In this document: positions 1-64,000 of the stretch, piece by piece
Numbering within the stretch: position 1 is the stretch's first letter
How the letters are laid out: every line of letters begins with the position of its first letter
Source of the DNA: Sphaerolaimus hirsutus
Taxonomy: Eukaryota; Nematoda; Chromadorea; Monhysterida; Sphaerolaimidae
Assembly: GCA_964036195.1 (NCBI GenBank)
Contig: CAXIWS010000562.1
Coordinates: forward strand, 1-64,000
DNA: 64,000 nt
Direction: 5' to 3'
Position numbers and translations under genes: made by a program
The notes under the pieces: generated by a model
What the model saw: only the letters and a program-made list of their open reading frames with translations
The model's database searches: none
What the model was told of the DNA's origin: nothing

Positions 1-468
1 AAGCGGCCGAGTGCCTTATCATCAACAAATCGCAAAAAGCTGTCAAAAATATATCCATGCAGATAGGAGTGCATATATCAACTTTACACACGTCTCAGGT
101 CACTGCGCATGTCGCAGTGCAGTCCTATTTGCACGGATATATATTGTGGGAAATTTGACTTGTGCACAAGTCGCATGTGTCGTGCATAAGTTGTTTTTTC
201 TTGAAGCAGAAAAGACATCGGAAAAAGTGTCAAAAATACATTCCTCCAGATTGGACTGCACTGCGACTTGTGCAGTGAAATTACAATTTTGGACATGGGT
301 CTGATTAATAAAAAATGTGACTTGTGAACAAGTTACATGTGTTTTTAGGAATGCATCAGTTACGTCAAGTGTGTCAATTGTAGTTAAATATTTATTTACA
401 ACGGTTTCATTTCAAACGTTTTTTTAAACATTTCAAAAAGCGGCCGAGTGCCTTATCATCAACAAATC
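1..468. repeat. Direct repeat bracketing inverted-repeat DNA at the window start
   Basis: The 31 bases at 1-31, beginning AAGCGGCCGAGTGCC, recur at 438-468. Between them lies DNA of the dispersed GACTTGTGCACAAGTC family: ATATCCATGCAGATAGGAG near 50 and TTGTGCACAAGTCGCATGTG near 160. The pattern fits a duplication bracketing an insertion, but 31 bases is long for a target site duplication, so a local tandem duplication is equally possible. I see no coding signal in 1-1197 beyond the last exon of the transposase gene that starts at 1198. Confidence 0.5.
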
Positions 469-645
469 ACGAAAGTACAGACACAAATTCCCTCACGAAA
501 AACATAAAACAGACATTTAACGTATAAAAAATAACATTATTGTAATTACAATAAGCGTAATATCGTACAGTTACAGAAAAACAATGGTTCTTGCAAAATG
601 AGTGCTATATAAGACAACACAAAAAATAACGTACCATATTTACTC

Positions 646-740
646 GTATAAACCCCCTCGAATAACCCCCCTTCAAAAAGTGCTGACGAAAACATAAACA
701 TAAACCCACTGGGCCTGGGGCATTTATTCGAGTGAACACA
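646..740. repeat. Degenerate G/C-run inverted-repeat element
   Basis: TTTACTCGTATAAACCCCC at the left and GGCATTTATTCGAGTGAAC at the right are decayed forms of the ends CCGTATTTCCTCGAAATACCCCC and its complement, seen better at 13840-14281 and 47374-47832. Other partial copies lie near 2700-2735, 2877-3016, 7570-7645, 7854-7900 and 30405-30533. Confidence 0.45.
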
Positions 741-1197
741 GTATATTAAATTAAATCAACCGATCAATTATATTAAATATAACCAAAGCGAATTTGAATA
801 TTAAGTAAATGAATGAAATACCGAAAAGTTTCTTCATATTGATGTTGCCAGAATGCATTTCATAGACAATGTGTGAATATGACTACTGCACAAGTTGAGA
901 TTCTCGTGCACAAGACGTATTTACTTGAAGCATAATTATAATCATAAAGTGGTATTTAAAATGATACAAAAGTATTTCAACAAATTTTCACTTTTCTATG
1001 CAATCAACCAGTTTCCATATCAAATTCTCATGTGTCTTAGTGCACTGAACTGCACTGCACCTTCAGTACAAAAGAAAGCTAATTGATGATGTAATGAAAA
1101 GTGCAAATATGTAATATTCTGAACACATTGTAAACATTCTTGCAAACTAAATAGCGTAATAATAAGACTAGATAAAATAGCCCCGTACATTTCAATT

Positions 1198-4100
1198 TCA
1201 CTTCCCTTTGCCTTTTCCATCGTCCTTCCTTACATACATGATTATTACGGGATCGTATTTGGCAGAGTGGCGGTGACTGTGGTAGCCGAGCATGGGCAGT
1301 GCTTTCTTTCTCATTCCTGAAGTTTTTGGCCAATCAAACCCCATGGCATCATAAATTATCGGCAGTCCATCATAGTTGAGCAGCGATGTGAAGTGGCCGA
1401 TAGAACTGGTGTCAGCCCTGTCAGCCGCACTGCATGAAAGATTAAATAATTGTACTACAGTCACATCAGTCACACACAGTCACATCTAAACTCACTAAGA
1501 TGATTAATTGTGCACACGTGCAGTTTGTTGTGCACATGTCGTTTTGTATTGTACACAGATGTTAGCAAATTAATTCATTTTTAATCAATACATTAGCATT
1601 GCACTTAATCTATTCAAATTAATCAGTGACGACAACTAATACATAATTGTATAAAATATATCCAAAAATAAAGCTATGTTGAAACTAGTGCAAAATAGTG
1701 TGCATACAAATTGATGTTTAACCTGTAAAAATTGGACGATGGAAAACAGGGTGGTGCACTTGCAGCCGTTCCAAGCAATCTGTTAGAGCGATTGTGCAGC
1801 ACGACTCCAGCACAATAGTACCTGGAATTAATGAATAGAATATGTCTCTACAACACTGTAAATATAAAGTTTTGGGATGTGTGTTATTTGTCAACATTAT
1901 ACTTAAAAATATTGAAAAATTAGACTCGTTCAGAAGTGATTTATATGAAGCAAAGGAGATACGTTTTCATTCAAATCAATCAAATTAAATCATTTTGTCA
2001 ACACTTAGACTAGTGCACAAGTCACGTGTGTCGTGCACAAGTCGCTTTGACTTGAAGCCGAGGAGATCAATAACAGAAACACGTCCATGCAATCTGTACA
2101 TGATCTGACACGCTGGGAGCGTCCCCGTCGCTCAGATCGGACACCTCGTTGGAGGTGACTAATGCCCAGCTAATTTTTCTTCATTCCAATCATTTACTAT
2201 CAAGTATTACTACATTATTTGTCCGCTTCAAGTCAAAACGACTTGTGCACGACACATGATACTTGTGCACTAGTTGTATTTCCTATAATATACCTCCATT
2301 TAATTGAAAAAATCACACAACACATTTGGTACAAAATTATCCGATAGTGAGAGGAATGAAATGTGATGAAAAATTAATAACATTTTTTGTCTTTAATTCC
2401 AAAGAAGTATGATAGACTTCTTTGTCATGATATACATGAAAAATTTCCACAAACTTGTCATTTTTGATGATTAGCGTTTCAGGCAAAGCTCCCGGCAAAA
2501 GTAATGGATCGATGAGTGTGTTTTCGTGATTAAAATCCAGTTCGCCAAACACCTGCAGCCACGGTTTCGTTGGATCTTTCTGTTTGATTGCATACTTTGC
2601 CCAGTCACACACTTGGCGCTTATCGCAGTAATGGTGCATCTCACTGCAAAGAACAATAGGAAATACATTTACATAAAATGTTAATAAAATGCATGTTAGT
2701 TGCATGAACCCCCCTCGAATAGACCCCCCCAACTCAGTTTTCCAGTTTTTGCATGTTTTCCATAGGTATTTACACGGAACTGTACACATAAGTCTCGTTT
2801 TACTACACATTTTAGCATTATTTCGTGTATTTATAAAAAGTGATTGATTACTACAAACTTTCATTAAATTTTCTGGCGAAATAATAAAACCCCCCTCGAA
2901 ATATCCCCCTCGAAATATCCCCCCTCGAAATATCCCCCCTCGAATAGTACCCCTATCCCTAAAATTTGCTGGCGAAAAAATAAACCCCCCGGGGGTTATT
3001 CGAGGAAATACGGTATATAAATATATATATATATATATAAATATATATAAATAAAGTATATATATGATTATTACATATAAATTTAACTAACTAGTTCCGT
3101 TCATTTGATGGCTTTGCACCTCTAACGGTTTTCATTGACCCAGTATCATCAAAAAAACGCTGATGGACTAAGCGACCGTCAGCCAAGAGCTGCAAGATTT
3201 GTGGCAGTATCCTATGAGTGTACTGCACCGCTGTCGATGGCTGTGTTAAGAAAGTAAATTTGTTTGTGAAATATTATTTGACTTTGCAATCCACAAGTCG
3301 CAACGCACTCCTATTTCCCTTTAATATAAATCTTCAATATAAATATAAAGCTTTAATATAAATCAATTTGTCAACAATATAACTTGTGCACGAGTCTCTT
3401 GTGTCGTGCACAAGCCGTTTTCACTTGGAGCAGAAAAAATTCAATGACAGAAATACCTCCAGACAGAAACAGAAACAAATCCTTTGTTGTGCAACTGTAA
3501 AAAACTCACAGCCGTCAACTTGGGGGGGTGCACAACTGCATTGTGGAAATCCCATGAACCGGCCAAATTGATTACTTTGGCCCAGTCGTACATATGATCA
3601 AACGCCACATTCCTATACAACCGATGCCTCTCAATGGACCATTCTCTTGACCCCTCCGATGTATCGTCCAAATACGGGCAATTTCTTTCATCGCACCTAA
3701 GCTGCACACTGCTGTGCAGGTGCTCTTCATGAAATAGATACTGGATGATATCATCCATGATTGCTTGGCAGTCCAACACTGGCTTTGGCATTGAACGATC
3801 ACCCTTCTTCTTTTCCTTCGCCTTTTCATACTCGCTTCGTTCTTCAGTAAACTTGCGCAGTGGTGTAGCGTCAGTTGGGTCTCTTGACTTTTTCTTTTTT
3901 TCTTCTTCCACACGTGTGAAATATTCGACAATTAATTCTGACCTCACTGAGTCAAACTTCTTATTATTGACAGCTTCCAGCATTTGACACAACATATTGT
4001 CAGTTCTACCGCCAGTAGTCATTGTGTTGAGCAGATTGTCGCATTGTTGCATCTGTAAATAAGTATTTTATCCATGCTCATATGGTCAATGTTAAATTTA

Positions 4101-4423
4101 TTATACATAAAACAATATACCTAGTGAATTTAGCAAAAAAAACCACATCTCTATTTTTTATTATATTTATTTAAAAAAATAATTTATTTAAAATAATAAT
4201 AGTATAATTAAATAATATAATATTTATTACCATTACTGCTTTTCGCACAAAAGAAAAACACGTTTAAAAATTATAAGTACTATTACCTACTGTGTATAGA
4301 AACTACAGTAAGATTCTCACCTGCAGGAAAAGTGCGTACAGCCAGGAATCCAACGTGCACGTGTTTTTCAGTTCATATTCAAATTGGGGGTCATGACATC
4401 CCCACTTCCAAGGTTGCAAGATT
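1198..4423 (-). CDS. Transposase gene exons 30-35: USP-like cysteine peptidase segment
   Basis: Exon 30 carries LKNTCTLDSWLYALF, like the Cys box of C19 (USP) or related papain-fold peptidases; the Cys codon is 4359-4357. Exons 33-34 join across donor GTTTGT to read NDKYYCAGVVLHN, and exon 35 carries SIGHFTSLLNYDGLPIIYD, a His box with the His codon at 1395-1393, before a Lys/Gly-rich end and stop at 1200-1198. The two boxes are about 335 residues apart, within USP range. Exon 32 must end at donor GTCAAT (3139-3134); read through, it stops at TAG 3093-3091, an alternative end without the His box. Ulp1 proteases occur with some plant MULEs; a USP-like domain is my inference from short motifs. 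Confidence 0.68.
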
Positions 4424-7400
4424 CTGCAAAAAATATTAACGTGTGTGTGTCTAATTATAATATATTTTATGACCTAACCTAAACAACTTGTGCCCTATGA
4501 AATTCCAGCAAATTTCAGTCCGTATCAACTTTAAACTCGTCTCAGTGCACTGCACAAGTCGCAGTGCACTCCTATCTGCATGGATATAATTTTGACACAT
4601 TTTTGCAACATCTTTTCTGCTTCAAGTGAAAATAACTTGTGCACGACGCATGCAACTGGTGCACAAGTTATATTTCCTATAATAAACATCCGTGCAGATA
4701 GCACTGCACTGCGACTTGTTTCAAAAAATAGACAAAAAGAATATTTATTTACCCGGTCAATCTGCAAAGCGGACACTCCCAGGTATGTGAATCCGACTCT
4801 CTCTTCGTTGGGCGAAATTTTGGTGGCATGCAAGTCAATGGTACAGGCATGCCAGCCTTGTTTACTGCCTTGATGTGGTAATTAAGGTATGGTCGCACAC
4901 AGCCGTCCTTATTCTTGCATTGAATTATTTGCCAACCCTTTTTCATTGCTTTCAAATGATTTATTCTTGGGAAACCACACACGCAGTCTCTGAGGAAGTT
5001 ATTTAAATACATGAATGGATACAGAAAATAAGGCAAATGCTTACAGAGAATTACCCAAAGGGATACAGATGATTTAAAACATTTTTGATATAAATTTTTT
5101 GTTCAGCGTTTTATTTACTGAAAGTAAAACAAAGTTATATTACCTAAATGCTCATGATCGTTGACTTTTGTGTGGACCTTGTCAGGTGTGTTTTAATGTA
5201 ATGCAATTCACTAAAATGTCATTCATGAAATTATGGTAACTTTTATTTTTTATCGTGTACAGTCCAATCAGTATACTAACCGCGGATACGTCATGGCTTT
5301 GACCTTTCTATTTATTTCCAGATATGACAACTCGTTCTTTTCTTTTAGCAATGGAATTTCAGGCAAACAATCTTCCTGTGTAAACTCCATCAAAACTTTG
5401 TTATCCATCTTTGGTTTGATGTGCTCTTCAACGTAGATGCGCAGTGCATTCCTCGGATCATACTCATTTGTTTTCATGCTCCACTGTTGTGCATACACTG
5501 AATTCCTGAAATAAATGAAGTGTATGTATTTTCAAGGATTACATGTGAATTGAGAATTGTTCTTAAATAATATAATAATCAAATATGGGTGCATTTAATT
5601 TTTACCATTACTCACATCTCCAGAAACAGAAATATAATTTTTTAAGCTAACAAACAAATAAAAAGAGCTAACGCTTTGTACGTTCCTGACATGATATCAA
5701 TCAGGTGCATCGTGAGGTAATCGGATTTTGCATCGGCTGGCAAATTTCTACTGCCCCTCCCCTGTGTCCACACAATTTGAACCTTTGGGTTTTCTAAATT
5801 GCTTGTGCAAGCAGCTGCCGCCTGTGTATAATACAAATACATCAATTTACAATTAAGTATAGCTAAAAAAACCTAAATTGAAGCTACGTGCAATTGGAAT
5901 TACACCATCTAAAAAGCCATACACTTGTACTTGTACTATAATAATATACACGGACATATATTAAAGGAAATATGACTCGTGCACAAGTAACATGTGTCGT
6001 CAACCACATCGGAATGAACACAATCAAGTTACAGGCTAGATGAATTTAGTGTTATATTGTAAAAAAATCATATAGAAGACTGCAGTACGTGTAATTTTGA
6101 GATATCTATCTAATCAAAACATATTTTTTATTATGTTTATGTGTCACTTGTGCATGACACATGCGACTTGTGCATAAGTCAAATTTCCCACAATATACAT
6201 CCGTGCAAATAGGACTGCACTGCGACATGCGCAGTGCACTGAGACGTGTGTAAAGTTGATTTATGCACTCCTATCTGCATGGATATCTTTTTGACAGCTT
6301 TTTGCGTGATGTCTTCTGCTTCAAGTCAAAGTAACTGGTGCACGACACATGCAACTTGTGCACAAGTCAAATTTCCCACAATATACATCCGTGCAAATAT
6401 TTCCCACAATATACATCCGTGCAAATAGGACTGCACTGCGACTTGTGCAGTGCACTCAGACTTTTGAATATTTTTGAAAATTTCCCACAATATACATCCG
6501 TGCAAATTTTTCCCACAATATACATCCGTGCAAATAGGACTGCACTGCGACTTGTGCAGTGCAGTCCTATTTGCATGGATATATTTTTCTATGTTTCAAG
6601 TTAAAAAGACTTGTGCGCCACTCATATGACTTGTGCACTAGTTATATTTTCTACGATACACATCCATGCACGCAGGACTGCACTGCGACTTGTGCAGTGC
6701 ACTGAGATAAGCGGAAAGTTGAATAAAGTAATAATTTGATGGTAAATTCCCAGTGTGAAGTGTCCCTGATTGGGGGTAATGTCAAAAAATATTATTTAAA
6801 CAAAGAATATTTACATAAACCTACCATCAATTCAGCATTTGTAGTTGTGTCGTGGCCGTCCTTTCGCAGACTTCATAGACTTTCACAAAAGAATGAGCAG
6901 TGGGATTTACTGGATGACAATATCGGTGCACGATGTACATTGAATCCAAATCATGCATCAGGAATACTTTGTTCACATCCCTGTTTGTTGGCACCGCTGC
7001 CAGTTCATCAATCAAATCAGTCAGCATAGGGGAAAACCCATCAATGTTGATCAAAGTCGGATGTATGCGGATATTTCCGCTATTACGCCTGAGAAACAGC
7101 AAGCCCTCGGCCACGGAAGGCGTATAAACCGGCCCGCCAGCGTCAGGTGGTTCCCGGTTCTGAAATGAAGATTGCGTTGAATGAATGAAGCGTTGTGTGG
7201 AGGTATAGAAGCTTGATAAATTTGAAAAGGTACATTTCGCATGGACAACATTATTTTAAATTTAAATGCAAAATTGTTACAAACCAGCAGCTCAATGACA
7301 TCTCCCAGGTCTCCATTCATATGTCTCTTCCATAAATGCATATCACTTTCATCCTCAGACAACAGTTGCTGATCATCTACATTCTGTGGTCTCCAGAATG

Positions 7401-10400
7401 CGGATTTCTCATCAGGGTAAAGAACTGCTTTATGATCCTTTGCAATATTTCTCATAAATGGTTGATCCGTGCAAGTGTTGTTTGCTTTTGAATCTAAATG
7501 TAAAAGTACAATCCATAAAAGTGTAAAAGTACAAAAGGAAAAGTACAATGTAAAAGTACAAAGGGGATAAGTACACCATTTCTTCGAAATACCCCCAGGG
7601 GGTTCATTTTTTACGCAATCAAATTTTTAGGGGGCTCTATTTGAGGTGTTTTACTATTTCGCCAGAAAGATTATGAAAGTTTGTTGTAATTAAGCACTAT
7701 TTATACATGAAAAATTGCTAAAATGTTTGGTAAAACGTGACTTGTGCATGCATTCCTGTTTAAATAGCTATGGAAAACAGTGTATGTGAGGTTCTGATGA
7801 TGATTGCATCATGTTTTACATTGTGTACATTGAGCATACATTACATCATTTCAGAGGTGGGTATATTCTAGGGGGAATTATTCGCGGTTTTTACTACCTG
7901 CTTTCTGCACATTACCATCCTAAAAATAATCTGTTCATAATAATAATGAAAATTCAGTATGAAGAAACTGACCCGAAGAGGATGATGATGGATTTCGTTG
8001 TCGTTTTGTTCGTGCAGGAACATTTTGCTCGACAGTCTCTGCCCCGTCACGAACATCAGGATCACCTCGTGAACTCAGATCCACAGTAACACTAGACAAT
8101 CCAGCGGTGCCTTTGTGAGTTGATGTTTTCTTTTTTGGTGGTGGCTTAAATTTAATGTAGATCTTTTTTGACCTACCACTCGCAGCATCTGCAGTGGAAA
8201 ATTTTATAAAGATAAATTTTCAATAAACTGCATCCATGCAAAATACAAGTGCACTGTGACTTTGCAGTGCAGTGACATTGGTGTAATTCGTTTCATTTCC
8301 TATTTCCATGGAAATATTTTTGACATGTTTTTTTGATATTTAGTATACTTTGAGTGAAAATGACGTGTGCACGACACAAGTGACTTGTGCACAAGCAAAA
8401 TTTTAATGTGGGTGTGCTTTGATAGCATCTTTGAATAACAGAACACTTATGCACAACAATTAACTACATGAAACGTAAGATAAGTAATTCAAAAGATAAA
8501 TGCAGACCAAATATAAAATTGAAGTACCCTACCTACCCCCTCTATCATAGGTATTGTCACTCACCATTTGCAGGAGGCTCACGATCTCCATGTGCAGGAG
8601 ACTCACCACCAGCAGGAGGCTGAGCACCAGCAGGAGGCTCACCACCAGCAGGAGGCTCACCACCAGCAGGAGGCTCACCACCAGCAGGAGACTCACCACC
8701 AGCAGGAGGCTCACCACCAGCAGGAGGCTCACCACCAGCAGGAGGCTCACCACCAGCAGGAGGCTCACCACCAGCAGGAGACTCACCACCAGCAGGAGGC
8801 TCACCACCAGCAGGAGACTCACCACCAGCAGGAGGCTCACCACCAGCAGGAGACTCACCACCAGCAGGAGGCTCACCACCAGCAGGAGACTCACCACCAG
8901 CAGGAGACTCACCACCAGCAGGAGACTCACCACCAGCAGGAGGCTGAGCACCAGCAGGAGCATGAGGCGCTCCAGGCTCATCATCACGATCGTCATCATT
9001 GTCGCGTCCTTTTTTAGCCTCTGTTCCGCCACCGCCACCATCACTGTCACTGTCACTGTCATTGTCACTGTCGCCGTCACTGTCGTCCTCTTTTTCATCG
9101 TTTTTGTCATCATCCAACTCCTCGTCACTGTCATGTTCATTGCTGTCCTCCTCAATGTGATCATAACTGACCCTTTCTCTCGGCTCATGTTCGTCATCGT
9201 CCTCCTCGATTTCCTCACTGTCCTCCTCGATTTCCTCACTGTCCTCCTCGATTTCCTCATTGTCCTCCTCGATTTCCTCACTGTCCTCCTCGATTTCCTC
9301 ATTGTCCTCCTCGATTTCCTCACTGTCCTCCTCGATTTCCTCATTGTCCTCCTCGATTTCCTCTGCCTCCTCGTCTACGGTTAGCAAAGCTCGCCTTCCT
9401 TTATGCTTCCGTGGTGATTGCCGCCTCTTGTCTTCATCTTTGTCACCGGCTGCAATTGTGAAATGCAAATAAGTTCATATTCGTATTTATGTACGCATGA
9501 CTATGCGCTTTGACACATTTTCTATTTATTTTACTTCAACTCAAAGTGACGTGTACACGACACAAGTGACTTGTGCACAAGTCAAATTTTCAATAAACTG
9601 CATCCATGCAAAATACAAGTGCACTGTGACTTTGCAGTGCACTGAGATTGGTGTAAATGTAATAAGTAGTGAAATTTTGTGCAATCGTAAAGAACCTACC
9701 AGTTTCGTCCTGTGGATCGTGTCGCTTCTTGAGATCTGATCGCACCTTCTTTCCACTCACAGTCGCAGCAGCTGCAGTGTCGCGCGTCTGCTGCTGAACA
9801 GTTTTTTTCGGCGTCTTCTCTCCACTTTTCGCATCTGCACATTTAAATTACAAATGTACTTGTTTTATTCAATTATAATACTAAAACACTCGTGCACAGT
9901 GTTTTCCTATTTGCATGGATACACTTTACAAAGAATAATACTTGCGAAGAAGTCGTTTTTACTTGAAACATAGCAAAGATGGTAAGAACGTGTCAAAAAT
10001 ACATCCATGCAAATAGGAGTGCGCTGGAGTGGTATTTAGTAAACTTTGAGTGAAAATGACGTGTGCACAACACAAGTGACTTGTGCACAAGTCAAATTTC
10101 AATAAACTGCATCCATGCAAATACAAGTGCACTGCGACTTTGCAGTGCACTGAGATTGGTGTAAATGAAATAAGTAGTGAAATTTTGTGCAATCGTAAAG
10201 AACCTACCAGTTTCGTCCTGTGGATCGTGTCGCTTCTTGAGATCTGATCGCACCTTCTTTCCACTCACAGTCGCAGCAGCTGCAGTGTCGCGCGTCTGCT
10301 GCTGAACAGTTTTTTTCGGCGTCTTCTCTCCACTTTTCGCATCTGCACATTTAAATTACAAATGTACTTGTTTTATTCAATTATAATACTAAAACACTCG

Positions 10401-13400
10401 TGCACAGTGTTTTCCTATTTGCATGGATACACTTTACAAAGAATAATACTTGCGAAGAAGTCGTTTTTACTTGAAACATAGCAAAGATGGTAAGAACGTG
10501 TCAAAAATACATCCATGCAAATAGGAGTGCGCTGGAGTGGTATTTAGTAAACTTTGAGTGAAAATGACGTGTGCACAACACAAGTGACTTGTGCACAAGT
10601 CAAATTTCAATAAACTGCATCCATGCAAATACAAGTGCACTGCGACTTTGCAGTGCACTGAGATTGGTGTAAATGAAATAAGTAGTGAAATTTTGTGCAA
10701 TCGTAAAGAACCTACCAGTTTCGTCCTGTGGATCGTGTCGCTTCTTGAGATCTGATCGCACCTTCTTTCCACTTACAGTCGCAGCAGCTGCAGTGTCGCG
10801 CGTCTGCTGCTGAACAGTTTTTTCGGCGTCTTCTCTCCACTTTTCGCATCTGCACATTTAAATTACAAATGTACTTGTTTTATTCAATTATAATACTAAA
10901 ACACTCGTGCACAGTGTTTTCCTATTTGCATGGATACACTTTACAAAGAATAATACTTGCGAAGAAGTCGTTTTTACTTGAAACATAGCAAAGATGGTAA
11001 GAACGTGTCAAAAATACATCCATGCAAATAGGAGTGCGCTGGAGTGGTATTTAGTAAACTTTGAGTGAAAATGACGTGTGCACAACACAAGTGACTTGTG
11101 CACAAGTCAAATTTCAATAAACTGCATCCATGCAAATACAAGTGCACTGCGACTTTGCAGTGCACTGAGATTGGTGTAAATGAAATAAGTAGTGAAATTT
11201 TGTGCAATCGTAGAGAACCTACCAGTTTCGTCCTGTGGATCGTGTCGCTTCTTGAGATCTGATCGCACCTTCTTTCCACTCACAGTCGCAGCAGCTGCAG
11301 TGTCGCTCGTCTGCTGCTGAACAGTTTTTTTCGGCGTCTTCTCTCCACTTTTCGCATCTGCACATTTAAATTACAAATGTACTTGTTTTATTCAATTATA
11401 ATACTAAAACACTTGCGACTTGTGAATCTGCACCCGTTACAGTAAATTACACATGTATTATATTACTCAATTACTATCAGTTTATTCAATTATATTTCTT
11501 AAAAGTTGTGAAGACTAATTTCTGTTGCGTAAATGTGAAAACAAGTAGAAAATAAATTTATAAATAAAATTGATCACCTCCCGAAAGAAGCGAGCGTTTC
11601 GCTTTAACTTGTTTTCCTTTTTTTGAGTCTCCACTCTGCTGTGTATCAGCACGTTCGTTTTCACGGTCACTTGAATCACTTCCATCACTTGAGCTGGACT
11701 CCACGTTTCTGTTCTCCATTCTATGTTTGCGAATACTCTGGTGGTCGCTCATTTGGCTGATATAATTGCGGTGCGCAGTCACATCTGGATCACACTCCTC
11801 AGCATCAGATTCGGCAGAGACATCATCGACACCCCTTTGACCAACCACTACTGACTTGACTGGCGAATGTTTGGCTGACGAAAAGTGCAGAGGTATTTTT
11901 GCTGCAATCCTCTCATCCTTCCTCAGTCTGTCGGCATCCTTCGGGATATCCGCCTTAAAAATGCGGCGCATTATGGCCGCACGGGCAACTTCAGCATGCA
12001 AACAGCGCACTCGACATGCACACTTGATTTTCATTTTATCCCGTGCTCTTTCATTATCCTCCACCATCACGGCATGCCAATTGGCCTCTCGCTTATCGCG
12101 CACCTGCATCAGTAAAAGTTTTATAATTTTTTATCATTCTACCTTTCATATATAACATATGGATATTTCTCACAGATTAAGAATGTACAAATTTACTCAT
12201 GCACAAAAATATAGAATATATAGATTTGAAAACAACTTGTGCACAACAAATTGGAATTCTGCACTATTCCTATTTGTATACTGATAACATTTTACTCATA
12301 CATATGTCCATGAAAATTGGAATGCATAGAGACCTTTGCAATGCGCTGAGGCGGGTGCAAAGTTAATAAGGAGTGAGATTTAAATGCTTTGCATGCGTGA
12401 AGTACTTTGAACTATTGATGTATCTATTCAAAATAATTTTACTGATTCATGAGAAAAAAAGTTGGCTACAAGTAATTTATTCTGATTGCGCAGTTTTAGT
12501 ATGTTTCAAAGAAACGGCATATTGAACAAACCAAAACCCATCCATAATCAGCTCTTCCATCCATGACCGAATATCGCGCGTCATCTTTCTGACCTTGCAT
12601 CATCACCAAATGCTCCATGCGCACAGGCTCAATTTCCGCTTTCATCATTTTTCTCAATGTCTCTCCTTCCACAATATTACCGGATTTTATGACATTTACC
12701 AGACTTCGCGAATTTTTTACAAAATCTTCATATTCGCTGCCGAGTGAAGCTGGTCTCATTGGCCAAGTAGTCCTGCACAAAATCATTTCATAGGAAATAT
12801 GACTCTTGCACAAGTCACATGTGTCGTGCACAAGTCACATGTGTCGTGCACAAGTCATTTCGACTTGAAGCAGACAAGTAGTAAATTTTGTTTACTTATG
12901 AATCTAAATGTAAAAGTATAATCCTAACTTTAGTCACAAATGAAATTTGATAAATGCTAAGATGTTCTGTTTCCAGTCAAAACGACTTGTGCACGACACG
13001 TGTGACTTGTGCACAAGTTACATTTCCTATAATATGCAGCTACTCATTAAGTAAATAATAGAAATGATTTTTCATGTGCAATTGCAATATTGCAGCTTCA
13101 TTAAAAAAGATGGTTTGAATGAATTTCCACAATACAAATCCAACTGAAACGCATTAATAAAAGAAAACAAACGCGCGGTAAAGGCCTTTGGCTCCAGCAC
13201 CAGCAACAAGGTTGACGCATGATGTTTGCGTTAGCACCTCTTGCACATTGTCCATTTGCATTTCCAAATACAGTTGATTGCTGTGTGCACGTTATTTATA
13301 TATTTTTGCAATGTTATATGCAGTGGTCCGCATGCCCTACCCAGATAATTAATGTAATGACGTAATAACATAATGACATTATTGTTAGTTTTATCAAACT

Positions 13401-16400
13401 CACTGAAAAATCGTTGCGCACAGGCCCGCCGTGGATACCGATGGCGCATTCTTTTTCATCAAGTTGTGACAACCCTCGACAGCATTACTGTACACGCCTT
13501 TCCTCGATGAAGTAACACTGACTCCTCTTTGGTCATCTAAATACTGTGTATACAATGGTAATGTTTATACAAGCTGTTCAATTTTCAGGGCAGGGCAATG
13601 TTATTTCATTTTTGTTTATTTTTTTTGGCATTCTTAAGAAATGGCTACACAAACTGGCTATTTTCTGTTGAGTCCCCCGAGTGTGCGTCATTAGGACAAA
13701 AGTGCAATCGTACAACGGTGGCTTTTATACAACGAAAACGCTCCTTAGGACAAAACATACAACCTTGTACAACATCTGTCGCTTCCGTACAACGCATGTC
13801 GCTTTCGTACAACATACGGTCACATAGGTAAAATATATGTACTGTATTACCTCGAAATACCCCCATGGGGGTTTATTATTTCGCCAGCAAAATTTGAGGG
13901 GGGGTTAATTCGAGGGGGGGTTTATTCGAGGGGGGGGGGGTTATTATTTCGTCAGAAATTTTCGTAAGGATCGTAGTAAATAGTAGGCATTTGCGTACCC
14001 AAAATAGGTAATAAATGTGTCCAAACAGGATATATTTGGACATAAAAACGTAGATAGCTACACAAACTACTCTATGTGTAGCTGCGATGCAAATTAACAG
14101 TAATATACATCATGTACATTACGTACATGACGTACTTATTATGTACATGACGTACATCATTCTGAAGGGGGGGGGGGTATTTCGAGGGGGGGGGTTTATT
14201 ATTTCCCCAGCCCATTTTGAGGGGGGGTTTATTCGAGGGGGGGTTAATTCAAGGGGGGGGATAATTCGAGGTAATACGGTAGTTAAATGGATTATCACAA
14301 GCGATAAATGAAAATACTAAATGTTCAGCCTAATTGCATCACCAACAGCGGAAGAGAGATCATGCTCTTCATCAGGCACATTTAAATCATGATGTTACAC
14401 CAATTTCTCGCAACAGGTGTGGGAAACTCAATCAACATCAATATTGCCTCAGTATTGTATTTAGATATTTTGTATACAACGGACGTTGTACGAAAGCGAC
14501 ATGTGTTGTACGATCGGGATAAGTGTTGTACTAAAGTAGCTTTTGTCCTAATGAGCATTTTTGTTGTACGAATGCTACTGTTGTACAAATGGACTTTTGT
14601 CCTAATGGGATACCCCCTTTTCTGTTGATGCACATTTTCGGACCAGTCAAGAATCGTATGCATACTTAAAAATTCAATTCCAATTTACTGGTACTCCTGC
14701 TATAATTATTTAAAAAAGCACTGACCACATTTCGCGCTATTATTGTAAACGCTGTGGCAGTGTCCCGCAGACGTTTGAATGTCTTGTCAAAGTAAGAAAT
14801 AAGGCCCTTATTTGCTGGACTCTCTTCATCATCTTCCACGTCACCACCGTGTCCCTCCTTTTTGCCTTTAAATTTCTTCTCCAAATGTTCCATGAATTTC
14901 TCCCGTTTGTCGTCAAAATCAGTTTCGCTTTTAGCCATCAAAACAGTAAAAAATTGTTCCTTCAGTTTTAAAGCATCGTCTTCAGATAAATGACAATTTC
15001 TTAACTTTAAAGTCACATTATTGTCAATGTGCTTCCAGCACACCAGCACATGCATCTGGGGAAAATATTTCTCGAACTGCGACACAAACCTGAGAATAAA
15101 AATTTGTCATAAAATGAATATGATTGTGTGCAAGAACAAACTTCAGTCGCAAGTATTGATTTGTGCACACGTAATGTTTGCGATAAACGTCTATTCAAAT
15201 TCCAAATCAACCTCGCAGTGGTCTGAGTGTGCTGCGCACATTGCAGCGCATTTCTACTAGCACGGATGTAAATCATAGGGAATTTGACTTGTGCACAAGT
15301 TGCATGTCTCGTGCACAATTCATTTTTACTCTAAACAGACAAATAGGTAAATGCTTTTGAAAGTAAATGTAATAGTATAATCCTTAATTTTGTCAAAAAT
15401 GCATTAAAGCACCGAATAAAATTTGATAAATCCTAAGATGTAAGTATGCATAATGAAATGTCTACGTATCAGTTAAAATACAATTTTGCAATGTCTTTTC
15501 TGCTTCAAGTAAAAACAACGTGTGCACGACACATGCGACTTGTGCACAAGTCAAATTTCTTACAATATACATACATGCAAATAGGACTGCACTGCGACTT
15601 GTGCAGTGCACTGAGACGTGTGTAAAGTTGATGTAAAGTGAAATTGAATGCAAGCGTATATGAAAGTAGAATGGAATAGTTATGTATCACTTAATAATAT
15701 AAATATAGAATAATAAATAATAAATAAAAAGTGGAAAAATCAGTGGGCCTTGTTTGTTTTTGAATTGAAGTTTAAACTCATTGAACGTGTGTCAAAAGTG
15801 TATTCAACAGAACATAACTAACATGAAAATTTTGACGCATTTTGAGAATTTGTAACATGACATCCTTAAAGCTATTCTAATTGCTAAATATTTAAATACT
15901 TCAGATACCATGAAATAAATTTTATTTATAATTAAAATTATAAAATAAATTATCAATGTAAAATTGATTTGAAATGTAAAAAAAACAATGTGAATTTTGT
16001 ATTGACATTGATACATAACTACTCCATTTACATACGTCAGTGCATGCACTAAATGCATTCACCCGTATCAAATGTACAGCCGTCTCAGTGCACTGCGCAT
16101 GTCGCAGTGCAGTCCTATTTGCACGTATGTATATTATAGGAAATTTAGCTTGTGCACAAGTCGCATGTGTTGTGCACAAGTTACTCTGACTTGAAACAGA
16201 AAATACATCACAAAACCTGTCAAAAATACATCCATGCAAATGGTAATGCACTAAGACACTTGCGTTGTTTTAATCATGAGTCGGTTCTACTTGAAAACGG
16301 AATACAATCAATTAATATTTTATCAATTTTAATTTGTATGAATATACTTATACACAAAAAATATGACTTATGCACACGTCACATGTGTCATCCACAAGTC

Positions 16401-19400
16401 ATTTAGACTCGAATAATGTGTTATCATGGTGAAATTATTATCTATCAGTTAAACATGTTTTTATCAAAAAACTACTTGAAAACTTACACCTGATCGGTGA
16501 TGATGTTGATATTTTCCTTGTCCTTGAAAAATTTCCACTTCGGTTGTCTATAAGTCGATCCCAATGCACTCTCAAAGTTTAGCATTAGCTGGGAAACAGT
16601 TTCATCACCTTGATGATCATGTAGCATGCAGGCCACTGGGATGAATGCATTTGAGCTGACGTCAGCCTTCACAAATAGGCCTTTTGATAGTGCTTTATGT
16701 TTTGGCGTAATGTCTGGCAGTTCCAAGACCAACGTCGTCATCCAGAACTCGCCTGTAGTGAATTGTAAGCATATTATCATGCGTTTATTATCACATTGAT
16801 CACTTGAAAGTACCATGCGAAAAAATGTACTTATTAAAACCCAAATATAGAAAGCACTAAAAATAAAAAATAGATAAATATAATTATTTGGTCGATTATT
16901 AATATTGTTTAAAATTAAAGTAAATCACATGGCCAATAAAACTCACCACCAACTCCATACGTGGTATCAATTTGGAAATTGATTGGATTAGCGGCTCTAT
17001 TTTTGATCAATGTCTTAACCATTGCTACTGCGCGACCCGACATTTGCGTGTATGTGAAGTGGGGCCGTAAAGCGAAGTAGATCGGTGTTTCCCTGCCCAT
17101 TGCCATACCAAACCAGTACAGATCATATACGTTGCTGTCGGTCAGTCTGAACTTCTCTTTTCTCAATGTTTCAGTCAAGTGTGCCACCTGCCTATAGGTC
17201 ACAGCCTACGTAAATATATCAAAATTATCAGTCATAAACAGTTATGATATATTTTTAGTGTTGATTTCACATAACTAAACACATTATTCATGTGCGCAAA
17301 AAATGTTTCTCAGCAGAAACAATTGGACCAATTTAAATAAGAAAAAGTTAAATGGAAAGAAAAATTCACCTGAGTAGGGGGATCGTCATGGTCTCCATAT
17401 TGCCGTCTTTCAGACACTGAACTCGCTTGGGGAAACTGCTGATATCCACGCCGAATGCGGGACTTCGCGGACAACGTGTTTTGATTGCCAATATACCATA
17501 TCTGGAATCCACAATTATATATGTTTATATTTATATGAATTTATATGTTTAAAATGTCTCATTTCTAATTACTAGTCAAAATGATATGTGCACAAGTCAC
17601 ATTTTCTATATTGTGTATCAAAGTAAATAGTAAAGCACTGCGACTTTCACAAATGAAATGCATATGAAATTTATTTTACAATTATGACGATGAAAAATAT
17701 CAACATTGTTTGATCATTTCTGGCTACCATAGACAATATAATAAAAACACAAACCATGACATATTCAGGTTCGCTGATGTCGAAGTACTCCAGTCGCCAG
17801 AAATTGTAGTCCTTTTTACCACGGCCTTTCCCTTGCATAACGTATTTGCATCGTACAACGACTGGCAACTTATTCAAGTTTTTCTCGGGAACTGTCAGAT
17901 TAACATAATCAGTACCTCCAACAGTCAAGTGCTCGTCGTCCTTACTGCAATGGTAAAATTACAAGTAATAGTTAAATTTATAGTTGTGAACTTGTTTGTT
18001 GTTTGTTCCAACAAATAATTTGTTTGAAAGTGCATTCAATTTCACTCCATATCAACTTTACACCCATTTCAGTGCACTGCGCATGTCGCAGTGCAGTCCT
18101 ATTTGCACGGATGTATATTGTGAAAAATGTGACTTGTGCACAAGTCGCATGTGTCGTGCACCAGTTACTTTGACTTGAAGCAGAAGACATCAGGCAAAAA
18201 GCTGTCAAAAATATATCCATGCAGATAGGAGTGCGTATATCAACTTTACACCCATTTCAGTGCACTGCGCATGTCGCAGTGCAGTCCTATTCGCACTGAT
18301 GTATATTGTGAAAAATGTGACTTGTGCACAAGTCGCATGTGTCGTGCACCAGTTACTTTGACTTGCAGCAGAAGACATCACGCAAAAAGCTGTCAAAAAT
18401 ATATCCATGCAGATAGGAGTGCACTGAGGCTTGTGCAGTGCACTGAGACGGGTGTACATTTGATACGGGTGAATTTTAGTGCATGCACTGACGTATGTAA
18501 ATGAAGTAGTTATGTATCAATGTAAATACAAAATTCACATTGTTTTTTTATATTTCAAGTCATGTCGTTTCATTTCATAAATACATTTAAAAATGAAATC
18601 AAATCGAATGTAAAGTCAAACTCTTTTTCAAAGTCTTTTTGCTCATAAATTTAATCCATAAATGTAGTGAAAAGTCAAACTGACTAGGGCATATTGAATC
18701 GCTCTTTAAACGCTCCACTCCGCGCCATTTTCCTCGTTACATTCATCAGACGTTCCTGGTCGGATGGTAACTTCGCATTTGGATTTTGTGTAACGATTCC
18801 ATTGTGCCTGTAGAGCATAATTAAGTTATTCAGCCACATTACATTATCAATCAGACAATAGTCAAACAGTAGCGTATATGAATAATAAGTTTTGTGTAAG
18901 ATTAAAAATATGAATACGTTTTACTAAGTTTATATGCATAAGTTATATATAAGATTACATGGATAACTCATAAATACCTATATGAATTTTCATTATATAA
19001 AGATGTAAATACTGAAACCTACTCTTGAGTCAACTGAGCTGCCTTTCTGTAGATGTCCGGTATTTTCTGAATGGGATTCTCTCTCAATTCTTTTAAGAAA
19101 CAAATCACTGCCTTATTCTTTTTCGAAGATTTTTCTGCACCACGCTCGAAATCATTAATTTCCCTTTCAATATTTTTCACACAACTTTCAAAGTATCTGT
19201 TGCCCGGCATAGTTGATTTTTTTGTCAGAAAAGTTCGTCTCACAATGAAAACTTGTCCGCCATCTGGCAAGTGAATAATGCCACCTTGATCTGCTCTCGA
19301 GCGCGCATCTGGATCGTCTGCAATATCAGTTTTTCACCGTGACATATAGTGATGATTCAATAATTAATTGACCACAACAATAACATGAGCAAATTTATAT

Positions 19401-22400
19401 TGTGACTGAAATTTAAGTTAGAAATCAGTTTGCAAAAAAATGAGAAACATTACAAAAACATTTCACTTACGCAAAAACTTCAGGATGTCTTCTTCTCTAA
19501 TATACTGGAGCAGAGTATATTTCTTGCCTTCTGTCGTGTAACAATTATCTATAAACCACATCGGCTTCATTCTTTCTTTCAAAGGTTTCGAAAATGCAGC
19601 ATTAGTTTCGGTAATGCGGTAGTACTTGATCTTATCAGATATTCCACAAGACTCTGCGTCGCCATAGCTGAAGTCATCTGCATTTGAGATAATAATATAA
19701 ACAGTATTAACTTGAATATACATTTATAAATGTTGTTGTATTGCAGTGGGGAAACAACTTGTGCACAACGCATGTGACTTGTGCAAAAGTCATATTTCTT
19801 ATAAAGCGCATCCATGCAAATACAAGTGCATGAGACAGGTGAAAAGTTGAATAGAAACGTGAAAATAATCATACATTTCTATTCAAAAGAGAATATAATC
19901 AAAGACTACTGTTAAAATCTACACATTACAATTTCAATGGACTAACATTTACACATGGATACACATTACAAAGAAATAACTCGTGCACAAGTCACATGTG
20001 TTGTGCAGTAGTAATTTTGACTTGAAGCAGAAAAGAGATCGCAAAATTCTACTTTAATTGATATGTAAACATTTCATTCTATTTACCTACTTACATTTTC
20101 GCATTGATCCAATTTTATTCGGTGCTTTCATGCATTTTTGACAAAATTCTGGATTATATCTACTTTTACATTCAAAAGCAAACAACACTTGCCTATTCGC
20201 TTGGTTCAATTAAAACTGACTTGTTAAAATTGATTAAAATCTAAATGCAATCGCGAGTACACTGAGACAGGTCTGTATAGGTAAGTGCATTAAAATAGTT
20301 GCGTATAAAAATACCTGGTGATTCTTCTTGATCATCTAAGTGCATAGCTTCCCGCTCCTCCTCATCTGTGTCCATTTCTTCATCAGCCGTACTCGGGACA
20401 ACTGAGTGCGTTGACGGTGGCACATCAGAGGGCTGGGCACTGTCACTTTGCAACCCTTCACTTGCGGATTCTTCTTGGCGCTGCAAACGGTCGATAATCG
20501 CTAACGTGCTCTCCGCTGATGCACTTTCTGTGGCTCGTGGTGGTCGTCGGGAAGATTGTGACTCTGACTCTGACTCTTCTTCTCCACTGTGACTACTACT
20601 AGCGTCGTCGTCGTCGGCATTTGAGCCTATGCAAAATGAAAGTGAAATAATCATATATTAGCTTAAAGACAAACTTAAACTTAAAGCTTAAACGACTTAT
20701 GCAGTGCAACAAATTTCAATTCAAATCAAATAAAGCTCAATTACTTTTCCCCTTTTTATTTATTTTCATGTATTTTCATGTTGCAGCACACTTCTACATG
20801 CACTGAAGTATATTATAGGAACTATGATGCGTGCACAAGTCACATGTGTTCTGTACCAGTCAATTCGTCAGAAAAGACATCGCAAAATTGTATTTTAATT
20901 GATACGTAAACATTTAATTCTGCATACTTACACGGATGTGTATCGTAGAAAATGTGACTAGTGCACAAGTCATATGACTGGCGCACAAGTCTTTTTAACT
21001 TGAAACATAGAAAAATATATCCATGCAAATAGGACTGCACTGCGACGTGTGCAGTGCACTGAGACGGGTGTACATTTGAAATGGGGTGAATTTTATTGCA
21101 AATGTACATGTCAAATTTACAAATATTGAAAAATCTAACTTGAACTTTGGCGTTCTTCATTTTTTTTTGCTTCTCTTCTTTTGATTCCAGCAACAATCGT
21201 CTCTGAAATAAATGGATTAATCATTGATATACAGTGCGGATGTCCAGAATGCTACCATAATTTAATCAATAGAAACGATATTAAGGACTAAACATGTTTT
21301 TCTATCTTCAATCTTTCCATATCAAATTTACACCAATGTCAGTCTTAAATAGGTTATGACTTATGTTAGTCTTATGTATTATGTTAGAAAAAATGTTACC
21401 AGTGCACAAGTCATATGACTTGTGCACAAGTCTTTTTCACTTGAAACATGGAAAATAGATATCATCCATAAAATATATGCAAGTCCGTAGATTGTACGTC
21501 TGGGTCAATTTTGTATTTTGTATTCAACATCCGAGATGCTTGTGGCCTTATGTGATATGTAAATTGGTAGAAAATAATAAAAAGATATACACAAACGTTT
21601 CTTTCCTCTTTTTCGTCGAGTTGGCGATTTATCCCTGCGACGACGAGACTTCTTGTCAGCACTGGTTGATGCTGGCAATCTTGGTACCCAGGACTGTGCT
21701 GGAGTAGAAGCAGCCAGAGACAATCTGTCTTCTTGTGACGGGATCGAGTCGCCTTCTTGCTGCTGCCAATCCCTTTGTGCTGAGATGAGTAATATTTTAT
21801 GTTAAACCACTTTAATATTACATTTATAAAGACCAGCTAAAATTCTCTACTATTACTAGATTTTACCAATGTAAACTCACTGGTGTGCTTCTTGCTGCCC
21901 GTCGTAGCACTTTTACGCTTCTGTTGAGGCTGATCTTTCTTGTGTGGCGTTTGCAGTCCATGCTGGTTAGGAACTGCTTTTATCTGCTTGGTTCTCGATC
22001 TGGTTGACCGAGCTGAAAGATGATAAAACCATTTCAGACAAATTCATTTCACAAATTGTTATCATTATTTCATGGAATATTCATTTATGGAAATGAAAGT
22101 TTCTGTATATTTTACAATGTTTTGCACAAAATAAATATTAAATTTATTTGTCACATTTGTCTAATAAATGAGTAGAAATACATGTGACAAAGTGCTTTTT
22201 CGACTTTCGTGGGACTGGTCCCTGGTGTGACTATTGCACGACTTACCATCAGAACTTTCGGTCGCACTTGAAGAATCCTTGTTCTTATCACGTTGCGATT
22301 TGCTTGGGCCGGCTTTTGGTTTCTTGTATGGTGTTCGTTTACCGGACTCATCTGAGAGTGAGATTTATTGTTGTCATTGTAATACATTTTAAAGAAATTA

Positions 22401-23225
22401 CCTAAAGGAAATTGTCATTCACACACACTTTGTACAATAAATGTTTGTGTGCTTCATAACACCCTTTATATGATTGTTAAAAAATTCAAAACCATAAAAA
22501 ATGTTGTATTTCTTATTGTAATATAATAATGATGACCAGTGCAACTGACCACTTTCAGCTGCCTTTGTAGCACTACGTTTCTCTCCAGTCGACACTTGTG
22601 ACCTTGGACGTTTAACTTCTGATTGTGTGCCCTTCGGCGGTGGTACTGACTCTTTTCCTTTATCGGTTGTCGTCCTAGTCCTTTGGGAAATTGGTGGTGA
22701 AACTTTTGGCAGTGCTGCTTTACCATGACCACTACCACGACCACCTGGCTTCTTTGGCGGTTCAGGCTTCTTTGGCGGTTCAGGCTTCTTTGGCGGTTCA
22801 GGCTTCTTTGGCGGTTCAGGCTTCTTTGGCGGTTCAGGCTTCTTAAAAATGTCGCTTTTTCCATCTTTTGCTGCTGCTGCATCGCTTTTTGCTTTTTCCT
22901 CCGCTAGTTTCGCAATCCTTTCTGCATCATCAACATTGCCCGTAGCATCGCTAATTTCGGCTCGAGCTTTTTTCAGTTTTTCCTCCGCCTTCCTCTTCTG
23001 TCTTGCTGCTGACTCTGCAGCTTTTGTAGCCTTATCAATTTGCTGCTTTTTCATCCTTAATATTTTTTCTCTTTTCTTATCATGCTCAGTTTTCTTCTTT
23101 GGACCACCACCAATTCTAGAAAATCGATGAAGAAAACGTGGTCCACCCTTAGTGAACTCTTCCCATGGCGTACGGCCTCGCTCGTTTGGCCCATTGCCAC
23201 GAATAGCGGGTTCATTGTCAGACAT
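1198..23225 (-). CDS. Giant 35-exon MULE-like DDE transposase with C-terminal cysteine-peptidase-like segment
   Basis: Exons in transcription order: 23225-22550, 22351-22247, 22012-21881, 21779-21597, 21202-21140, 20626-20315, 19677-19471, 19317-19023, 18807-18685, 17944-17755, 17501-17370, 17205-16947, 16752-16488, 15089-14726, 13543-13404, 13280-13173, 12772-12532, 12103-11578, 11357-11223, 10849-10716, 10342-10208, 9834-9700, 9449-8565, 8188-7973, 7493-7285, 7159-6825, 5821-5682, 5505-5281, 4989-4753, 4423-4321, 4052-3510, 3240-3140, 2643-2455, 1821-1723, 1429-1198. Each intron begins GT (often GTCAGT, GTTTGT, GTTAGT, GTAAGT) and ends AG. Phases agree at every junction if two one-base losses (in 10849-10716 and 7159-6825) are allowed for. 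The total is then about 2,791 residues, far above usual MULE transposases. The first Met is the ATG at 23225; an AG lies four bases upstream, so an untranslated exon may precede it. It could be a huge autonomous transposon gene or a domesticated host gene. The exon chain is well supported; the function rests on motifs only. Confidence 0.82.
1965..2185 (-). repeat. Inverted copy of the sequence at 49270-49490, with a coding-like GC-rich core
   Basis: The complement of this stretch matches 49270-49490 almost base for base, including GC-rich CTGAGCGACGGGGACGCTCC in otherwise AT-rich DNA. On the minus strand one frame reads TSNEVSDLSDGDAPSVSDHV before a stop, so it may be a former exon. It lies in the intron between exons 33 and 34 of the transposase gene, which does not need it in frame. 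Confidence 0.55.
3013..3070. repeat. AT-rich (TA)n microsatellite
   Basis: Alternating TATATATA with interruptions, directly after a G/C-run element end (ATTCGAGGAAATACGGTATA). It lies in the intron after transposase exon 32, overlapping the untranslated side of the alternative TAG end. Confidence 0.75.
4753..8188 (-). CDS. Transposase gene exons 24-29: region between repeats and peptidase, with a frame break
   Basis: Exons 8188-7973, 7493-7285, 7159-6825, 5821-5682, 5505-5281 and 4989-4753. In exon 26 the frame that reads FLMHDLDSMYIVHRYCHP meets a TGA (6829-6827) just before donor GTAGGT, while the next exon needs phase 0. One base appears missing near 6872, where the phase-0 frame takes over. 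Exon 29 has paired cysteines (DCVCGFP near its start, WECPLC near its end) that suggest a zinc site. Exon 27 to 28 joins in phase 2 at donor GTACAA. The break is either a real mutation or a sequence error. Confidence 0.7.
5960..6720. repeat. Cluster of GACTTGTGCACAAGTC-family inverted repeats
   Basis: Repeated modules: GACTTGTGCACAAGTC-like palindromes, TTTCCCACAATATACATCCG (four times within 6371-6532), GACTGCACTGCGACTTGTGC, and GCACTCCTATCTGCATGGAT. The cluster fills the intron between transposase exons 26 and 27. The short repeated TCCCACAATATACATCC blocks near 6371, 6400, 6482 and 6510 look like slippage inside one element. Confidence 0.7.
8565..9449 (-). CDS. Transposase gene exon 23: acidic EEIEED and PAGGES/P repeat exon
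   Basis: A single 885-base phase 1-1 exon. It opens with a short basic part, then 21-base repeats coding EEIEEDS or EEIEEDN (plus-strand 9197-9368), an Asp/Ser/Gly tract, and about twenty 18-base repeats coding PAGGES or PAGGEP (plus-strand about 8600-8950). It ends PPANG before donor GTGAGT. Long open frames on the other strand and frames here are by-products of the repeat. The protein is probably disordered and the copy number is likely to vary. Confidence 0.78.
9500..11420 (+). repeat. 508-bp tandem repeat carrying the duplicated exon
   Basis: Exon starts at 11357, 10849, 10342 and 9834 give periods of 508, 507 and 508 bases. Units are almost identical, including intron sequence with TGACTTGTGCACAAGTC and ACATCCATGCAAATAGGAG. 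The copy near 9500-9840 is partial and more diverged on its left side. The similarity implies recent expansion by unequal exchange. Confidence 0.85.
9700..11357 (-). CDS. Transposase gene exons 19-22: one exon in four tandem copies
   Basis: Four copies of a 135-base, phase 1-1 exon (11357-11223, 10849-10716, 10342-10208, 9834-9700) encode the same 45 residues, beginning DAKSGEKTPKKTVQQQT and ending KKRHDPQDETG. Each has acceptor TGTGCAG and donor GTAGGT. The second copy is 134 bases because a run of seven T near 10818 (plus strand) has lost one base, shifting its frame. As the exon is symmetric, skipping would preserve the protein. The peptide is basic and low in complexity. Confidence 0.75.
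11578..13280 (-). CDS. Transposase gene exons 16-18: post-core helical region
   Basis: Exons 13280-13173, 12772-12532 and 12103-11578 extend the protein past the catalytic Glu, as the helical end of MULE transposases usually does (LYLEMQMDNVQEVLTQTS, then YEDFVKNSRSLVNVIKSG). Exon 18 contains KIKCACRVRCLHAEVARAA, with three Cys and a His that may bind metal, and ends Ser/Asp-rich (ESSSSDGSDSSDRENE). The donor of exon 18 is GTGATC, weaker than the rest. Confidence 0.7.
13404..17205 (-). CDS. Transposase gene exons 12-15: MULE-type DDE catalytic core
   Basis: The first Asp is in NFQIDTTYGVGG (codon 16968-16966, about residue 885). IPVACMLHDHQGDETVSQLM follows, the usual stretch before the second Asp, in NIITDQ (codon 16495-16493, about residue 978). 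The MULE C..H signature is FPQMHVLVCWKHIDNNV in exon 14. The catalytic Glu is in YSNAVEGCHNLMKK (codon 13477-13475, about residue 1124). The order and spacing match MULE transposases, including the animal-type family with D-T-T and C-x2-H-x2-N-N. All three catalytic residues and the C/H pair are kept, and these four exons are open. The donor after exon 13 is read as GTAAGT at 16487-16482, which gives the correct phase. Confidence 0.85.
13689..14607. mobile_element. Long-TIR element with a nested G/C-run MITE
   Basis: CATTAGGACAAAAGTGCAATC at 13689 is mirrored by ACTTTTGTCCTAATG ending at 14607. The arms, about 130 bases (13689-13820 and 14475-14607), share GTTGTACGAAAGCGACATG-type motifs in opposite orientation. 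Between them sits the G/C-run element 13840-14281. It lies in the intron between transposase exons 14 and 15. A single diverged arm of the same family is at 32455-32592. No protein is encoded, so it would depend on a transposase supplied elsewhere. Confidence 0.55.
13840..14281. mobile_element. G/C-run MITE (ends TACCGTATTACCTCG)
   Basis: The left end TACTGTATTACCTCGAAATAC and right end ATTCGAGGTAATACGGTA are complementary. The inside has runs of up to ten G and repeated TTATTATTTCGCCAGAAA-like words. The outer TA may be a TA target duplication. It is nested in the longer inverted-repeat element around it. Confidence 0.6.
17370..19677 (-). CDS. Transposase gene exons 7-11: globular region before the DDE core
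   Basis: Exons 19677-19471, 19317-19023, 18807-18685, 17944-17755 and 17501-17370 change phase in step (1, 2, 2, 0, 0). The sequence becomes ordinary globular protein: SCGISDKIKYYRITETN, then GGQVFIVRRTFLTKKSTMPG, then VVVRCKYVMQGKGRGKKDYN followed by FWRLEYFD. Regions ahead of MULE cores often carry DNA-binding folds (FLYWCH, WRKY-GCM1 or FAR1). The Cys and aromatic spacing here does not let me assign one. Confidence 0.7.
18040..18460. repeat. Tandem pair of GACTTGTGCACAAGTC-family elements
   Basis: Two copies, offset by about 186 bases, each run from ATCAACTTTACACCCATTTC through TGCACTGCGCATGTCGCAGT and GACTTGTGCACAAGTCGCAT to CCATGCAGATAGGAGTGC. They fill much of the intron between transposase exons 9 and 10. 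Confidence 0.7.
20315..22351 (-). CDS. Transposase gene exons 2-6: low-complexity region
   Basis: Five exons (22351-22247, 22012-21881, 21779-21597, 21202-21140, 20626-20315) all begin and end in phase 1, so each could be skipped without changing frame. The first four are Lys/Arg/Ser/Gln-rich with basic clusters such as KKSRRRRDKSPTRRKRGKK, which could act as nuclear localisation signals. The last is acidic and Ser-rich, with DDDDASSSHSGEEESESES near its start and DEEMDTDEEE near its end. I recognise no domain. Confidence 0.68.
22550..23225 (-). CDS. Transposase gene exon 1: charged N-terminus with KKPEPP repeats
   Basis: The exon starts MSDNEPAIRG and runs through a long Lys/Glu/Ala-rich stretch likely to form a coiled coil (about residues 50-125). 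Six near-perfect 18-base repeats coding KKPEPP follow (plus-strand 22741-22845), then a Ser/Thr/Lys-rich tail. It ends in phase 1 at donor GTCAGT (22549-22544). No catalytic motif is visible. The composition suggests a disordered, nucleic-acid- or partner-binding arm. The 18-base repeat is prone to length change. Confidence 0.75.
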
Positions 23226-23339
23226 GAGCCTGCACAGTGTGTCAGTGTCTTCACTTGTAGCAGAAAAAACATCACGAAATTGTAAGATCAACTCGCGCAG
23301 AAATTTAGTGCAACCACATCTACCAGTGCACTGCACATG

Positions 23340-26284
23340 TTGCAGCGCACTTCGATTTGCACGCATGTATGTATATTGTAGGAAATTTGACTTGTGCACA
23401 AGTCGCATGTGTCGTGCACCAGTTACTTTGACTTGCAGCAGAAGACATCGCGCAAAAAGCTGTCAAAAATATATCCATGCAGATAGGAGTGCACTGAGGC
23501 TTGTGCAGTGCACTGAGACGGGTGTACATTTGATACGGGTGAATTTTTGTGCATGCACTGACGTATGTAAATGAAGCAGTTATGTATCAATGTAAATACA
23601 AAATTCACATTGTTTTTTTTACATTTCAAATCACTTCGTTACATGTCATCTAAAACAATCTCATGTTATCTAAAGTATTTAAATATCTAGCTCATTCTAG
23701 CTATCGGAATAGCTTTAAGGATGTCATGTTACAAATTCTCAAAATCCATCGAAATTTTCATGTTAGTTATGTTCTGTTGAATACACTTTTGACACACATT
23801 TGATGAGTTTAAATTTCAATTCAAAAACAAACAAGGCCCACTGACTTTTCCACTTTTTATAAATTATTTATTATTCTATATTTATATTATAAAGTGATAC
23901 ATAACTATTCCATTCTACTTTCATGTACGCTTCCATTCAATTTCACTCCATATCAACTTTACACCCATTTCAGTGCACTGCGCATGTCGCAGTGCAGTCC
24001 TATTCGCACTGATGTATATTGTGAAAAATGTAACTTGTGCACAAGTCGCATGTGTCGTGCACCAGTTACTTTGACTTGCAGCAGAAGACATCGCGCAAAA
24101 AGCTGTCAAAAATATATCCATGCAGATAGGAGTGCACTGAGGCTTGTGCAGTGCACTGAGACGGGTGTACATTTGATACGGGTGAATTTTTGTGCATGCA
24201 CTGACGTATGTAAATGAAGCAGTTATGTATCAATGTAAATACAAAATTCACATTGTTTTTTTTACATTTCAAATCAATTCGTTACATGTCATCTAAAACA
24301 ATCTCATGTTATCTAAAGTATTTAAATATCTAGCTCATTCTAGCTATCGGAATAGCTTTAAGGATGTCATGTTACAAATTCTTAAAATCCATCGAAATTT
24401 TCATGTTAGTTATGTTCTGTTGAATACACTTTTGACACACATTTGATGAGTTTAAATTTCAATTCAAAAACAAACAAGGCCCACTGACTTTTCCACTTTT
24501 TATAAATTATTTATTATTCTATATTTATATTATAAAGTGATACATAACTATTCCATTCTACTTTCATGTACGCTTCCATTCAATTTCACTCCATATCAAC
24601 TTTACACCCATTTCAGTGCACTGCGCATGTCGCAGTGCAGTCCTATTCGCACTGATGTATATTGTGAAAAATGTAACTTGTGCACAAGTCGCATGTGTCG
24701 TGCACCAGTTACTTTGACTTGCAGCAGAAGACATCACGCAAAAAGCTGTCAAAAATATATCCATGCAGATAGGAGTGCACTGAGGCTTGTGCAGTGCACT
24801 GAGACGGGTGTACATTTGATACGGGTGAATTTTAGTGCATGCACTGACGTATGTAAATGAAGTAGTTATGTATCAATGTAAATACAAAATTCACATTGTT
24901 TTTTTTACATTTCAAATCAATTCGTTACATGTCATCTAAAACAATCTCATGTTATCTAAAGTATTTAAATATCTAGCTCATTCTAGCTATCGGAATAGCT
25001 TTAAGGATGTCATGTTACAAATTCTCAAAATCCATCGAAATTTTCATGTTAGTTATGTTCTGTTGAATACACTTTTGACACACATTTGATGAGTTTAAAT
25101 TTCAATTCAAAAACAAACAAGGCCCACTGACTTTTCCACTTTTTATAAATTATTTATTATTCTATATTTATATTATAAAGTGATACATAACTATTCCATT
25201 CTACTTTCATGTACGCTTCCATTCAATTTCACTCCATATCAACTTTACACCCATTTCAGTGCACTGCGCATGTCGCAGTGCAGTCCTATTCGCACTGATG
25301 TATATTGTGAAAAATGTAACTTGTGCACAAGTCGCATGTGTCGTGCACCAGTTACTTTGACTTGCAGCAGAAGACATCGCGCAAAAAGCTGTCAAAAATA
25401 TATCCATGCAGATAGGAGTGCACTGAGGCTTGTGCAGTGCACTGAGACGGGTGTACATTTGATACGGGTGAATTTTTGTGCATGCACTGACATATGTAAA
25501 TGAAGCAGTTATGTATCAATGTAAATACAAAATTCACATTGTTTTTTTTACATTTCAAATCAATTCGTTACATGTCATCTAAAACAATCTCATGTTATCT
25601 AAAGTATTTAAATATCTAGCTCATTCTAGCTATCGGAATAGCTTTAAGGATGTCATGTTACAAATTCTCAAAATCCATCGAAATTTTCATGTTAGTTATG
25701 TTCTGTTGAATACACTTTTGACACACATTTGATGAGTTTAAATTTCAATTCAAAAACAAACAAGGCCCACTGACTTTTCCACTTTTTATAAATTATTTAT
25801 TATTCTATATTTATATTTCAAAGTGATACATAACTATTCCATTCTACTTTCATGTACGCTTGCATTCAATTTCACTCCATATCAACTTTACACCCATTTC
25901 AGTGCACTGCGCATGTCACAGTGCAGTCCTATTTGCACGGATGTATATTGTGAAAAATGTGACTTGTGCACAAGTCGCATGTGTCGTGCACCAGTTACTT
26001 TGACTTGAAGCAGAAGACATCACACAAAAAGCTGTCAAAAATATATCCATGCAGATAGGAGTGCACTGAGGCTTGTGCAGTGCACTGAGACGGGTGTACA
26101 TTTGATACGGGTGAATTTTACTGCATGCACTGACGTATGTAAATGAAGCAGTTATGTATCAATGTAAATACAAAATTCACATTGTTTTTTTTACATTTCA
26201 AATCAATTCGTTACATGTCATCTAAAACAATCTCATGTTATCTAAAGTATTTAAATATCTAGCTCATTCTAGCTATCGGAATAG
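23340..26284 (+). repeat. 643-bp tandem repeat (satellite-like), about 4.5 units
   Basis: The same sequence starts at 23894, 24537, 25180 and 25823, an exact 643-base period. Each unit holds one inverted-repeat element (TTACACCCATTTCAGTGC to GTGCACTGAGACGGGTGTAC) plus about 400 bases of AT-rich DNA with TCTAGCTATCGGAATAGC. Units differ at only a few positions, for example GCGCAAAAAGC against ACGCAAAAAGC. The short frames in it are not genes. It lies just upstream of the transposase start codon at 23225. Confidence 0.88.
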
Positions 26285-29200
26285 TCATATGACTTGCGCA
26301 CAAGTCTTTTTAAATTGAAACTAACAAAAATATATCCATGCAGATAGGAGTGCACTGCGACATTACTGCAGATAATCAATAAACGTATCATTAAAATTAT
26401 AGCAAACCTGAAAATTCAGCTGCAGAGAGCACAGGGTCCTAGTAGGTCCTAGTAGCAAAGTAAGCCTAGTATGCAGAAAACAAAGTTTTGCACCGTGTTG
26501 TAAATGTATCGCCTGTCAATGAATGACCGTGCAAGTACTAACCCGTGCAGCAATGACCAGAAGTTGTAAATTGTAAGAAATTGTAAATCGCTCATGTCTT
26601 CTGAATTATTTCAACCCAGGTCAAAGCACAAATGTCATTCATTTTCATTCATTCATTTAATAAATACATAAATATGAACTATTTAAATACCTAGGTATGT
26701 ATTTATGCAGAGCTTAAATAATGAAATATTATATGCACTATATAGGCATTGCTTAAACAATGACACAATGGGTTTTGAATAATGACAAAATTTTGGTGAC
26801 AATTTGAACCATTGACTGTCGCTTTACACATGAAGCACTTTGGCTTATATATTGATGCACTTTGACTTACAAGTGACTGTGGTTAAATAAACTGGACTGA
26901 GTGAAATGTGGAGTCGACTTAGATACACGGGATTCGTGAATGCAAGCATAAATTATTTAAGTGCATTGATATGAATGCAAGTAGGTAAACAAAGTTGCTA
27001 TCAGTTATTTGCCAATGACGCAGCGATGTTGTTTTCACTGACTTTAACATTTATGCCTCCCCAATGATAAGAACATGTATTTGTTTTGAGCACAACAGCA
27101 CTGCACTTCAACAACTGCACTAAATACGCATTCAGTCTGATTCTATGTGCTAAAACATTTTATGAGCTTGGAGTCGTCTTTTTTTAGACAAATTTGAATA
27201 TTTTATACCTGTGACGCTTCGATTTTAATTATTGTCATTGAAATATTTACAACAAAGATAAATACATTTAATTAGATGACGTAAACTTGCACCCCACAGC
27301 TTTCGCGTATTTGTCTGCTTCAAGTCAAGGCGACTTGTGCACAACACATGCAACTTGTGCACTAGTTAAATTTTTATTAATTAGACACATGCCAAAAATT
27401 GTTATTACAGTGCTACCAAATTATTTTAAAGCGCTTAAAATGGACACCTACCTCAGTGCAATGCACAAGTCGGAGCGCACTTCTATTCGCATGGATGTAT
27501 TTTTGACATGTTTTTCCGATGTTTTTTGTGCTTCAAGTCCAAACGACTTTTGCACGTGTCATATTTCCTAAAATATGCATCCATGCAAATAGAAGTGTGC
27601 TGCAACATGCGCAGTGCACTGGGACAACTATATCGATCTAAACACACTTTTTCTCATCCTCGAATTGAAAACAACTTGTGCACGACACATGCGACTTGTG
27701 CACAAGTCAATTTTCCCACAATATACATCCGTGCAAATAGGACTGCACTGCGACATGCGCAGTGCACTGAGATGTGTGTAAAGTTGATATATGCACTCCT
27801 ATCTGCATGGATATATTTTTGACAGCTTTTTGCGTGATGTCTTGTGCTTCAAGTCAAAGTGACTAGTGCACGACACATGCGACTTGTGCACAAGTTGAAT
27901 TTCCTACAATATACATACATGCGTGCAAATCGAAGTGCGCTCAACATGAAAAAACGTGAAAATGAATAAAAAAGGGGAACAGTAATTAGGCTTTGTTTGC
28001 TTTTAAATTGAAATCTTTACACTTCATAGGTTGCAAAGCAGTTCTACTTGCACATATGTATATTATAGAAAAATTGACCCTTGCAAAAGTCTCATGTGTT
28101 GTGCACAAGTCATTTTGACTTGAAACGGAAAAAGACATTGCAAAATTGTGTTTTAATTGATACGTAAACATATAATTCTACTTACATTTAAGCATTGATT
28201 TAATTTCATACGTGTTTTCATGCATATTTGAAAAAATTGAGGATTATACTTACATTTAGATTCAAAAGCAAACAAAATATACACAAAAGTCTGTTTCAGG
28301 TCAAAATGACTTGTGCACAACACCTGTGACTTGCAGCTAAACATGAAGTTGTCATAAATCATTGCCTTTGGCGGCGCCTTTTGTGAAATCAATCAAAAGA
28401 ATTTCCTCGTCCCATCAATAACCAAACACGAGAAATATTTGCTGAAATAATAAAATACTTGGCAATTGAATGTCATTGACACATACTTAGGATTTTTTCT
28501 TGTGAGTATGGATTATGCAAATCGAGAAGTATTTGCATACGGCTCAACAGCGGGTCAGATAACCCCTTTATGCGCATCCGTTGAGCATAGGATTATCGAA
28601 TTTCTTTCATGTTACGCTAGAAGGGGTCAAACAATGCGACAATTATGCATTTCATTCTTTCCGACCGGTAAAACAGAAAGTATTTTGTTAGGATAGTGCA
28701 CAACAGTAAGCAAGTATTTGTGTATGCACACAATGAATTATTCCCCAGTCAAAATAAAGGAATCAGAGGTCAAAAATGCATCAGAGATGCATCCATGCAA
28801 ATGGCTGTGCACTGCTACATGCGCAGTGCACTGAGACAGGTATAAAATTTATTGCGCATGTCGCAGCGCACTCCCATTTGTATGGATACACTGTACAAAC
28901 AATATGACCTGTGCACAAAACTTGCGACTTGTGCACGAGTATAATGCACTTACATATACTTTGACATAAAATTTCGGCATGAGTGCACAGAAACATTGCA
29001 GTACATTGAGACAGTTACAAAATTTAATAAGAAGAGAAATTTTTTCAAAAGATAAGTATAAGTAAATATTTACACTGACATAAAGATTCGTATCACTGTA
29101 AATATAAAGTTTTGTCATGTGTGTAATTTGTCAACAACTAGACTAGTGCACAAGTCACGTGTGTCGTGCACAAGTCGCTTTGACTTGAAACAGAAGACTA

Positions 29201-29888
29201 TTATACCTATATTGAAATATTTAAATGGAATTTATTTTTTACCTCAGTTCAAAGATGGTGTATGAATAAATAAATGAATAAATCAATTATCATATATACA
29301 TAAATAAATTTATCATACATATCAGTACTTGAGTGTATGGCGTAATTAAATCTACTAATTTCATACAATTTCAATTATTATTTTTGGAATCAGGGAGTTC
29401 TTACACAATTTTTAATTTTATTTGTCAATATAAGTCATTTTCACCAACTACGCAAAATACACGTGTGTCGTGTGATACATACAGTACATGCAGCAGCAGA
29501 GTTTCGAACAATTGATTGTTTTGATATAGAAGTACCTTATGTTGGAAATTTGACTTGTGCACAAGTAACATGTTTTGTGCACAAGTCAATTTGACTTGAA
29601 GCAGAAGACATCAATTTTCATTTAAATCAATCAATTTAAATCAATTTGTCTGCACGACACGTGAAACTTGTGCACTAGTCATATATTCTATAATATACAT
29701 CACAGTTATTAGATAAATATAAGATATGTAAAAAAAAGTTTTGGTATGTGTGTCATTTGTCAACAATATAACTTGTGCACAAGTCACGTGTGTCGTGCAC
29801 TAGTCAGTTTTACTTGAAGCAGAAGACATCAATTTTCATTTATATCAAACAATTTAAATCACGACACGACACCTTTGACAAAGCGCAT
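26285..29888. repeat. Repeat-rich intergenic DNA, partly paralogous to 43.4-45.4 kb
   Basis: No gene seen. 26285-26450 matches the flanks of the gypsy element (32660-32735 joined to 43403-43505) and keeps the unoccupied target ATGC at 26338-26341. 27000-27650 matches 44720-45420. 28723-29157 matches 43770-44200. The rest is AT-rich with scattered GACTTGTGCACAAGTC-family elements, for example near 27680-27950 and 29560-29830. Confidence 0.65.
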
Positions 29889-31552
29889 TCAAGTTCGTCG
29901 GCGCTGTGCCATGAGCCGGTCGAGCTGCTCGCTGGTGGGCACTAACTGCTCGACGACGATCGTCGTATTCTGCGAAAAAAATATTTGTAACAGTATGTTT
30001 GATGTATACCGTATACGTGAATATGTACACCGCAATACGTGCAGCAAGCTGATACATGACATGACTTCTTGAAAATCTCACCCACCAAACCGATTTTTTT
30101 AAAAATTGTAAATGAGTACTGGGCACTGGCCCAGCCCCGCAAAGGTAAAAAAATAGGAAACACTTGCACATACCATATCGCGCACAGCATCCGGCGCCGT
30201 TGGCAACGTTGCCGGCGGTGGCGCCGCGTGTTTCTCTGCCTGTAAGCACTTAAAAATTTAAACACTTTTTCGCAGAAGGTTTGCCATCGTTAGGTGCTAG
30301 CAGTAGTATAATGGTATAATAGCAAGTAGTATATAGTATTATATGGTAGTATATAGTACATTGTACATTGTAAATATATAGCTTATATATATAGTATCTA
30401 GTATATAGAGGGGGGTAGAATGAGGGGGGTCTTTTTTTCCCCAGAATATTTTACCTGGGGGGTAGATTGAGGGGGGGGGGGGTTGAATGAGGGGGGTTGA
30501 ATGAGGGGGGGTTCATCGAGGAAAGTCGGTAGCATCTTTTTTCTTCAATTCTTCATTCTCGTGCTATGCATGCTCGTTAAAATAACATTAGTATGGAATC
30601 AGTGTAAATGAATAAAACATTATTCATTATTTATTTTTGATAGAACAAGTTATGAAGTAACATAGCACTTTATAAACGCACCTGACAAAATACTACCTCA
30701 TTGACATATTGCACCGGGTGTTCTTTCAAAATGTGGGCAAACATTTTCAAATCGTCTTGGGGTTTTTTGTTGTCCAATATTTGCAAATCACTTTCATTAT
30801 CATCATTGAGATTCGAATCTGAGTCCCCAGTTGTATACTTGCAAAGTGGACACTTGTGGTTGAATTTTTTTGGATCAGTCAAAGTCTGTTGATACATTTG
30901 TTTGCTGCACACTGAAATGTTGTTGAAGGAGTTTTCATAAACACAAATGCAAAAATAATAGAACAAATAATTATTGTGAGAAAGAGTATACACTACATAC
31001 ATACTTTAAAAACACACAAAGTTGTCAAATGCAAAATGATGGGTAAACTCTAAATTCACTTTTTTACTTTGACATCACATAAAATATTTAAACAACTTTG
31101 ACATGATTGCTAAGAAACTGGCATTTAGAGTACCTATGTATTAATTATGTATTATTCTATATTTATATTTTAAAGTGATACATAACTATTTCATTATACT
31201 TTCATATACGCTTGCATTCAATTTCACTTTATATCAACTTTACACATGTCTCAGTGCACTGCACAAGTCGCAGTGCAGTCCTATTTGCACGGATGTATAT
31301 TGTGAGAAATTTGACTTGTGCACAAGTTGCATGTGTCGTGCACCAGTTACTTTGACTTGAAAAATATAAAAATATATGCACGCATATAGGACAGCTCTTC
31401 GACTTGCAATACAATAAATGCATACAAACGAGGGTGCAGAGTTACTTGTGCAATGTACTAAACTGACCACAAAAGGCCCAACCTGATTAGGTATCTCGTC
31501 TACAGCGCGATGAAGCTCCCCCTTTTTTGGTGCAAACGAATTTCCGTATGTG
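29889..31552 (-). CDS. 3' part of a zinc-finger-like gene (four exons visible)
   Basis: Candidate exons: 31552-31468, 30911-30682, 30239-30174 and 29969-29889, the last with stop TGA. The last three join in phase 0 with donors GTGCGT and GTATGT and acceptors ACAG and GCAG. Exon 30911-30682 has HKCPLCKYTT and, about 30 residues on, MFAHILKEHPVQY, a C-x2-C ... H-x4-H pair like a C2H2 finger with an unusually long acidic insert. The end reads VVEQLVPTSEQLDRLMAQRR. The join from 31552-31468 to the finger exon does not keep phase with the acceptor I chose, so an exon or splice site is missing there; the 5' end is unknown. No specific family recognised. Confidence 0.5.
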
Positions 31553-31654
31553 CTGTTAAGTAAATAAAACAGTTATTTGCCAGTGAAATCGAATGTACGT
31601 AGCAGATAAGAAATCGCAAAAATGTTTAACAAAGCATTCAACAAACTTATTTAT

Positions 31655-31890
31655 TTGTGTCCATATCACTTTACACACGTCTCAGTGCACTGCACAAGTC
31701 GCAGTGCAGTCCTATTTGCACGGATGTATATTGTGGGAAATTTGACTTGTGCACAAGTCGCATGTGTCGTGCACCAGTTACTTTGACTTGAAGCACAAGA
31801 CATCACGCAAAAATTTGTCGAAAATATATCCATGCAGATAGGAGTGCACTGAGGCTTGTGCAGTGCACTGAGACGGGTGTACATTTGATA
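31655..31890. mobile_element. Representative GACTTGTGCACAAGTC-family MITE (about 235 bp)
   Basis: The left side TTACACACGTCTCAGTGCAC continues CTGCACAAGTCGCAGTGCAG; the complement of the right side reads ACACCCGTCTCAGTGCACTG, giving inverted ends of about 55-60 bases. The centre holds the perfect palindrome GACTTGTGCACAAGTC and a second dyad GTGTCGTGCACCAGTT. No coding capacity. Dozens of full and partial copies in both orientations are spread over the window, mostly in introns and intergenic DNA. Confidence 0.7.
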
Positions 31891-32735
31891 CGGGTGAATT
31901 TCAGTGCATGCACTGACGTATGTAAATGAAGCAGTTATGTATCAATGTAAATACAAAATTCACATTGTTTTTTTTTACATTTCAAATCAATTCGTTACAT
32001 GTCATCTAAAACAATCTCATGTTATCTAAAGTATTTAAATATCTAGCTCATTCTAGCTATCGGAATAGCTTTAAGGATGTCATGTTTCAAATTCTCAAAA
32101 TCCATCGAAATTTTCATGTTAGTTATGTTCTGTTGAATACACTTTTGACACACGTTCAATGAGTTTAAATTTTGTGCTTTCATGCATGTTTGAAAAAAAT
32201 TGAGGATTACACTTACATTTAGATTCAAAAGCAAACAAAATATACACCAATGTCTGTTTCAAGTCAAAATAACTTGTGCACAACACCTGTGACTTGTGCA
32301 CTATTCGTATTTCCTATAGTATAAATAGATCCGTGCAAGTAAAAGTGCGCTGCAAAATGCGCAGTGCACTGGGAGAGGTGTAAATTTGATACGTTGTAGA
32401 ACGAAAACTTAAAATTATATTTTGTAATGATAATCATGTTATAAAATAATTTGTTGCGACATTTGTTGTACTAAAGCAACACGCGTTGTATAAAAGCGAC
32501 ATCCGTTGTAAAAAAACATCTTTTGTCCTAATGAGCACCTTTGTTGTATAAAAACTACTGTTGTACTAATGCACTTTTGTCCTAATGATGCACACTCCTT
32601 TGTCAGTGCACTGCACAAGTCGCAGCGCAGTCCTGCGTGCATGAATGTGCACCATACACAATGTGACTAGTGCACCAGTCATATGACTTGCACACAAGTT
32701 TTTTTAAATTGAAACTAACAAAAATATATCCATGC

Positions 32736-33225
32736 TGTTGTGACACAGACTCCTAAAGTGCAAGAACGCCCGGAAGCAACCGGGGTATTACGAGTGGAAT
32801 TGGCAGCGTGCCAAGAATACCGTAGAACAGAGGCAAAGCGATGCCTAACTCAAGCGGCGCGTGTCCAGCGGGACACGGAGTCAAAGCCGAGCAACTCACC
32901 CATAGGCGTAAGCGCGCGCGTGATGACAGCGACCGCCGGCGAAGCCAAAATCAAAGCCAAAAAGCCAAGAAGCCAAAAAGCCAAAGAACAAGCCGAAAAA
33001 CGCTCAGACGCGACTTTTGTTTATTTTACCAAAACTTCCAAGTGAAAGCCCGCCGGCTTTCACGCGCCCTTTTATGCACGCAGCGCTGCAGCTTCAGTGG
33101 GCGGAGCCTGCAGCTCCAAAGCTTATCCGTGATTAGCTAAGTGGTCGCCTAATCTCCGTATCGGACCACTTATTTAAATTCGCGCGTAAAGCCCTGATAA
33201 TCGAGGCGACGTTTGGGTCGCCTCA
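32736..33225 (-). repeat. 3' LTR of the gypsy element
   Basis: Same length as the 5' LTR, with one substitution noticed (G at 32931). The left flank ATATATCCATGC is the target DNA. Small plus-strand frames in both LTRs are shared by both copies and are not genes. Confidence 0.92.
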
Positions 33226-33238
33226 TTTCTCCCCCCGC
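33226..33238 (-). other. Polypurine tract of the gypsy element
   Basis: GCGGGGGGAGAAA on the minus strand ends exactly at the 3' LTR start TGAGGCG. This is the expected plus-strand DNA primer site, and it confirms element orientation. Confidence 0.85.
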
Positions 33239-33388
33239 AAAAAAACGAGGGGTAGAATTCTCAACCCACCGAAGCTACACCGCCACACACATGGCCGGGA
33301 CGTGAACACCGGGGCGCACGATACCGCGCCAATCATACATAAAACGTGTACGGAATGTCCTCAACAGAGGGAAAAAATACCTGCAACA

Positions 33389-34275
33389 CAATACCGCACA
33401 GGGAAAACCACCTCGCTGCCAACGCGCTGCCAGCTAGGAGACAACAAGCTGACAAGCATTTGTTTACACTTGGCAGCGAGTTGGCAGCGTGTGTCAGCGA
33501 GCTGGCAGCCAGTTGGCAGCGTGTGTCAGCGAGCTGGCAGCTAGCTGTAAAAGCCTGCAGTGTAGTTGGCAGCGAGCTGGCAGCGAATAGAATGCTGCAG
33601 TACATTTAGGAATGCACAAAAATCATTTTTAGCCATGCACAATTCATTTTGACCCATAGAATGTGGTTATGTAAAGACACAACACATTTGTGTGCTCATA
33701 TTTAACAGCACTCATATTGTTCATATAAACAAATGCTCATATTTAACAAAATAACATCACAAAAAGTGCTTCTAAATGCAATCATCTAGATGTACTTTCC
33801 CTTTGCAATACTTTCCCAGCATCTTGCACTTCTCTTTGTTGGCTGTGATCACTTTGCACTTATGTGCAATTGCATGAAGCAAATCGCTGGCAGTTCTGAC
33901 AGGCTGATCAAACAATGCATCCCACTTTTTCTTCACTGAATAGGATTAATTGTATTTTTGATTTATCACATTGATAATCACCCATTATAATGTTTGTGCA
34001 TTGCATTTACAGCATAATTTTCGTTTTCTGCAACGCTCAACATTTCATTTCATACATAGGTACAATGTTTGGGTCAAATGAAACTAAACATTTTAACCCT
34101 TACCCGTAAAATTGTCAGCGAGCTGGCAGCCAGCTAAGTCATGTGGAAGGTAATTTGTCAGCGAGCTGGCAGCTAAGTGCATAAAAGTTGTCAGCGAGCT
34201 GCACCTAATTTTTGCTGTTTGGCAAGCAAGCTGGCAGCGAGTTGGCAGCGAGGTGGTTTTCCCTGTGCCGGTAGG
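33389..34275. mobile_element. Inverted-repeat element nested in the gypsy 3' untranslated region
   Basis: GCACAGGGAAAACCACCTCG at 33397 is mirrored by CGAGGTGGTTTTCCCTGTG ending about 34268, and the arms extend into repeated AGCGAGCTGGCAGC words (33470-33590 and 34115-34250). Between them is AT-rich DNA unlike the gypsy sequence. CACAGGG ends suggest a hAT-like MITE, but the flanks (CAATACCG and CCGGTAGG) show no clear target duplication. Confidence 0.5.
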
Positions 34276-34299
34276 GTTAAAACGGGATAAGTGAGACAA

Positions 34300-34700
34300 A
34301 AAAAAACAACTTTAAAACGCAAATACTCCGGGACCTGACCCCCGGTTCGCTACCTGTACATCACTTTAAAGGCGAGTGTGAAAACGGGGCGGAAAAAGGC
34401 ACATGGGGATCAAAACTCCCCACCCCCAGGTGCAACAACCTAGCGAGCTAATTAATCTTACTATTACTGCTCCACAGAGCTAAAACTAAAACAACACACA
34501 CGTGCAAAACGGCAAAAACTGTACAGACAGTGCAAAAATAGCAAACCAAAAAAATGCCCCAAGACTTAATTTCTTTACAAAAACACACAGGGTGGGGTAA
34601 CACGGATGCCCGGGCACAGGCCCTTACTCAACGCGGGCCCCCTTCTAAAACTTTCACCACAAGAACCTTGAAAATCCAAAAAAAAAAAATCACCACCTTT
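34300..34700 (-). other. Gypsy 3' untranslated DNA
   Basis: GC-moderate DNA between the terminal exon and the nested element, with no open frame I can support. The short plus-strand frame starting near 34554 has no motif and opposes the element. Confidence 0.5.
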
Positions 34701-34702
34701 CT

Positions 34703-34798
34703 TTACACTTTTACCAAAAACCTTCGCGGTGTGGCCCGATCTACTCCGCCGGCAGGTACGCGTCGCTCGGCTCGTCGTAAGTTGCCGTCGTCCGCCAT
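34703..34798 (-). CDS. Gypsy post-pol terminal exon F
   Basis: Acceptor CACTCAG then 31 codons, MADDGNLRRAERRVPAGG to FLVKV, and stop TAA at 34705-34703. The phase-0 join to exon E completes a polyprotein of about 2,450 residues if pol and all five exons are used. The exon could also be read from its own Met. Confidence 0.55.
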   Translation of the reverse strand: MADDGNLRRAERRVPAGGVDRATPRRFLVKV

Positions 34799-34889
34799 CT
34801 GAGTGGATGTCTACTCAGTCGCTTTTCAGTGGGCACCCTAACGTGCCAGGTCAATGATCCTTCAACGCCACCACCGCCAGGTCACTTAC

Positions 34890-35120
34890 CACCAGGGCCG
34901 CGGCGACTTCTTCCATGGCGCCCATGTCGTGCGCGGGCGTGAACGGGCTGGGCGGCGCGTCGGCGTTGCCCGGCGGCGTTTGGGGCGTCCAGTCGGAATC
35001 GGACAGGCCTGTGTGCGGCGTGCCCGGCTGCGGCTCCATACTGACACTGGCCGACGCCGTGTTCGGCTCCACCATGGCCACGGGGCGCACCGGCACAACG
35101 GCGACGAGCGCGGCATTTGC
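34890..35120 (-). CDS. Gypsy post-pol exon E
   Basis: 77 codons in phase 0, acceptor GACGCAG and a consensus donor GTAAGT (34889-34884). The protein is Pro/Ser/Thr-rich and acidic (TGLSDSDWTPQTPPGNADAP). The acceptor is the least certain, because its upstream pyrimidine tract is poor. Confidence 0.65.
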
Positions 35121-35335
35121 CTGCGTCACCACTCAAAGTCATGTTACTGCTACTTGGTCCTGAATCTTTCCTCAAAACATTTCGATTATCTCATCAACCT
35201 TCTCAAATACTAAAACGTCTTCCAGAACCCCAACTTTTCCAAAACACTTCAAAACTATTTTTTTCAAAACTACTTTTAAAAAAAAACTTTTCCGTTCCAC
35301 CTTGTTTATCCCTTCTCCCTCCAAAAAAAACTAAC

Positions 35336-35584
35336 GCCGGGTGTCTTTTCCCAGTACTGTTCAATGCCCGCCTTGGGTGTGCCGACGGGGACGGTGTTGG
35401 CGCCGGTGCCGAAGTCGAGCTTGCGGCGCACGTGGTCTACCGGCCGGGGCAGAGCGACTTGGTCAGCGGGCTGAGCGGGCGGCACGACCACGACTGATCG
35501 GATGGTAGGGGCCGGCGCGGCCGGGGGCCACGCGCGCGGCGCGTGCGAACTGACGGCCGCGTGCCGCACCGTGCCCATGGCGAG
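35336..35584 (-). CDS. Gypsy post-pol exon D, proline-rich
   Basis: 83 codons in phase 0 from acceptor TTTTCAG to donor GTTAGT (35335-35330). The sequence is Pro/Ala/Val-rich (RAWPPAAPAPTIRSVVVVPP) and ends EQYWEKTPG. No known domain. Confidence 0.7.
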
Positions 35585-35666
35585 CTGAAAAGCGCACACA
35601 GGCATGGTTGTTGTCGATGCAAAACCCTATGTTACTGTTCACCTCCCTACCCGACGTATTACTCAC

Positions 35667-35960
35667 TTGTTCCTGCAGCTGGGCGGCGACTTGGTTCGCG
35701 AGCCGGTTGCGGTTGCGTCGGCCGCCACCGCGGCGACGGCGGCGCTTTTGGATGCCGGGCGCTGCGGGCGGGTTGGCTAGGCCGAGGTGGTCGTCGTCGC
35801 CACGGCGCGCGTAGCGCTGCCCCGCCTTCACGCGCGCGACGAACTGCGTGTTGAACCGTCGATGCTGTTCGTCGCGCTCGACTTGCCCGTGCAACTCGGC
35901 GAGGCCCGGGAGGGGTTTGCCCCAGTTGGGTTGAGCCAAAGCACGGGCAAATATGGTGCC
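35667..35960 (-). CDS. Gypsy post-pol exon C, arginine-rich
   Basis: 98 codons, phase 0 at both ends, acceptor ATCCCAG and donor GTGAGT (35666-35661). It includes KRRRRRGGGRRNRNRL near its end, a strong basic patch suited to nucleic-acid binding or nuclear import. Introns are 67 bases before and 82 bases after. Plus-strand frames over this GC-rich stretch are shadows. Confidence 0.72.
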
Positions 35961-36027
35961 CTGGGATCATACTACCGCGTACCAAAAAACAACTGGGACG
36001 TGCTCAATTCTCATTTAAATAACCAAC

Positions 36028-36411
36028 CCGGGGTGCCAGGTGCGAGGCGTGTCCGGCGCCGTTCGCGCGGCGCAAATAAGTGCCGATCGGCAGCGGGTCG
36101 CGTCTGATGGGCGCCGGGCCGTGGATGCCCGTGGCGCCCAGGATCTCAGCAATGGTGTCGGTGGGCACGTACTGGAGGTCGACCACGTTCTGCGGGAACC
36201 AGTTGTCGCAGAACGTGCACGCCATGGCGACGACCTGGGCGTTGGCCGGCGGGGGCCCACTGGCCATCTGGCGCGCCAGCTGCACGATCTCGGGGTGCGA
36301 GCGCTGCGGAGTGTACGTGTTGACCTTAAACCACATTTTAAGAATGTCTTGGATTGCACCGGTAAGTTCGATGCCTGTCCAATTTACGATTTTACGTCTA
36401 TCGGTATAAAA
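36028..36411 (-). CDS. Gypsy post-pol exon B
   Basis: Acceptor GGGTTTCAG leads in phase 0 to FYTDRRKIVNWTGIELTG and 128 codons ending HLAPR at donor GTTGGT (36027-36022). The pol exon before it ends ANW at donor GTTAGT (36560-36555), also phase 0. The protein has a Cys pair in ACTFCDNWFPQ but no family I recognise. The intron is 149 bases. Confidence 0.72.
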
Positions 36412-36560
36412 CTGAAACCCATCAAATGTTCACATTTGAGACTAAATCGAGCACATTTAACCTGTGCCAAATCCATACTAAAAAAACAACTAACACGCAA
36501 AAAAAACAAAAAAACAACCTAAAATAAAACCATGTTGAACTAACTAAGTTAGTAACTAAC

Positions 36561-39500
36561 CCAGTTTGCGAATTGTGCTGGGTTGTGGCCGCGCGCGGCC
36601 GCGATGGCCTCCATGCGCGTGACCACCGACTCGAACAGGGCCTCCTTTCTGGCCGGGCACGCCGCCTCCTTGTGCGCCACCGATTTGCAGTTGAAACACC
36701 GCGGCGCCATGTCGAAATGGCTGGATCGGGCCGCGTCTCGGTCGGGCGGCGGCAGTTGCGGCAGCGGGGGTGTTGGCGGCCTGAAGCGGGAGACACAATC
36801 AATAGGGATTGCGCGGGGGCCAGAATCGTCTTCGATTTGGACCACATTATTAAACACGGCGAGAACCGTGTAGGGCCCCCACCACACTGGCGCGATTTTC
36901 TTTTCAGAGGCCAGGACAGAAGCGAATTGCCTTTTTACAAAAACTTCATCTCCCACATCGATTGCCGTGGTGGGCTCCCTTTCGTCTACTACACCGATCT
37001 GCGCACGCGCTTTTTCCCTCAATTCATCGACATCCTCAGTGGGCATGTCGGCGCGCACTCGTTGAAATTTGCCCCCTACTTTTAAAATCAAGTCTGGCAT
37101 ATAGCCATGTAGCGCTTGGAACGGTGCCAAGCCCGTCATGCGATTTACGGCACAGTTGTACCGGAAACAGGCCAATGCCAGTTCCTCCACCCAGTTCCGG
37201 CGGATTACCAGGCCGCTGGGCCCGATCTTTCCCAGGTCCAGGAACTGCGCCCGGATGATCTGCTGCAACGTGCGGTGCGCTCGCTCGGCCATGCCGTTCG
37301 CCCTGGGGTTGCGGGGGAGTGTGAAATGGATTTTATATTCAAAATTATCCGCCAATTTTCTGAACGCGGGGCCAACAAATTCAGAGCCTCGGTCACAAAT
37401 GACCTGCTCGGGGACCCCGTACCGGAAAATTACCTGACGCAGGAATGCGTCAGCTACGGCCTCCGAGGTCGTGCTGGTGATCGGAAAGAATATTGCGAAG
37501 TGCGTGCAATAATCGATGACTGTCATAATTGACGAATACTTCCCAAACTTAGGCATGGACATGAGATCCACGCCGATTTTGTGAAAGGGCACGACCTCGA
37601 TCTTTGATGGGAGAGGAATGAATTTGGCGCCGGTTTGATGTTTGCATTTCCGGCACGTCACACATGCATTGACATGCATGGTAACGTCCCGGCGCATTCC
37701 CGGCCAGGACGTAAACTGTGCCAATAATTGCAGGGTGCGGTTTGAACCCGCATGCCCCCCCAACTCACCTTCGTGCGCGGTGCGTACCAGCTCCGCCCTC
37801 AAGTGCACCGGTGCCCCAGGTCGAAAACCATGCAATCCTTTGTGCATGAGCACACCATTCTGCATGCGGGCGTCGGGATTTTCGGACTGCGCCAGCGTTT
37901 GAGCGGTGCGTTGCAGGGTTCGATCCTTTGACTGCTGCATCGACCAGTCGATTTCCTGCAAAATCGGTGCAAGGTGTTTGGTTGCATGTGACTCGCCCAG
38001 CAACTTTCGCGCTTTATCTAAAATTTCATCATCAGCCGTGGAATCGACAGGCAGCCGACTCAAACCGTCCGCAAAAGTATTTTCCTTTCCCTTTTTAAAC
38101 TCGACTCGAACGCGCTGAGTTTTCATGTAAACACTCCAGCGCGTTAATTTTGATTTTTCCTTTTTGTCGAGTGTTTCCACCAGTGCGCGGCAGTCCGTGC
38201 GCACTACTATTTCCATGCCATCCAGGATGTCCGAGAGGCGCATGATCCCGAAGCTGATGGCCAGGGCCTCCAGCTGCGGGATCGACCACCCGTCCATCCC
38301 GACGGGAAGTTTTTTGGACACGTACGCCAGCGGCCGGTATGTACCGTCATCTTGGTACTGGGCACACATGACGCCCAAGCCGTACGCACTGGCGTCCGAT
38401 TCCAAGTAGAAAGGGCGATCATATCTTGGAAGACACAATAGCGGCCGGGTGCACAATATTTTTTTGATTTGATCCATATTTTGCAATTCAATTTCTGAAA
38501 AGGTCACGGGCGTTTTGTCGCCTTTTGGTACGCGCCCTTTCAAATGGTCATACAACGGGGCAGTCAAATCGAGCCACCGATTTATAAAGTGGCTAAAATA
38601 TTGAATTTGCCCTAACCAGGTCCGCAATTCTGTCTTAGTACGCGGGACGGGCTGCTCCAAAATTGCGTTTACTTTTGACAATTTTGGGCGGACGCCGTCG
38701 GGCTGTATTTGGAACCCCAAATAATCCAACCTCGTTCGCCAGAACTTACTTTTTTTCGGGTTCACTTTGAGATCTGCCCATCGCAGCCTGCACAGCACCC
38801 AGTAGATGTGCTCCAGGTGCCGCTCGTGATCCATGCTGCTGATCAGGATGTCGTCCAGATAGCAGTGCACCCACGGTGAACGGATATCGTCATTCAGCTG
38901 CGACACAACAAGGTTCATGAGACGTTGGAAAGTGGCCGGCGCGTTGCACAGACCGAATGATAATCTGTTGCAGCGGAAAAGTCCCTCGCTGCACACAAAC
39001 GCTATCATATCTTTTTCTGCGCTCGATGCAATTTCAACGTGATGGTAAGCATCGCGGATGTCGATAGAACTGAAAATTTTCTTCCCGCCCAGTTCTTGAA
39101 CCAAGTTCGCTATCCTTGGCAACGCGAAGGCGGATTTTACAGTGACGTCATTTAAAAACCGGCTATCGACACACACGCGCGGCCTACCATCTTCGCGCTT
39201 AGCCACCACCAGGGGCAGCCCCCATGGGCTCTCACACTTCTCGATAACCCCCATACGTTCCCATTTTTCGATAGTGTCCTTAATTATTTCTCGTTTCGAC
39301 GGCGGTTCATACCGCGCCTTCATTTTTACCGGTATCGCTCCTGGCACCATTTGGATACTATGTTTAATTAGCGGAGTGCACCCGATTTCCTCTTCCGTCA
39401 ATGAAAACACATCATGAAAACGAGAAATTAAATTTTCAAATTTTTCCTGAACTTTTTCCGACAATTGTCCCCACTCTTCTTTTGGGAGTGCCGCTAAAAT

Positions 39501-42500
39501 TTCCTTAGTTCTCTCGGGATTGGGTGCTACTTCAAAAATAGGGTCGCCTTTTTCGGGCGCTTTTGGAAGCGTCACCGCGGAATTGGCAACCCGCCAAACG
39601 TGCGGCACCAATTGCATTTCCGCTAACTTTTCCCCTTTTTTGACACATATCGCCTTGTCGGAATGATTTGTGGCGATAACAGTAATATTCTTCTCAGGGC
39701 CGGGGTTTTCCACGACCGTGCCCATAACGTGCAGGCCCGATCGAAAAGCATCGTCTTGAGCATTTTTTGAATATGTCGGGGCGCTGTCAACCAAAAACAA
39801 CCCAGTAGCTGATCCTCCATGTCCCCCACGTACCTGTAGAAAATCGTGCCGCTGGAGCTGCATCACGCGGGCCGATTGGGGCGGCAGCGTCATCTCGTTG
39901 ACGGCCAACATGTCGAACGCGCTGGCGCCCGTTCTCACGTCCGGCGACGGCTCTGAGTCGTAGCTTACTCGATTAACCGCGCTGCCGAATGGCAAACTAG
40001 TTTTTGGCGCGCGTGTCGAATTCGAATGTGTGGGATCGAATTTGTTGGCGCACGTACGTGTCCACTGGTAGTCTAGAATGAACTGTGCCAATTTGTGGCA
40101 CTGGAGCGGCGCCAACAAGTCCGTTCCCAACAAAAACTCTTTTCCAAAAGCAGTTCCCGGTTTTGAATCATTAATCACCATAACTGACGCGAACACGCGG
40201 TTGGTGTCACCATCCAGTGGGTTCACGTGTGTCAGCCGCATTGGATAAAAAGCGATATCGTCGCTGGAAATGTGCCCCCCTACCGTATTCAAACGATCTC
40301 CTTTGGGAGCAAACGTGAATTTTTTCATTTCCGTTTTTTTATCGATGCCGGCCCTGGACCATAATGAGGTCAGCATTGAAAGCGGGCAAATAGTGCAGCT
40401 CGATCCCGTGTCTAATAACACTGGGACCATCGTATCAAAAATCAACAAATTAGCTGTTGGCAAACAGCTAGGCAGCCGATTTGGAATTTTTTCTCCTTTT
40501 TCATTGATCGAGTTGACATTTTTCGGCGGATTTCTCCCCCCACAGGCGTCCGGCGAGGGGCCTAGTCTCACCGCGGCGGCGAACTGTCGCCGATTTTCCT
40601 CGCCTAACTGCGGATAACCAAGCCTTTGTACCGTTTGAAAAGTAGCGAGATTTCCTTGAAAATTGTCAACTCGATCGCAAGCGTCAACATTTTCCTCGTC
40701 TGGCGCGAACTGATCAGCGCGGGAGTTTTGCAATTCCTGCCAAAAACTCTCCCCGTGCGTACCTGTTTCATACTCCTCCTCACTTTGTCCAGTATTTGCT
40801 GCACGAGCGCCTCTGTACTGCGTGACTTTACGCTGCTGTCCGCCCGGCAGTTGCCGATTGAATTGACTTGGAAGTTGCCGAGGGGCGGCGCTTGTCGCCG
40901 CACCACTGCTCGCCGCGCGCCCACTCAGCCGATCGGCCATTTCCGGTCGGTACGCTCGCCCCTGAGGGTTAAACCAACAATTGTCAGGAGTGTGATAAAT
41001 AACCCGGCCATAATGCAGTTTATGGCGGCATAGAGGCACCCCTTCTCTCTCTGACGGAGTACTTTCCGTTACCGGTCGTGGGGCAGTCGAAGATTGATTA
41101 GATCGGTTTCCTGGGGCTGGGCCACCGGCCCGGCCCACACGCCTATTTTGGAAAGGGTTTTCACGGCGAGTGCGTTTAATCGCTTCATCGCGCATTTTGT
41201 CCAGGACACCAATGACGTGGATTAATGGTTTGTCCGAATATTGCAAATCATCCCAAACCCGCTCCAAAATGTGCGGTTCATATGGGATGCGTTTGTCGAG
41301 TGAATTCAGAATTTTTCGTCCGAGCGTGACGCGAACGTCACAATTTTGCGCGACAATCGCATCCGACATGCAATCCCGCAATCGGTTGTGGTATTGTAAC
41401 ACAGTTTCGTCAGTTTTTTGAGTAGCATTAAAAAAATCAGCACCATCCCTGGTGCGTTCGCGTTGCCCGCGAACATACTGTGTCAATTGATCAAAAACAA
41501 TGGCGGGATTATTCCTATCCCCGAAGCGAAGCGATTTCAAAATGTCTTCTGCTTTTCCTTCCAACTTTGACCCGAATAACAGTCGCCAAAAAACCGACCT
41601 CTGCTCTCGAGCGACCTGCATCTCCGCGGCCTGCGTCTGATCTCTCCACGCTTCAAGTTGCGCCAAGTTTCCGTCCGCGTTGAACACGTCGATCCCATCG
41701 AGCACACAAGTCATCTGAGATTTAGAATAGATCGATGTCAAGTTCGTCGGGAGCTCATGATACGGAACTGGTTCCTGATACGCTTGTCCCGCGGGCAAGT
41801 ACGACGCGTACTCGGGGGCCCGCTCATGAGCAATTTCTGGCCGCCCTGTGGCGCCATACCGGTCATCTCGCTTATGTGAGGGCGATAGATTGTGATAGTA
41901 ATTTTCCGGCGCGCGGGGCGCGCCCGATGGTAGCGAAAAATCCCTATCAACCTGATTTTGGCATCGTGCCAACTGAACCTTAGGTTGCTCATTCCGAGCG
42001 GGGTTCGCCACTGAGCGCTCATTTTGCTCCGCCCGGTGCGTCAACGCCGCGATGCGCCTTTCCTGCGCCTCGCAGCGGTCCATCAAATTCTCAACCATGT
42101 TCACCAACTCATTAACATTCACCTGGGACGTGTCCATCCCGTGCCCCGAACTCACCGACATTTCGCCCTCCCTGAGCACTCCCGGCGGCGGCGGCACGCC
42201 CACCAGCCCGTTCTCGTCGTCCGTGTCCGACTTGAGCTGGTGCGGATCCTGTGCAGGGGGAGCGAACCCCAGGGGGGATTGCTCCCGGGGCTCGGGGTTT
42301 TGCGGAAAACGCGCGCTACTACTGCGGCGCTGCGCGGACAATCGTCCCGCAGCAGCATCGACTTTAGCGGACGCAATTTCTCTCCTTAATTTCGCATGAT
42401 AATGTCGGAAAAATGTCACTACGTGCCTGGCACCCGTGGCTGTGAGCGCCGAATTTTCATCCACATATCCGCGAACAAGTATTTCGGACCGACTCAGAAA

Positions 42501-42656
42501 CTTTCCATTATCTCGAAAACACTTCAAAAGCGCGCCGTCCACTATTTGACCCGGTTTTACTGAACGCAGCAGGGTTTCTGAATCGGTCAAAATCCGCTCC
42601 AACTCGTGGGCAGACTTTTTCCGCCGACTAGGCACTACCTCAGAAGCTCGGTCCAT
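36561..42656 (-). CDS. Gypsy gag-pol polyprotein, main exon
   Basis: Single frame of 2,032 codons from the first ATG (42656) to a splice donor; unspliced it stops at 36549. Gag: FWRLLFGSKLEGKAEDILKS region (about residues 350-470). Protease: VLLDTGSSCTICP (about 755-770). Reverse transcriptase with CYLDDILISS and GLCNAPATFQRLMN. RNase H: ESDASAYGLG. Integrase: zinc site GELGGHAGSNRTLQLL with CVTCRKCK, then GVDLMS, ICDRGSEF and NGMAERAHRTL for the D, D and E. After integrase a CCHC knuckle, CFNCKSVAHKEAAC, occupies the end, unlike usual pol. GC content is much higher than the surroundings. No break seen: this copy looks able to make all enzymes. Confidence 0.92.
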
Positions 42657-42713
42657 ATCGAACACGACTCAAGCCCAAAACAGCCGAAAAACCACAAAAA
42701 CCAATCCCTCTAC

Positions 42714-42849
42714 CTGTCTACTCCGGCCGGGCGCCGATGAAACCTCAACTGTGTCCCGGCGTCGGGCCCGTTTCCGCTGTTCGGCTGAGCGATCAGATCC
42801 ACCTCGATGTCCGACTCGTCGCTGCTCGATTCGTTTCGGTGCCGGTACT
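42714..42849 (-). other. Possible spliced leader exon of the gypsy element
   Basis: Acceptor TTTTTTTACAG and donor CAG|GTAGAG bound a GC-rich segment with an open frame (NESSSDESDIEVDLIAQPNS) but no ATG of its own. It lies between the 5' LTR and the gag start. It may be a leader exon for a subgenomic RNA; its phase 2 end does not match exon B. Confidence 0.35.
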
Positions 42850-42912
42850 CTGTAAAAAAAGGTTTATTAAAAAGAATCCCGTTTTCGATATCTCGGTGAG
42901 ACCTCCAAAATC

Positions 42913-43402
42913 TGTTGTGACACAGACTCCTAAAGTGCAAGAACGCCCGGAAGCAACCGGGGTATTACGAGTGGAATTGGCAGCGTGCCAAGAATACCGT
43001 AGAACAGAGGCAAAGCGATGCCTAACTCAAGCGGCGCGTGTCCAGCGGGACACGGAGTCAAAGCCGAGCAACTCACCCATAGGCGTAAGCGCGCGCGTGA
43101 TGACAGCAACCGCCGGCGAAGCCAAAATCAAAGCCAAAAAGCCAAGAAGCCAAAAAGCCAAAGAACAAGCCGAAAAACGCTCAGACGCGACTTTTGTTTA
43201 TTTTACCAAAACTTCCAAGTGAAAGCCCGCCGGCTTTCACGCGCCCTTTTATGCACGCAGCGCTGCAGCTTCAGTGGGCGGAGCCTGCAGCTCCAAAGCT
43301 TATCCGTGATTAGCTAAGTGGTCGCCTAATCTCCGTATCGGACCACTTATTTAAATTCGCGCGTAAAGCCCTGATAATCGAGGCGACGTTTGGGTCGCCT
43401 CA
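42913..43402 (-). repeat. 5' LTR of the gypsy element
   Basis: In element orientation a CATAAAAGGG TATA-like box (43253-43244) lies upstream of a hairpin GAAAGCC-GGCTTTC and AATAAA (43202-43197), giving a plausible start and polyadenylation signal. The LTR begins with a small hairpin AGGCGACC...GTCGCCT. A primer binding site is not clear: the first TGG lies four bases past the LTR (TTGGAGGTCTCACC), so I do not assign a tRNA. Confidence 0.9.
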
Positions 43403-44207
43403 ATGCAGATAGGAGTGCACTGCGACATTACCGCAAATAACCAATAAACGTATCATTAAAATGATAGCAAACCTGAAAATTCAGCTGCAGAAAGCACAGG
43501 GTCCTGTTGCCCTCGTTTGTCGATTACCACGAAATGGGTAGTGAATTGAGTAACAATTTTTTTCCTGTGAAATGTTTGAATTTGTGCAGACTAAATTTGT
43601 GTAAATTAATGTAGACAAAAAGGAAACGAATGTACGCAAAATATGAAAAACTCACAATTGTAACTACTTATTGAACATTAACATATTTACTTTGACCCAT
43701 GGTGCGCATACACTGTACAAATATTCAGAAAATGGAATGTCATAAAGATATTCATTCGCAACACTATACTATGCACACAATGAATTATTCCCCAGTCAAA
43801 ATAAAGGAATCAGAGGTCAAAAATGCATCAGAGATGCATCCATGCAAATGGCTGTGCACTGCTACATGCGCAGTGCACTGAGACAGGTATAAAATTTATT
43901 GCGCATGTCGCAGCGCACTCCCATTTGTATGGATACACTGTACAAACAATATGACCTGTGCACAAAACTTGTGACTTGTGCACGAGTATAATGCACTTAC
44001 ATATACTTTGACATAACATTTCGGCATGAGTGCACAGAAACATTGCAGTACATTGAGACAGTTACAAAATTTAATAAGAAGAGAAATTTTTTCAAAAGAT
44101 AAATATAAGTAAATACACTGACATAAAGATTCGTATCACTGTAAATATAAAGTTTTGTCATGTGTGTAATTTGTCAACAACTAGACTAGTGCACAAGTCA
44201 CAAGACA

Positions 44208-45186
44208 CATTTTAAGTGCTTTTAAATATTTGGCAGCACTGTGCTAAAAGTTTTTGGCATTTGTCTAATTAATAAAAATTTGACTAGTGCACAAGTCGCT
44301 TGCGTCGTGCACATGTTGCTTTGACTTGAAGCAGACAAATATGCGAAAGCTGTGGGGTGCAAGTTTACGTCATCTAATTAAATGTATTTATTTTTGTTGT
44401 AAATATTTCAATGACAATGGTTAAGATCGAAGCGTCACAGTTATAAAATATTCAAATTTGTCTACAAAAAAACGACTGCAAGCTCATTTGAATTTGAATT
44501 TGAGAAATTTGAATTACAAAGTGAAATCGATCAAAAGAATTTCCGCTTCACATCCATGACTTGTGCGCGAGTCATAATAATCTGATGTAAATTTCGTGCT
44601 GTCGTGAACACAAATATTTCATTGTTTTACATTCGATGGAGAAATGAACGTAAATGTCAAAATAAATGAAGCGACATTTCCTGTAGCATATTTTTTTGAT
44701 GTTCCGATAAGAGATAGAATGGAAGTAGGTAAACAAAGTTGCTATCAGTTATTTGCCAATGACGCAGCGATGTTGTTTTCACTGACTTTAACATTTATGC
44801 CTCCACAATGATAAGAACATGCATTTGTTTTGAGCACAACAGCACTGCACTTCAACAACTGCACTAAATACGCATTCAGTCTGATTCTATGTGCTAAAAC
44901 ATTTTATGAGCTTGGAGTTGTATTTTTTTAGACAAATTTGAATATTTTATACCTGTGACGCTTCGATCTTAACCATTGTCATTGAAATATTTACAACAAA
45001 GATAAATACATTTAATTAGATGACGTAAACTTGCACCCCACAGCTTTCGCATATTTGTCTGCTTCAAGTCAAGGCAACTTGTGCACGACACATGCAACTT
45101 GTGCACTAGTCAAATTTTTATTAATTAGACACATGCCAAAAATTATTATTACAGTGCTACCAAATTATTTAAAAGCGCTTAAAATG
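44208..45186. mobile_element. Foldback element with about 280-bp inverted arms
   Basis: 44208-44486 and 44907-45186 are complementary over nearly their full length: CATTTTAAGTGCTTTTAAAT starts the left arm and ATTTAAAAGCGCTTAAAATG ends the right. The arms themselves contain a GACTTGTGCACAAGTC-type unit. The spacer is 420 bases. Only the right half is present in the paralogue at 27000-27480, so the inverted arm here may be a local duplication rather than an original element end. Confidence 0.65.
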
Positions 45187-45937
45187 GACACCTACCTCAG
45201 TGCAATGCACAAGTCGGAGCGCACTTCTATTCGCATGGATGTATTTTTGACATGTTTTTCCGATGTTTTTTGTGCTTCAAGTCCAAACGACTTTTGCACG
45301 TGTCATATTTCCTAAAATATGCATCCATGCAAATAGAAGTGCGCTGCAACATGCGCAGTGCACTGGGACAACTATATCGATTTAAACACACTTTTTCTCA
45401 TGCTCGAATTGAAAATAACTTGTGCAGAACACATGTGACTTGTGCGCGAGTCATATAAATCTGATGTAAATTTTGTGCTGTCGTGAACACAAATATTTCA
45501 TTGTTTTACATTCGATGGAGAAATGAAGCAACTTTTGCATGTCATAAACCGATAACTTTACGATCCTACAGTAAATCAAATTCAGGGTCGTAAAAGTATA
45601 GCATGTCAATAACAAATTTGGACCCGCGCAGCAATGACCAGACGCGATATGTACTTGCAGCTAAATATGAAGTTGTCATAAATCATTGCCTTTGGCGGCG
45701 CTTTTTGTGAAATCGATCAAAAGAATTTCCGCTGTGGTTTATTACACTGTGCTGTGCTGTGCATTGTGGGAATTTCCTTTATTACACAAGTGCGATTGTA
45801 ATGGCGGCATTGTCTTTGATATTTTATATAAGTTGCACTCGTAAGAAATTCGGATCATTTGTTTGATCATTCCACTGTCACTTGATCTTTTTCAAAGTGA
45901 CGAATGCACGCTGGCCATGCGGGTTACCTACAATAAA

Positions 45938-46260
45938 AATCAGTCATAATTGCGATTGCTCAAATGCTTAATCTCTTGCCTGTGGTGCAGTAAAAGATGA
46001 TTATCTCTGCATGACATTCCAGAATTTCTCCTCATTATGGAATCAGTCATATTTGCGATTGCTGAAATGCCTTAATCTTTTGCCTGTGGTGCAGTAAAAG
46101 ATGATTATCTCTGCATGACATTACAGAATTTCTCCTCATTATGGAATCAGTCATAATTGCGATTGCTACAATGCCTTAATCTCTTGCCTGTGGTGCAGTA
46201 AAAGATGATTATCTCTGCATGACATTCCAGTATTTCATTTTATTTGATGGATCATGGACA
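45938..46260 (+). repeat. 103-bp tandem repeat, three units
   Basis: AATCAGTCATAATTGCGATT recurs at about 45939, 46042 and 46146. Each unit ends TGCATGACATTCCAGAATTT. The last unit runs into a segment (46186-46353) that is repeated at 47048-47231, just before the membrane-protein gene. Confidence 0.75.
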
Positions 46261-47262
46261 TTATTTTTTTGTAGCCTTAGGCAACCACTTTGAGTTTTTC
46301 CTGACATAAAAGGAACGTTCATTTTTTTCAGCTACCATTTGCGATCAAATTGTATATGAATTGATTTGAAATGTAAAAAAAGCAATGTGAATTTTGTATT
46401 TACATTGATACATAACTGCTTCATTTACATACGTCAGTGCATGCACTAAAATTCACCCGTATCAAATGTACACCCGTCTCAGTGCACTGCACAAGCCTGA
46501 GTGCACTCCTATCTGCATGGATATATTTTTGACAGCTTTTTGCGTGATGTCTACTGCTTCAAGTCAAAGTGACTGGTGCACGACACATGCGACTTGTGCA
46601 CAAATCAAATTTCCCACAATATACATCCGTGCAAATAGGACTGCACTGCGACATGCGCAATGCACTGACAAAGGTGGTTGCACTAGATTCCCATGCAAAT
46701 TAATCTTACATTTGTCTCAGTGTACTCGCGATTGCATTTATATGCATTATAGAATATGTACTTATGCGCAATTTTTTTCTACTTAAACAATAGACAAATT
46801 ATCTTTGAAGGGAATAGTTATGTAGGTCAATGCACATGTTTACACTTACGTTTGCACTAAATTTCACTTTGTATCAAATTTACACCTGTCCCAGTGCACT
46901 GCGCATGTTGCAGCGCACTTCTACTTGCATGGATCTATTTATACTATAGGAAATACGAATAGTGCACAAGTCACAGGTGTTGTGCACAAGTCATTTTGAC
47001 TTGAAACAGACATTTGTGTATATTTTGTTTGCTTTTGAATCTAAATGTAATCTTTTGCCTGTGGTGCAGTAAAAGATGATTATCTCTGCATGACATTCCA
47101 GTATTTCATTTTATTTGATGGATCATGGACATTATTTTTTTGTAGCCTTAGGCAACCACTTTGAGTTTTTCCTGACATAAAAGGAACGTTCATTTTTTTC
47201 AGCTACCATTTGCGATCAAATTGTATATATTTTTTCGACGCACGACAGCTTCGACAAAAACG

Positions 47263-49165
47263 ATGGGCATCATTTTTTCCGGCGCTATGTGGGCAACCAT
47301 CTTCTTTTCCCTGTATGCCGGCATTGGTCAGTTCAATTTTTTTATGGTGAATATTTATCTTTATAATTGAGCATACCGTATTTCCTCAAAATACCCCCCG
47401 GGGGGTGATTGTTTCATAGTGGTCCCGAGAGGGGGGGGGGGTTAAACGAGGGGGGGTATTTCGAGGGGGGGTCATTGTTTCACAAGAAAATTTTTGAAAA
47501 CCAAGTACGAAATTGTCGTCTGAAACGTACGCAGACGTCGAAAAATGCAACAAAAACCGCAATTTAAAAGGTTCTGTAGACTAATATTAGTATGTAGATG
47601 GTATGTACACTGTTCTAACGTGACACCGACAGTGTTTAAACGTGTGTTCTGCAGTACACTGAACACAAACTACAGTTATTGTCATGTACGTTCCCTTTAC
47701 ACTCAATTTGGGGGGGGGGGTATTTCGAGGGGGGGGGTGATTGTTTCATAGTGGTCTCGAGAGGGGGGGGTCAAACGAGGGGGGGGGGGGGGGTATTTCA
47801 AGGGGGGGGGGGTATTTCGAGGAAATACGGTAAGCTGTGCCTTCATCGAGTACTTTTGCACAAGAAATTTATTGTTGTCAACCAACTTTGTATTTAGACC
47901 TATTCTTTAGTGAACAAGATGTTTTGCACAAGATATTTGAATGAATGTATTCATAATGAGTAATTCTAATTACATTGCGCAGCTCCATTGCTCAAATCGG
48001 ACGCCCCCGCCCCCGCCCCCGCCCCATCTGTACCACGCAACGTCACCGATGACGCCAGTCGATCCCGCAGGGCGCTGGTCAATGTTACAGACCAAATTTT
48101 GGACAATGACGGTCAGTTACACTACATAAAATGCGTAATTTGTTCATTAATTAATTACATTTCCTTCATTAACACTTCATTTTTCCGTATAATTGTGTAA
48201 CACCTTTAAGACATTTTTAAACATGTAAATATTTACGATGTTTTATACAAAATATGACTAGTGCACAAGTATTATGTGTTGTGCACAAGTTATTTTTACT
48301 TGAAGCTGAAAAATATGTAAATTTGTTTTGCTTTTGAATTTAAACGTAAGTAAAATCCAAACTTTTGTCAAAAATGATGAGTTTAGAATGCAATCCTTAT
48401 GTATCAATTAAAATACAATTTTGCAATGTCTTTTCCGTTTCGAGTCAAAATGACTTGTGCACAACACATTCGACTTGTGCAAGAGTAATATTTTCTATAA
48501 TATAATGCATGCAATAGAAGTTAATACACTGTCACATACGCATCAGTCCAGTCTCATTTCGAACTGCAGGTGCACTGCGTGTGCAGCGTTCCCATAACAA
48601 CAACGACGGGATGGAAGACGCTATGGGTGAACAGAATGACACGAAGCCATGTTGCACTAACCTGTGCAAGCTGTACACCAAGCTGTTCACCACGATTGGC
48701 GAAATGGACACCGTCACTATTGAGGATGTTGTGAGTTCGCTTTTTTATAACTTCCAGTCATGTGCGTGCGTGCGTGTGTGCGTGTCTGTGCGTGTGTGTG
48801 TCTGTGCGTGTGTGTGTCTGCGTGTGTGTGCGTATGCGTGTGCGTGTGCGTGTGCGTGTGCGTGTGCGTGTGCGTGTGCGTGTGCGTGTGCGTGTGCGTG
48901 TGCGTGTGCGTGTGCGTGTGCGTGTGCGTGTGCGTGTGCGTGTGCGTGTGCGTGTGTGTAATGATTAATTCAATGCTATTTCCCAAAAAGTTCAATCACA
49001 CTCTGTTCATTCTCCCAGAATCCGTCGTCCAGACACATTGCCGCCACGGATGTACTGCTGGTGGTCCAAGTGACAATCATCGTTTTTGTAATTGTTTCCG
49101 CTTTAATTTTTCTAATTAACAAGAAGAAAGCGGCTCATGTTCCAAATATTGTTCAACATGTGTAA
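47263..49165 (+). CDS. Four-exon gene for a small type I membrane protein (166 aa)
   Basis: Exons 47263-47326, 47983-48111, 48570-48730 and 49019-49165 join in phases 1, 1 and 0, with donors GTCAGT, GTCAGT and GTGAGT and acceptors GCGCAG, CTGCAG and CCCAG. The coding length is 501 bases exactly. Residues 1-21 (MGIIFSGAMWATIFFSLYAG) form a signal peptide. Then come an Ala-Pro repeat (GCCCCC)n, a basic site SRSRR, N-glycosylation motifs NVT (twice) and NDT, and a Cys cluster CCTNLC. One membrane span follows (VLLVVQVTIIVFVIVSALIF), then a short tail after KKK. It may be processed by a furin-like protease. An AG at 47199-47200 after a T-rich run may start the first exon. No family recognised. 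Confidence 0.75.
47374..47832. mobile_element. G/C-run MITE in intron 1 of the membrane-protein gene
   Basis: The left end TACCGTATTTCCTCAAAATA and right end TATTTCGAGGAAATACGGTA are complementary over about 20 bases. The inner DNA has two blocks TGATTGTTTCATAGTGGTC and long G runs. A TA at each edge may be the duplicated target. This is the best-preserved copy of the family. Confidence 0.7.
48773..48958 (+). repeat. (GTGTGC)n microsatellite in intron 3
   Basis: About 20 perfect GTGTGC units (from about 48836) follow a less regular TG-rich start. It creates long false open frames of Cys-Val, Arg-Val or His-Thr repeats in several frames and on both strands. It lies between exons 3 and 4 of the membrane-protein gene. 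Confidence 0.9.
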
Positions 49166-49269
49166 ATACCTCGTTCCTCGTTATTTTGCCCATTATTTTG
49201 ACCGTATATTTTGCGCAGTTGGTGAAAATGACTTATATTGACATTAGCAGAAATCAGAAATTGACATCA

Positions 49270-49490
49270 GAAAAATTAGCTGGGCATTAGTCACCTCCAA
49301 CGAGGTGTCCGATCTGAGCGACGGGGACGCTCCCAGCGTGTCAGATCATGTACAGATTGCATGGACGTGTTTCTGTTATTGATCTCCTCGGCTTCAAGTC
49401 ATGGCGACTTGTGCACGACACACGTGACTTGTGCACAAGTCTAATTGTTGACAAAATGATTTAATTTGATTGATTTGAACAAAAACGTAT
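49270..49490 (+). repeat. Inverted copy of 1965-2185
   Basis: Near-identical in complement to the segment in the transposase intron, including the GC-rich coding-like core CTGAGCGACGGGGACGCTCC. Here it lies about 100 bases after the stop codon of the membrane-protein gene, in the same orientation as that gene. Confidence 0.6.
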
Positions 49491-49925
49491 CATCTCTGCT
49501 TCAAGTCATGGCGACTTGTGCACGACACACGTGACTTGTGCACTAGTCTAATTGTTGACAAAATGATTTAATTTGATTGATTTGAACAAAAACGTATCAC
49601 CTCTGCTTCAAGTCATGGCGACTTGTGCACGACACACGTGACTTGTGCACAAGTTTAATTGTTGACAAAATGATTTAATTTGATTGATTTGAACAAAAAC
49701 GTATCATCTCTGCTTCAAGTCATGGCGACTTGTGCACGACACACGTGACTTGTGCACTAGTCTAATTGTTGACAAAATGATTTAATTTGATTGATTTGAA
49801 CAAAAACGTATCACCTCTGCTTCAAGTCATGGCGACTTGTGCACGACACACGTGACTTGTGCACAAGTTTAATTGTTGACAAAATGATTTAATTTGATTG
49901 ATTTGAACGAAAACATATCTCCTCT
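49392..49925 (+). repeat. 107-bp tandem repeat, five units
   Basis: CTTCAAGTCATGGCGACTTG starts units at about 49392, 49499, 49606, 49713 and 49820. Units alternate between TTGTGCACAAGT and TTGTGCACTAGTC at the palindrome, so expansion may have gone by pairs. The unit is one half of the GACTTGTGCACAAGTC family plus TTGACAAAATGATTTAATTT. Confidence 0.8.
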
Positions 49926-51064
49926 GCTTCAAGTCAAAGCGATTGATGTTGATTATGGAAAATTGACTTCTGCACTAGTAACATGTGTTGTGCACAAGTC
50001 TCTTTGACTTGAAATATGAAAAATGTTTTCAAAAAGGTGTAAAACGTTCACCAATGTCCTACTAATTAATTCTCTAATGTTTTTTTTTATGTCTATTTGA
50101 ATTAGAAATGTGTCACCTGTACTTCCAATAAACACTTCACACATTCCAGTTGCAACACAAATTTATACTTGCACAATCCGCATTTGATGCAGTCAATAAT
50201 TCTCTGCACCAAATGTCCCCAATCACTACATCTGCTTATTTCACATTGCTACAATTGACTGCATATATTCATCGATAAATGCATCGAGTGAGTAATTAAA
50301 GTGGGTTGGGTGCGCTGGAACACTTATCGATTGCTCTATTTATATATGCAAGTGCATTTTAAGTACAACGTGTGTTCTATTTCCAGTTCACACGCATTAA
50401 TCTGCTTAATTTACGTAACTTGCTACTTAGTGGTTTACATTTGCAAATTTATTCATTTGCGGCACCTAAGTGTGTTACATTCAACGATTCCTGAACTTGT
50501 ACTTATGTTTTCATCTATTTATGACCTCTTTTTTGCATTTCTATCAGTAGCCAAATCGAACTTGAGATGCGCGATATGAGTTACTAGTGCACAACACAAT
50601 GTCTCTTTAATTACACCCCTAAGTTTGCCGATGCGCAACACACTTCACTTGCGGATCAGGCCAAATCTGCTTAAATACATTCCACAATTAATCTCTCCGC
50701 AACACACTTCACTGGCGGACCGGAAAATTTCATTTAATTACAGTTCCGGTACTCTGGTCCGGTAGTCACGTGGATTTGTGCACAAGTGCATTTTGCTTTG
50801 TATACGAAACAAAAAAGCTGTCTCCGCAAATGCAGTTACTTGTGCACAAGTGATATTCTTATTCCACTTGTGCACAAGTTGAAATAGCCCGGTGTCATAA
50901 CTATTGACACAGATGACCTGGGAATGTGATTTTTTGCATGCGGTATCAGGAAATGTTTTCAAATGCGCATGGCAAATTGAAGAGCGATCGCACAACATTT
51001 AAAAAAATTATATATTATGAGACAATATAGTGTCATGCGCTAGTAAGTCATCTTCCATAAATTT
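49926..51064. other. Intergenic DNA without a gene
   Basis: AT-rich sequence with a few family half-elements (TTGTGCACAAGT near 50773, 50830 and 50869). The short frames here have no motif. No LTR of the following gypsy fragment could be recognised. Confidence 0.4.
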
Positions 51065-54000
51065 TTGTTATTTGGAATTCTAAGCGGATCCATAATCAGT
51101 GAGTCGTGCTGTATAAGGAACACACCATTTAACATCGATATAACACGTTTGAAATCTGCGCGACACACCGACTCCTGCAGTAGAACATGGTGCGCCCCTG
51201 CAGATGGCAGTAATTTGCTGCCAGGGGCCAAAAATGTGCCTGTCACAAATGACATTCAAAGGCAGTTGATCAAACACTGCAAATTAAACAGTGATGACCA
51301 GTCAATGCATGCTGCCCATGTACCACTGCACAAGAATGAGCCACCCAGAGAAGTGCTCATAGGTCAGGTGCAAAATTTGGACAAAAGTGAATGGGCAAAA
51401 ATGCTCAGCATTGGTGACTGCTCAGATGCAGAAAAATCCAAGTTAGTGGATGCACTGTTTGAGCTGCGGCATGCATTTAGCTCCATGTAAAAAACAGATG
51501 CATGCCAAAATGTGGATGAGATTGGATGCACAGACGTGGAGCATGAAATTGACACTGGTGACACCCTGCCATTAAGAGTTCCACCAAGGCGCGTTCCACT
51601 TAGACTGCGCCCAGAGGTAGAAAAAATGCTCAAGGACTTGCTTGACCAAGGGTGCATTGTCCCATCAAATAGCAATTACAGCAGTGCTTTTGTGTTAGTG
51701 AAAAAGAAAAATGGCTCATGGCAATTCTGTGTAGATTTTCACCAGTTGAATTTGAACACAAAGTGTGACAGTTATCCATTGCCCCACATGGATGATTTGC
51801 TGGATCTGTGGGCTGGGAGGAAATTTTTCTCCACCATGGACATTAAATGTGGATATTACAACATCCGCATCAAAAAGGAAGATCAGCATAAAACTGCATT
51901 TACTGCGTTGGATCAGTTGTTTGAGTGGAAGTGCATGCCATTTGGGCTTCACTTGGCTCCGGCTACATTTCAAAGAGCCATCAACAACATGCTGATTGAA
52001 CATAAAGGCTACTGCAGAGCCTACTTAGATGACATCATTGTGGCATCCACCACACTTGAGGAGCACATTGCTCACCTGAAGGCAGTGATTGCAACAACAT
52101 GCAAAGCTGGATTGAGACTGAATCCACACAAGTGCCATTTTCTGAAAAACAAAATTCAGTATTTAAGGCATGTGATCAGTGGTGATGGAATCCATGTGGA
52201 TTCAGACAGAGCCACAGCCATTCAAAATTACCCATTGCCTGCCACCAAAAAGAAGGCATTTCTTTCATGTGACTTGTCAGCTACATGCAACATTTTCACC
52301 ACAACCTGTCCAAAAGGTTGGCGCCATTGCACAAATTTTTCCAAGCTGCTGAGAGCAGTAAGGCACAATTGAAATGGACACCTGAATTAGAGAAATTATT
52401 CAGGCAGATTTGCACTGAGATGGGTGATCCAAGGGCATTAGCAATGCCTGTGCCAGGAAATGACTATGTGATAACCACTGATGCTAGTGCTGATGGATTA
52501 GGTGCTATGCTAGAGCAGGAAAATGAGCAAGGCAAGTTGCAGCCAATTGCTTTTGCTAGTTGTGTGACTGCACCTGTTGAAAAGCGCTACTGTGCCACTG
52601 AGTTTGAAGTGCTTGCAGTTGTTTATGCACTTCAAACTTTCAGGCCATACATTACTGGAGATAAAGTGATAATTTAGTGGCTGATGTTCTTTCAAGGGCA
52701 CCTGCTGGACAATTCCTGTTCGCATGGGGTAAAATGGCTCGATTGACCAGCCAGAAGTCACACTTGATACATTGTGCAACATCAACTTCATCAGTTTGTC
52801 ACACATTTTAGCCAAATTGGCTGCACAGAAGGTAAGTGCTGTGCACAACATTGTATTGGCAAGTGACAAAGAGCGCAAGGACTTGTTGCGCTGGCATCAT
52901 GAAGGGCGCTGGGCAGCACATGCAAGTGCCCAGAAAACGTACCAGCGCCTGAGACCATTCTATGGTCATGGAACATGGCCCACACTTGCAGCTGATGTGC
53001 AAGAGTATTGCAAAAATTGCAACACATGCAAGCAGCAATCAAATCGCTATGAGGTGCTGCCATTGATGCCAAGGCCACCTCCTGACCAGCTGCGTTGGCG
53101 CTGGCACATGAATTTTTCCACATTCATGCCAAGCATGTACAGAGGGCCAGGGCCGTATCCAGGGGGGGGGCGGGGGGGGCTGCAGCCCCCCCCCTCCCGG
53201 GGCGAGACCAAAAAGTGACCGGAAAATGCGACTTTTTCAACGTCAGCGTAAAAAATTTTGCGCGCAAGCGCGCATTCTTCACCAGACATAAGGTATTATC
53301 ATCGGATTTGCTCCATGTGGCCACAAATCATTATAAATACACTCGATGTTGTGTTTTTTTTGCTGTTTTGTATGTATATTTACATACATATACAGCATTC
53401 CATGGCGCTGACGCCAACGCCAATGGCGCCATGGCGTGGCGCCTACTAATGGTGCCAGCGCCATGGCGCCATTCCGCCACTATGTAGCTAAAATTTTAGG
53501 GGGGGGGGGCTGAGCCCCCCCCCCTCGCCGGCCTCCGTAAACAAGCAGCCCCCCCTGCTCAAAAATCCTGGATACGTCCCTGCAGAGGGCCAAAGTACTG
53601 CCTTGTTGCAATTGATGCCATGTCGCGTTTCATCGAGGCAAGGCACTGCAATGCAACTGATGCAAAAAGTGCAGTTAAACTGTACAATGAAATTGTTGAC
53701 AGACATGGGGTCCCAGAAGAAATTGTGACTGACAGTGGGACTCATTTTAAGTGCCGTGAGTTTGAGACCGCTTTGCAGAAACACCAGACAGTTCTGCATG
53801 TGACCACACCTGGTTCCAAAACCAGCAATGGCATCTGTGAAAGAGCCATACGCACACTGCAAGATGTGCTGTCCAAGAAATGAGCTGATGACCACCGAGC
53901 TTGGCACCTGATCCTGCCTGATGCAGTGGCTGCCTACAATGATACAGAGCATTCTGCTACAGGTGTGTCACCATTTGAAGCTCATTATGGCTCAAAGTGT

Positions 54001-54339
54001 GCAACAACTGGGCATGAGTTTGAAGTTGCACCGCCACTTGTCAAATTTTGGCAGATGATCAATGAAAAAGTGGCAAATGCCCAAAAGAAAGCAGCAAGCT
54101 CTGCTTATGTCACAAATCCCACAACCAAGTTCAAAATAGGTGATACTGTCTTTGTGAAAGATACACCTGCCATGGGAAGTCGCAAAGCAAAATTAGACTT
54201 GCCCAATTCCAAAGAGGGTGAAATTGTTTCATTCATTGTTCCATCACCCAAGGCTGCAACCATTAAATTCAGTAATGGTAAAGTGTGTGTTGTCCCCATT
54301 AACATGCTGCAGCCCCGTTCTTTAGTTACAGGTACTTAG
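51065..54339 (+). pseudogene. Decayed Ty3/gypsy pol (RT, RNase H, integrase)
   Basis: Reading along: a protease-RT linker broken by an in-frame TAA (51488-51490); RT with YPLPHMDDLLD, FGLHLAPATFQRAINN and AYLDDIIVAS, ending in a frame change near 52285-52370; RNase H ITTDASADGLGAMLEQEN; a loss of sequence after 52677; and integrase from the zinc site (WHHEGRWAAHASAQKTYQRL, NCNTC) through VTDSGTHF and NGICERAIRTL. A TGA at 53881-53883 breaks the last part. A 435-base hAT-type insertion splits the integrase. The group differs from the gypsy element at 32.7-43.4 kb in sequence, orientation and GC content. It cannot encode working enzymes. Confidence 0.85.
53148..53582. mobile_element. hAT-type MITE inserted in the gypsy integrase
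   Basis: The 435-base insert starts CAGGGCCGTATCCAGG and its other end, complemented, starts CAGGGACGTATCCAGG. The 8-bp target CAGAGGGC is duplicated at 53140-53147 and 53583-53590. CAGGG ends and an 8-bp duplication are typical of hAT transposons. Insert plus duplicated bases (443) shift the frame, and the integrase frames on either side agree once it is discounted. The inside has long G and C runs and no protein. Confidence 0.9.
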
Positions 54340-54895
54340 GAGAGGATCAACAGGAGACCAGTCAAGGAAATTAGGACCAGCACAGGTGATATTGTGATAA
54401 ATTAGGTTTAGGTATTTGAGGTACTTCCTGCACCCCCCTGAGGAGTTAGCAGTGACTTCCAGTGATATCAATGATCCTAGGCATACAACAGTTAATTAAC
54501 AAAAAGTTCATCTAGTGATATGTGTGTGATCCTCTTTCCCATTTAGTTGTTTAAATATGTGATATCTGAGCCCCACCAGGCCAGCAGACAGCACTGCAGC
54601 CAATGAACCAGCAACCACCAACCAGCTTCACCAACTGTACAACACTACTTTATAGTGTAAAAAGTGTGGGACTGGCACCGGGTGCCATTCCCAGACCCTA
54701 TAAAATAACATGCAAAAAGCAAGTGTCAAAGAAAGCTATGAAAAACATCAAATTTATTTCATTTGGATCAGTTCTTCTATAATTATCATGACATCTTACA
54801 GGGTCTGGTACTATGCCCCCGATTGTATTTCATCTGATCCAGGCAGCATATAATGAAAAAATAATGCAAAAATCACCCCTACACTTGTTTTTCAG
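54340..54895. other. Intron or intergenic DNA before the Cys-rich exons
   Basis: No coding signal. It holds the 3' flank of the decayed gypsy copy and, towards the end, the pyrimidine-rich approach (ACTTGTTTTTCAG) to the exon at 54896. AAAGTGTGGGACTGGCACCGG near 54659 could belong to an old LTR, but no partner was found. Confidence 0.35.
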
Positions 54896-55012
54896 GAGGA
54901 TGTGGCAGTAAAAAGTGCAGTACAAGTGAAAAATGCATGCATCTGCCGCGAGGGATATGCAAATTTAAAGGCACTAGCAAGTGCCCCGATGATCTGTGCC
55001 TAGGCACACATG
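54896..55012 (+). CDS. Internal exon of a Cys-rich host protein
   Basis: 117 bases, phase 1 at both ends, acceptor TTTTTCAG and donor GTCAGT. It encodes one compact Cys-rich unit: GCGSKKCSTSEKCMHLPRGI then CKFKGTSKCPDDLCLG, six cysteines besides the split ends. Symmetric phase 1 exons are typical of extracellular domain shuffling. It joins in phase to the exon at 55260. I cannot name the domain; EGF-like or WAP-like modules are candidates. Confidence 0.6.
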
Positions 55013-55259
55013 GTCAGTTCACTGTTTATCTTTCATAGTGCAAATTAGTGATGTTAAAAGTGCCAGGACTTGCAATTGGCGTAGACCTACAGTATGGAAT
55101 ACACTGTCACTGTGCAGCCCTGGGACCAGTTCCATGAGTGGTAAAGTCAAGTGTAAAAGTAAAGAGTAAAGTAAAAATGCAAGAGTAAAGTAAAAAGTAG
55201 CCATGGCACTTTTACATAACTAGTGCAAATTTTCTTATCAATCCCATTTGAAAAACCAG

Positions 55260-55315
55260 AGAATAAACCCTGCGACTACAATCCTTGTCCATTTGGAGAG
55301 ACATGTGTGCACACT
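55260..55315 (+). pseudogene. Cys-rich exon cut by the BEL/Pao insertion
   Basis: The acceptor AAAACCAG starts, in phase 1, a second Cys-rich unit (NKPCDYNPCPFGETCVHT) that runs straight into the LTR at 55316 in mid domain. The rest of the exon should follow the 5' LTR beyond the window. Unless the element is spliced out as an intron, this allele of the gene is broken. Confidence 0.58.
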
Positions 55316-55836
55316 TGTTGTGAGGTTGTGGTCAGTGGTGGGTGTTTTCTCCCCTGTGTTGTGGCTTGTCAGGTTGGCTTGATGGTTGTTGTGTTGGCTT
55401 TTAGTTCAGGAAGTCCAGTGGTTTGGTTTGGGTACTTTATTTTAGCTTTGTCCAACAGTAATGGAAGGGAAGGTTTGAAGATGCAATAATGCTATGCAAT
55501 GCTGTTGAATGTATTTTTGACTATAAATATGAATCTTACTAAACATGAGGCTTGCTTTTATACTCCTCAGTTAGCACAAAAACTGTTTGCCAAACATCTA
55601 AAAACATGCAAACACTGCTCAGCGACAAGTCAGATGTTTGATCTATAAAATGCAAACATAGCTCAGCGACAAGTCGGCGGACCCTTCTTATGTAAATAAA
55701 ACTTTCTTATGTAAATAGACCATGCATGGTACTTATACAAACTGTAGTAATTCTTACTCTACTTGTGTAAACAGTAGTATTTTTTACTCTGCTATCCTAA
55801 AGTATATTTATCACTTTTCTTGCCAAGATGGCAACA
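55316..55836 (-). repeat. 3' LTR of the BEL/Pao element
   Basis: 521 bases with TGTTG...CAACA ends. In element orientation it has TATAAAAG (55562-55555) and AATAAA (55441-55436) about 115 bases later, a sensible promoter and polyadenylation pair. A short purine block (GGGGAG, 55842-55837) precedes it. Confidence 0.82.
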
Positions 55837-55897
55837 CTCCCCAGAGGACAATGTGTGAAGCCACCAGTAATTCACCCAATGCTTGACTGCCCATTGA

Positions 55898-57990
55898 TCA
55901 CAGAATGTCTTCCCCTTGGATCACACAGTGTTGCTGATATTTCACCAATGGTTGCCCAAGTTCATTGTGACCATCCTGAGCCAGTGTAACTTCACCTTTA
56001 CCAACATTGTATTGTATAGTTTGTCCCAGTGTCTTGAGTTCCTTCTTGGAGTCATGGTTAATTGCCTTCTTGGGTTGCTCCTGCTTTGGTTTTGCCTTTG
56101 CCAAATTGGTTGTCAGTGTGAAACAAGTTCCAAACATGTTGATGACTGCTCTGAAACATGTTCCCAATGCTCTGACTGGAAGCAGTGGAAGTCCCTTGCT
56201 CACTCTGTATGTCCCATACATGTACAGTCCATATCCAATGAGAAATATTGCCCCTCCAATGAGTAGCAAGTTCAGGATGAACTGCACTGGTCCTTTCAGG
56301 ATTCCATTGCACATTGAAGTACTCCCACTCAATGTCCCTTTGACAATATGACCAATTTCTTTGCCAATACCTTCATAAAATCCTCCAATGCCTGTGCCAA
56401 CTCCAGCTATAGAATTCTTGATGACAGCTGGATCCAGTGCCCAGCTGGCTGTGTAGTCTGTCAGTTTCCTTGTCATCTGCTCCAGCTGCTGAAGCTTTTG
56501 AAAGTGGTAGTTTGCTTCCCATAAATTGAAGTTGATGTTGGCCAAGCTGATGTGGAAAATGCTTGATGCATTCAGTGTGAAGGCTGTCCATTTGCCTTTC
56601 CATGTCAATTCAATTGGTAAAGTTGATACATGGACATGTCCTGGTCCATTTGCTGTTGTCCATTCACCATTGTTCAGTTGAAAATAATGGGGTGTGGCAT
56701 GTCTGCAATCCTCTGTTGGTGAATGCTGCAGAAGATCTGAGCTGCCTGGACTAATGAAGTACAACTGTCCCCCTTGCTCAATTTGCACTGGGGTGTATTT
56801 GTAACAAGTCCCTTCATAATTTCCAGCAAAGTGCACTATTTCAGGTTTCACTTTCTTGCACTCCCAGAATATTGCAGCTTCTCCTGCCCATTCTGCATGA
56901 ACATCTTCTCTGCCCATCAATGCTCTGATGCCCATTGTTGGATTCAGCCTGAAGAATTGTCTGATCATATCCAATTGACTCTGTTTCATTGTGCACATTT
57001 GTTGCCACACCAGTCCAAATTCTCTTTTTTCCATTTCAAGAATCTTTTGAGCTGCATATTGAATTTTCCCCAACTCTACAGCCTCAATTGGTGCCTCAAA
57101 AATCTGGCTGATTGTATTGTTGTCTGTTTCTGGTTTGAATACAGTGAACTCTGTCTGCTCTGTTGTGAACTGCAGAAACACTGCACCCTGATCAACATAA
57201 AATGCATCCTGTGGCACACATTCTGTGTCTGCTGGCCATTTATTTTTGTGTGTCACTGAATATGCACTCTGAATCTCTTCTATGATAACACTCTGTCTGC
57301 TGATGCTACCAACATATCTTCCTTGGAATTCATAGGCACATTGATGCTTGAACCTTGTGCCATTCCAGACTGTCACAGCATGCATGACATCATGACAATA
57401 TCCAGCCAGTGGAGAGCATGCTGACAGGTCTTGTAAGTCTGACACCAATCTATGCCCATCCAGTGATGCCACTTGTCCCTTTTCAATGACAAAATTAATT
57501 GCTTCATTCTTTTTGTCAATGCAGCACCACTTGTATTCCACATGAAGTGTCTGATTGGTTGACCATAAGTCATCATTGAGTTGTATTATTTGTTGCCTTT
57601 TCCATTTTTGTGTTTTGACTGCATTCCAGCATTCATTGGTATCCACTCTTTCAAATTTATGAATGTCTCCAATTATGCCCTTGCTGCCAAAAAATCCCAT
57701 ATTGGTTGTGATGATGTGATGGTCAATGTAGCATCTGTATGCTACTGCTTTTTGTGGCTCCAATCTTTGTGCCCACAAATTCACTTCCTGTTTCCTGACT
57801 TTGTCTGTGACAGGAAATTTGCAGTATATCTTATCTGGTATTGCAATTGCATGCCCATTTTTGGCCTTTGTACACAAGTTGAACTGTTTGTTGTACTGTT
57901 GCTGCCAATTGCCTGTTCCATTTGTACCAGACATGATAGTTGATATGATGGTCAAAACTTGCAATCCCACCATGAAGAAATCTGCATATG
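55898..57990 (-). other. Envelope-like region of the BEL/Pao polyprotein
   Basis: About 700 residues in frame after integrase. An internal signal-like segment at about 57990-57920 is followed by a Cys-rich ectodomain with several NxT/S sites and a membrane span at about 56280-56212 (FILNLLLIGGAIFLIGYGLY). A Gly-rich stretch (IAGVGTGIGGFYEGIG) precedes the span. Envelope-like products are known in some BEL/Pao elements. No stop or frameshift interrupts it. Release from pol by signal peptidase is an inference. Confidence 0.6.
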
Positions 57991-60900
57991 TTTGCTGTCT
58001 TCTGGCTGTTCTGTGTGGATTCTTTCTGGCTTCTGGTGCTTGTGATGGCTGGTCTGATGGATTCTTGTCCATTGGATTGTCTTTGTCTTTGACATCCTTT
58101 TCTTGTCCTTGTCCATTATAGTCTTGAACTTCTAATGGACACAGATGTACAATTGGTCTCTCAATTTTGTTTCCACTTTTTAATTGTACTTCTGCACTTC
58201 TGATCCATCCATCTTTGCTTCTGTTCAACTTCTGAATTTTTCCAAGCTTCCATGCACCTCTTGGTAAATTCTGTTCTTTGATCAGTACCACTGCACCAAC
58301 TTTGGGTTCTGTGATTACATCTCTATTACTTTGTTTCCCAAAGTTGTATCTCTGTCTGTGCATATCCAGATACAGCTTCTGCCATAAATGCCATAATTTC
58401 TCCTTTTTCTGTTGAATTGCATCCCATACTTCTTTCATTTTCTGTTTTTCATTTCTGGCTGGTGTATATTCTGGATCAGCATCCATACTTTGATGGCTTT
58501 TATCATCTGACATTAATTTTTCCACAGGATCTGATCCTGTGTGGTCCCCCAGCAGAAAATCCATTGGCCTCAGGACTTGGAGTGTGTCAATTGTGTCACC
58601 CACATATGTCAGTGGTCTGCTGTTTGACATCTTTTCCACTTCTAAAACCATTGTGCTGAGTTCCATCCAGTTCAACAATGGGTTGTAATTTGCTGCCTGG
58701 GCTTTCTTCATGAGTTGTTTGATGATGCCCACAATTCTCTCATATACTCCACCTTGCCATGGTGCAAATGGAGTGATAAAATTCCACTGTATATTTGGCA
58801 GATTCCTGGCCAATTGTTTGAATTGTGGTACATTATCCAACCCAACTTTATGTGGTGTATTCCTCCTGCTCTCAAATCTGGTGAATGCCATTTGTGTCTC
58901 TGCTGCTGTCATATTTGGTACAAGCTCTAAGTGTGCAGCTCTTGTACTGAAGCAAGTGATCAGAAGGACATATGCCTTCTTGTGTGCCTTCTGTCCCAAC
59001 TCATCTGCCACTTGATACCACAATGGGCCAAAGTAATCCATGCCCACATGGTGAAATGGCCTGTGCAACTCCACCCTTTCTTTTGGCAGTGTTCCAAACA
59101 CAGGTTGTTTGTATGGCCTTCCTGTGACCTTTCTGCACACCACACAATGTTTGATGATATTGTGTATCATGATTCTACCCCTGTGGATCCAAAATTTCTC
59201 CCTGAGCTCTGCCAATGTCTGTGCTACACCAGCATGCATTACCTTCCTGTGGTAATGTTCAGTGATCAACCTGGTGATGCATCCTTTCTGTGGCAAAAGA
59301 TACAGTTCCTGGTTGCAATCTATGTCAGGAATTCTGGTCATCACTTTGACAATATTTTTGACACTGTCAAATTTCAGCTCCTTGGCAATGATGCCAAAGT
59401 GTTTCTGGAATGGCACATTCTGTTTCTGTGCCTCCTTGATGAGCTTTATTTGATCTGATGATTGAATGTGTTGTGTTACTCTGACCCAGTACTCAGTGGC
59501 TGCTTGCCATTCATCTTTCATGAATGGTGTCTCCTTTGTGTTCAAAGTGATTTGTTGACAAGCTGATTTCTTCTGGTGCTTGCTTTTCAAATATGCCACA
59601 AATCTCATCACTCTGATTGTTACCCTGAGTAACTTGTCCCATTTTGAGAACCTTTTTGGGTCAATCTGATAACTGTTTTCTGTTTCTGCCAGGAAATCCT
59701 TTGTTTCTGGCTCCTCTTGTGTAGTCAACCCAACCCAGATTGAAGATTTTGGCATAATGAACTCTTGTTCAATTTCTGGCTTCAAATCTGGTGGCATTGA
59801 CTCATTGTCTGGTTGAAAATCTGGTGGCAACTCTGCTTGAAAACCCATTGGTCCTGTCCACCAAATATCCTTTTGCTGAAGTTCTTGCAGGTCACATCCT
59901 CTGGATGCAATGTCAGCTGGGTTGTCAGCTGTGTCAATTTTGTTGACCTGCACACTTGTTTCAGTTTGAATGGTCTGGATTTCCAAAATCCTGTTTTTGA
60001 CAAAACATGCCATTGTTTTGTTGGAGTGTAGCCACCACAAACAGCAAATACTGTCTGTCCACAAGAAACTTTTGGCTATTTTCCACCCTTTCAGTTGTTT
60101 CTGTAGGAATTTGACCATTCTGGCTCCAATTGTTAAGCCCAATAACTCCAGCCTTGGAATTGTGATTGGCTTCCCTTTCTGCTGCTTGGGTGCCACTCTG
60201 GACTTTGCAAAAATCAATTTCATTGCAAATTTACCATTCTCTAATTCTTGTCTGAGGTATGCTGATGCTGCATATGCCTGTTTTGATGCATCTGTAAACA
60301 CATGCAATTCCATCATTTCTGAGGGCTTGATGGGTTCCAATGTCCTTGACCATTTGATCTGATTGACTTGTTTCTGTAACTCTTTGATTTCTGAAAACTT
60401 TTCATTGTATTGGTCTGGTACTTCTGTTTCCCATTCTAATTGACCTTTTGACTTGATTTCTGCCCAAATTTGCTGCATTAGGGCTTTCAGAGTAACTGTC
60501 ACTGGGCACAGCATGCCCAATGGGTCAAAGATGGCTGAAATCAACTGAACCAGAACTCTTTTTGTCAACTTCTGTGGAAGTGGATTGTCTGCCCCTTTTG
60601 GTTTGCTGATATTGAGTGTGTCTGTTTCTGTGTCCCAATGCATTCCAAGTACAGTGACTTCTTTTGTTTCACTCTTGTCATCTACATTGAAGCACTTTCT
60701 CAATTCTGCACTATTTGTGGTCCAATCCCTCATATTCATTGATGCCAAATTGAATGCTGCTTTGATGACATCATATTTCTGTTTGGCCAGATCCACTGAA
60801 TCCACACTGAAGATCAAATTGTCTACATAAATCCCATCACTGATTCCCTCCAGCAATTGTGCTTTTGGCAAACTGCTATCCTCTACAAGGACTTGTAGGT

Positions 60901-62251
60901 GTTGTGTGATGACAGCACCCAGCAACCATGGGCTTGAAATCACACCAAATGGCATCCTGACAAATCTGTACAATTGAAGATTCTGCTCCATTACTGGTTT
61001 TGTTGGATCTTTGTACCACCACCATCTGGTCAAATCTCTGTCTGGCTCTTGTAACACCACTTGCAAGAATGCCTTTTCAATGTCTGCAATGATGCCAATG
61101 CTACCAGCTCTGAATCTCAGCAAAAGCCCAGCAAGCTCTGGCAAAATCACTGGCCCTCTATGCAAGCAGTCATTCAGACTGAGGTGATTTTTTATGCTAG
61201 CTGATGCATCATATACAATTCTTAGCTTTGTTGTTGTTTTGCCTGGTGTTTCTACTGGTTGGTGTGCCAGGTAATGGATCTTTCTGCTATCTGTTGGCTC
61301 ACCAAACACCTTTTCTATGATGCCTTTCTTGAGCTGATCCTCAATCACCTGATTGTATCTTTGGAGCAAATCCATCCCCTTTTCATCTTTGGAAAATCTG
61401 TTTGTCAGTGCTCTGTGCCTTTGTAATGACATTGCTTTGTTGTCTTGCAATTTCTCTATACAGTCCTTGTATGGCCATTTCACATGGTATCTGAGGTCTT
61501 TGTATTCAGTTGTTGCATGAAATTGCTGTGTTGCCTTTTCATCATCATTGATGACTGGACAATCTTTAATTTCAATTGTCTCTAATTCCCAGAATTCTTC
61601 AACTCTTGGGTTTGAAATTTGAGTGGAACTGCTATAATGTCCATTGTTGATAGCCAGTTCATAATTCTGCTCAGTTACCTGGCTGACTGTAAAGACACCA
61701 CTGTTCTGAGCTTCTTTGTTTGATGTACCATCCTGGCCATTGATCATCAGCCCAAATTTGCTTTTGACCACATGCATTCCAGATGGTAATTTGATTGTGC
61801 CCTGTTTGGTCAGGAAGTCCCAATACACATCCAAACCAAGGACTATGTCAGGGACACTCTGTTCTCCATTGGAGTTGATTGGTTCTGCAAACAACTTGTC
61901 TGCCTGTTGGCCCCACTTCTGATGGATGAATTCCCAATCATCTTGTGACAAGTCCTGGTGGGGTTGAATTGTGGCCAGTGTTTCTATTGCATTTGCTGTG
62001 ATTGTCTGCCTGGACCCATCCTTCAATTGCAAGTCCAGCTCCACAATCTCAGCATTGACATCCATTTTCTTTTTGGTCCCAAAGGTGCCCAGCCCAATAG
62101 TTACTGCAATTTTGGGTTGGAGCTTTAACTTCTTCATGAACTCCTTTGACACAAATGTCCTTTGTGCCCCTGAATCCAAGAAAATCTTGGCACATTGCCA
62201 AGGTACTGACTGATCCTCTGGGTTATATGCCATTGCTTTGGCAGTTTGCAT
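55898..62251 (-). CDS. BEL/Pao Pol with envelope-like C-terminal region
   Basis: 2,117 residues, starting 129 bases after gag in another frame; the pol frame is open only from about 62310, so it does not overlap gag. Protease with FLDSGAQRTFVS (about 25-40). RT with IADIEKAFLQV and an active site read as YVDN (about 345-500). RNase H from VFTDASKQAYAASAYL. Integrase with a zinc site (HAGVAQTLAEL, CVVCRKV), GMDYFGP, GLDNVPQF and GGVYERIVG. A DUF5641-like domain ends near LCPLEV. From about residue 1420 the chain has a hydrophobic start (FFMVGLQVLTIISTIMSG), many Cys and NxT sites, and a membrane span near the end: an envelope-like glycoprotein. I do not assign its fusion class. Confidence 0.88.
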   Translation of the reverse strand: MQTAKAMAYNPEDQSVPWQCAKIFLDSGAQRTFVSKEFMKKLKLQPKIAVTIGLGTFGTKKKMDVNAEIVELDLQLKDGSRQTITANAIETLATIQPHQDLSQDDWEFIHQKWGQQADKLFAEPINSNGEQSVPDIVLGLDVYWDFLTKQGTIKLPSGMHVVKSKFGLMINGQDGTSNKEAQNSGVFTVSQVTEQNYELAINNGHYSSSTQISNPRVEEFWELETIEIKDCPVINDDEKATQQFHATTEYKDLRYHVKWPYKDCIEKLQDNKAMSLQRHRALTNRFSKDEKGMDLLQRYNQVIEDQLKKGIIEKVFGEPTDSRKIHYLAHQPVETPGKTTTKLRIVYDASASIKNHLSLNDCLHRGPVILPELAGLLLRFRAGSIGIIADIEKAFLQVVLQEPDRDLTRWWWYKDPTKPVMEQNLQLYRFVRMPFGVISSPWLLGAVITQHLQVLVEDSSLPKAQLLEGISDGIYVDNLIFSVDSVDLAKQKYDVIKAAFNLASMNMRDWTTNSAELRKCFNVDDKSETKEVTVLGMHWDTETDTLNISKPKGADNPLPQKLTKRVLVQLISAIFDPLGMLCPVTVTLKALMQQIWAEIKSKGQLEWETEVPDQYNEKFSEIKELQKQVNQIKWSRTLEPIKPSEMMELHVFTDASKQAYAASAYLRQELENGKFAMKLIFAKSRVAPKQQKGKPITIPRLELLGLTIGARMVKFLQKQLKGWKIAKSFLWTDSICCLWWLHSNKTMACFVKNRILEIQTIQTETSVQVNKIDTADNPADIASRGCDLQELQQKDIWWTGPMGFQAELPPDFQPDNESMPPDLKPEIEQEFIMPKSSIWVGLTTQEEPETKDFLAETENSYQIDPKRFSKWDKLLRVTIRVMRFVAYLKSKHQKKSACQQITLNTKETPFMKDEWQAATEYWVRVTQHIQSSDQIKLIKEAQKQNVPFQKHFGIIAKELKFDSVKNIVKVMTRIPDIDCNQELYLLPQKGCITRLITEHYHRKVMHAGVAQTLAELREKFWIHRGRIMIHNIIKHCVVCRKVTGRPYKQPVFGTLPKERVELHRPFHHVGMDYFGPLWYQVADELGQKAHKKAYVLLITCFSTRAAHLELVPNMTAAETQMAFTRFESRRNTPHKVGLDNVPQFKQLARNLPNIQWNFITPFAPWQGGVYERIVGIIKQLMKKAQAANYNPLLNWMELSTMVLEVEKMSNSRPLTYVGDTIDTLQVLRPMDFLLGDHTGSDPVEKLMSDDKSHQSMDADPEYTPARNEKQKMKEVWDAIQQKKEKLWHLWQKLYLDMHRQRYNFGKQSNRDVITEPKVGAVVLIKEQNLPRGAWKLGKIQKLNRSKDGWIRSAEVQLKSGNKIERPIVHLCPLEVQDYNGQGQEKDVKDKDNPMDKNPSDQPSQAPEARKNPHRTARRQQTYADFFMVGLQVLTIISTIMSGTNGTGNWQQQYNKQFNLCTKAKNGHAIAIPDKIYCKFPVTDKVRKQEVNLWAQRLEPQKAVAYRCYIDHHIITTNMGFFGSKGIIGDIHKFERVDTNECWNAVKTQKWKRQQIIQLNDDLWSTNQTLHVEYKWCCIDKKNEAINFVIEKGQVASLDGHRLVSDLQDLSACSPLAGYCHDVMHAVTVWNGTRFKHQCAYEFQGRYVGSISRQSVIIEEIQSAYSVTHKNKWPADTECVPQDAFYVDQGAVFLQFTTEQTEFTVFKPETDNNTISQIFEAPIEAVELGKIQYAAQKILEMEKREFGLVWQQMCTMKQSQLDMIRQFFRLNPTMGIRALMGREDVHAEWAGEAAIFWECKKVKPEIVHFAGNYEGTCYKYTPVQIEQGGQLYFISPGSSDLLQHSPTEDCRHATPHYFQLNNGEWTTANGPGHVHVSTLPIELTWKGKWTAFTLNASSIFHISLANINFNLWEANYHFQKLQQLEQMTRKLTDYTASWALDPAVIKNSIAGVGTGIGGFYEGIGKEIGHIVKGTLSGSTSMCNGILKGPVQFILNLLLIGGAIFLIGYGLYMYGTYRVSKGLPLLPVRALGTCFRAVINMFGTCFTLTTNLAKAKPKQEQPKKAINHDSKKELKTLGQTIQYNVGKGEVTLAQDGHNELGQPLVKYQQHCVIQGEDIL

Positions 62252-62379
62252 TCTGACTGGCCGGACTGAAATGTACCTGTTTCTGTTTCCATTTTGTTCA
62301 CTGTTGCATTTGTGACATCTACTTCAACTGTTGACTTTATTGTCTGTTCTGTTGATTGCTGTAGCCTGTTTACTGCATT

Positions 62380-63960
62380 TTATCTGTTCAATTCTGTTGT
62401 TGAACTTGGTTTGCCTGCCATTGCCATGGCAGTCATTGTCTGTGGCTTGGTGCCTTGGTTGGTGGATTTGTGCCCACCACTGCTCTTGTTAAGTTCCTTT
62501 ACTCCATTACTGAATGTTTCTGGACAAAGTGCTGAAGCATGTTGTTTTTTTACCTTGCAATAGAAGCATCTGAGGTTGGTCCTGCAGTCTCTTTTGAAAT
62601 GTCCCTTTCTGGTGCACTTGGTACATCTGTCTTTTGATTGCATCAATTTCTGCATTCTGTTTTGAGTTGTTGCATATTTTCTGCACTCTGAACTGAAGTG
62701 ACTCCCTTCACAAAAGATGCAATATGGGTTGTTGTTGGTTGCTGAAGCTGAGAATGCACTGGTGGTTGTTATTGGTTTCTGATCTCTTTTCTGATGTAAA
62801 TTCTTGCTGAAGTTGGATTCTTGTTTGTCTGATGTGTCTGTATCAGCCTCTTTCCTCTGTTCAATGATCTTCTCCAAACTGCTAAGAATGTTTGCAACTG
62901 ACCATTCTTGATCTTCTCCTTTTATTTTGACAATTTCAAGTCTGATGTTACTTGGGATTTTGGATCTGATCATCTCAACTGTTGCATAATTGTTCATATC
63001 TTCATTCTGAGATCTGAGTTGATACACCAGTGATTGCACCTCTCTGTGAAAACTCTGCAAGCTCTTGTAGTGCCCTTTTGGCTCTGGTACTTGCTGGAGC
63101 TTTGCATACAGTCTTCTTTTGATGTCTCTTGTCTTGCCATATTGTTTTTGCAGAATTTCAATGGCCAATTCATAATTTTGCTCAACCACCCTGATTCCTT
63201 TGATGGCATCAAATGCCTCCCCAGTCACATATTTCAGCAGATACTGGAACTTTGTGATGATGGCCATATCTGTCCTTTTGTGTATGACTTGCTCATATGA
63301 CTGCCACCAAGCATCCCACTGGATGATGTCACCATTGAAGTCTCTCAACTCCAACTTTGGCAACTTGGCTTCCATCAACCTTGGTGTAGTCCTCTGAGTT
63401 GTATTTGACTGGCATTGTCCAGCTGTTGTTGTTGCTGAGTTTGAGTTCTGTTGTTGTGCCAGTGATGTTGTCCCTGTACCAGTGATTTTCTGTAGGTATT
63501 CCTCCAGTGACTGAATGCCAATCCTCAAACTGATTGCTTTATCCTCAAGCTGTTGAATCAGATTCAGATGTCCTTCTGGGCTCTCCAAGTGCTCTGCATA
63601 CTTCTGCTCTTCTTCACTCTGAAGTACTTGGGATTCTTTCAGACCTTGATTTGAAAGGGCCTCTAAATTTGCCAGAACATTCCTCCACTCTGTGTCCCTC
63701 TCTGTCAATTTCTGTTTGCATGCTTCACATTTGTCTCTCAGGTTTGCCATAACCACTCTGACTTGTTTAGCCTTTGACACATTCTCATGAGTAGCACTCT
63801 CTTTGACATGTGTGAAAACTGGTGCTTCCTCTGCCAACAGAGTCTTTGCTTGTTTCCTGTTCTGTCCCAGGACCTTTCTGATTGTGCCTGATCCCACAAG
63901 CTGTGGAACTGCATTGCCATATTCTGACTGTGCCCTGTCTCCAGTTGCAAGCTGCGCCAT
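62380..63960 (-). CDS. BEL/Pao Gag
   Basis: 526 residues. The start ATG uses the last base of the LTR and the TG of the primer site; an in-frame TGA lies 18 bases upstream inside the LTR. A Glu/Lys-rich coiled-coil part (about 30-160) is followed by the BEL Gag core of the DUF1759 type (KLELRDFNGDIIQWDAWWQS, about 205-330) and two CCHC-type knuckles (CTKCTRKGHFKRDC and CFYCKVKKQHASALC, about 440-485). It forms the particle and binds RNA. No break seen. Confidence 0.9.
   Translation of the reverse strand: MAQLATGDRAQSEYGNAVPQLVGSGTIRKVLGQNRKQAKTLLAEEAPVFTHVKESATHENVSKAKQVRVVMANLRDKCEACKQKLTERDTEWRNVLANLEALSNQGLKESQVLQSEEEQKYAEHLESPEGHLNLIQQLEDKAISLRIGIQSLEEYLQKITGTGTTSLAQQQNSNSATTTAGQCQSNTTQRTTPRLMEAKLPKLELRDFNGDIIQWDAWWQSYEQVIHKRTDMAIITKFQYLLKYVTGEAFDAIKGIRVVEQNYELAIEILQKQYGKTRDIKRRLYAKLQQVPEPKGHYKSLQSFHREVQSLVYQLRSQNEDMNNYATVEMIRSKIPSNIRLEIVKIKGEDQEWSVANILSSLEKIIEQRKEADTDTSDKQESNFSKNLHQKRDQKPITTTSAFSASATNNNPYCIFCEGSHFSSECRKYATTQNRMQKLMQSKDRCTKCTRKGHFKRDCRTNLRCFYCKVKKQHASALCPETFSNGVKELNKSSGGHKSTNQGTKPQTMTAMAMAGKPSSTTELNR
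63942..63959 (-). other. Primer binding site of the BEL/Pao element
   Basis: TGGCGCAGCTTGCAACTG begins with the TGG expected to pair with a tRNA CCA end and directly abuts the LTR. I do not assign the tRNA. The same bases encode the first residues of gag after Met. Confidence 0.65.
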
Positions 63961-64000
63961 GTTGTGAGGTTGTGGTCAGTGGTGGGTGTTTTCTCCCCTG
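63960..64000 (-). repeat. 5' LTR of the BEL/Pao element, cut by the window edge
   Basis: 41 bases identical to 55316-55356. The LTR ends ACAACA on the minus strand, directly followed by the primer site. Confidence 0.85.

Follow-up and report, generated by a model that had tools for sequence, protein, structure and literature searches.

A multi-copy, 32-exon gene with a transposase-like core and peptidase-like boxes in a large repeated element of the nematode Sphaerolaimus hirsutus

The gene and its exon chain

The window analysed here, a stretch of 64,000 nucleotides of Sphaerolaimus hirsutus DNA, carries on its minus strand a gene (23225-1198) whose 32 exons join, in our splice model, into a single open frame of 2,678 residues followed by a stop. 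Its 31 introns are all of the GT-AG type, with phases 0, 1 and 2 occurring 8, 13 and 10 times. Read from high to low coordinates, exons 1-8 lie at 23225-22550, 22351-22247, 22012-21881, 21779-21591, 20626-20315, 19677-19471, 19317-19023 and 18807-18685; exons 9-16 at 17944-17755, 17501-17370, 17205-16947, 16752-16488, 15089-14726, 13543-13404, 12772-12532 and 12103-11578; exons 17-24 at 11357-11223, 10342-10208, 9834-9700, 9449-8565, 8188-7973, 7493-7285, 7159-6911 and 5821-5682; and exons 25-32 at 5505-5281, 4989-4753, 4423-4321, 4052-3510, 3240-3092, 2643-2455, 1821-1723 and 1429-1198. The original prediction had described a phase-consistent chain of 35 exons encoding about 2,790 residues, with two one-base breaks; the chain holds, the counts have come down, and one break is left, in a tandem exon copy (10849-10716) that is one base short in an A-run and is skipped by the model. 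Apparent frame breaks of c4, c11 and c12 were rejected when better donors were found at 6910, 2454 and 1722, which remove them. A candidate exon e4b (21202-21146) introduces a stop and was left out; its use, and the frame of e10, are uncertain.

The exon chain is coding beyond chance. Codon scoring and repeat coverage were computed on a 30-exon draft that includes e4b, omits the tandem exons and has earlier ends for c4, c11 and c12. By leave-one-out codon scoring, 26 of these 30 exons had the model frame at the top of the six frames, where chance would give five; the exceptions are e4b, e10, c12 and c8, the exon of the Cys box, where the model frame came second. Repeats of the window cover 49% of the intron bases, counting in a 508-bp tandem array, and nothing of 29 of the 30 draft exons; the remaining one, c1, is covered to 82% by its in-frame minisatellite. 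A dispersed repeat with CTTGTGCACAAGTC and CAGTGCACTGC motifs occurs at many places in window 1-32000, both in introns and in the arms.

The N-terminal part (exons e1-e5, 20315..23225; residues 1-471) is mostly of low complexity, basic or acidic, and is followed by a region that precedes the core (e6-e9, 17755..19677; residues 472-743). Behind the core lies an array of four 508-bp units (9543-11413), each of which carries, within 9700..11357, a 135-bp exon flanked on both sides by phase-1 introns. The unit is present in four copies in the window and in ten matches on contig C9 (10849712-10855584), and with a symmetric exon in each unit the number of exons therefore differs among copies of the element. 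Exon c1 (8565..9449) encodes acidic repeats (EEIEED) and an 18-bp minisatellite translated as PAGGEx. One further protein stretch separates the tandem and c1 exons from the zinc motif of the C-terminal half.

Copies of the gene in the genome

The gene is multi-copy, which had escaped the original prediction. Our searches of the species' own genome (348 Mb in 762 contigs) scored the best candidates, and all counts are lower bounds. With the core as query there were at least 74 exon matches, with e13 at 13 or more places and no stop within any e13 match; with the C-terminus there were at least 108, with c9 at 15 or more places and split in two at one of these. The copies are distributed over four contigs of 24-30 Mb (C4, C9, C14 and C16), partly over C1 and C3, and over small contigs. 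In most exons their likeness is 94-100%; lower values, such as those of e9 (91%) and c9 (88%), occur in type B, one of the two types described below. A full set of exons is represented on C14, where e1 to c13 all have a match within 22.6 kb (those to e10, e16, c1, c3 and c6 being partial). Its last ten exons (c4-c13) keep the splice sites and the stop of the window, with in-frame indels, and no stop occurs among its codons aligned to the window, region 8565-11480 being left out. The likeness of the copies and the stop-free codons of C14 bear out in part the original suggestion that the gene is under selection or very young.

Identity in c9 and c6 divides the copies into two types (C9 was assigned by c6 and other exons). 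Type A comprises the window, two plus-strand copies on C4, C426, C571, and the plus-strand copies on C11 and C16; type B comprises C14, C9, two minus-strand copies on C4, the minus-strand copies on C11 and C16, C215, C289 and C664.

The C-terminal half

The zinc motif lies in exon c7 (4753..4989, minus strand; residues 2164-2237). It is a PHD-like C4HC3 pattern with an aromatic residue before the last ligand pair, and it gave no match to the PHD family of Pfam. The three sequence boxes behind it occur in the order NTCTLDSWL, YYCAGVVLH, GHF. The Cys box ELKNTCTLDSWLYAL (NTCTLDSWL) is encoded by exon c8 (4321..4423), with C2263 at codon 4359-4357; exons c12 and c13 (1198..1821) encode YYCAGVVLH (residues 2570-2578) and GHFTSLL with H2614 (GHF being residues 2613-2615), and end with the stop at 1198-1200. 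Between the Cys and His boxes, exon c9 (3510..4052) encodes a C-x4-C pair and has diverged strongly between the types: where the zinc ribbon of a USP would have two CxxC knuckles, type A has only this C-x4-C, type B a C-x4-C and a C-x2-C. A Cys box ahead of the His box is the order of USP and OTU peptidases, not that of Ulp1. The boxes begin 1,157 residues beyond the core Glu. Separate Cys and His boxes of a USP-like peptidase had been announced some 1,250 residues beyond the core; the boxes are there, slightly nearer, and the profiles do not make them USP.

The order of the three USP-like patterns was found in one of 200,000 shuffles of the C-terminus, and the zinc pattern in one of 100,000 shuffles of its stretch; these figures flatter, since both patterns were set or loosened after the sequence had been viewed. 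The UCH (USP) profile of Pfam gave no match up to E=10 with either type. A small USP profile scored 2.0 bits against the C-terminus (E=0.0054 in a search of one sequence), and the comparison by hhalign gave E=0.03, with one of five shuffles scoring better. Two loci on C2 (L125 and L126, about 756 kb apart) match the C-terminus at 28-34% identity, with no core match listed there at E up to 1e-4. Both of these divergent paralogs keep the zinc ligands; in the first, the intron that follows the zinc exon is also at the same position, and Ala stands in place of C2263. Judged from these paralogs, the peptidase module probably predates the spread of the element and need not always be active.

An inactive role for the C-terminal part, as a scaffold or pseudo-peptidase in place of a working ubiquitin protease, is a serious possibility, though short of probable. 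The silent UCH profile and the Ala at the position of the catalytic Cys in the C2 paralog speak for it. It has to be weighed against the Cys and His boxes themselves, which do not differ between types A and B, against 88% identity for the C-terminal stretch as a whole.

The transposase-like core

The core residues are D867, D960, C979-x2-H982 and E1106, in the spacing D-92-D-18-C-x2-H-123-E. D867 (QIDTTY; codon 16968-16966) is in exon e11 (16947..17205), D960 (IITDQ; codon 16495-16493) in e12 (16488..16752), the C-x2-H (VCWKHIDNN) in e13 (14726..15089), the exon present at 13 or more places in the genome, and E1106 (SNAVEGCHNLMKK; codon 13477-13475) in e14 (13404..13543), all on the minus strand. 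From their pattern we infer a catalytic role for D867, D960 and E1106. A D-D-E triad with C-x2-H between the second Asp and the Glu is the motif of the Mutator-like elements (MULEs), and it is also common to several transposase superfamilies. IS256 is a prokaryotic group related to Mutator.

An intact MULE D-D-E core had been claimed for this gene. The residues and the C-x2-H are indeed present; profiles do not place them in the MULE family. PF10551, the MULE profile, matched neither single exons nor the joined core at E up to 1 and 10, and the core, exons singly and joined, had no Pfam match to MULE or DDE families. IS256 was the only NCBIfam match of the core (E=0.0027; 16.7 bits against a cut-off of 150), at a level that unrelated families reach in other profile scans (E=0.0032 and 0.0087). 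This match spans residues ~964-1036 and so begins just past D960 and includes the C-x2-H. A profile comparison with IS256, built from 23 of 25 chosen IS256 proteins drawn from 80 loci, aligned around the C-x2-H with a probability of 0.2%, not above that of the reversed or shuffled core. No PDB chain matched the gene pieces or joined parts up to E=10. A large protein collection held no relatives of the core or the C-terminus at the thresholds used, which says little, as three animal bait sequences run together with the core also found nothing; animal proteins may be scarce in the collection, or the baits may have been inaccurate. One query each against the PDB, Pfam and, in its unscored part, the protein collection, and the genome query with the C-terminus, used the earlier splice of c11 and c12 with some intron residues; later C-terminus queries against Pfam and the protein collection used the corrected splice. 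Given these profile results, membership of the MULE or USP families is not established. The sole PF10551 match reported in the genome itself is L001 (G000:C15:12236230-12236487), an ordinary-looking MULE exon unlike the core of the window.

The missing profile support for MULE, together with the spread of the motif over several superfamilies, would also agree with a giant transposon whose D-D-E core is of another kind, or whose core is inactive and moved in trans by a partner. Also in line with it is the type A copy on C16, where e7 and e13 are only about 1.1 kb apart and neither e11 nor e12 is among the matches listed. We regard this explanation as somewhat unlikely in view of the order and spacing of the core residues, IS256 as the sole NCBIfam match, and the long inverted arms and possible 9-bp duplication of the element (see below).

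Collinearity of the core and the C-terminal exons

The core and the C-terminal exons belong together, as originally predicted: the latter follow the former on the same strand and in the same order at 11 of the 13 places of e13, and ten of these reach c9. C9 is collinear only as far as c7, and C289 has a larger gap. As to the other two places, contig C10 ends after the core, and C234 has core exons with no C-terminal exons among the matches listed. The loci whose sequence was inspected are C4, C9, C14 and, as regards their tails, C426 and C571.

Collinearity of this kind would also be seen if the element held two adjacent genes, a transposase-like one ending at a TGA past c4 (~6828) and a peptidase starting at ~5842. 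Exon c4, read beyond its donor at 6910, is open to that TGA; a good donor follows it closely at 6824, and c5 is directly preceded by an in-frame ATG (~5842). Against this, the donor at 6910 (CCA|GTAAAT) restores the phase without a break and is kept in C14. A pair of separate genes is therefore unlikely in our judgement.

Ends, size and arms of the element

The gene sits within a larger repeated element, which measures tens of kilobases and has inverted ends; neither this element nor the two diverged types of the gene featured in the original prediction. In the window, the part of the element left of a retrotransposon insertion (31..32735) aligns piecewise, at about 93-99.8%, to C4, C9 and C14, as does piecewise the arm right of the insertion (43400..51204). 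The arms of the window show no strong coding signal by the codon usage of the gene. Tandem arrays of 104-bp, 107-bp and 6-bp units occupy 45938-46236, 49382-49936 and 48766-48956 of the arm. The terminus GGGCGCACCATGTTCTACTGCAG, read inwards on the minus strand, lies at 51180..51204, where likeness to the other copies stops. Three further loci, each with flanks of its own, have this end (GGGCGCACCATGTTC..., near window 51200), namely C4 (26119200), C14 (901579) and, as its left end, C9 (10819195). The four loci supply five ends, four of which are the same to within one base, and four different outside sequences.

Both ends were seen in one element only, that of C9, which lacks most C-terminal exons after c7. 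Here the end GGGCGCACC... occurs twice, inverted, at 10819195 and 10881533, 62.3 kb apart, with arms that are alike over kilobases; at the right end (10881533) roughly the last nine bases are replaced by others. By eye, CAGTTTTTC fits as a 9-bp direct repeat flush with both C9 ends. Since both flanks are the same minisatellite and the right end is altered, it is only a possible target-site duplication; the automated comparison of the flanks reported another shared word.

These ends bear on the idea that the copies are a segmentally duplicated cluster of a host gene, for instance a fast-evolving conflict gene, that has spread with its flanks and is no transposon. The copies do share tens of kilobases of flank, intronic repeats included, several lie together on C4 as inverted pairs, and the candidate duplication CAGTTTTTC is unproven. 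Set against this are an end that is the same within a base at four loci before the sequences diverge, its second, inverted occurrence on C9 with an altered tip, and the scatter of copies over C4, C9, C14 and C16, partly C1 and C3, and small contigs. Taken together they make a host gene cluster quite unlikely. A young, intron-poor MULE was rejected, the copies having repeat-bearing introns in common.

Arrangement and divergence of types A and B

In all four pairs seen (two on C4, one each on C11 and C16) types A and B stand tail to tail. The gap between the facing c13 exons measures about 3.0-3.4 kb in three pairs and 16 kb in the C16 pair. The contigs of the window and C426 begin close to the gene tail and that of C571 inside it, and on C14 an assembly gap falls at this point. 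Breaks of this kind at the gene tail may reflect a palindrome.

Divergence was counted with the tandem and minisatellite region 8565-11480 omitted. In the comparison of the window with C14, 163 of 6,711 aligned exon sites (2.43%) and 104 of 10,289 aligned intron sites (1.01%) are different; the exon figure is understated, as the first parts of e16 and c3 cannot be aligned between A and B and dropped out. By codon counts, pN is 0.0276, pS 0.0151 and the intron value 0.0115, so that nonsynonymous sites exceed both synonymous sites (p=0.0084) and introns (p=1.9e-12). The excess over introns recurs in the comparisons of the window with the type B copy of C4 (p=3.1e-11) and with C9 (p=1.5e-4), in which the difference between pN and pS falls short of significance (p=0.13 and p=0.37, respectively). 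Within type A, the window and C4 show no exon excess (nonsynonymous sites against introns, p=0.53). The changes are concentrated in c6 (32 nonsynonymous changes in 179 nonsynonymous sites) and c9 (44.5 in 432.5). Exon c6 adjoins the zinc exon, and c9 lies between the Cys and His boxes; the boxes themselves carry no change.

The diverged blocks could have come by conversion from a third, itself diverged, copy. The type B copy of C4 fits this: its synonymous sites exceed introns (p=0.023), which is what block replacement would give. Such conversion would not alone raise pN over pS. The excess of protein changes beside and in the peptidase suggests, so far as codon counts can tell, that this half of the protein may be pressed to change partners.

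A probable giant MULE-like transposon

The sequence evidence at hand speaks best for a giant transposon that is MULE-like and represents a new variant. We think it reasonably probable that the gene belongs to a giant DNA transposon of the cut-and-paste type, and we lean, with about the same modest confidence, towards an element that works like a MULE with a deubiquitinase. In such an element the gene would encode, after splicing, one protein of about 2,700 residues. Its D-D-E/C-x2-H core, with a MULE-like RNase H fold, would cut and join the element ends. The PHD-like finger may bind chromatin or a partner and so direct the transposase, and the USP-like C-terminal part may strip ubiquitin either from the transposase itself or from restricting factors of the host.

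With animal MULEs such as Phantom and MuDR-6_HM the element shares, at the level of the motif, a D-D-E core with C-x2-H before the Glu, as well as inverted ends and possibly a 9-bp duplication. It differs from them by its 62 kb, its 32 exons, a peptidase that is USP-like and not OTU, and a core that PF10551 does not match. It differs also from plant MULEs with a Ulp1-type peptidase, in that its Cys box precedes its His box. Those plant elements, already named in the original prediction, likewise unite a transposase and a cysteine peptidase. For animals, the excerpt of PMC6446971 describes an OTU domain in the Hydra MULE MuDR-6_HM, an earlier case of a MULE from an animal with a cysteine peptidase of the ubiquitin type; no USP-type peptidase in an animal MULE appeared among the titles and abstract openings covered by our literature search, which included few subscription journals. 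The same excerpt names a PHD finger and a minisatellite for the MULE-related group Rehavkus. By description our element resembles this group in both; here the minisatellite is within a coding exon. Helitrons carry VTD and OTU deubiquitinases that the accessible part of PMC9741609 proposes to protect proteins needed for transposition; they too are mobile with deubiquitinases, but they move by rolling circle, and VTD has Asp-x-His where Ser-Ile-Gly-His-Phe is found here. As to size, arthropod MULEs measure 1.4-10.0 kb in the section seen of PMC13359780, and PMC6431247, in its consulted passages, considers eukaryotic DNA transposons to be perhaps limited in size (Pack-MULEs up to 7 kb; enlarged CACTA elements 16-20 kb) and describes Polinton/Maverick, Teratorn and Terminons, which likewise are large and have accessory domains. 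In contrast to these, the present element has a single giant spliced gene and arms without strong coding signal.

An element that reaches 62 kb, has inverted ends and carries one gene of 22 kb and 32 exons would stretch this picture of the size of DNA transposons. A ubiquitin-type peptidase joined to a transposase would also allow a direct test of whether transposases need to be shielded from the proteasome. Finally, two versions in one palindrome, with exons outpacing introns, would record an arms race inside a mobile element. This last idea leads to a speculation that we ourselves consider doubtful: that the element is a palindromic giant animal transposon with two face-to-face versions of a transposase-PHD-deubiquitinase gene, and that both have been retained as diverging partners, protein change in the peptidase half being favoured in a contest with host ubiquitin pathways or rival copies.

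Other elements in the window

The retrotransposon in the element arm (32735-43400) is of the gypsy type, with an open frame of 2,039 aa on the minus strand (36549-42668); it is absent from the C4 and C9 copies and is therefore probably a later insertion. Directly outside the element end, at 51047-54339, open frames resemble by eye fragments of a second gypsy-like pol gene. Further to the right, at 55898-63975, lies a BEL/Pao element, of a kind that points to an animal host, with a frame of 2,141 aa, the end of which matches a family of viral fusion glycoproteins (PF24664; E=1.2e-12).
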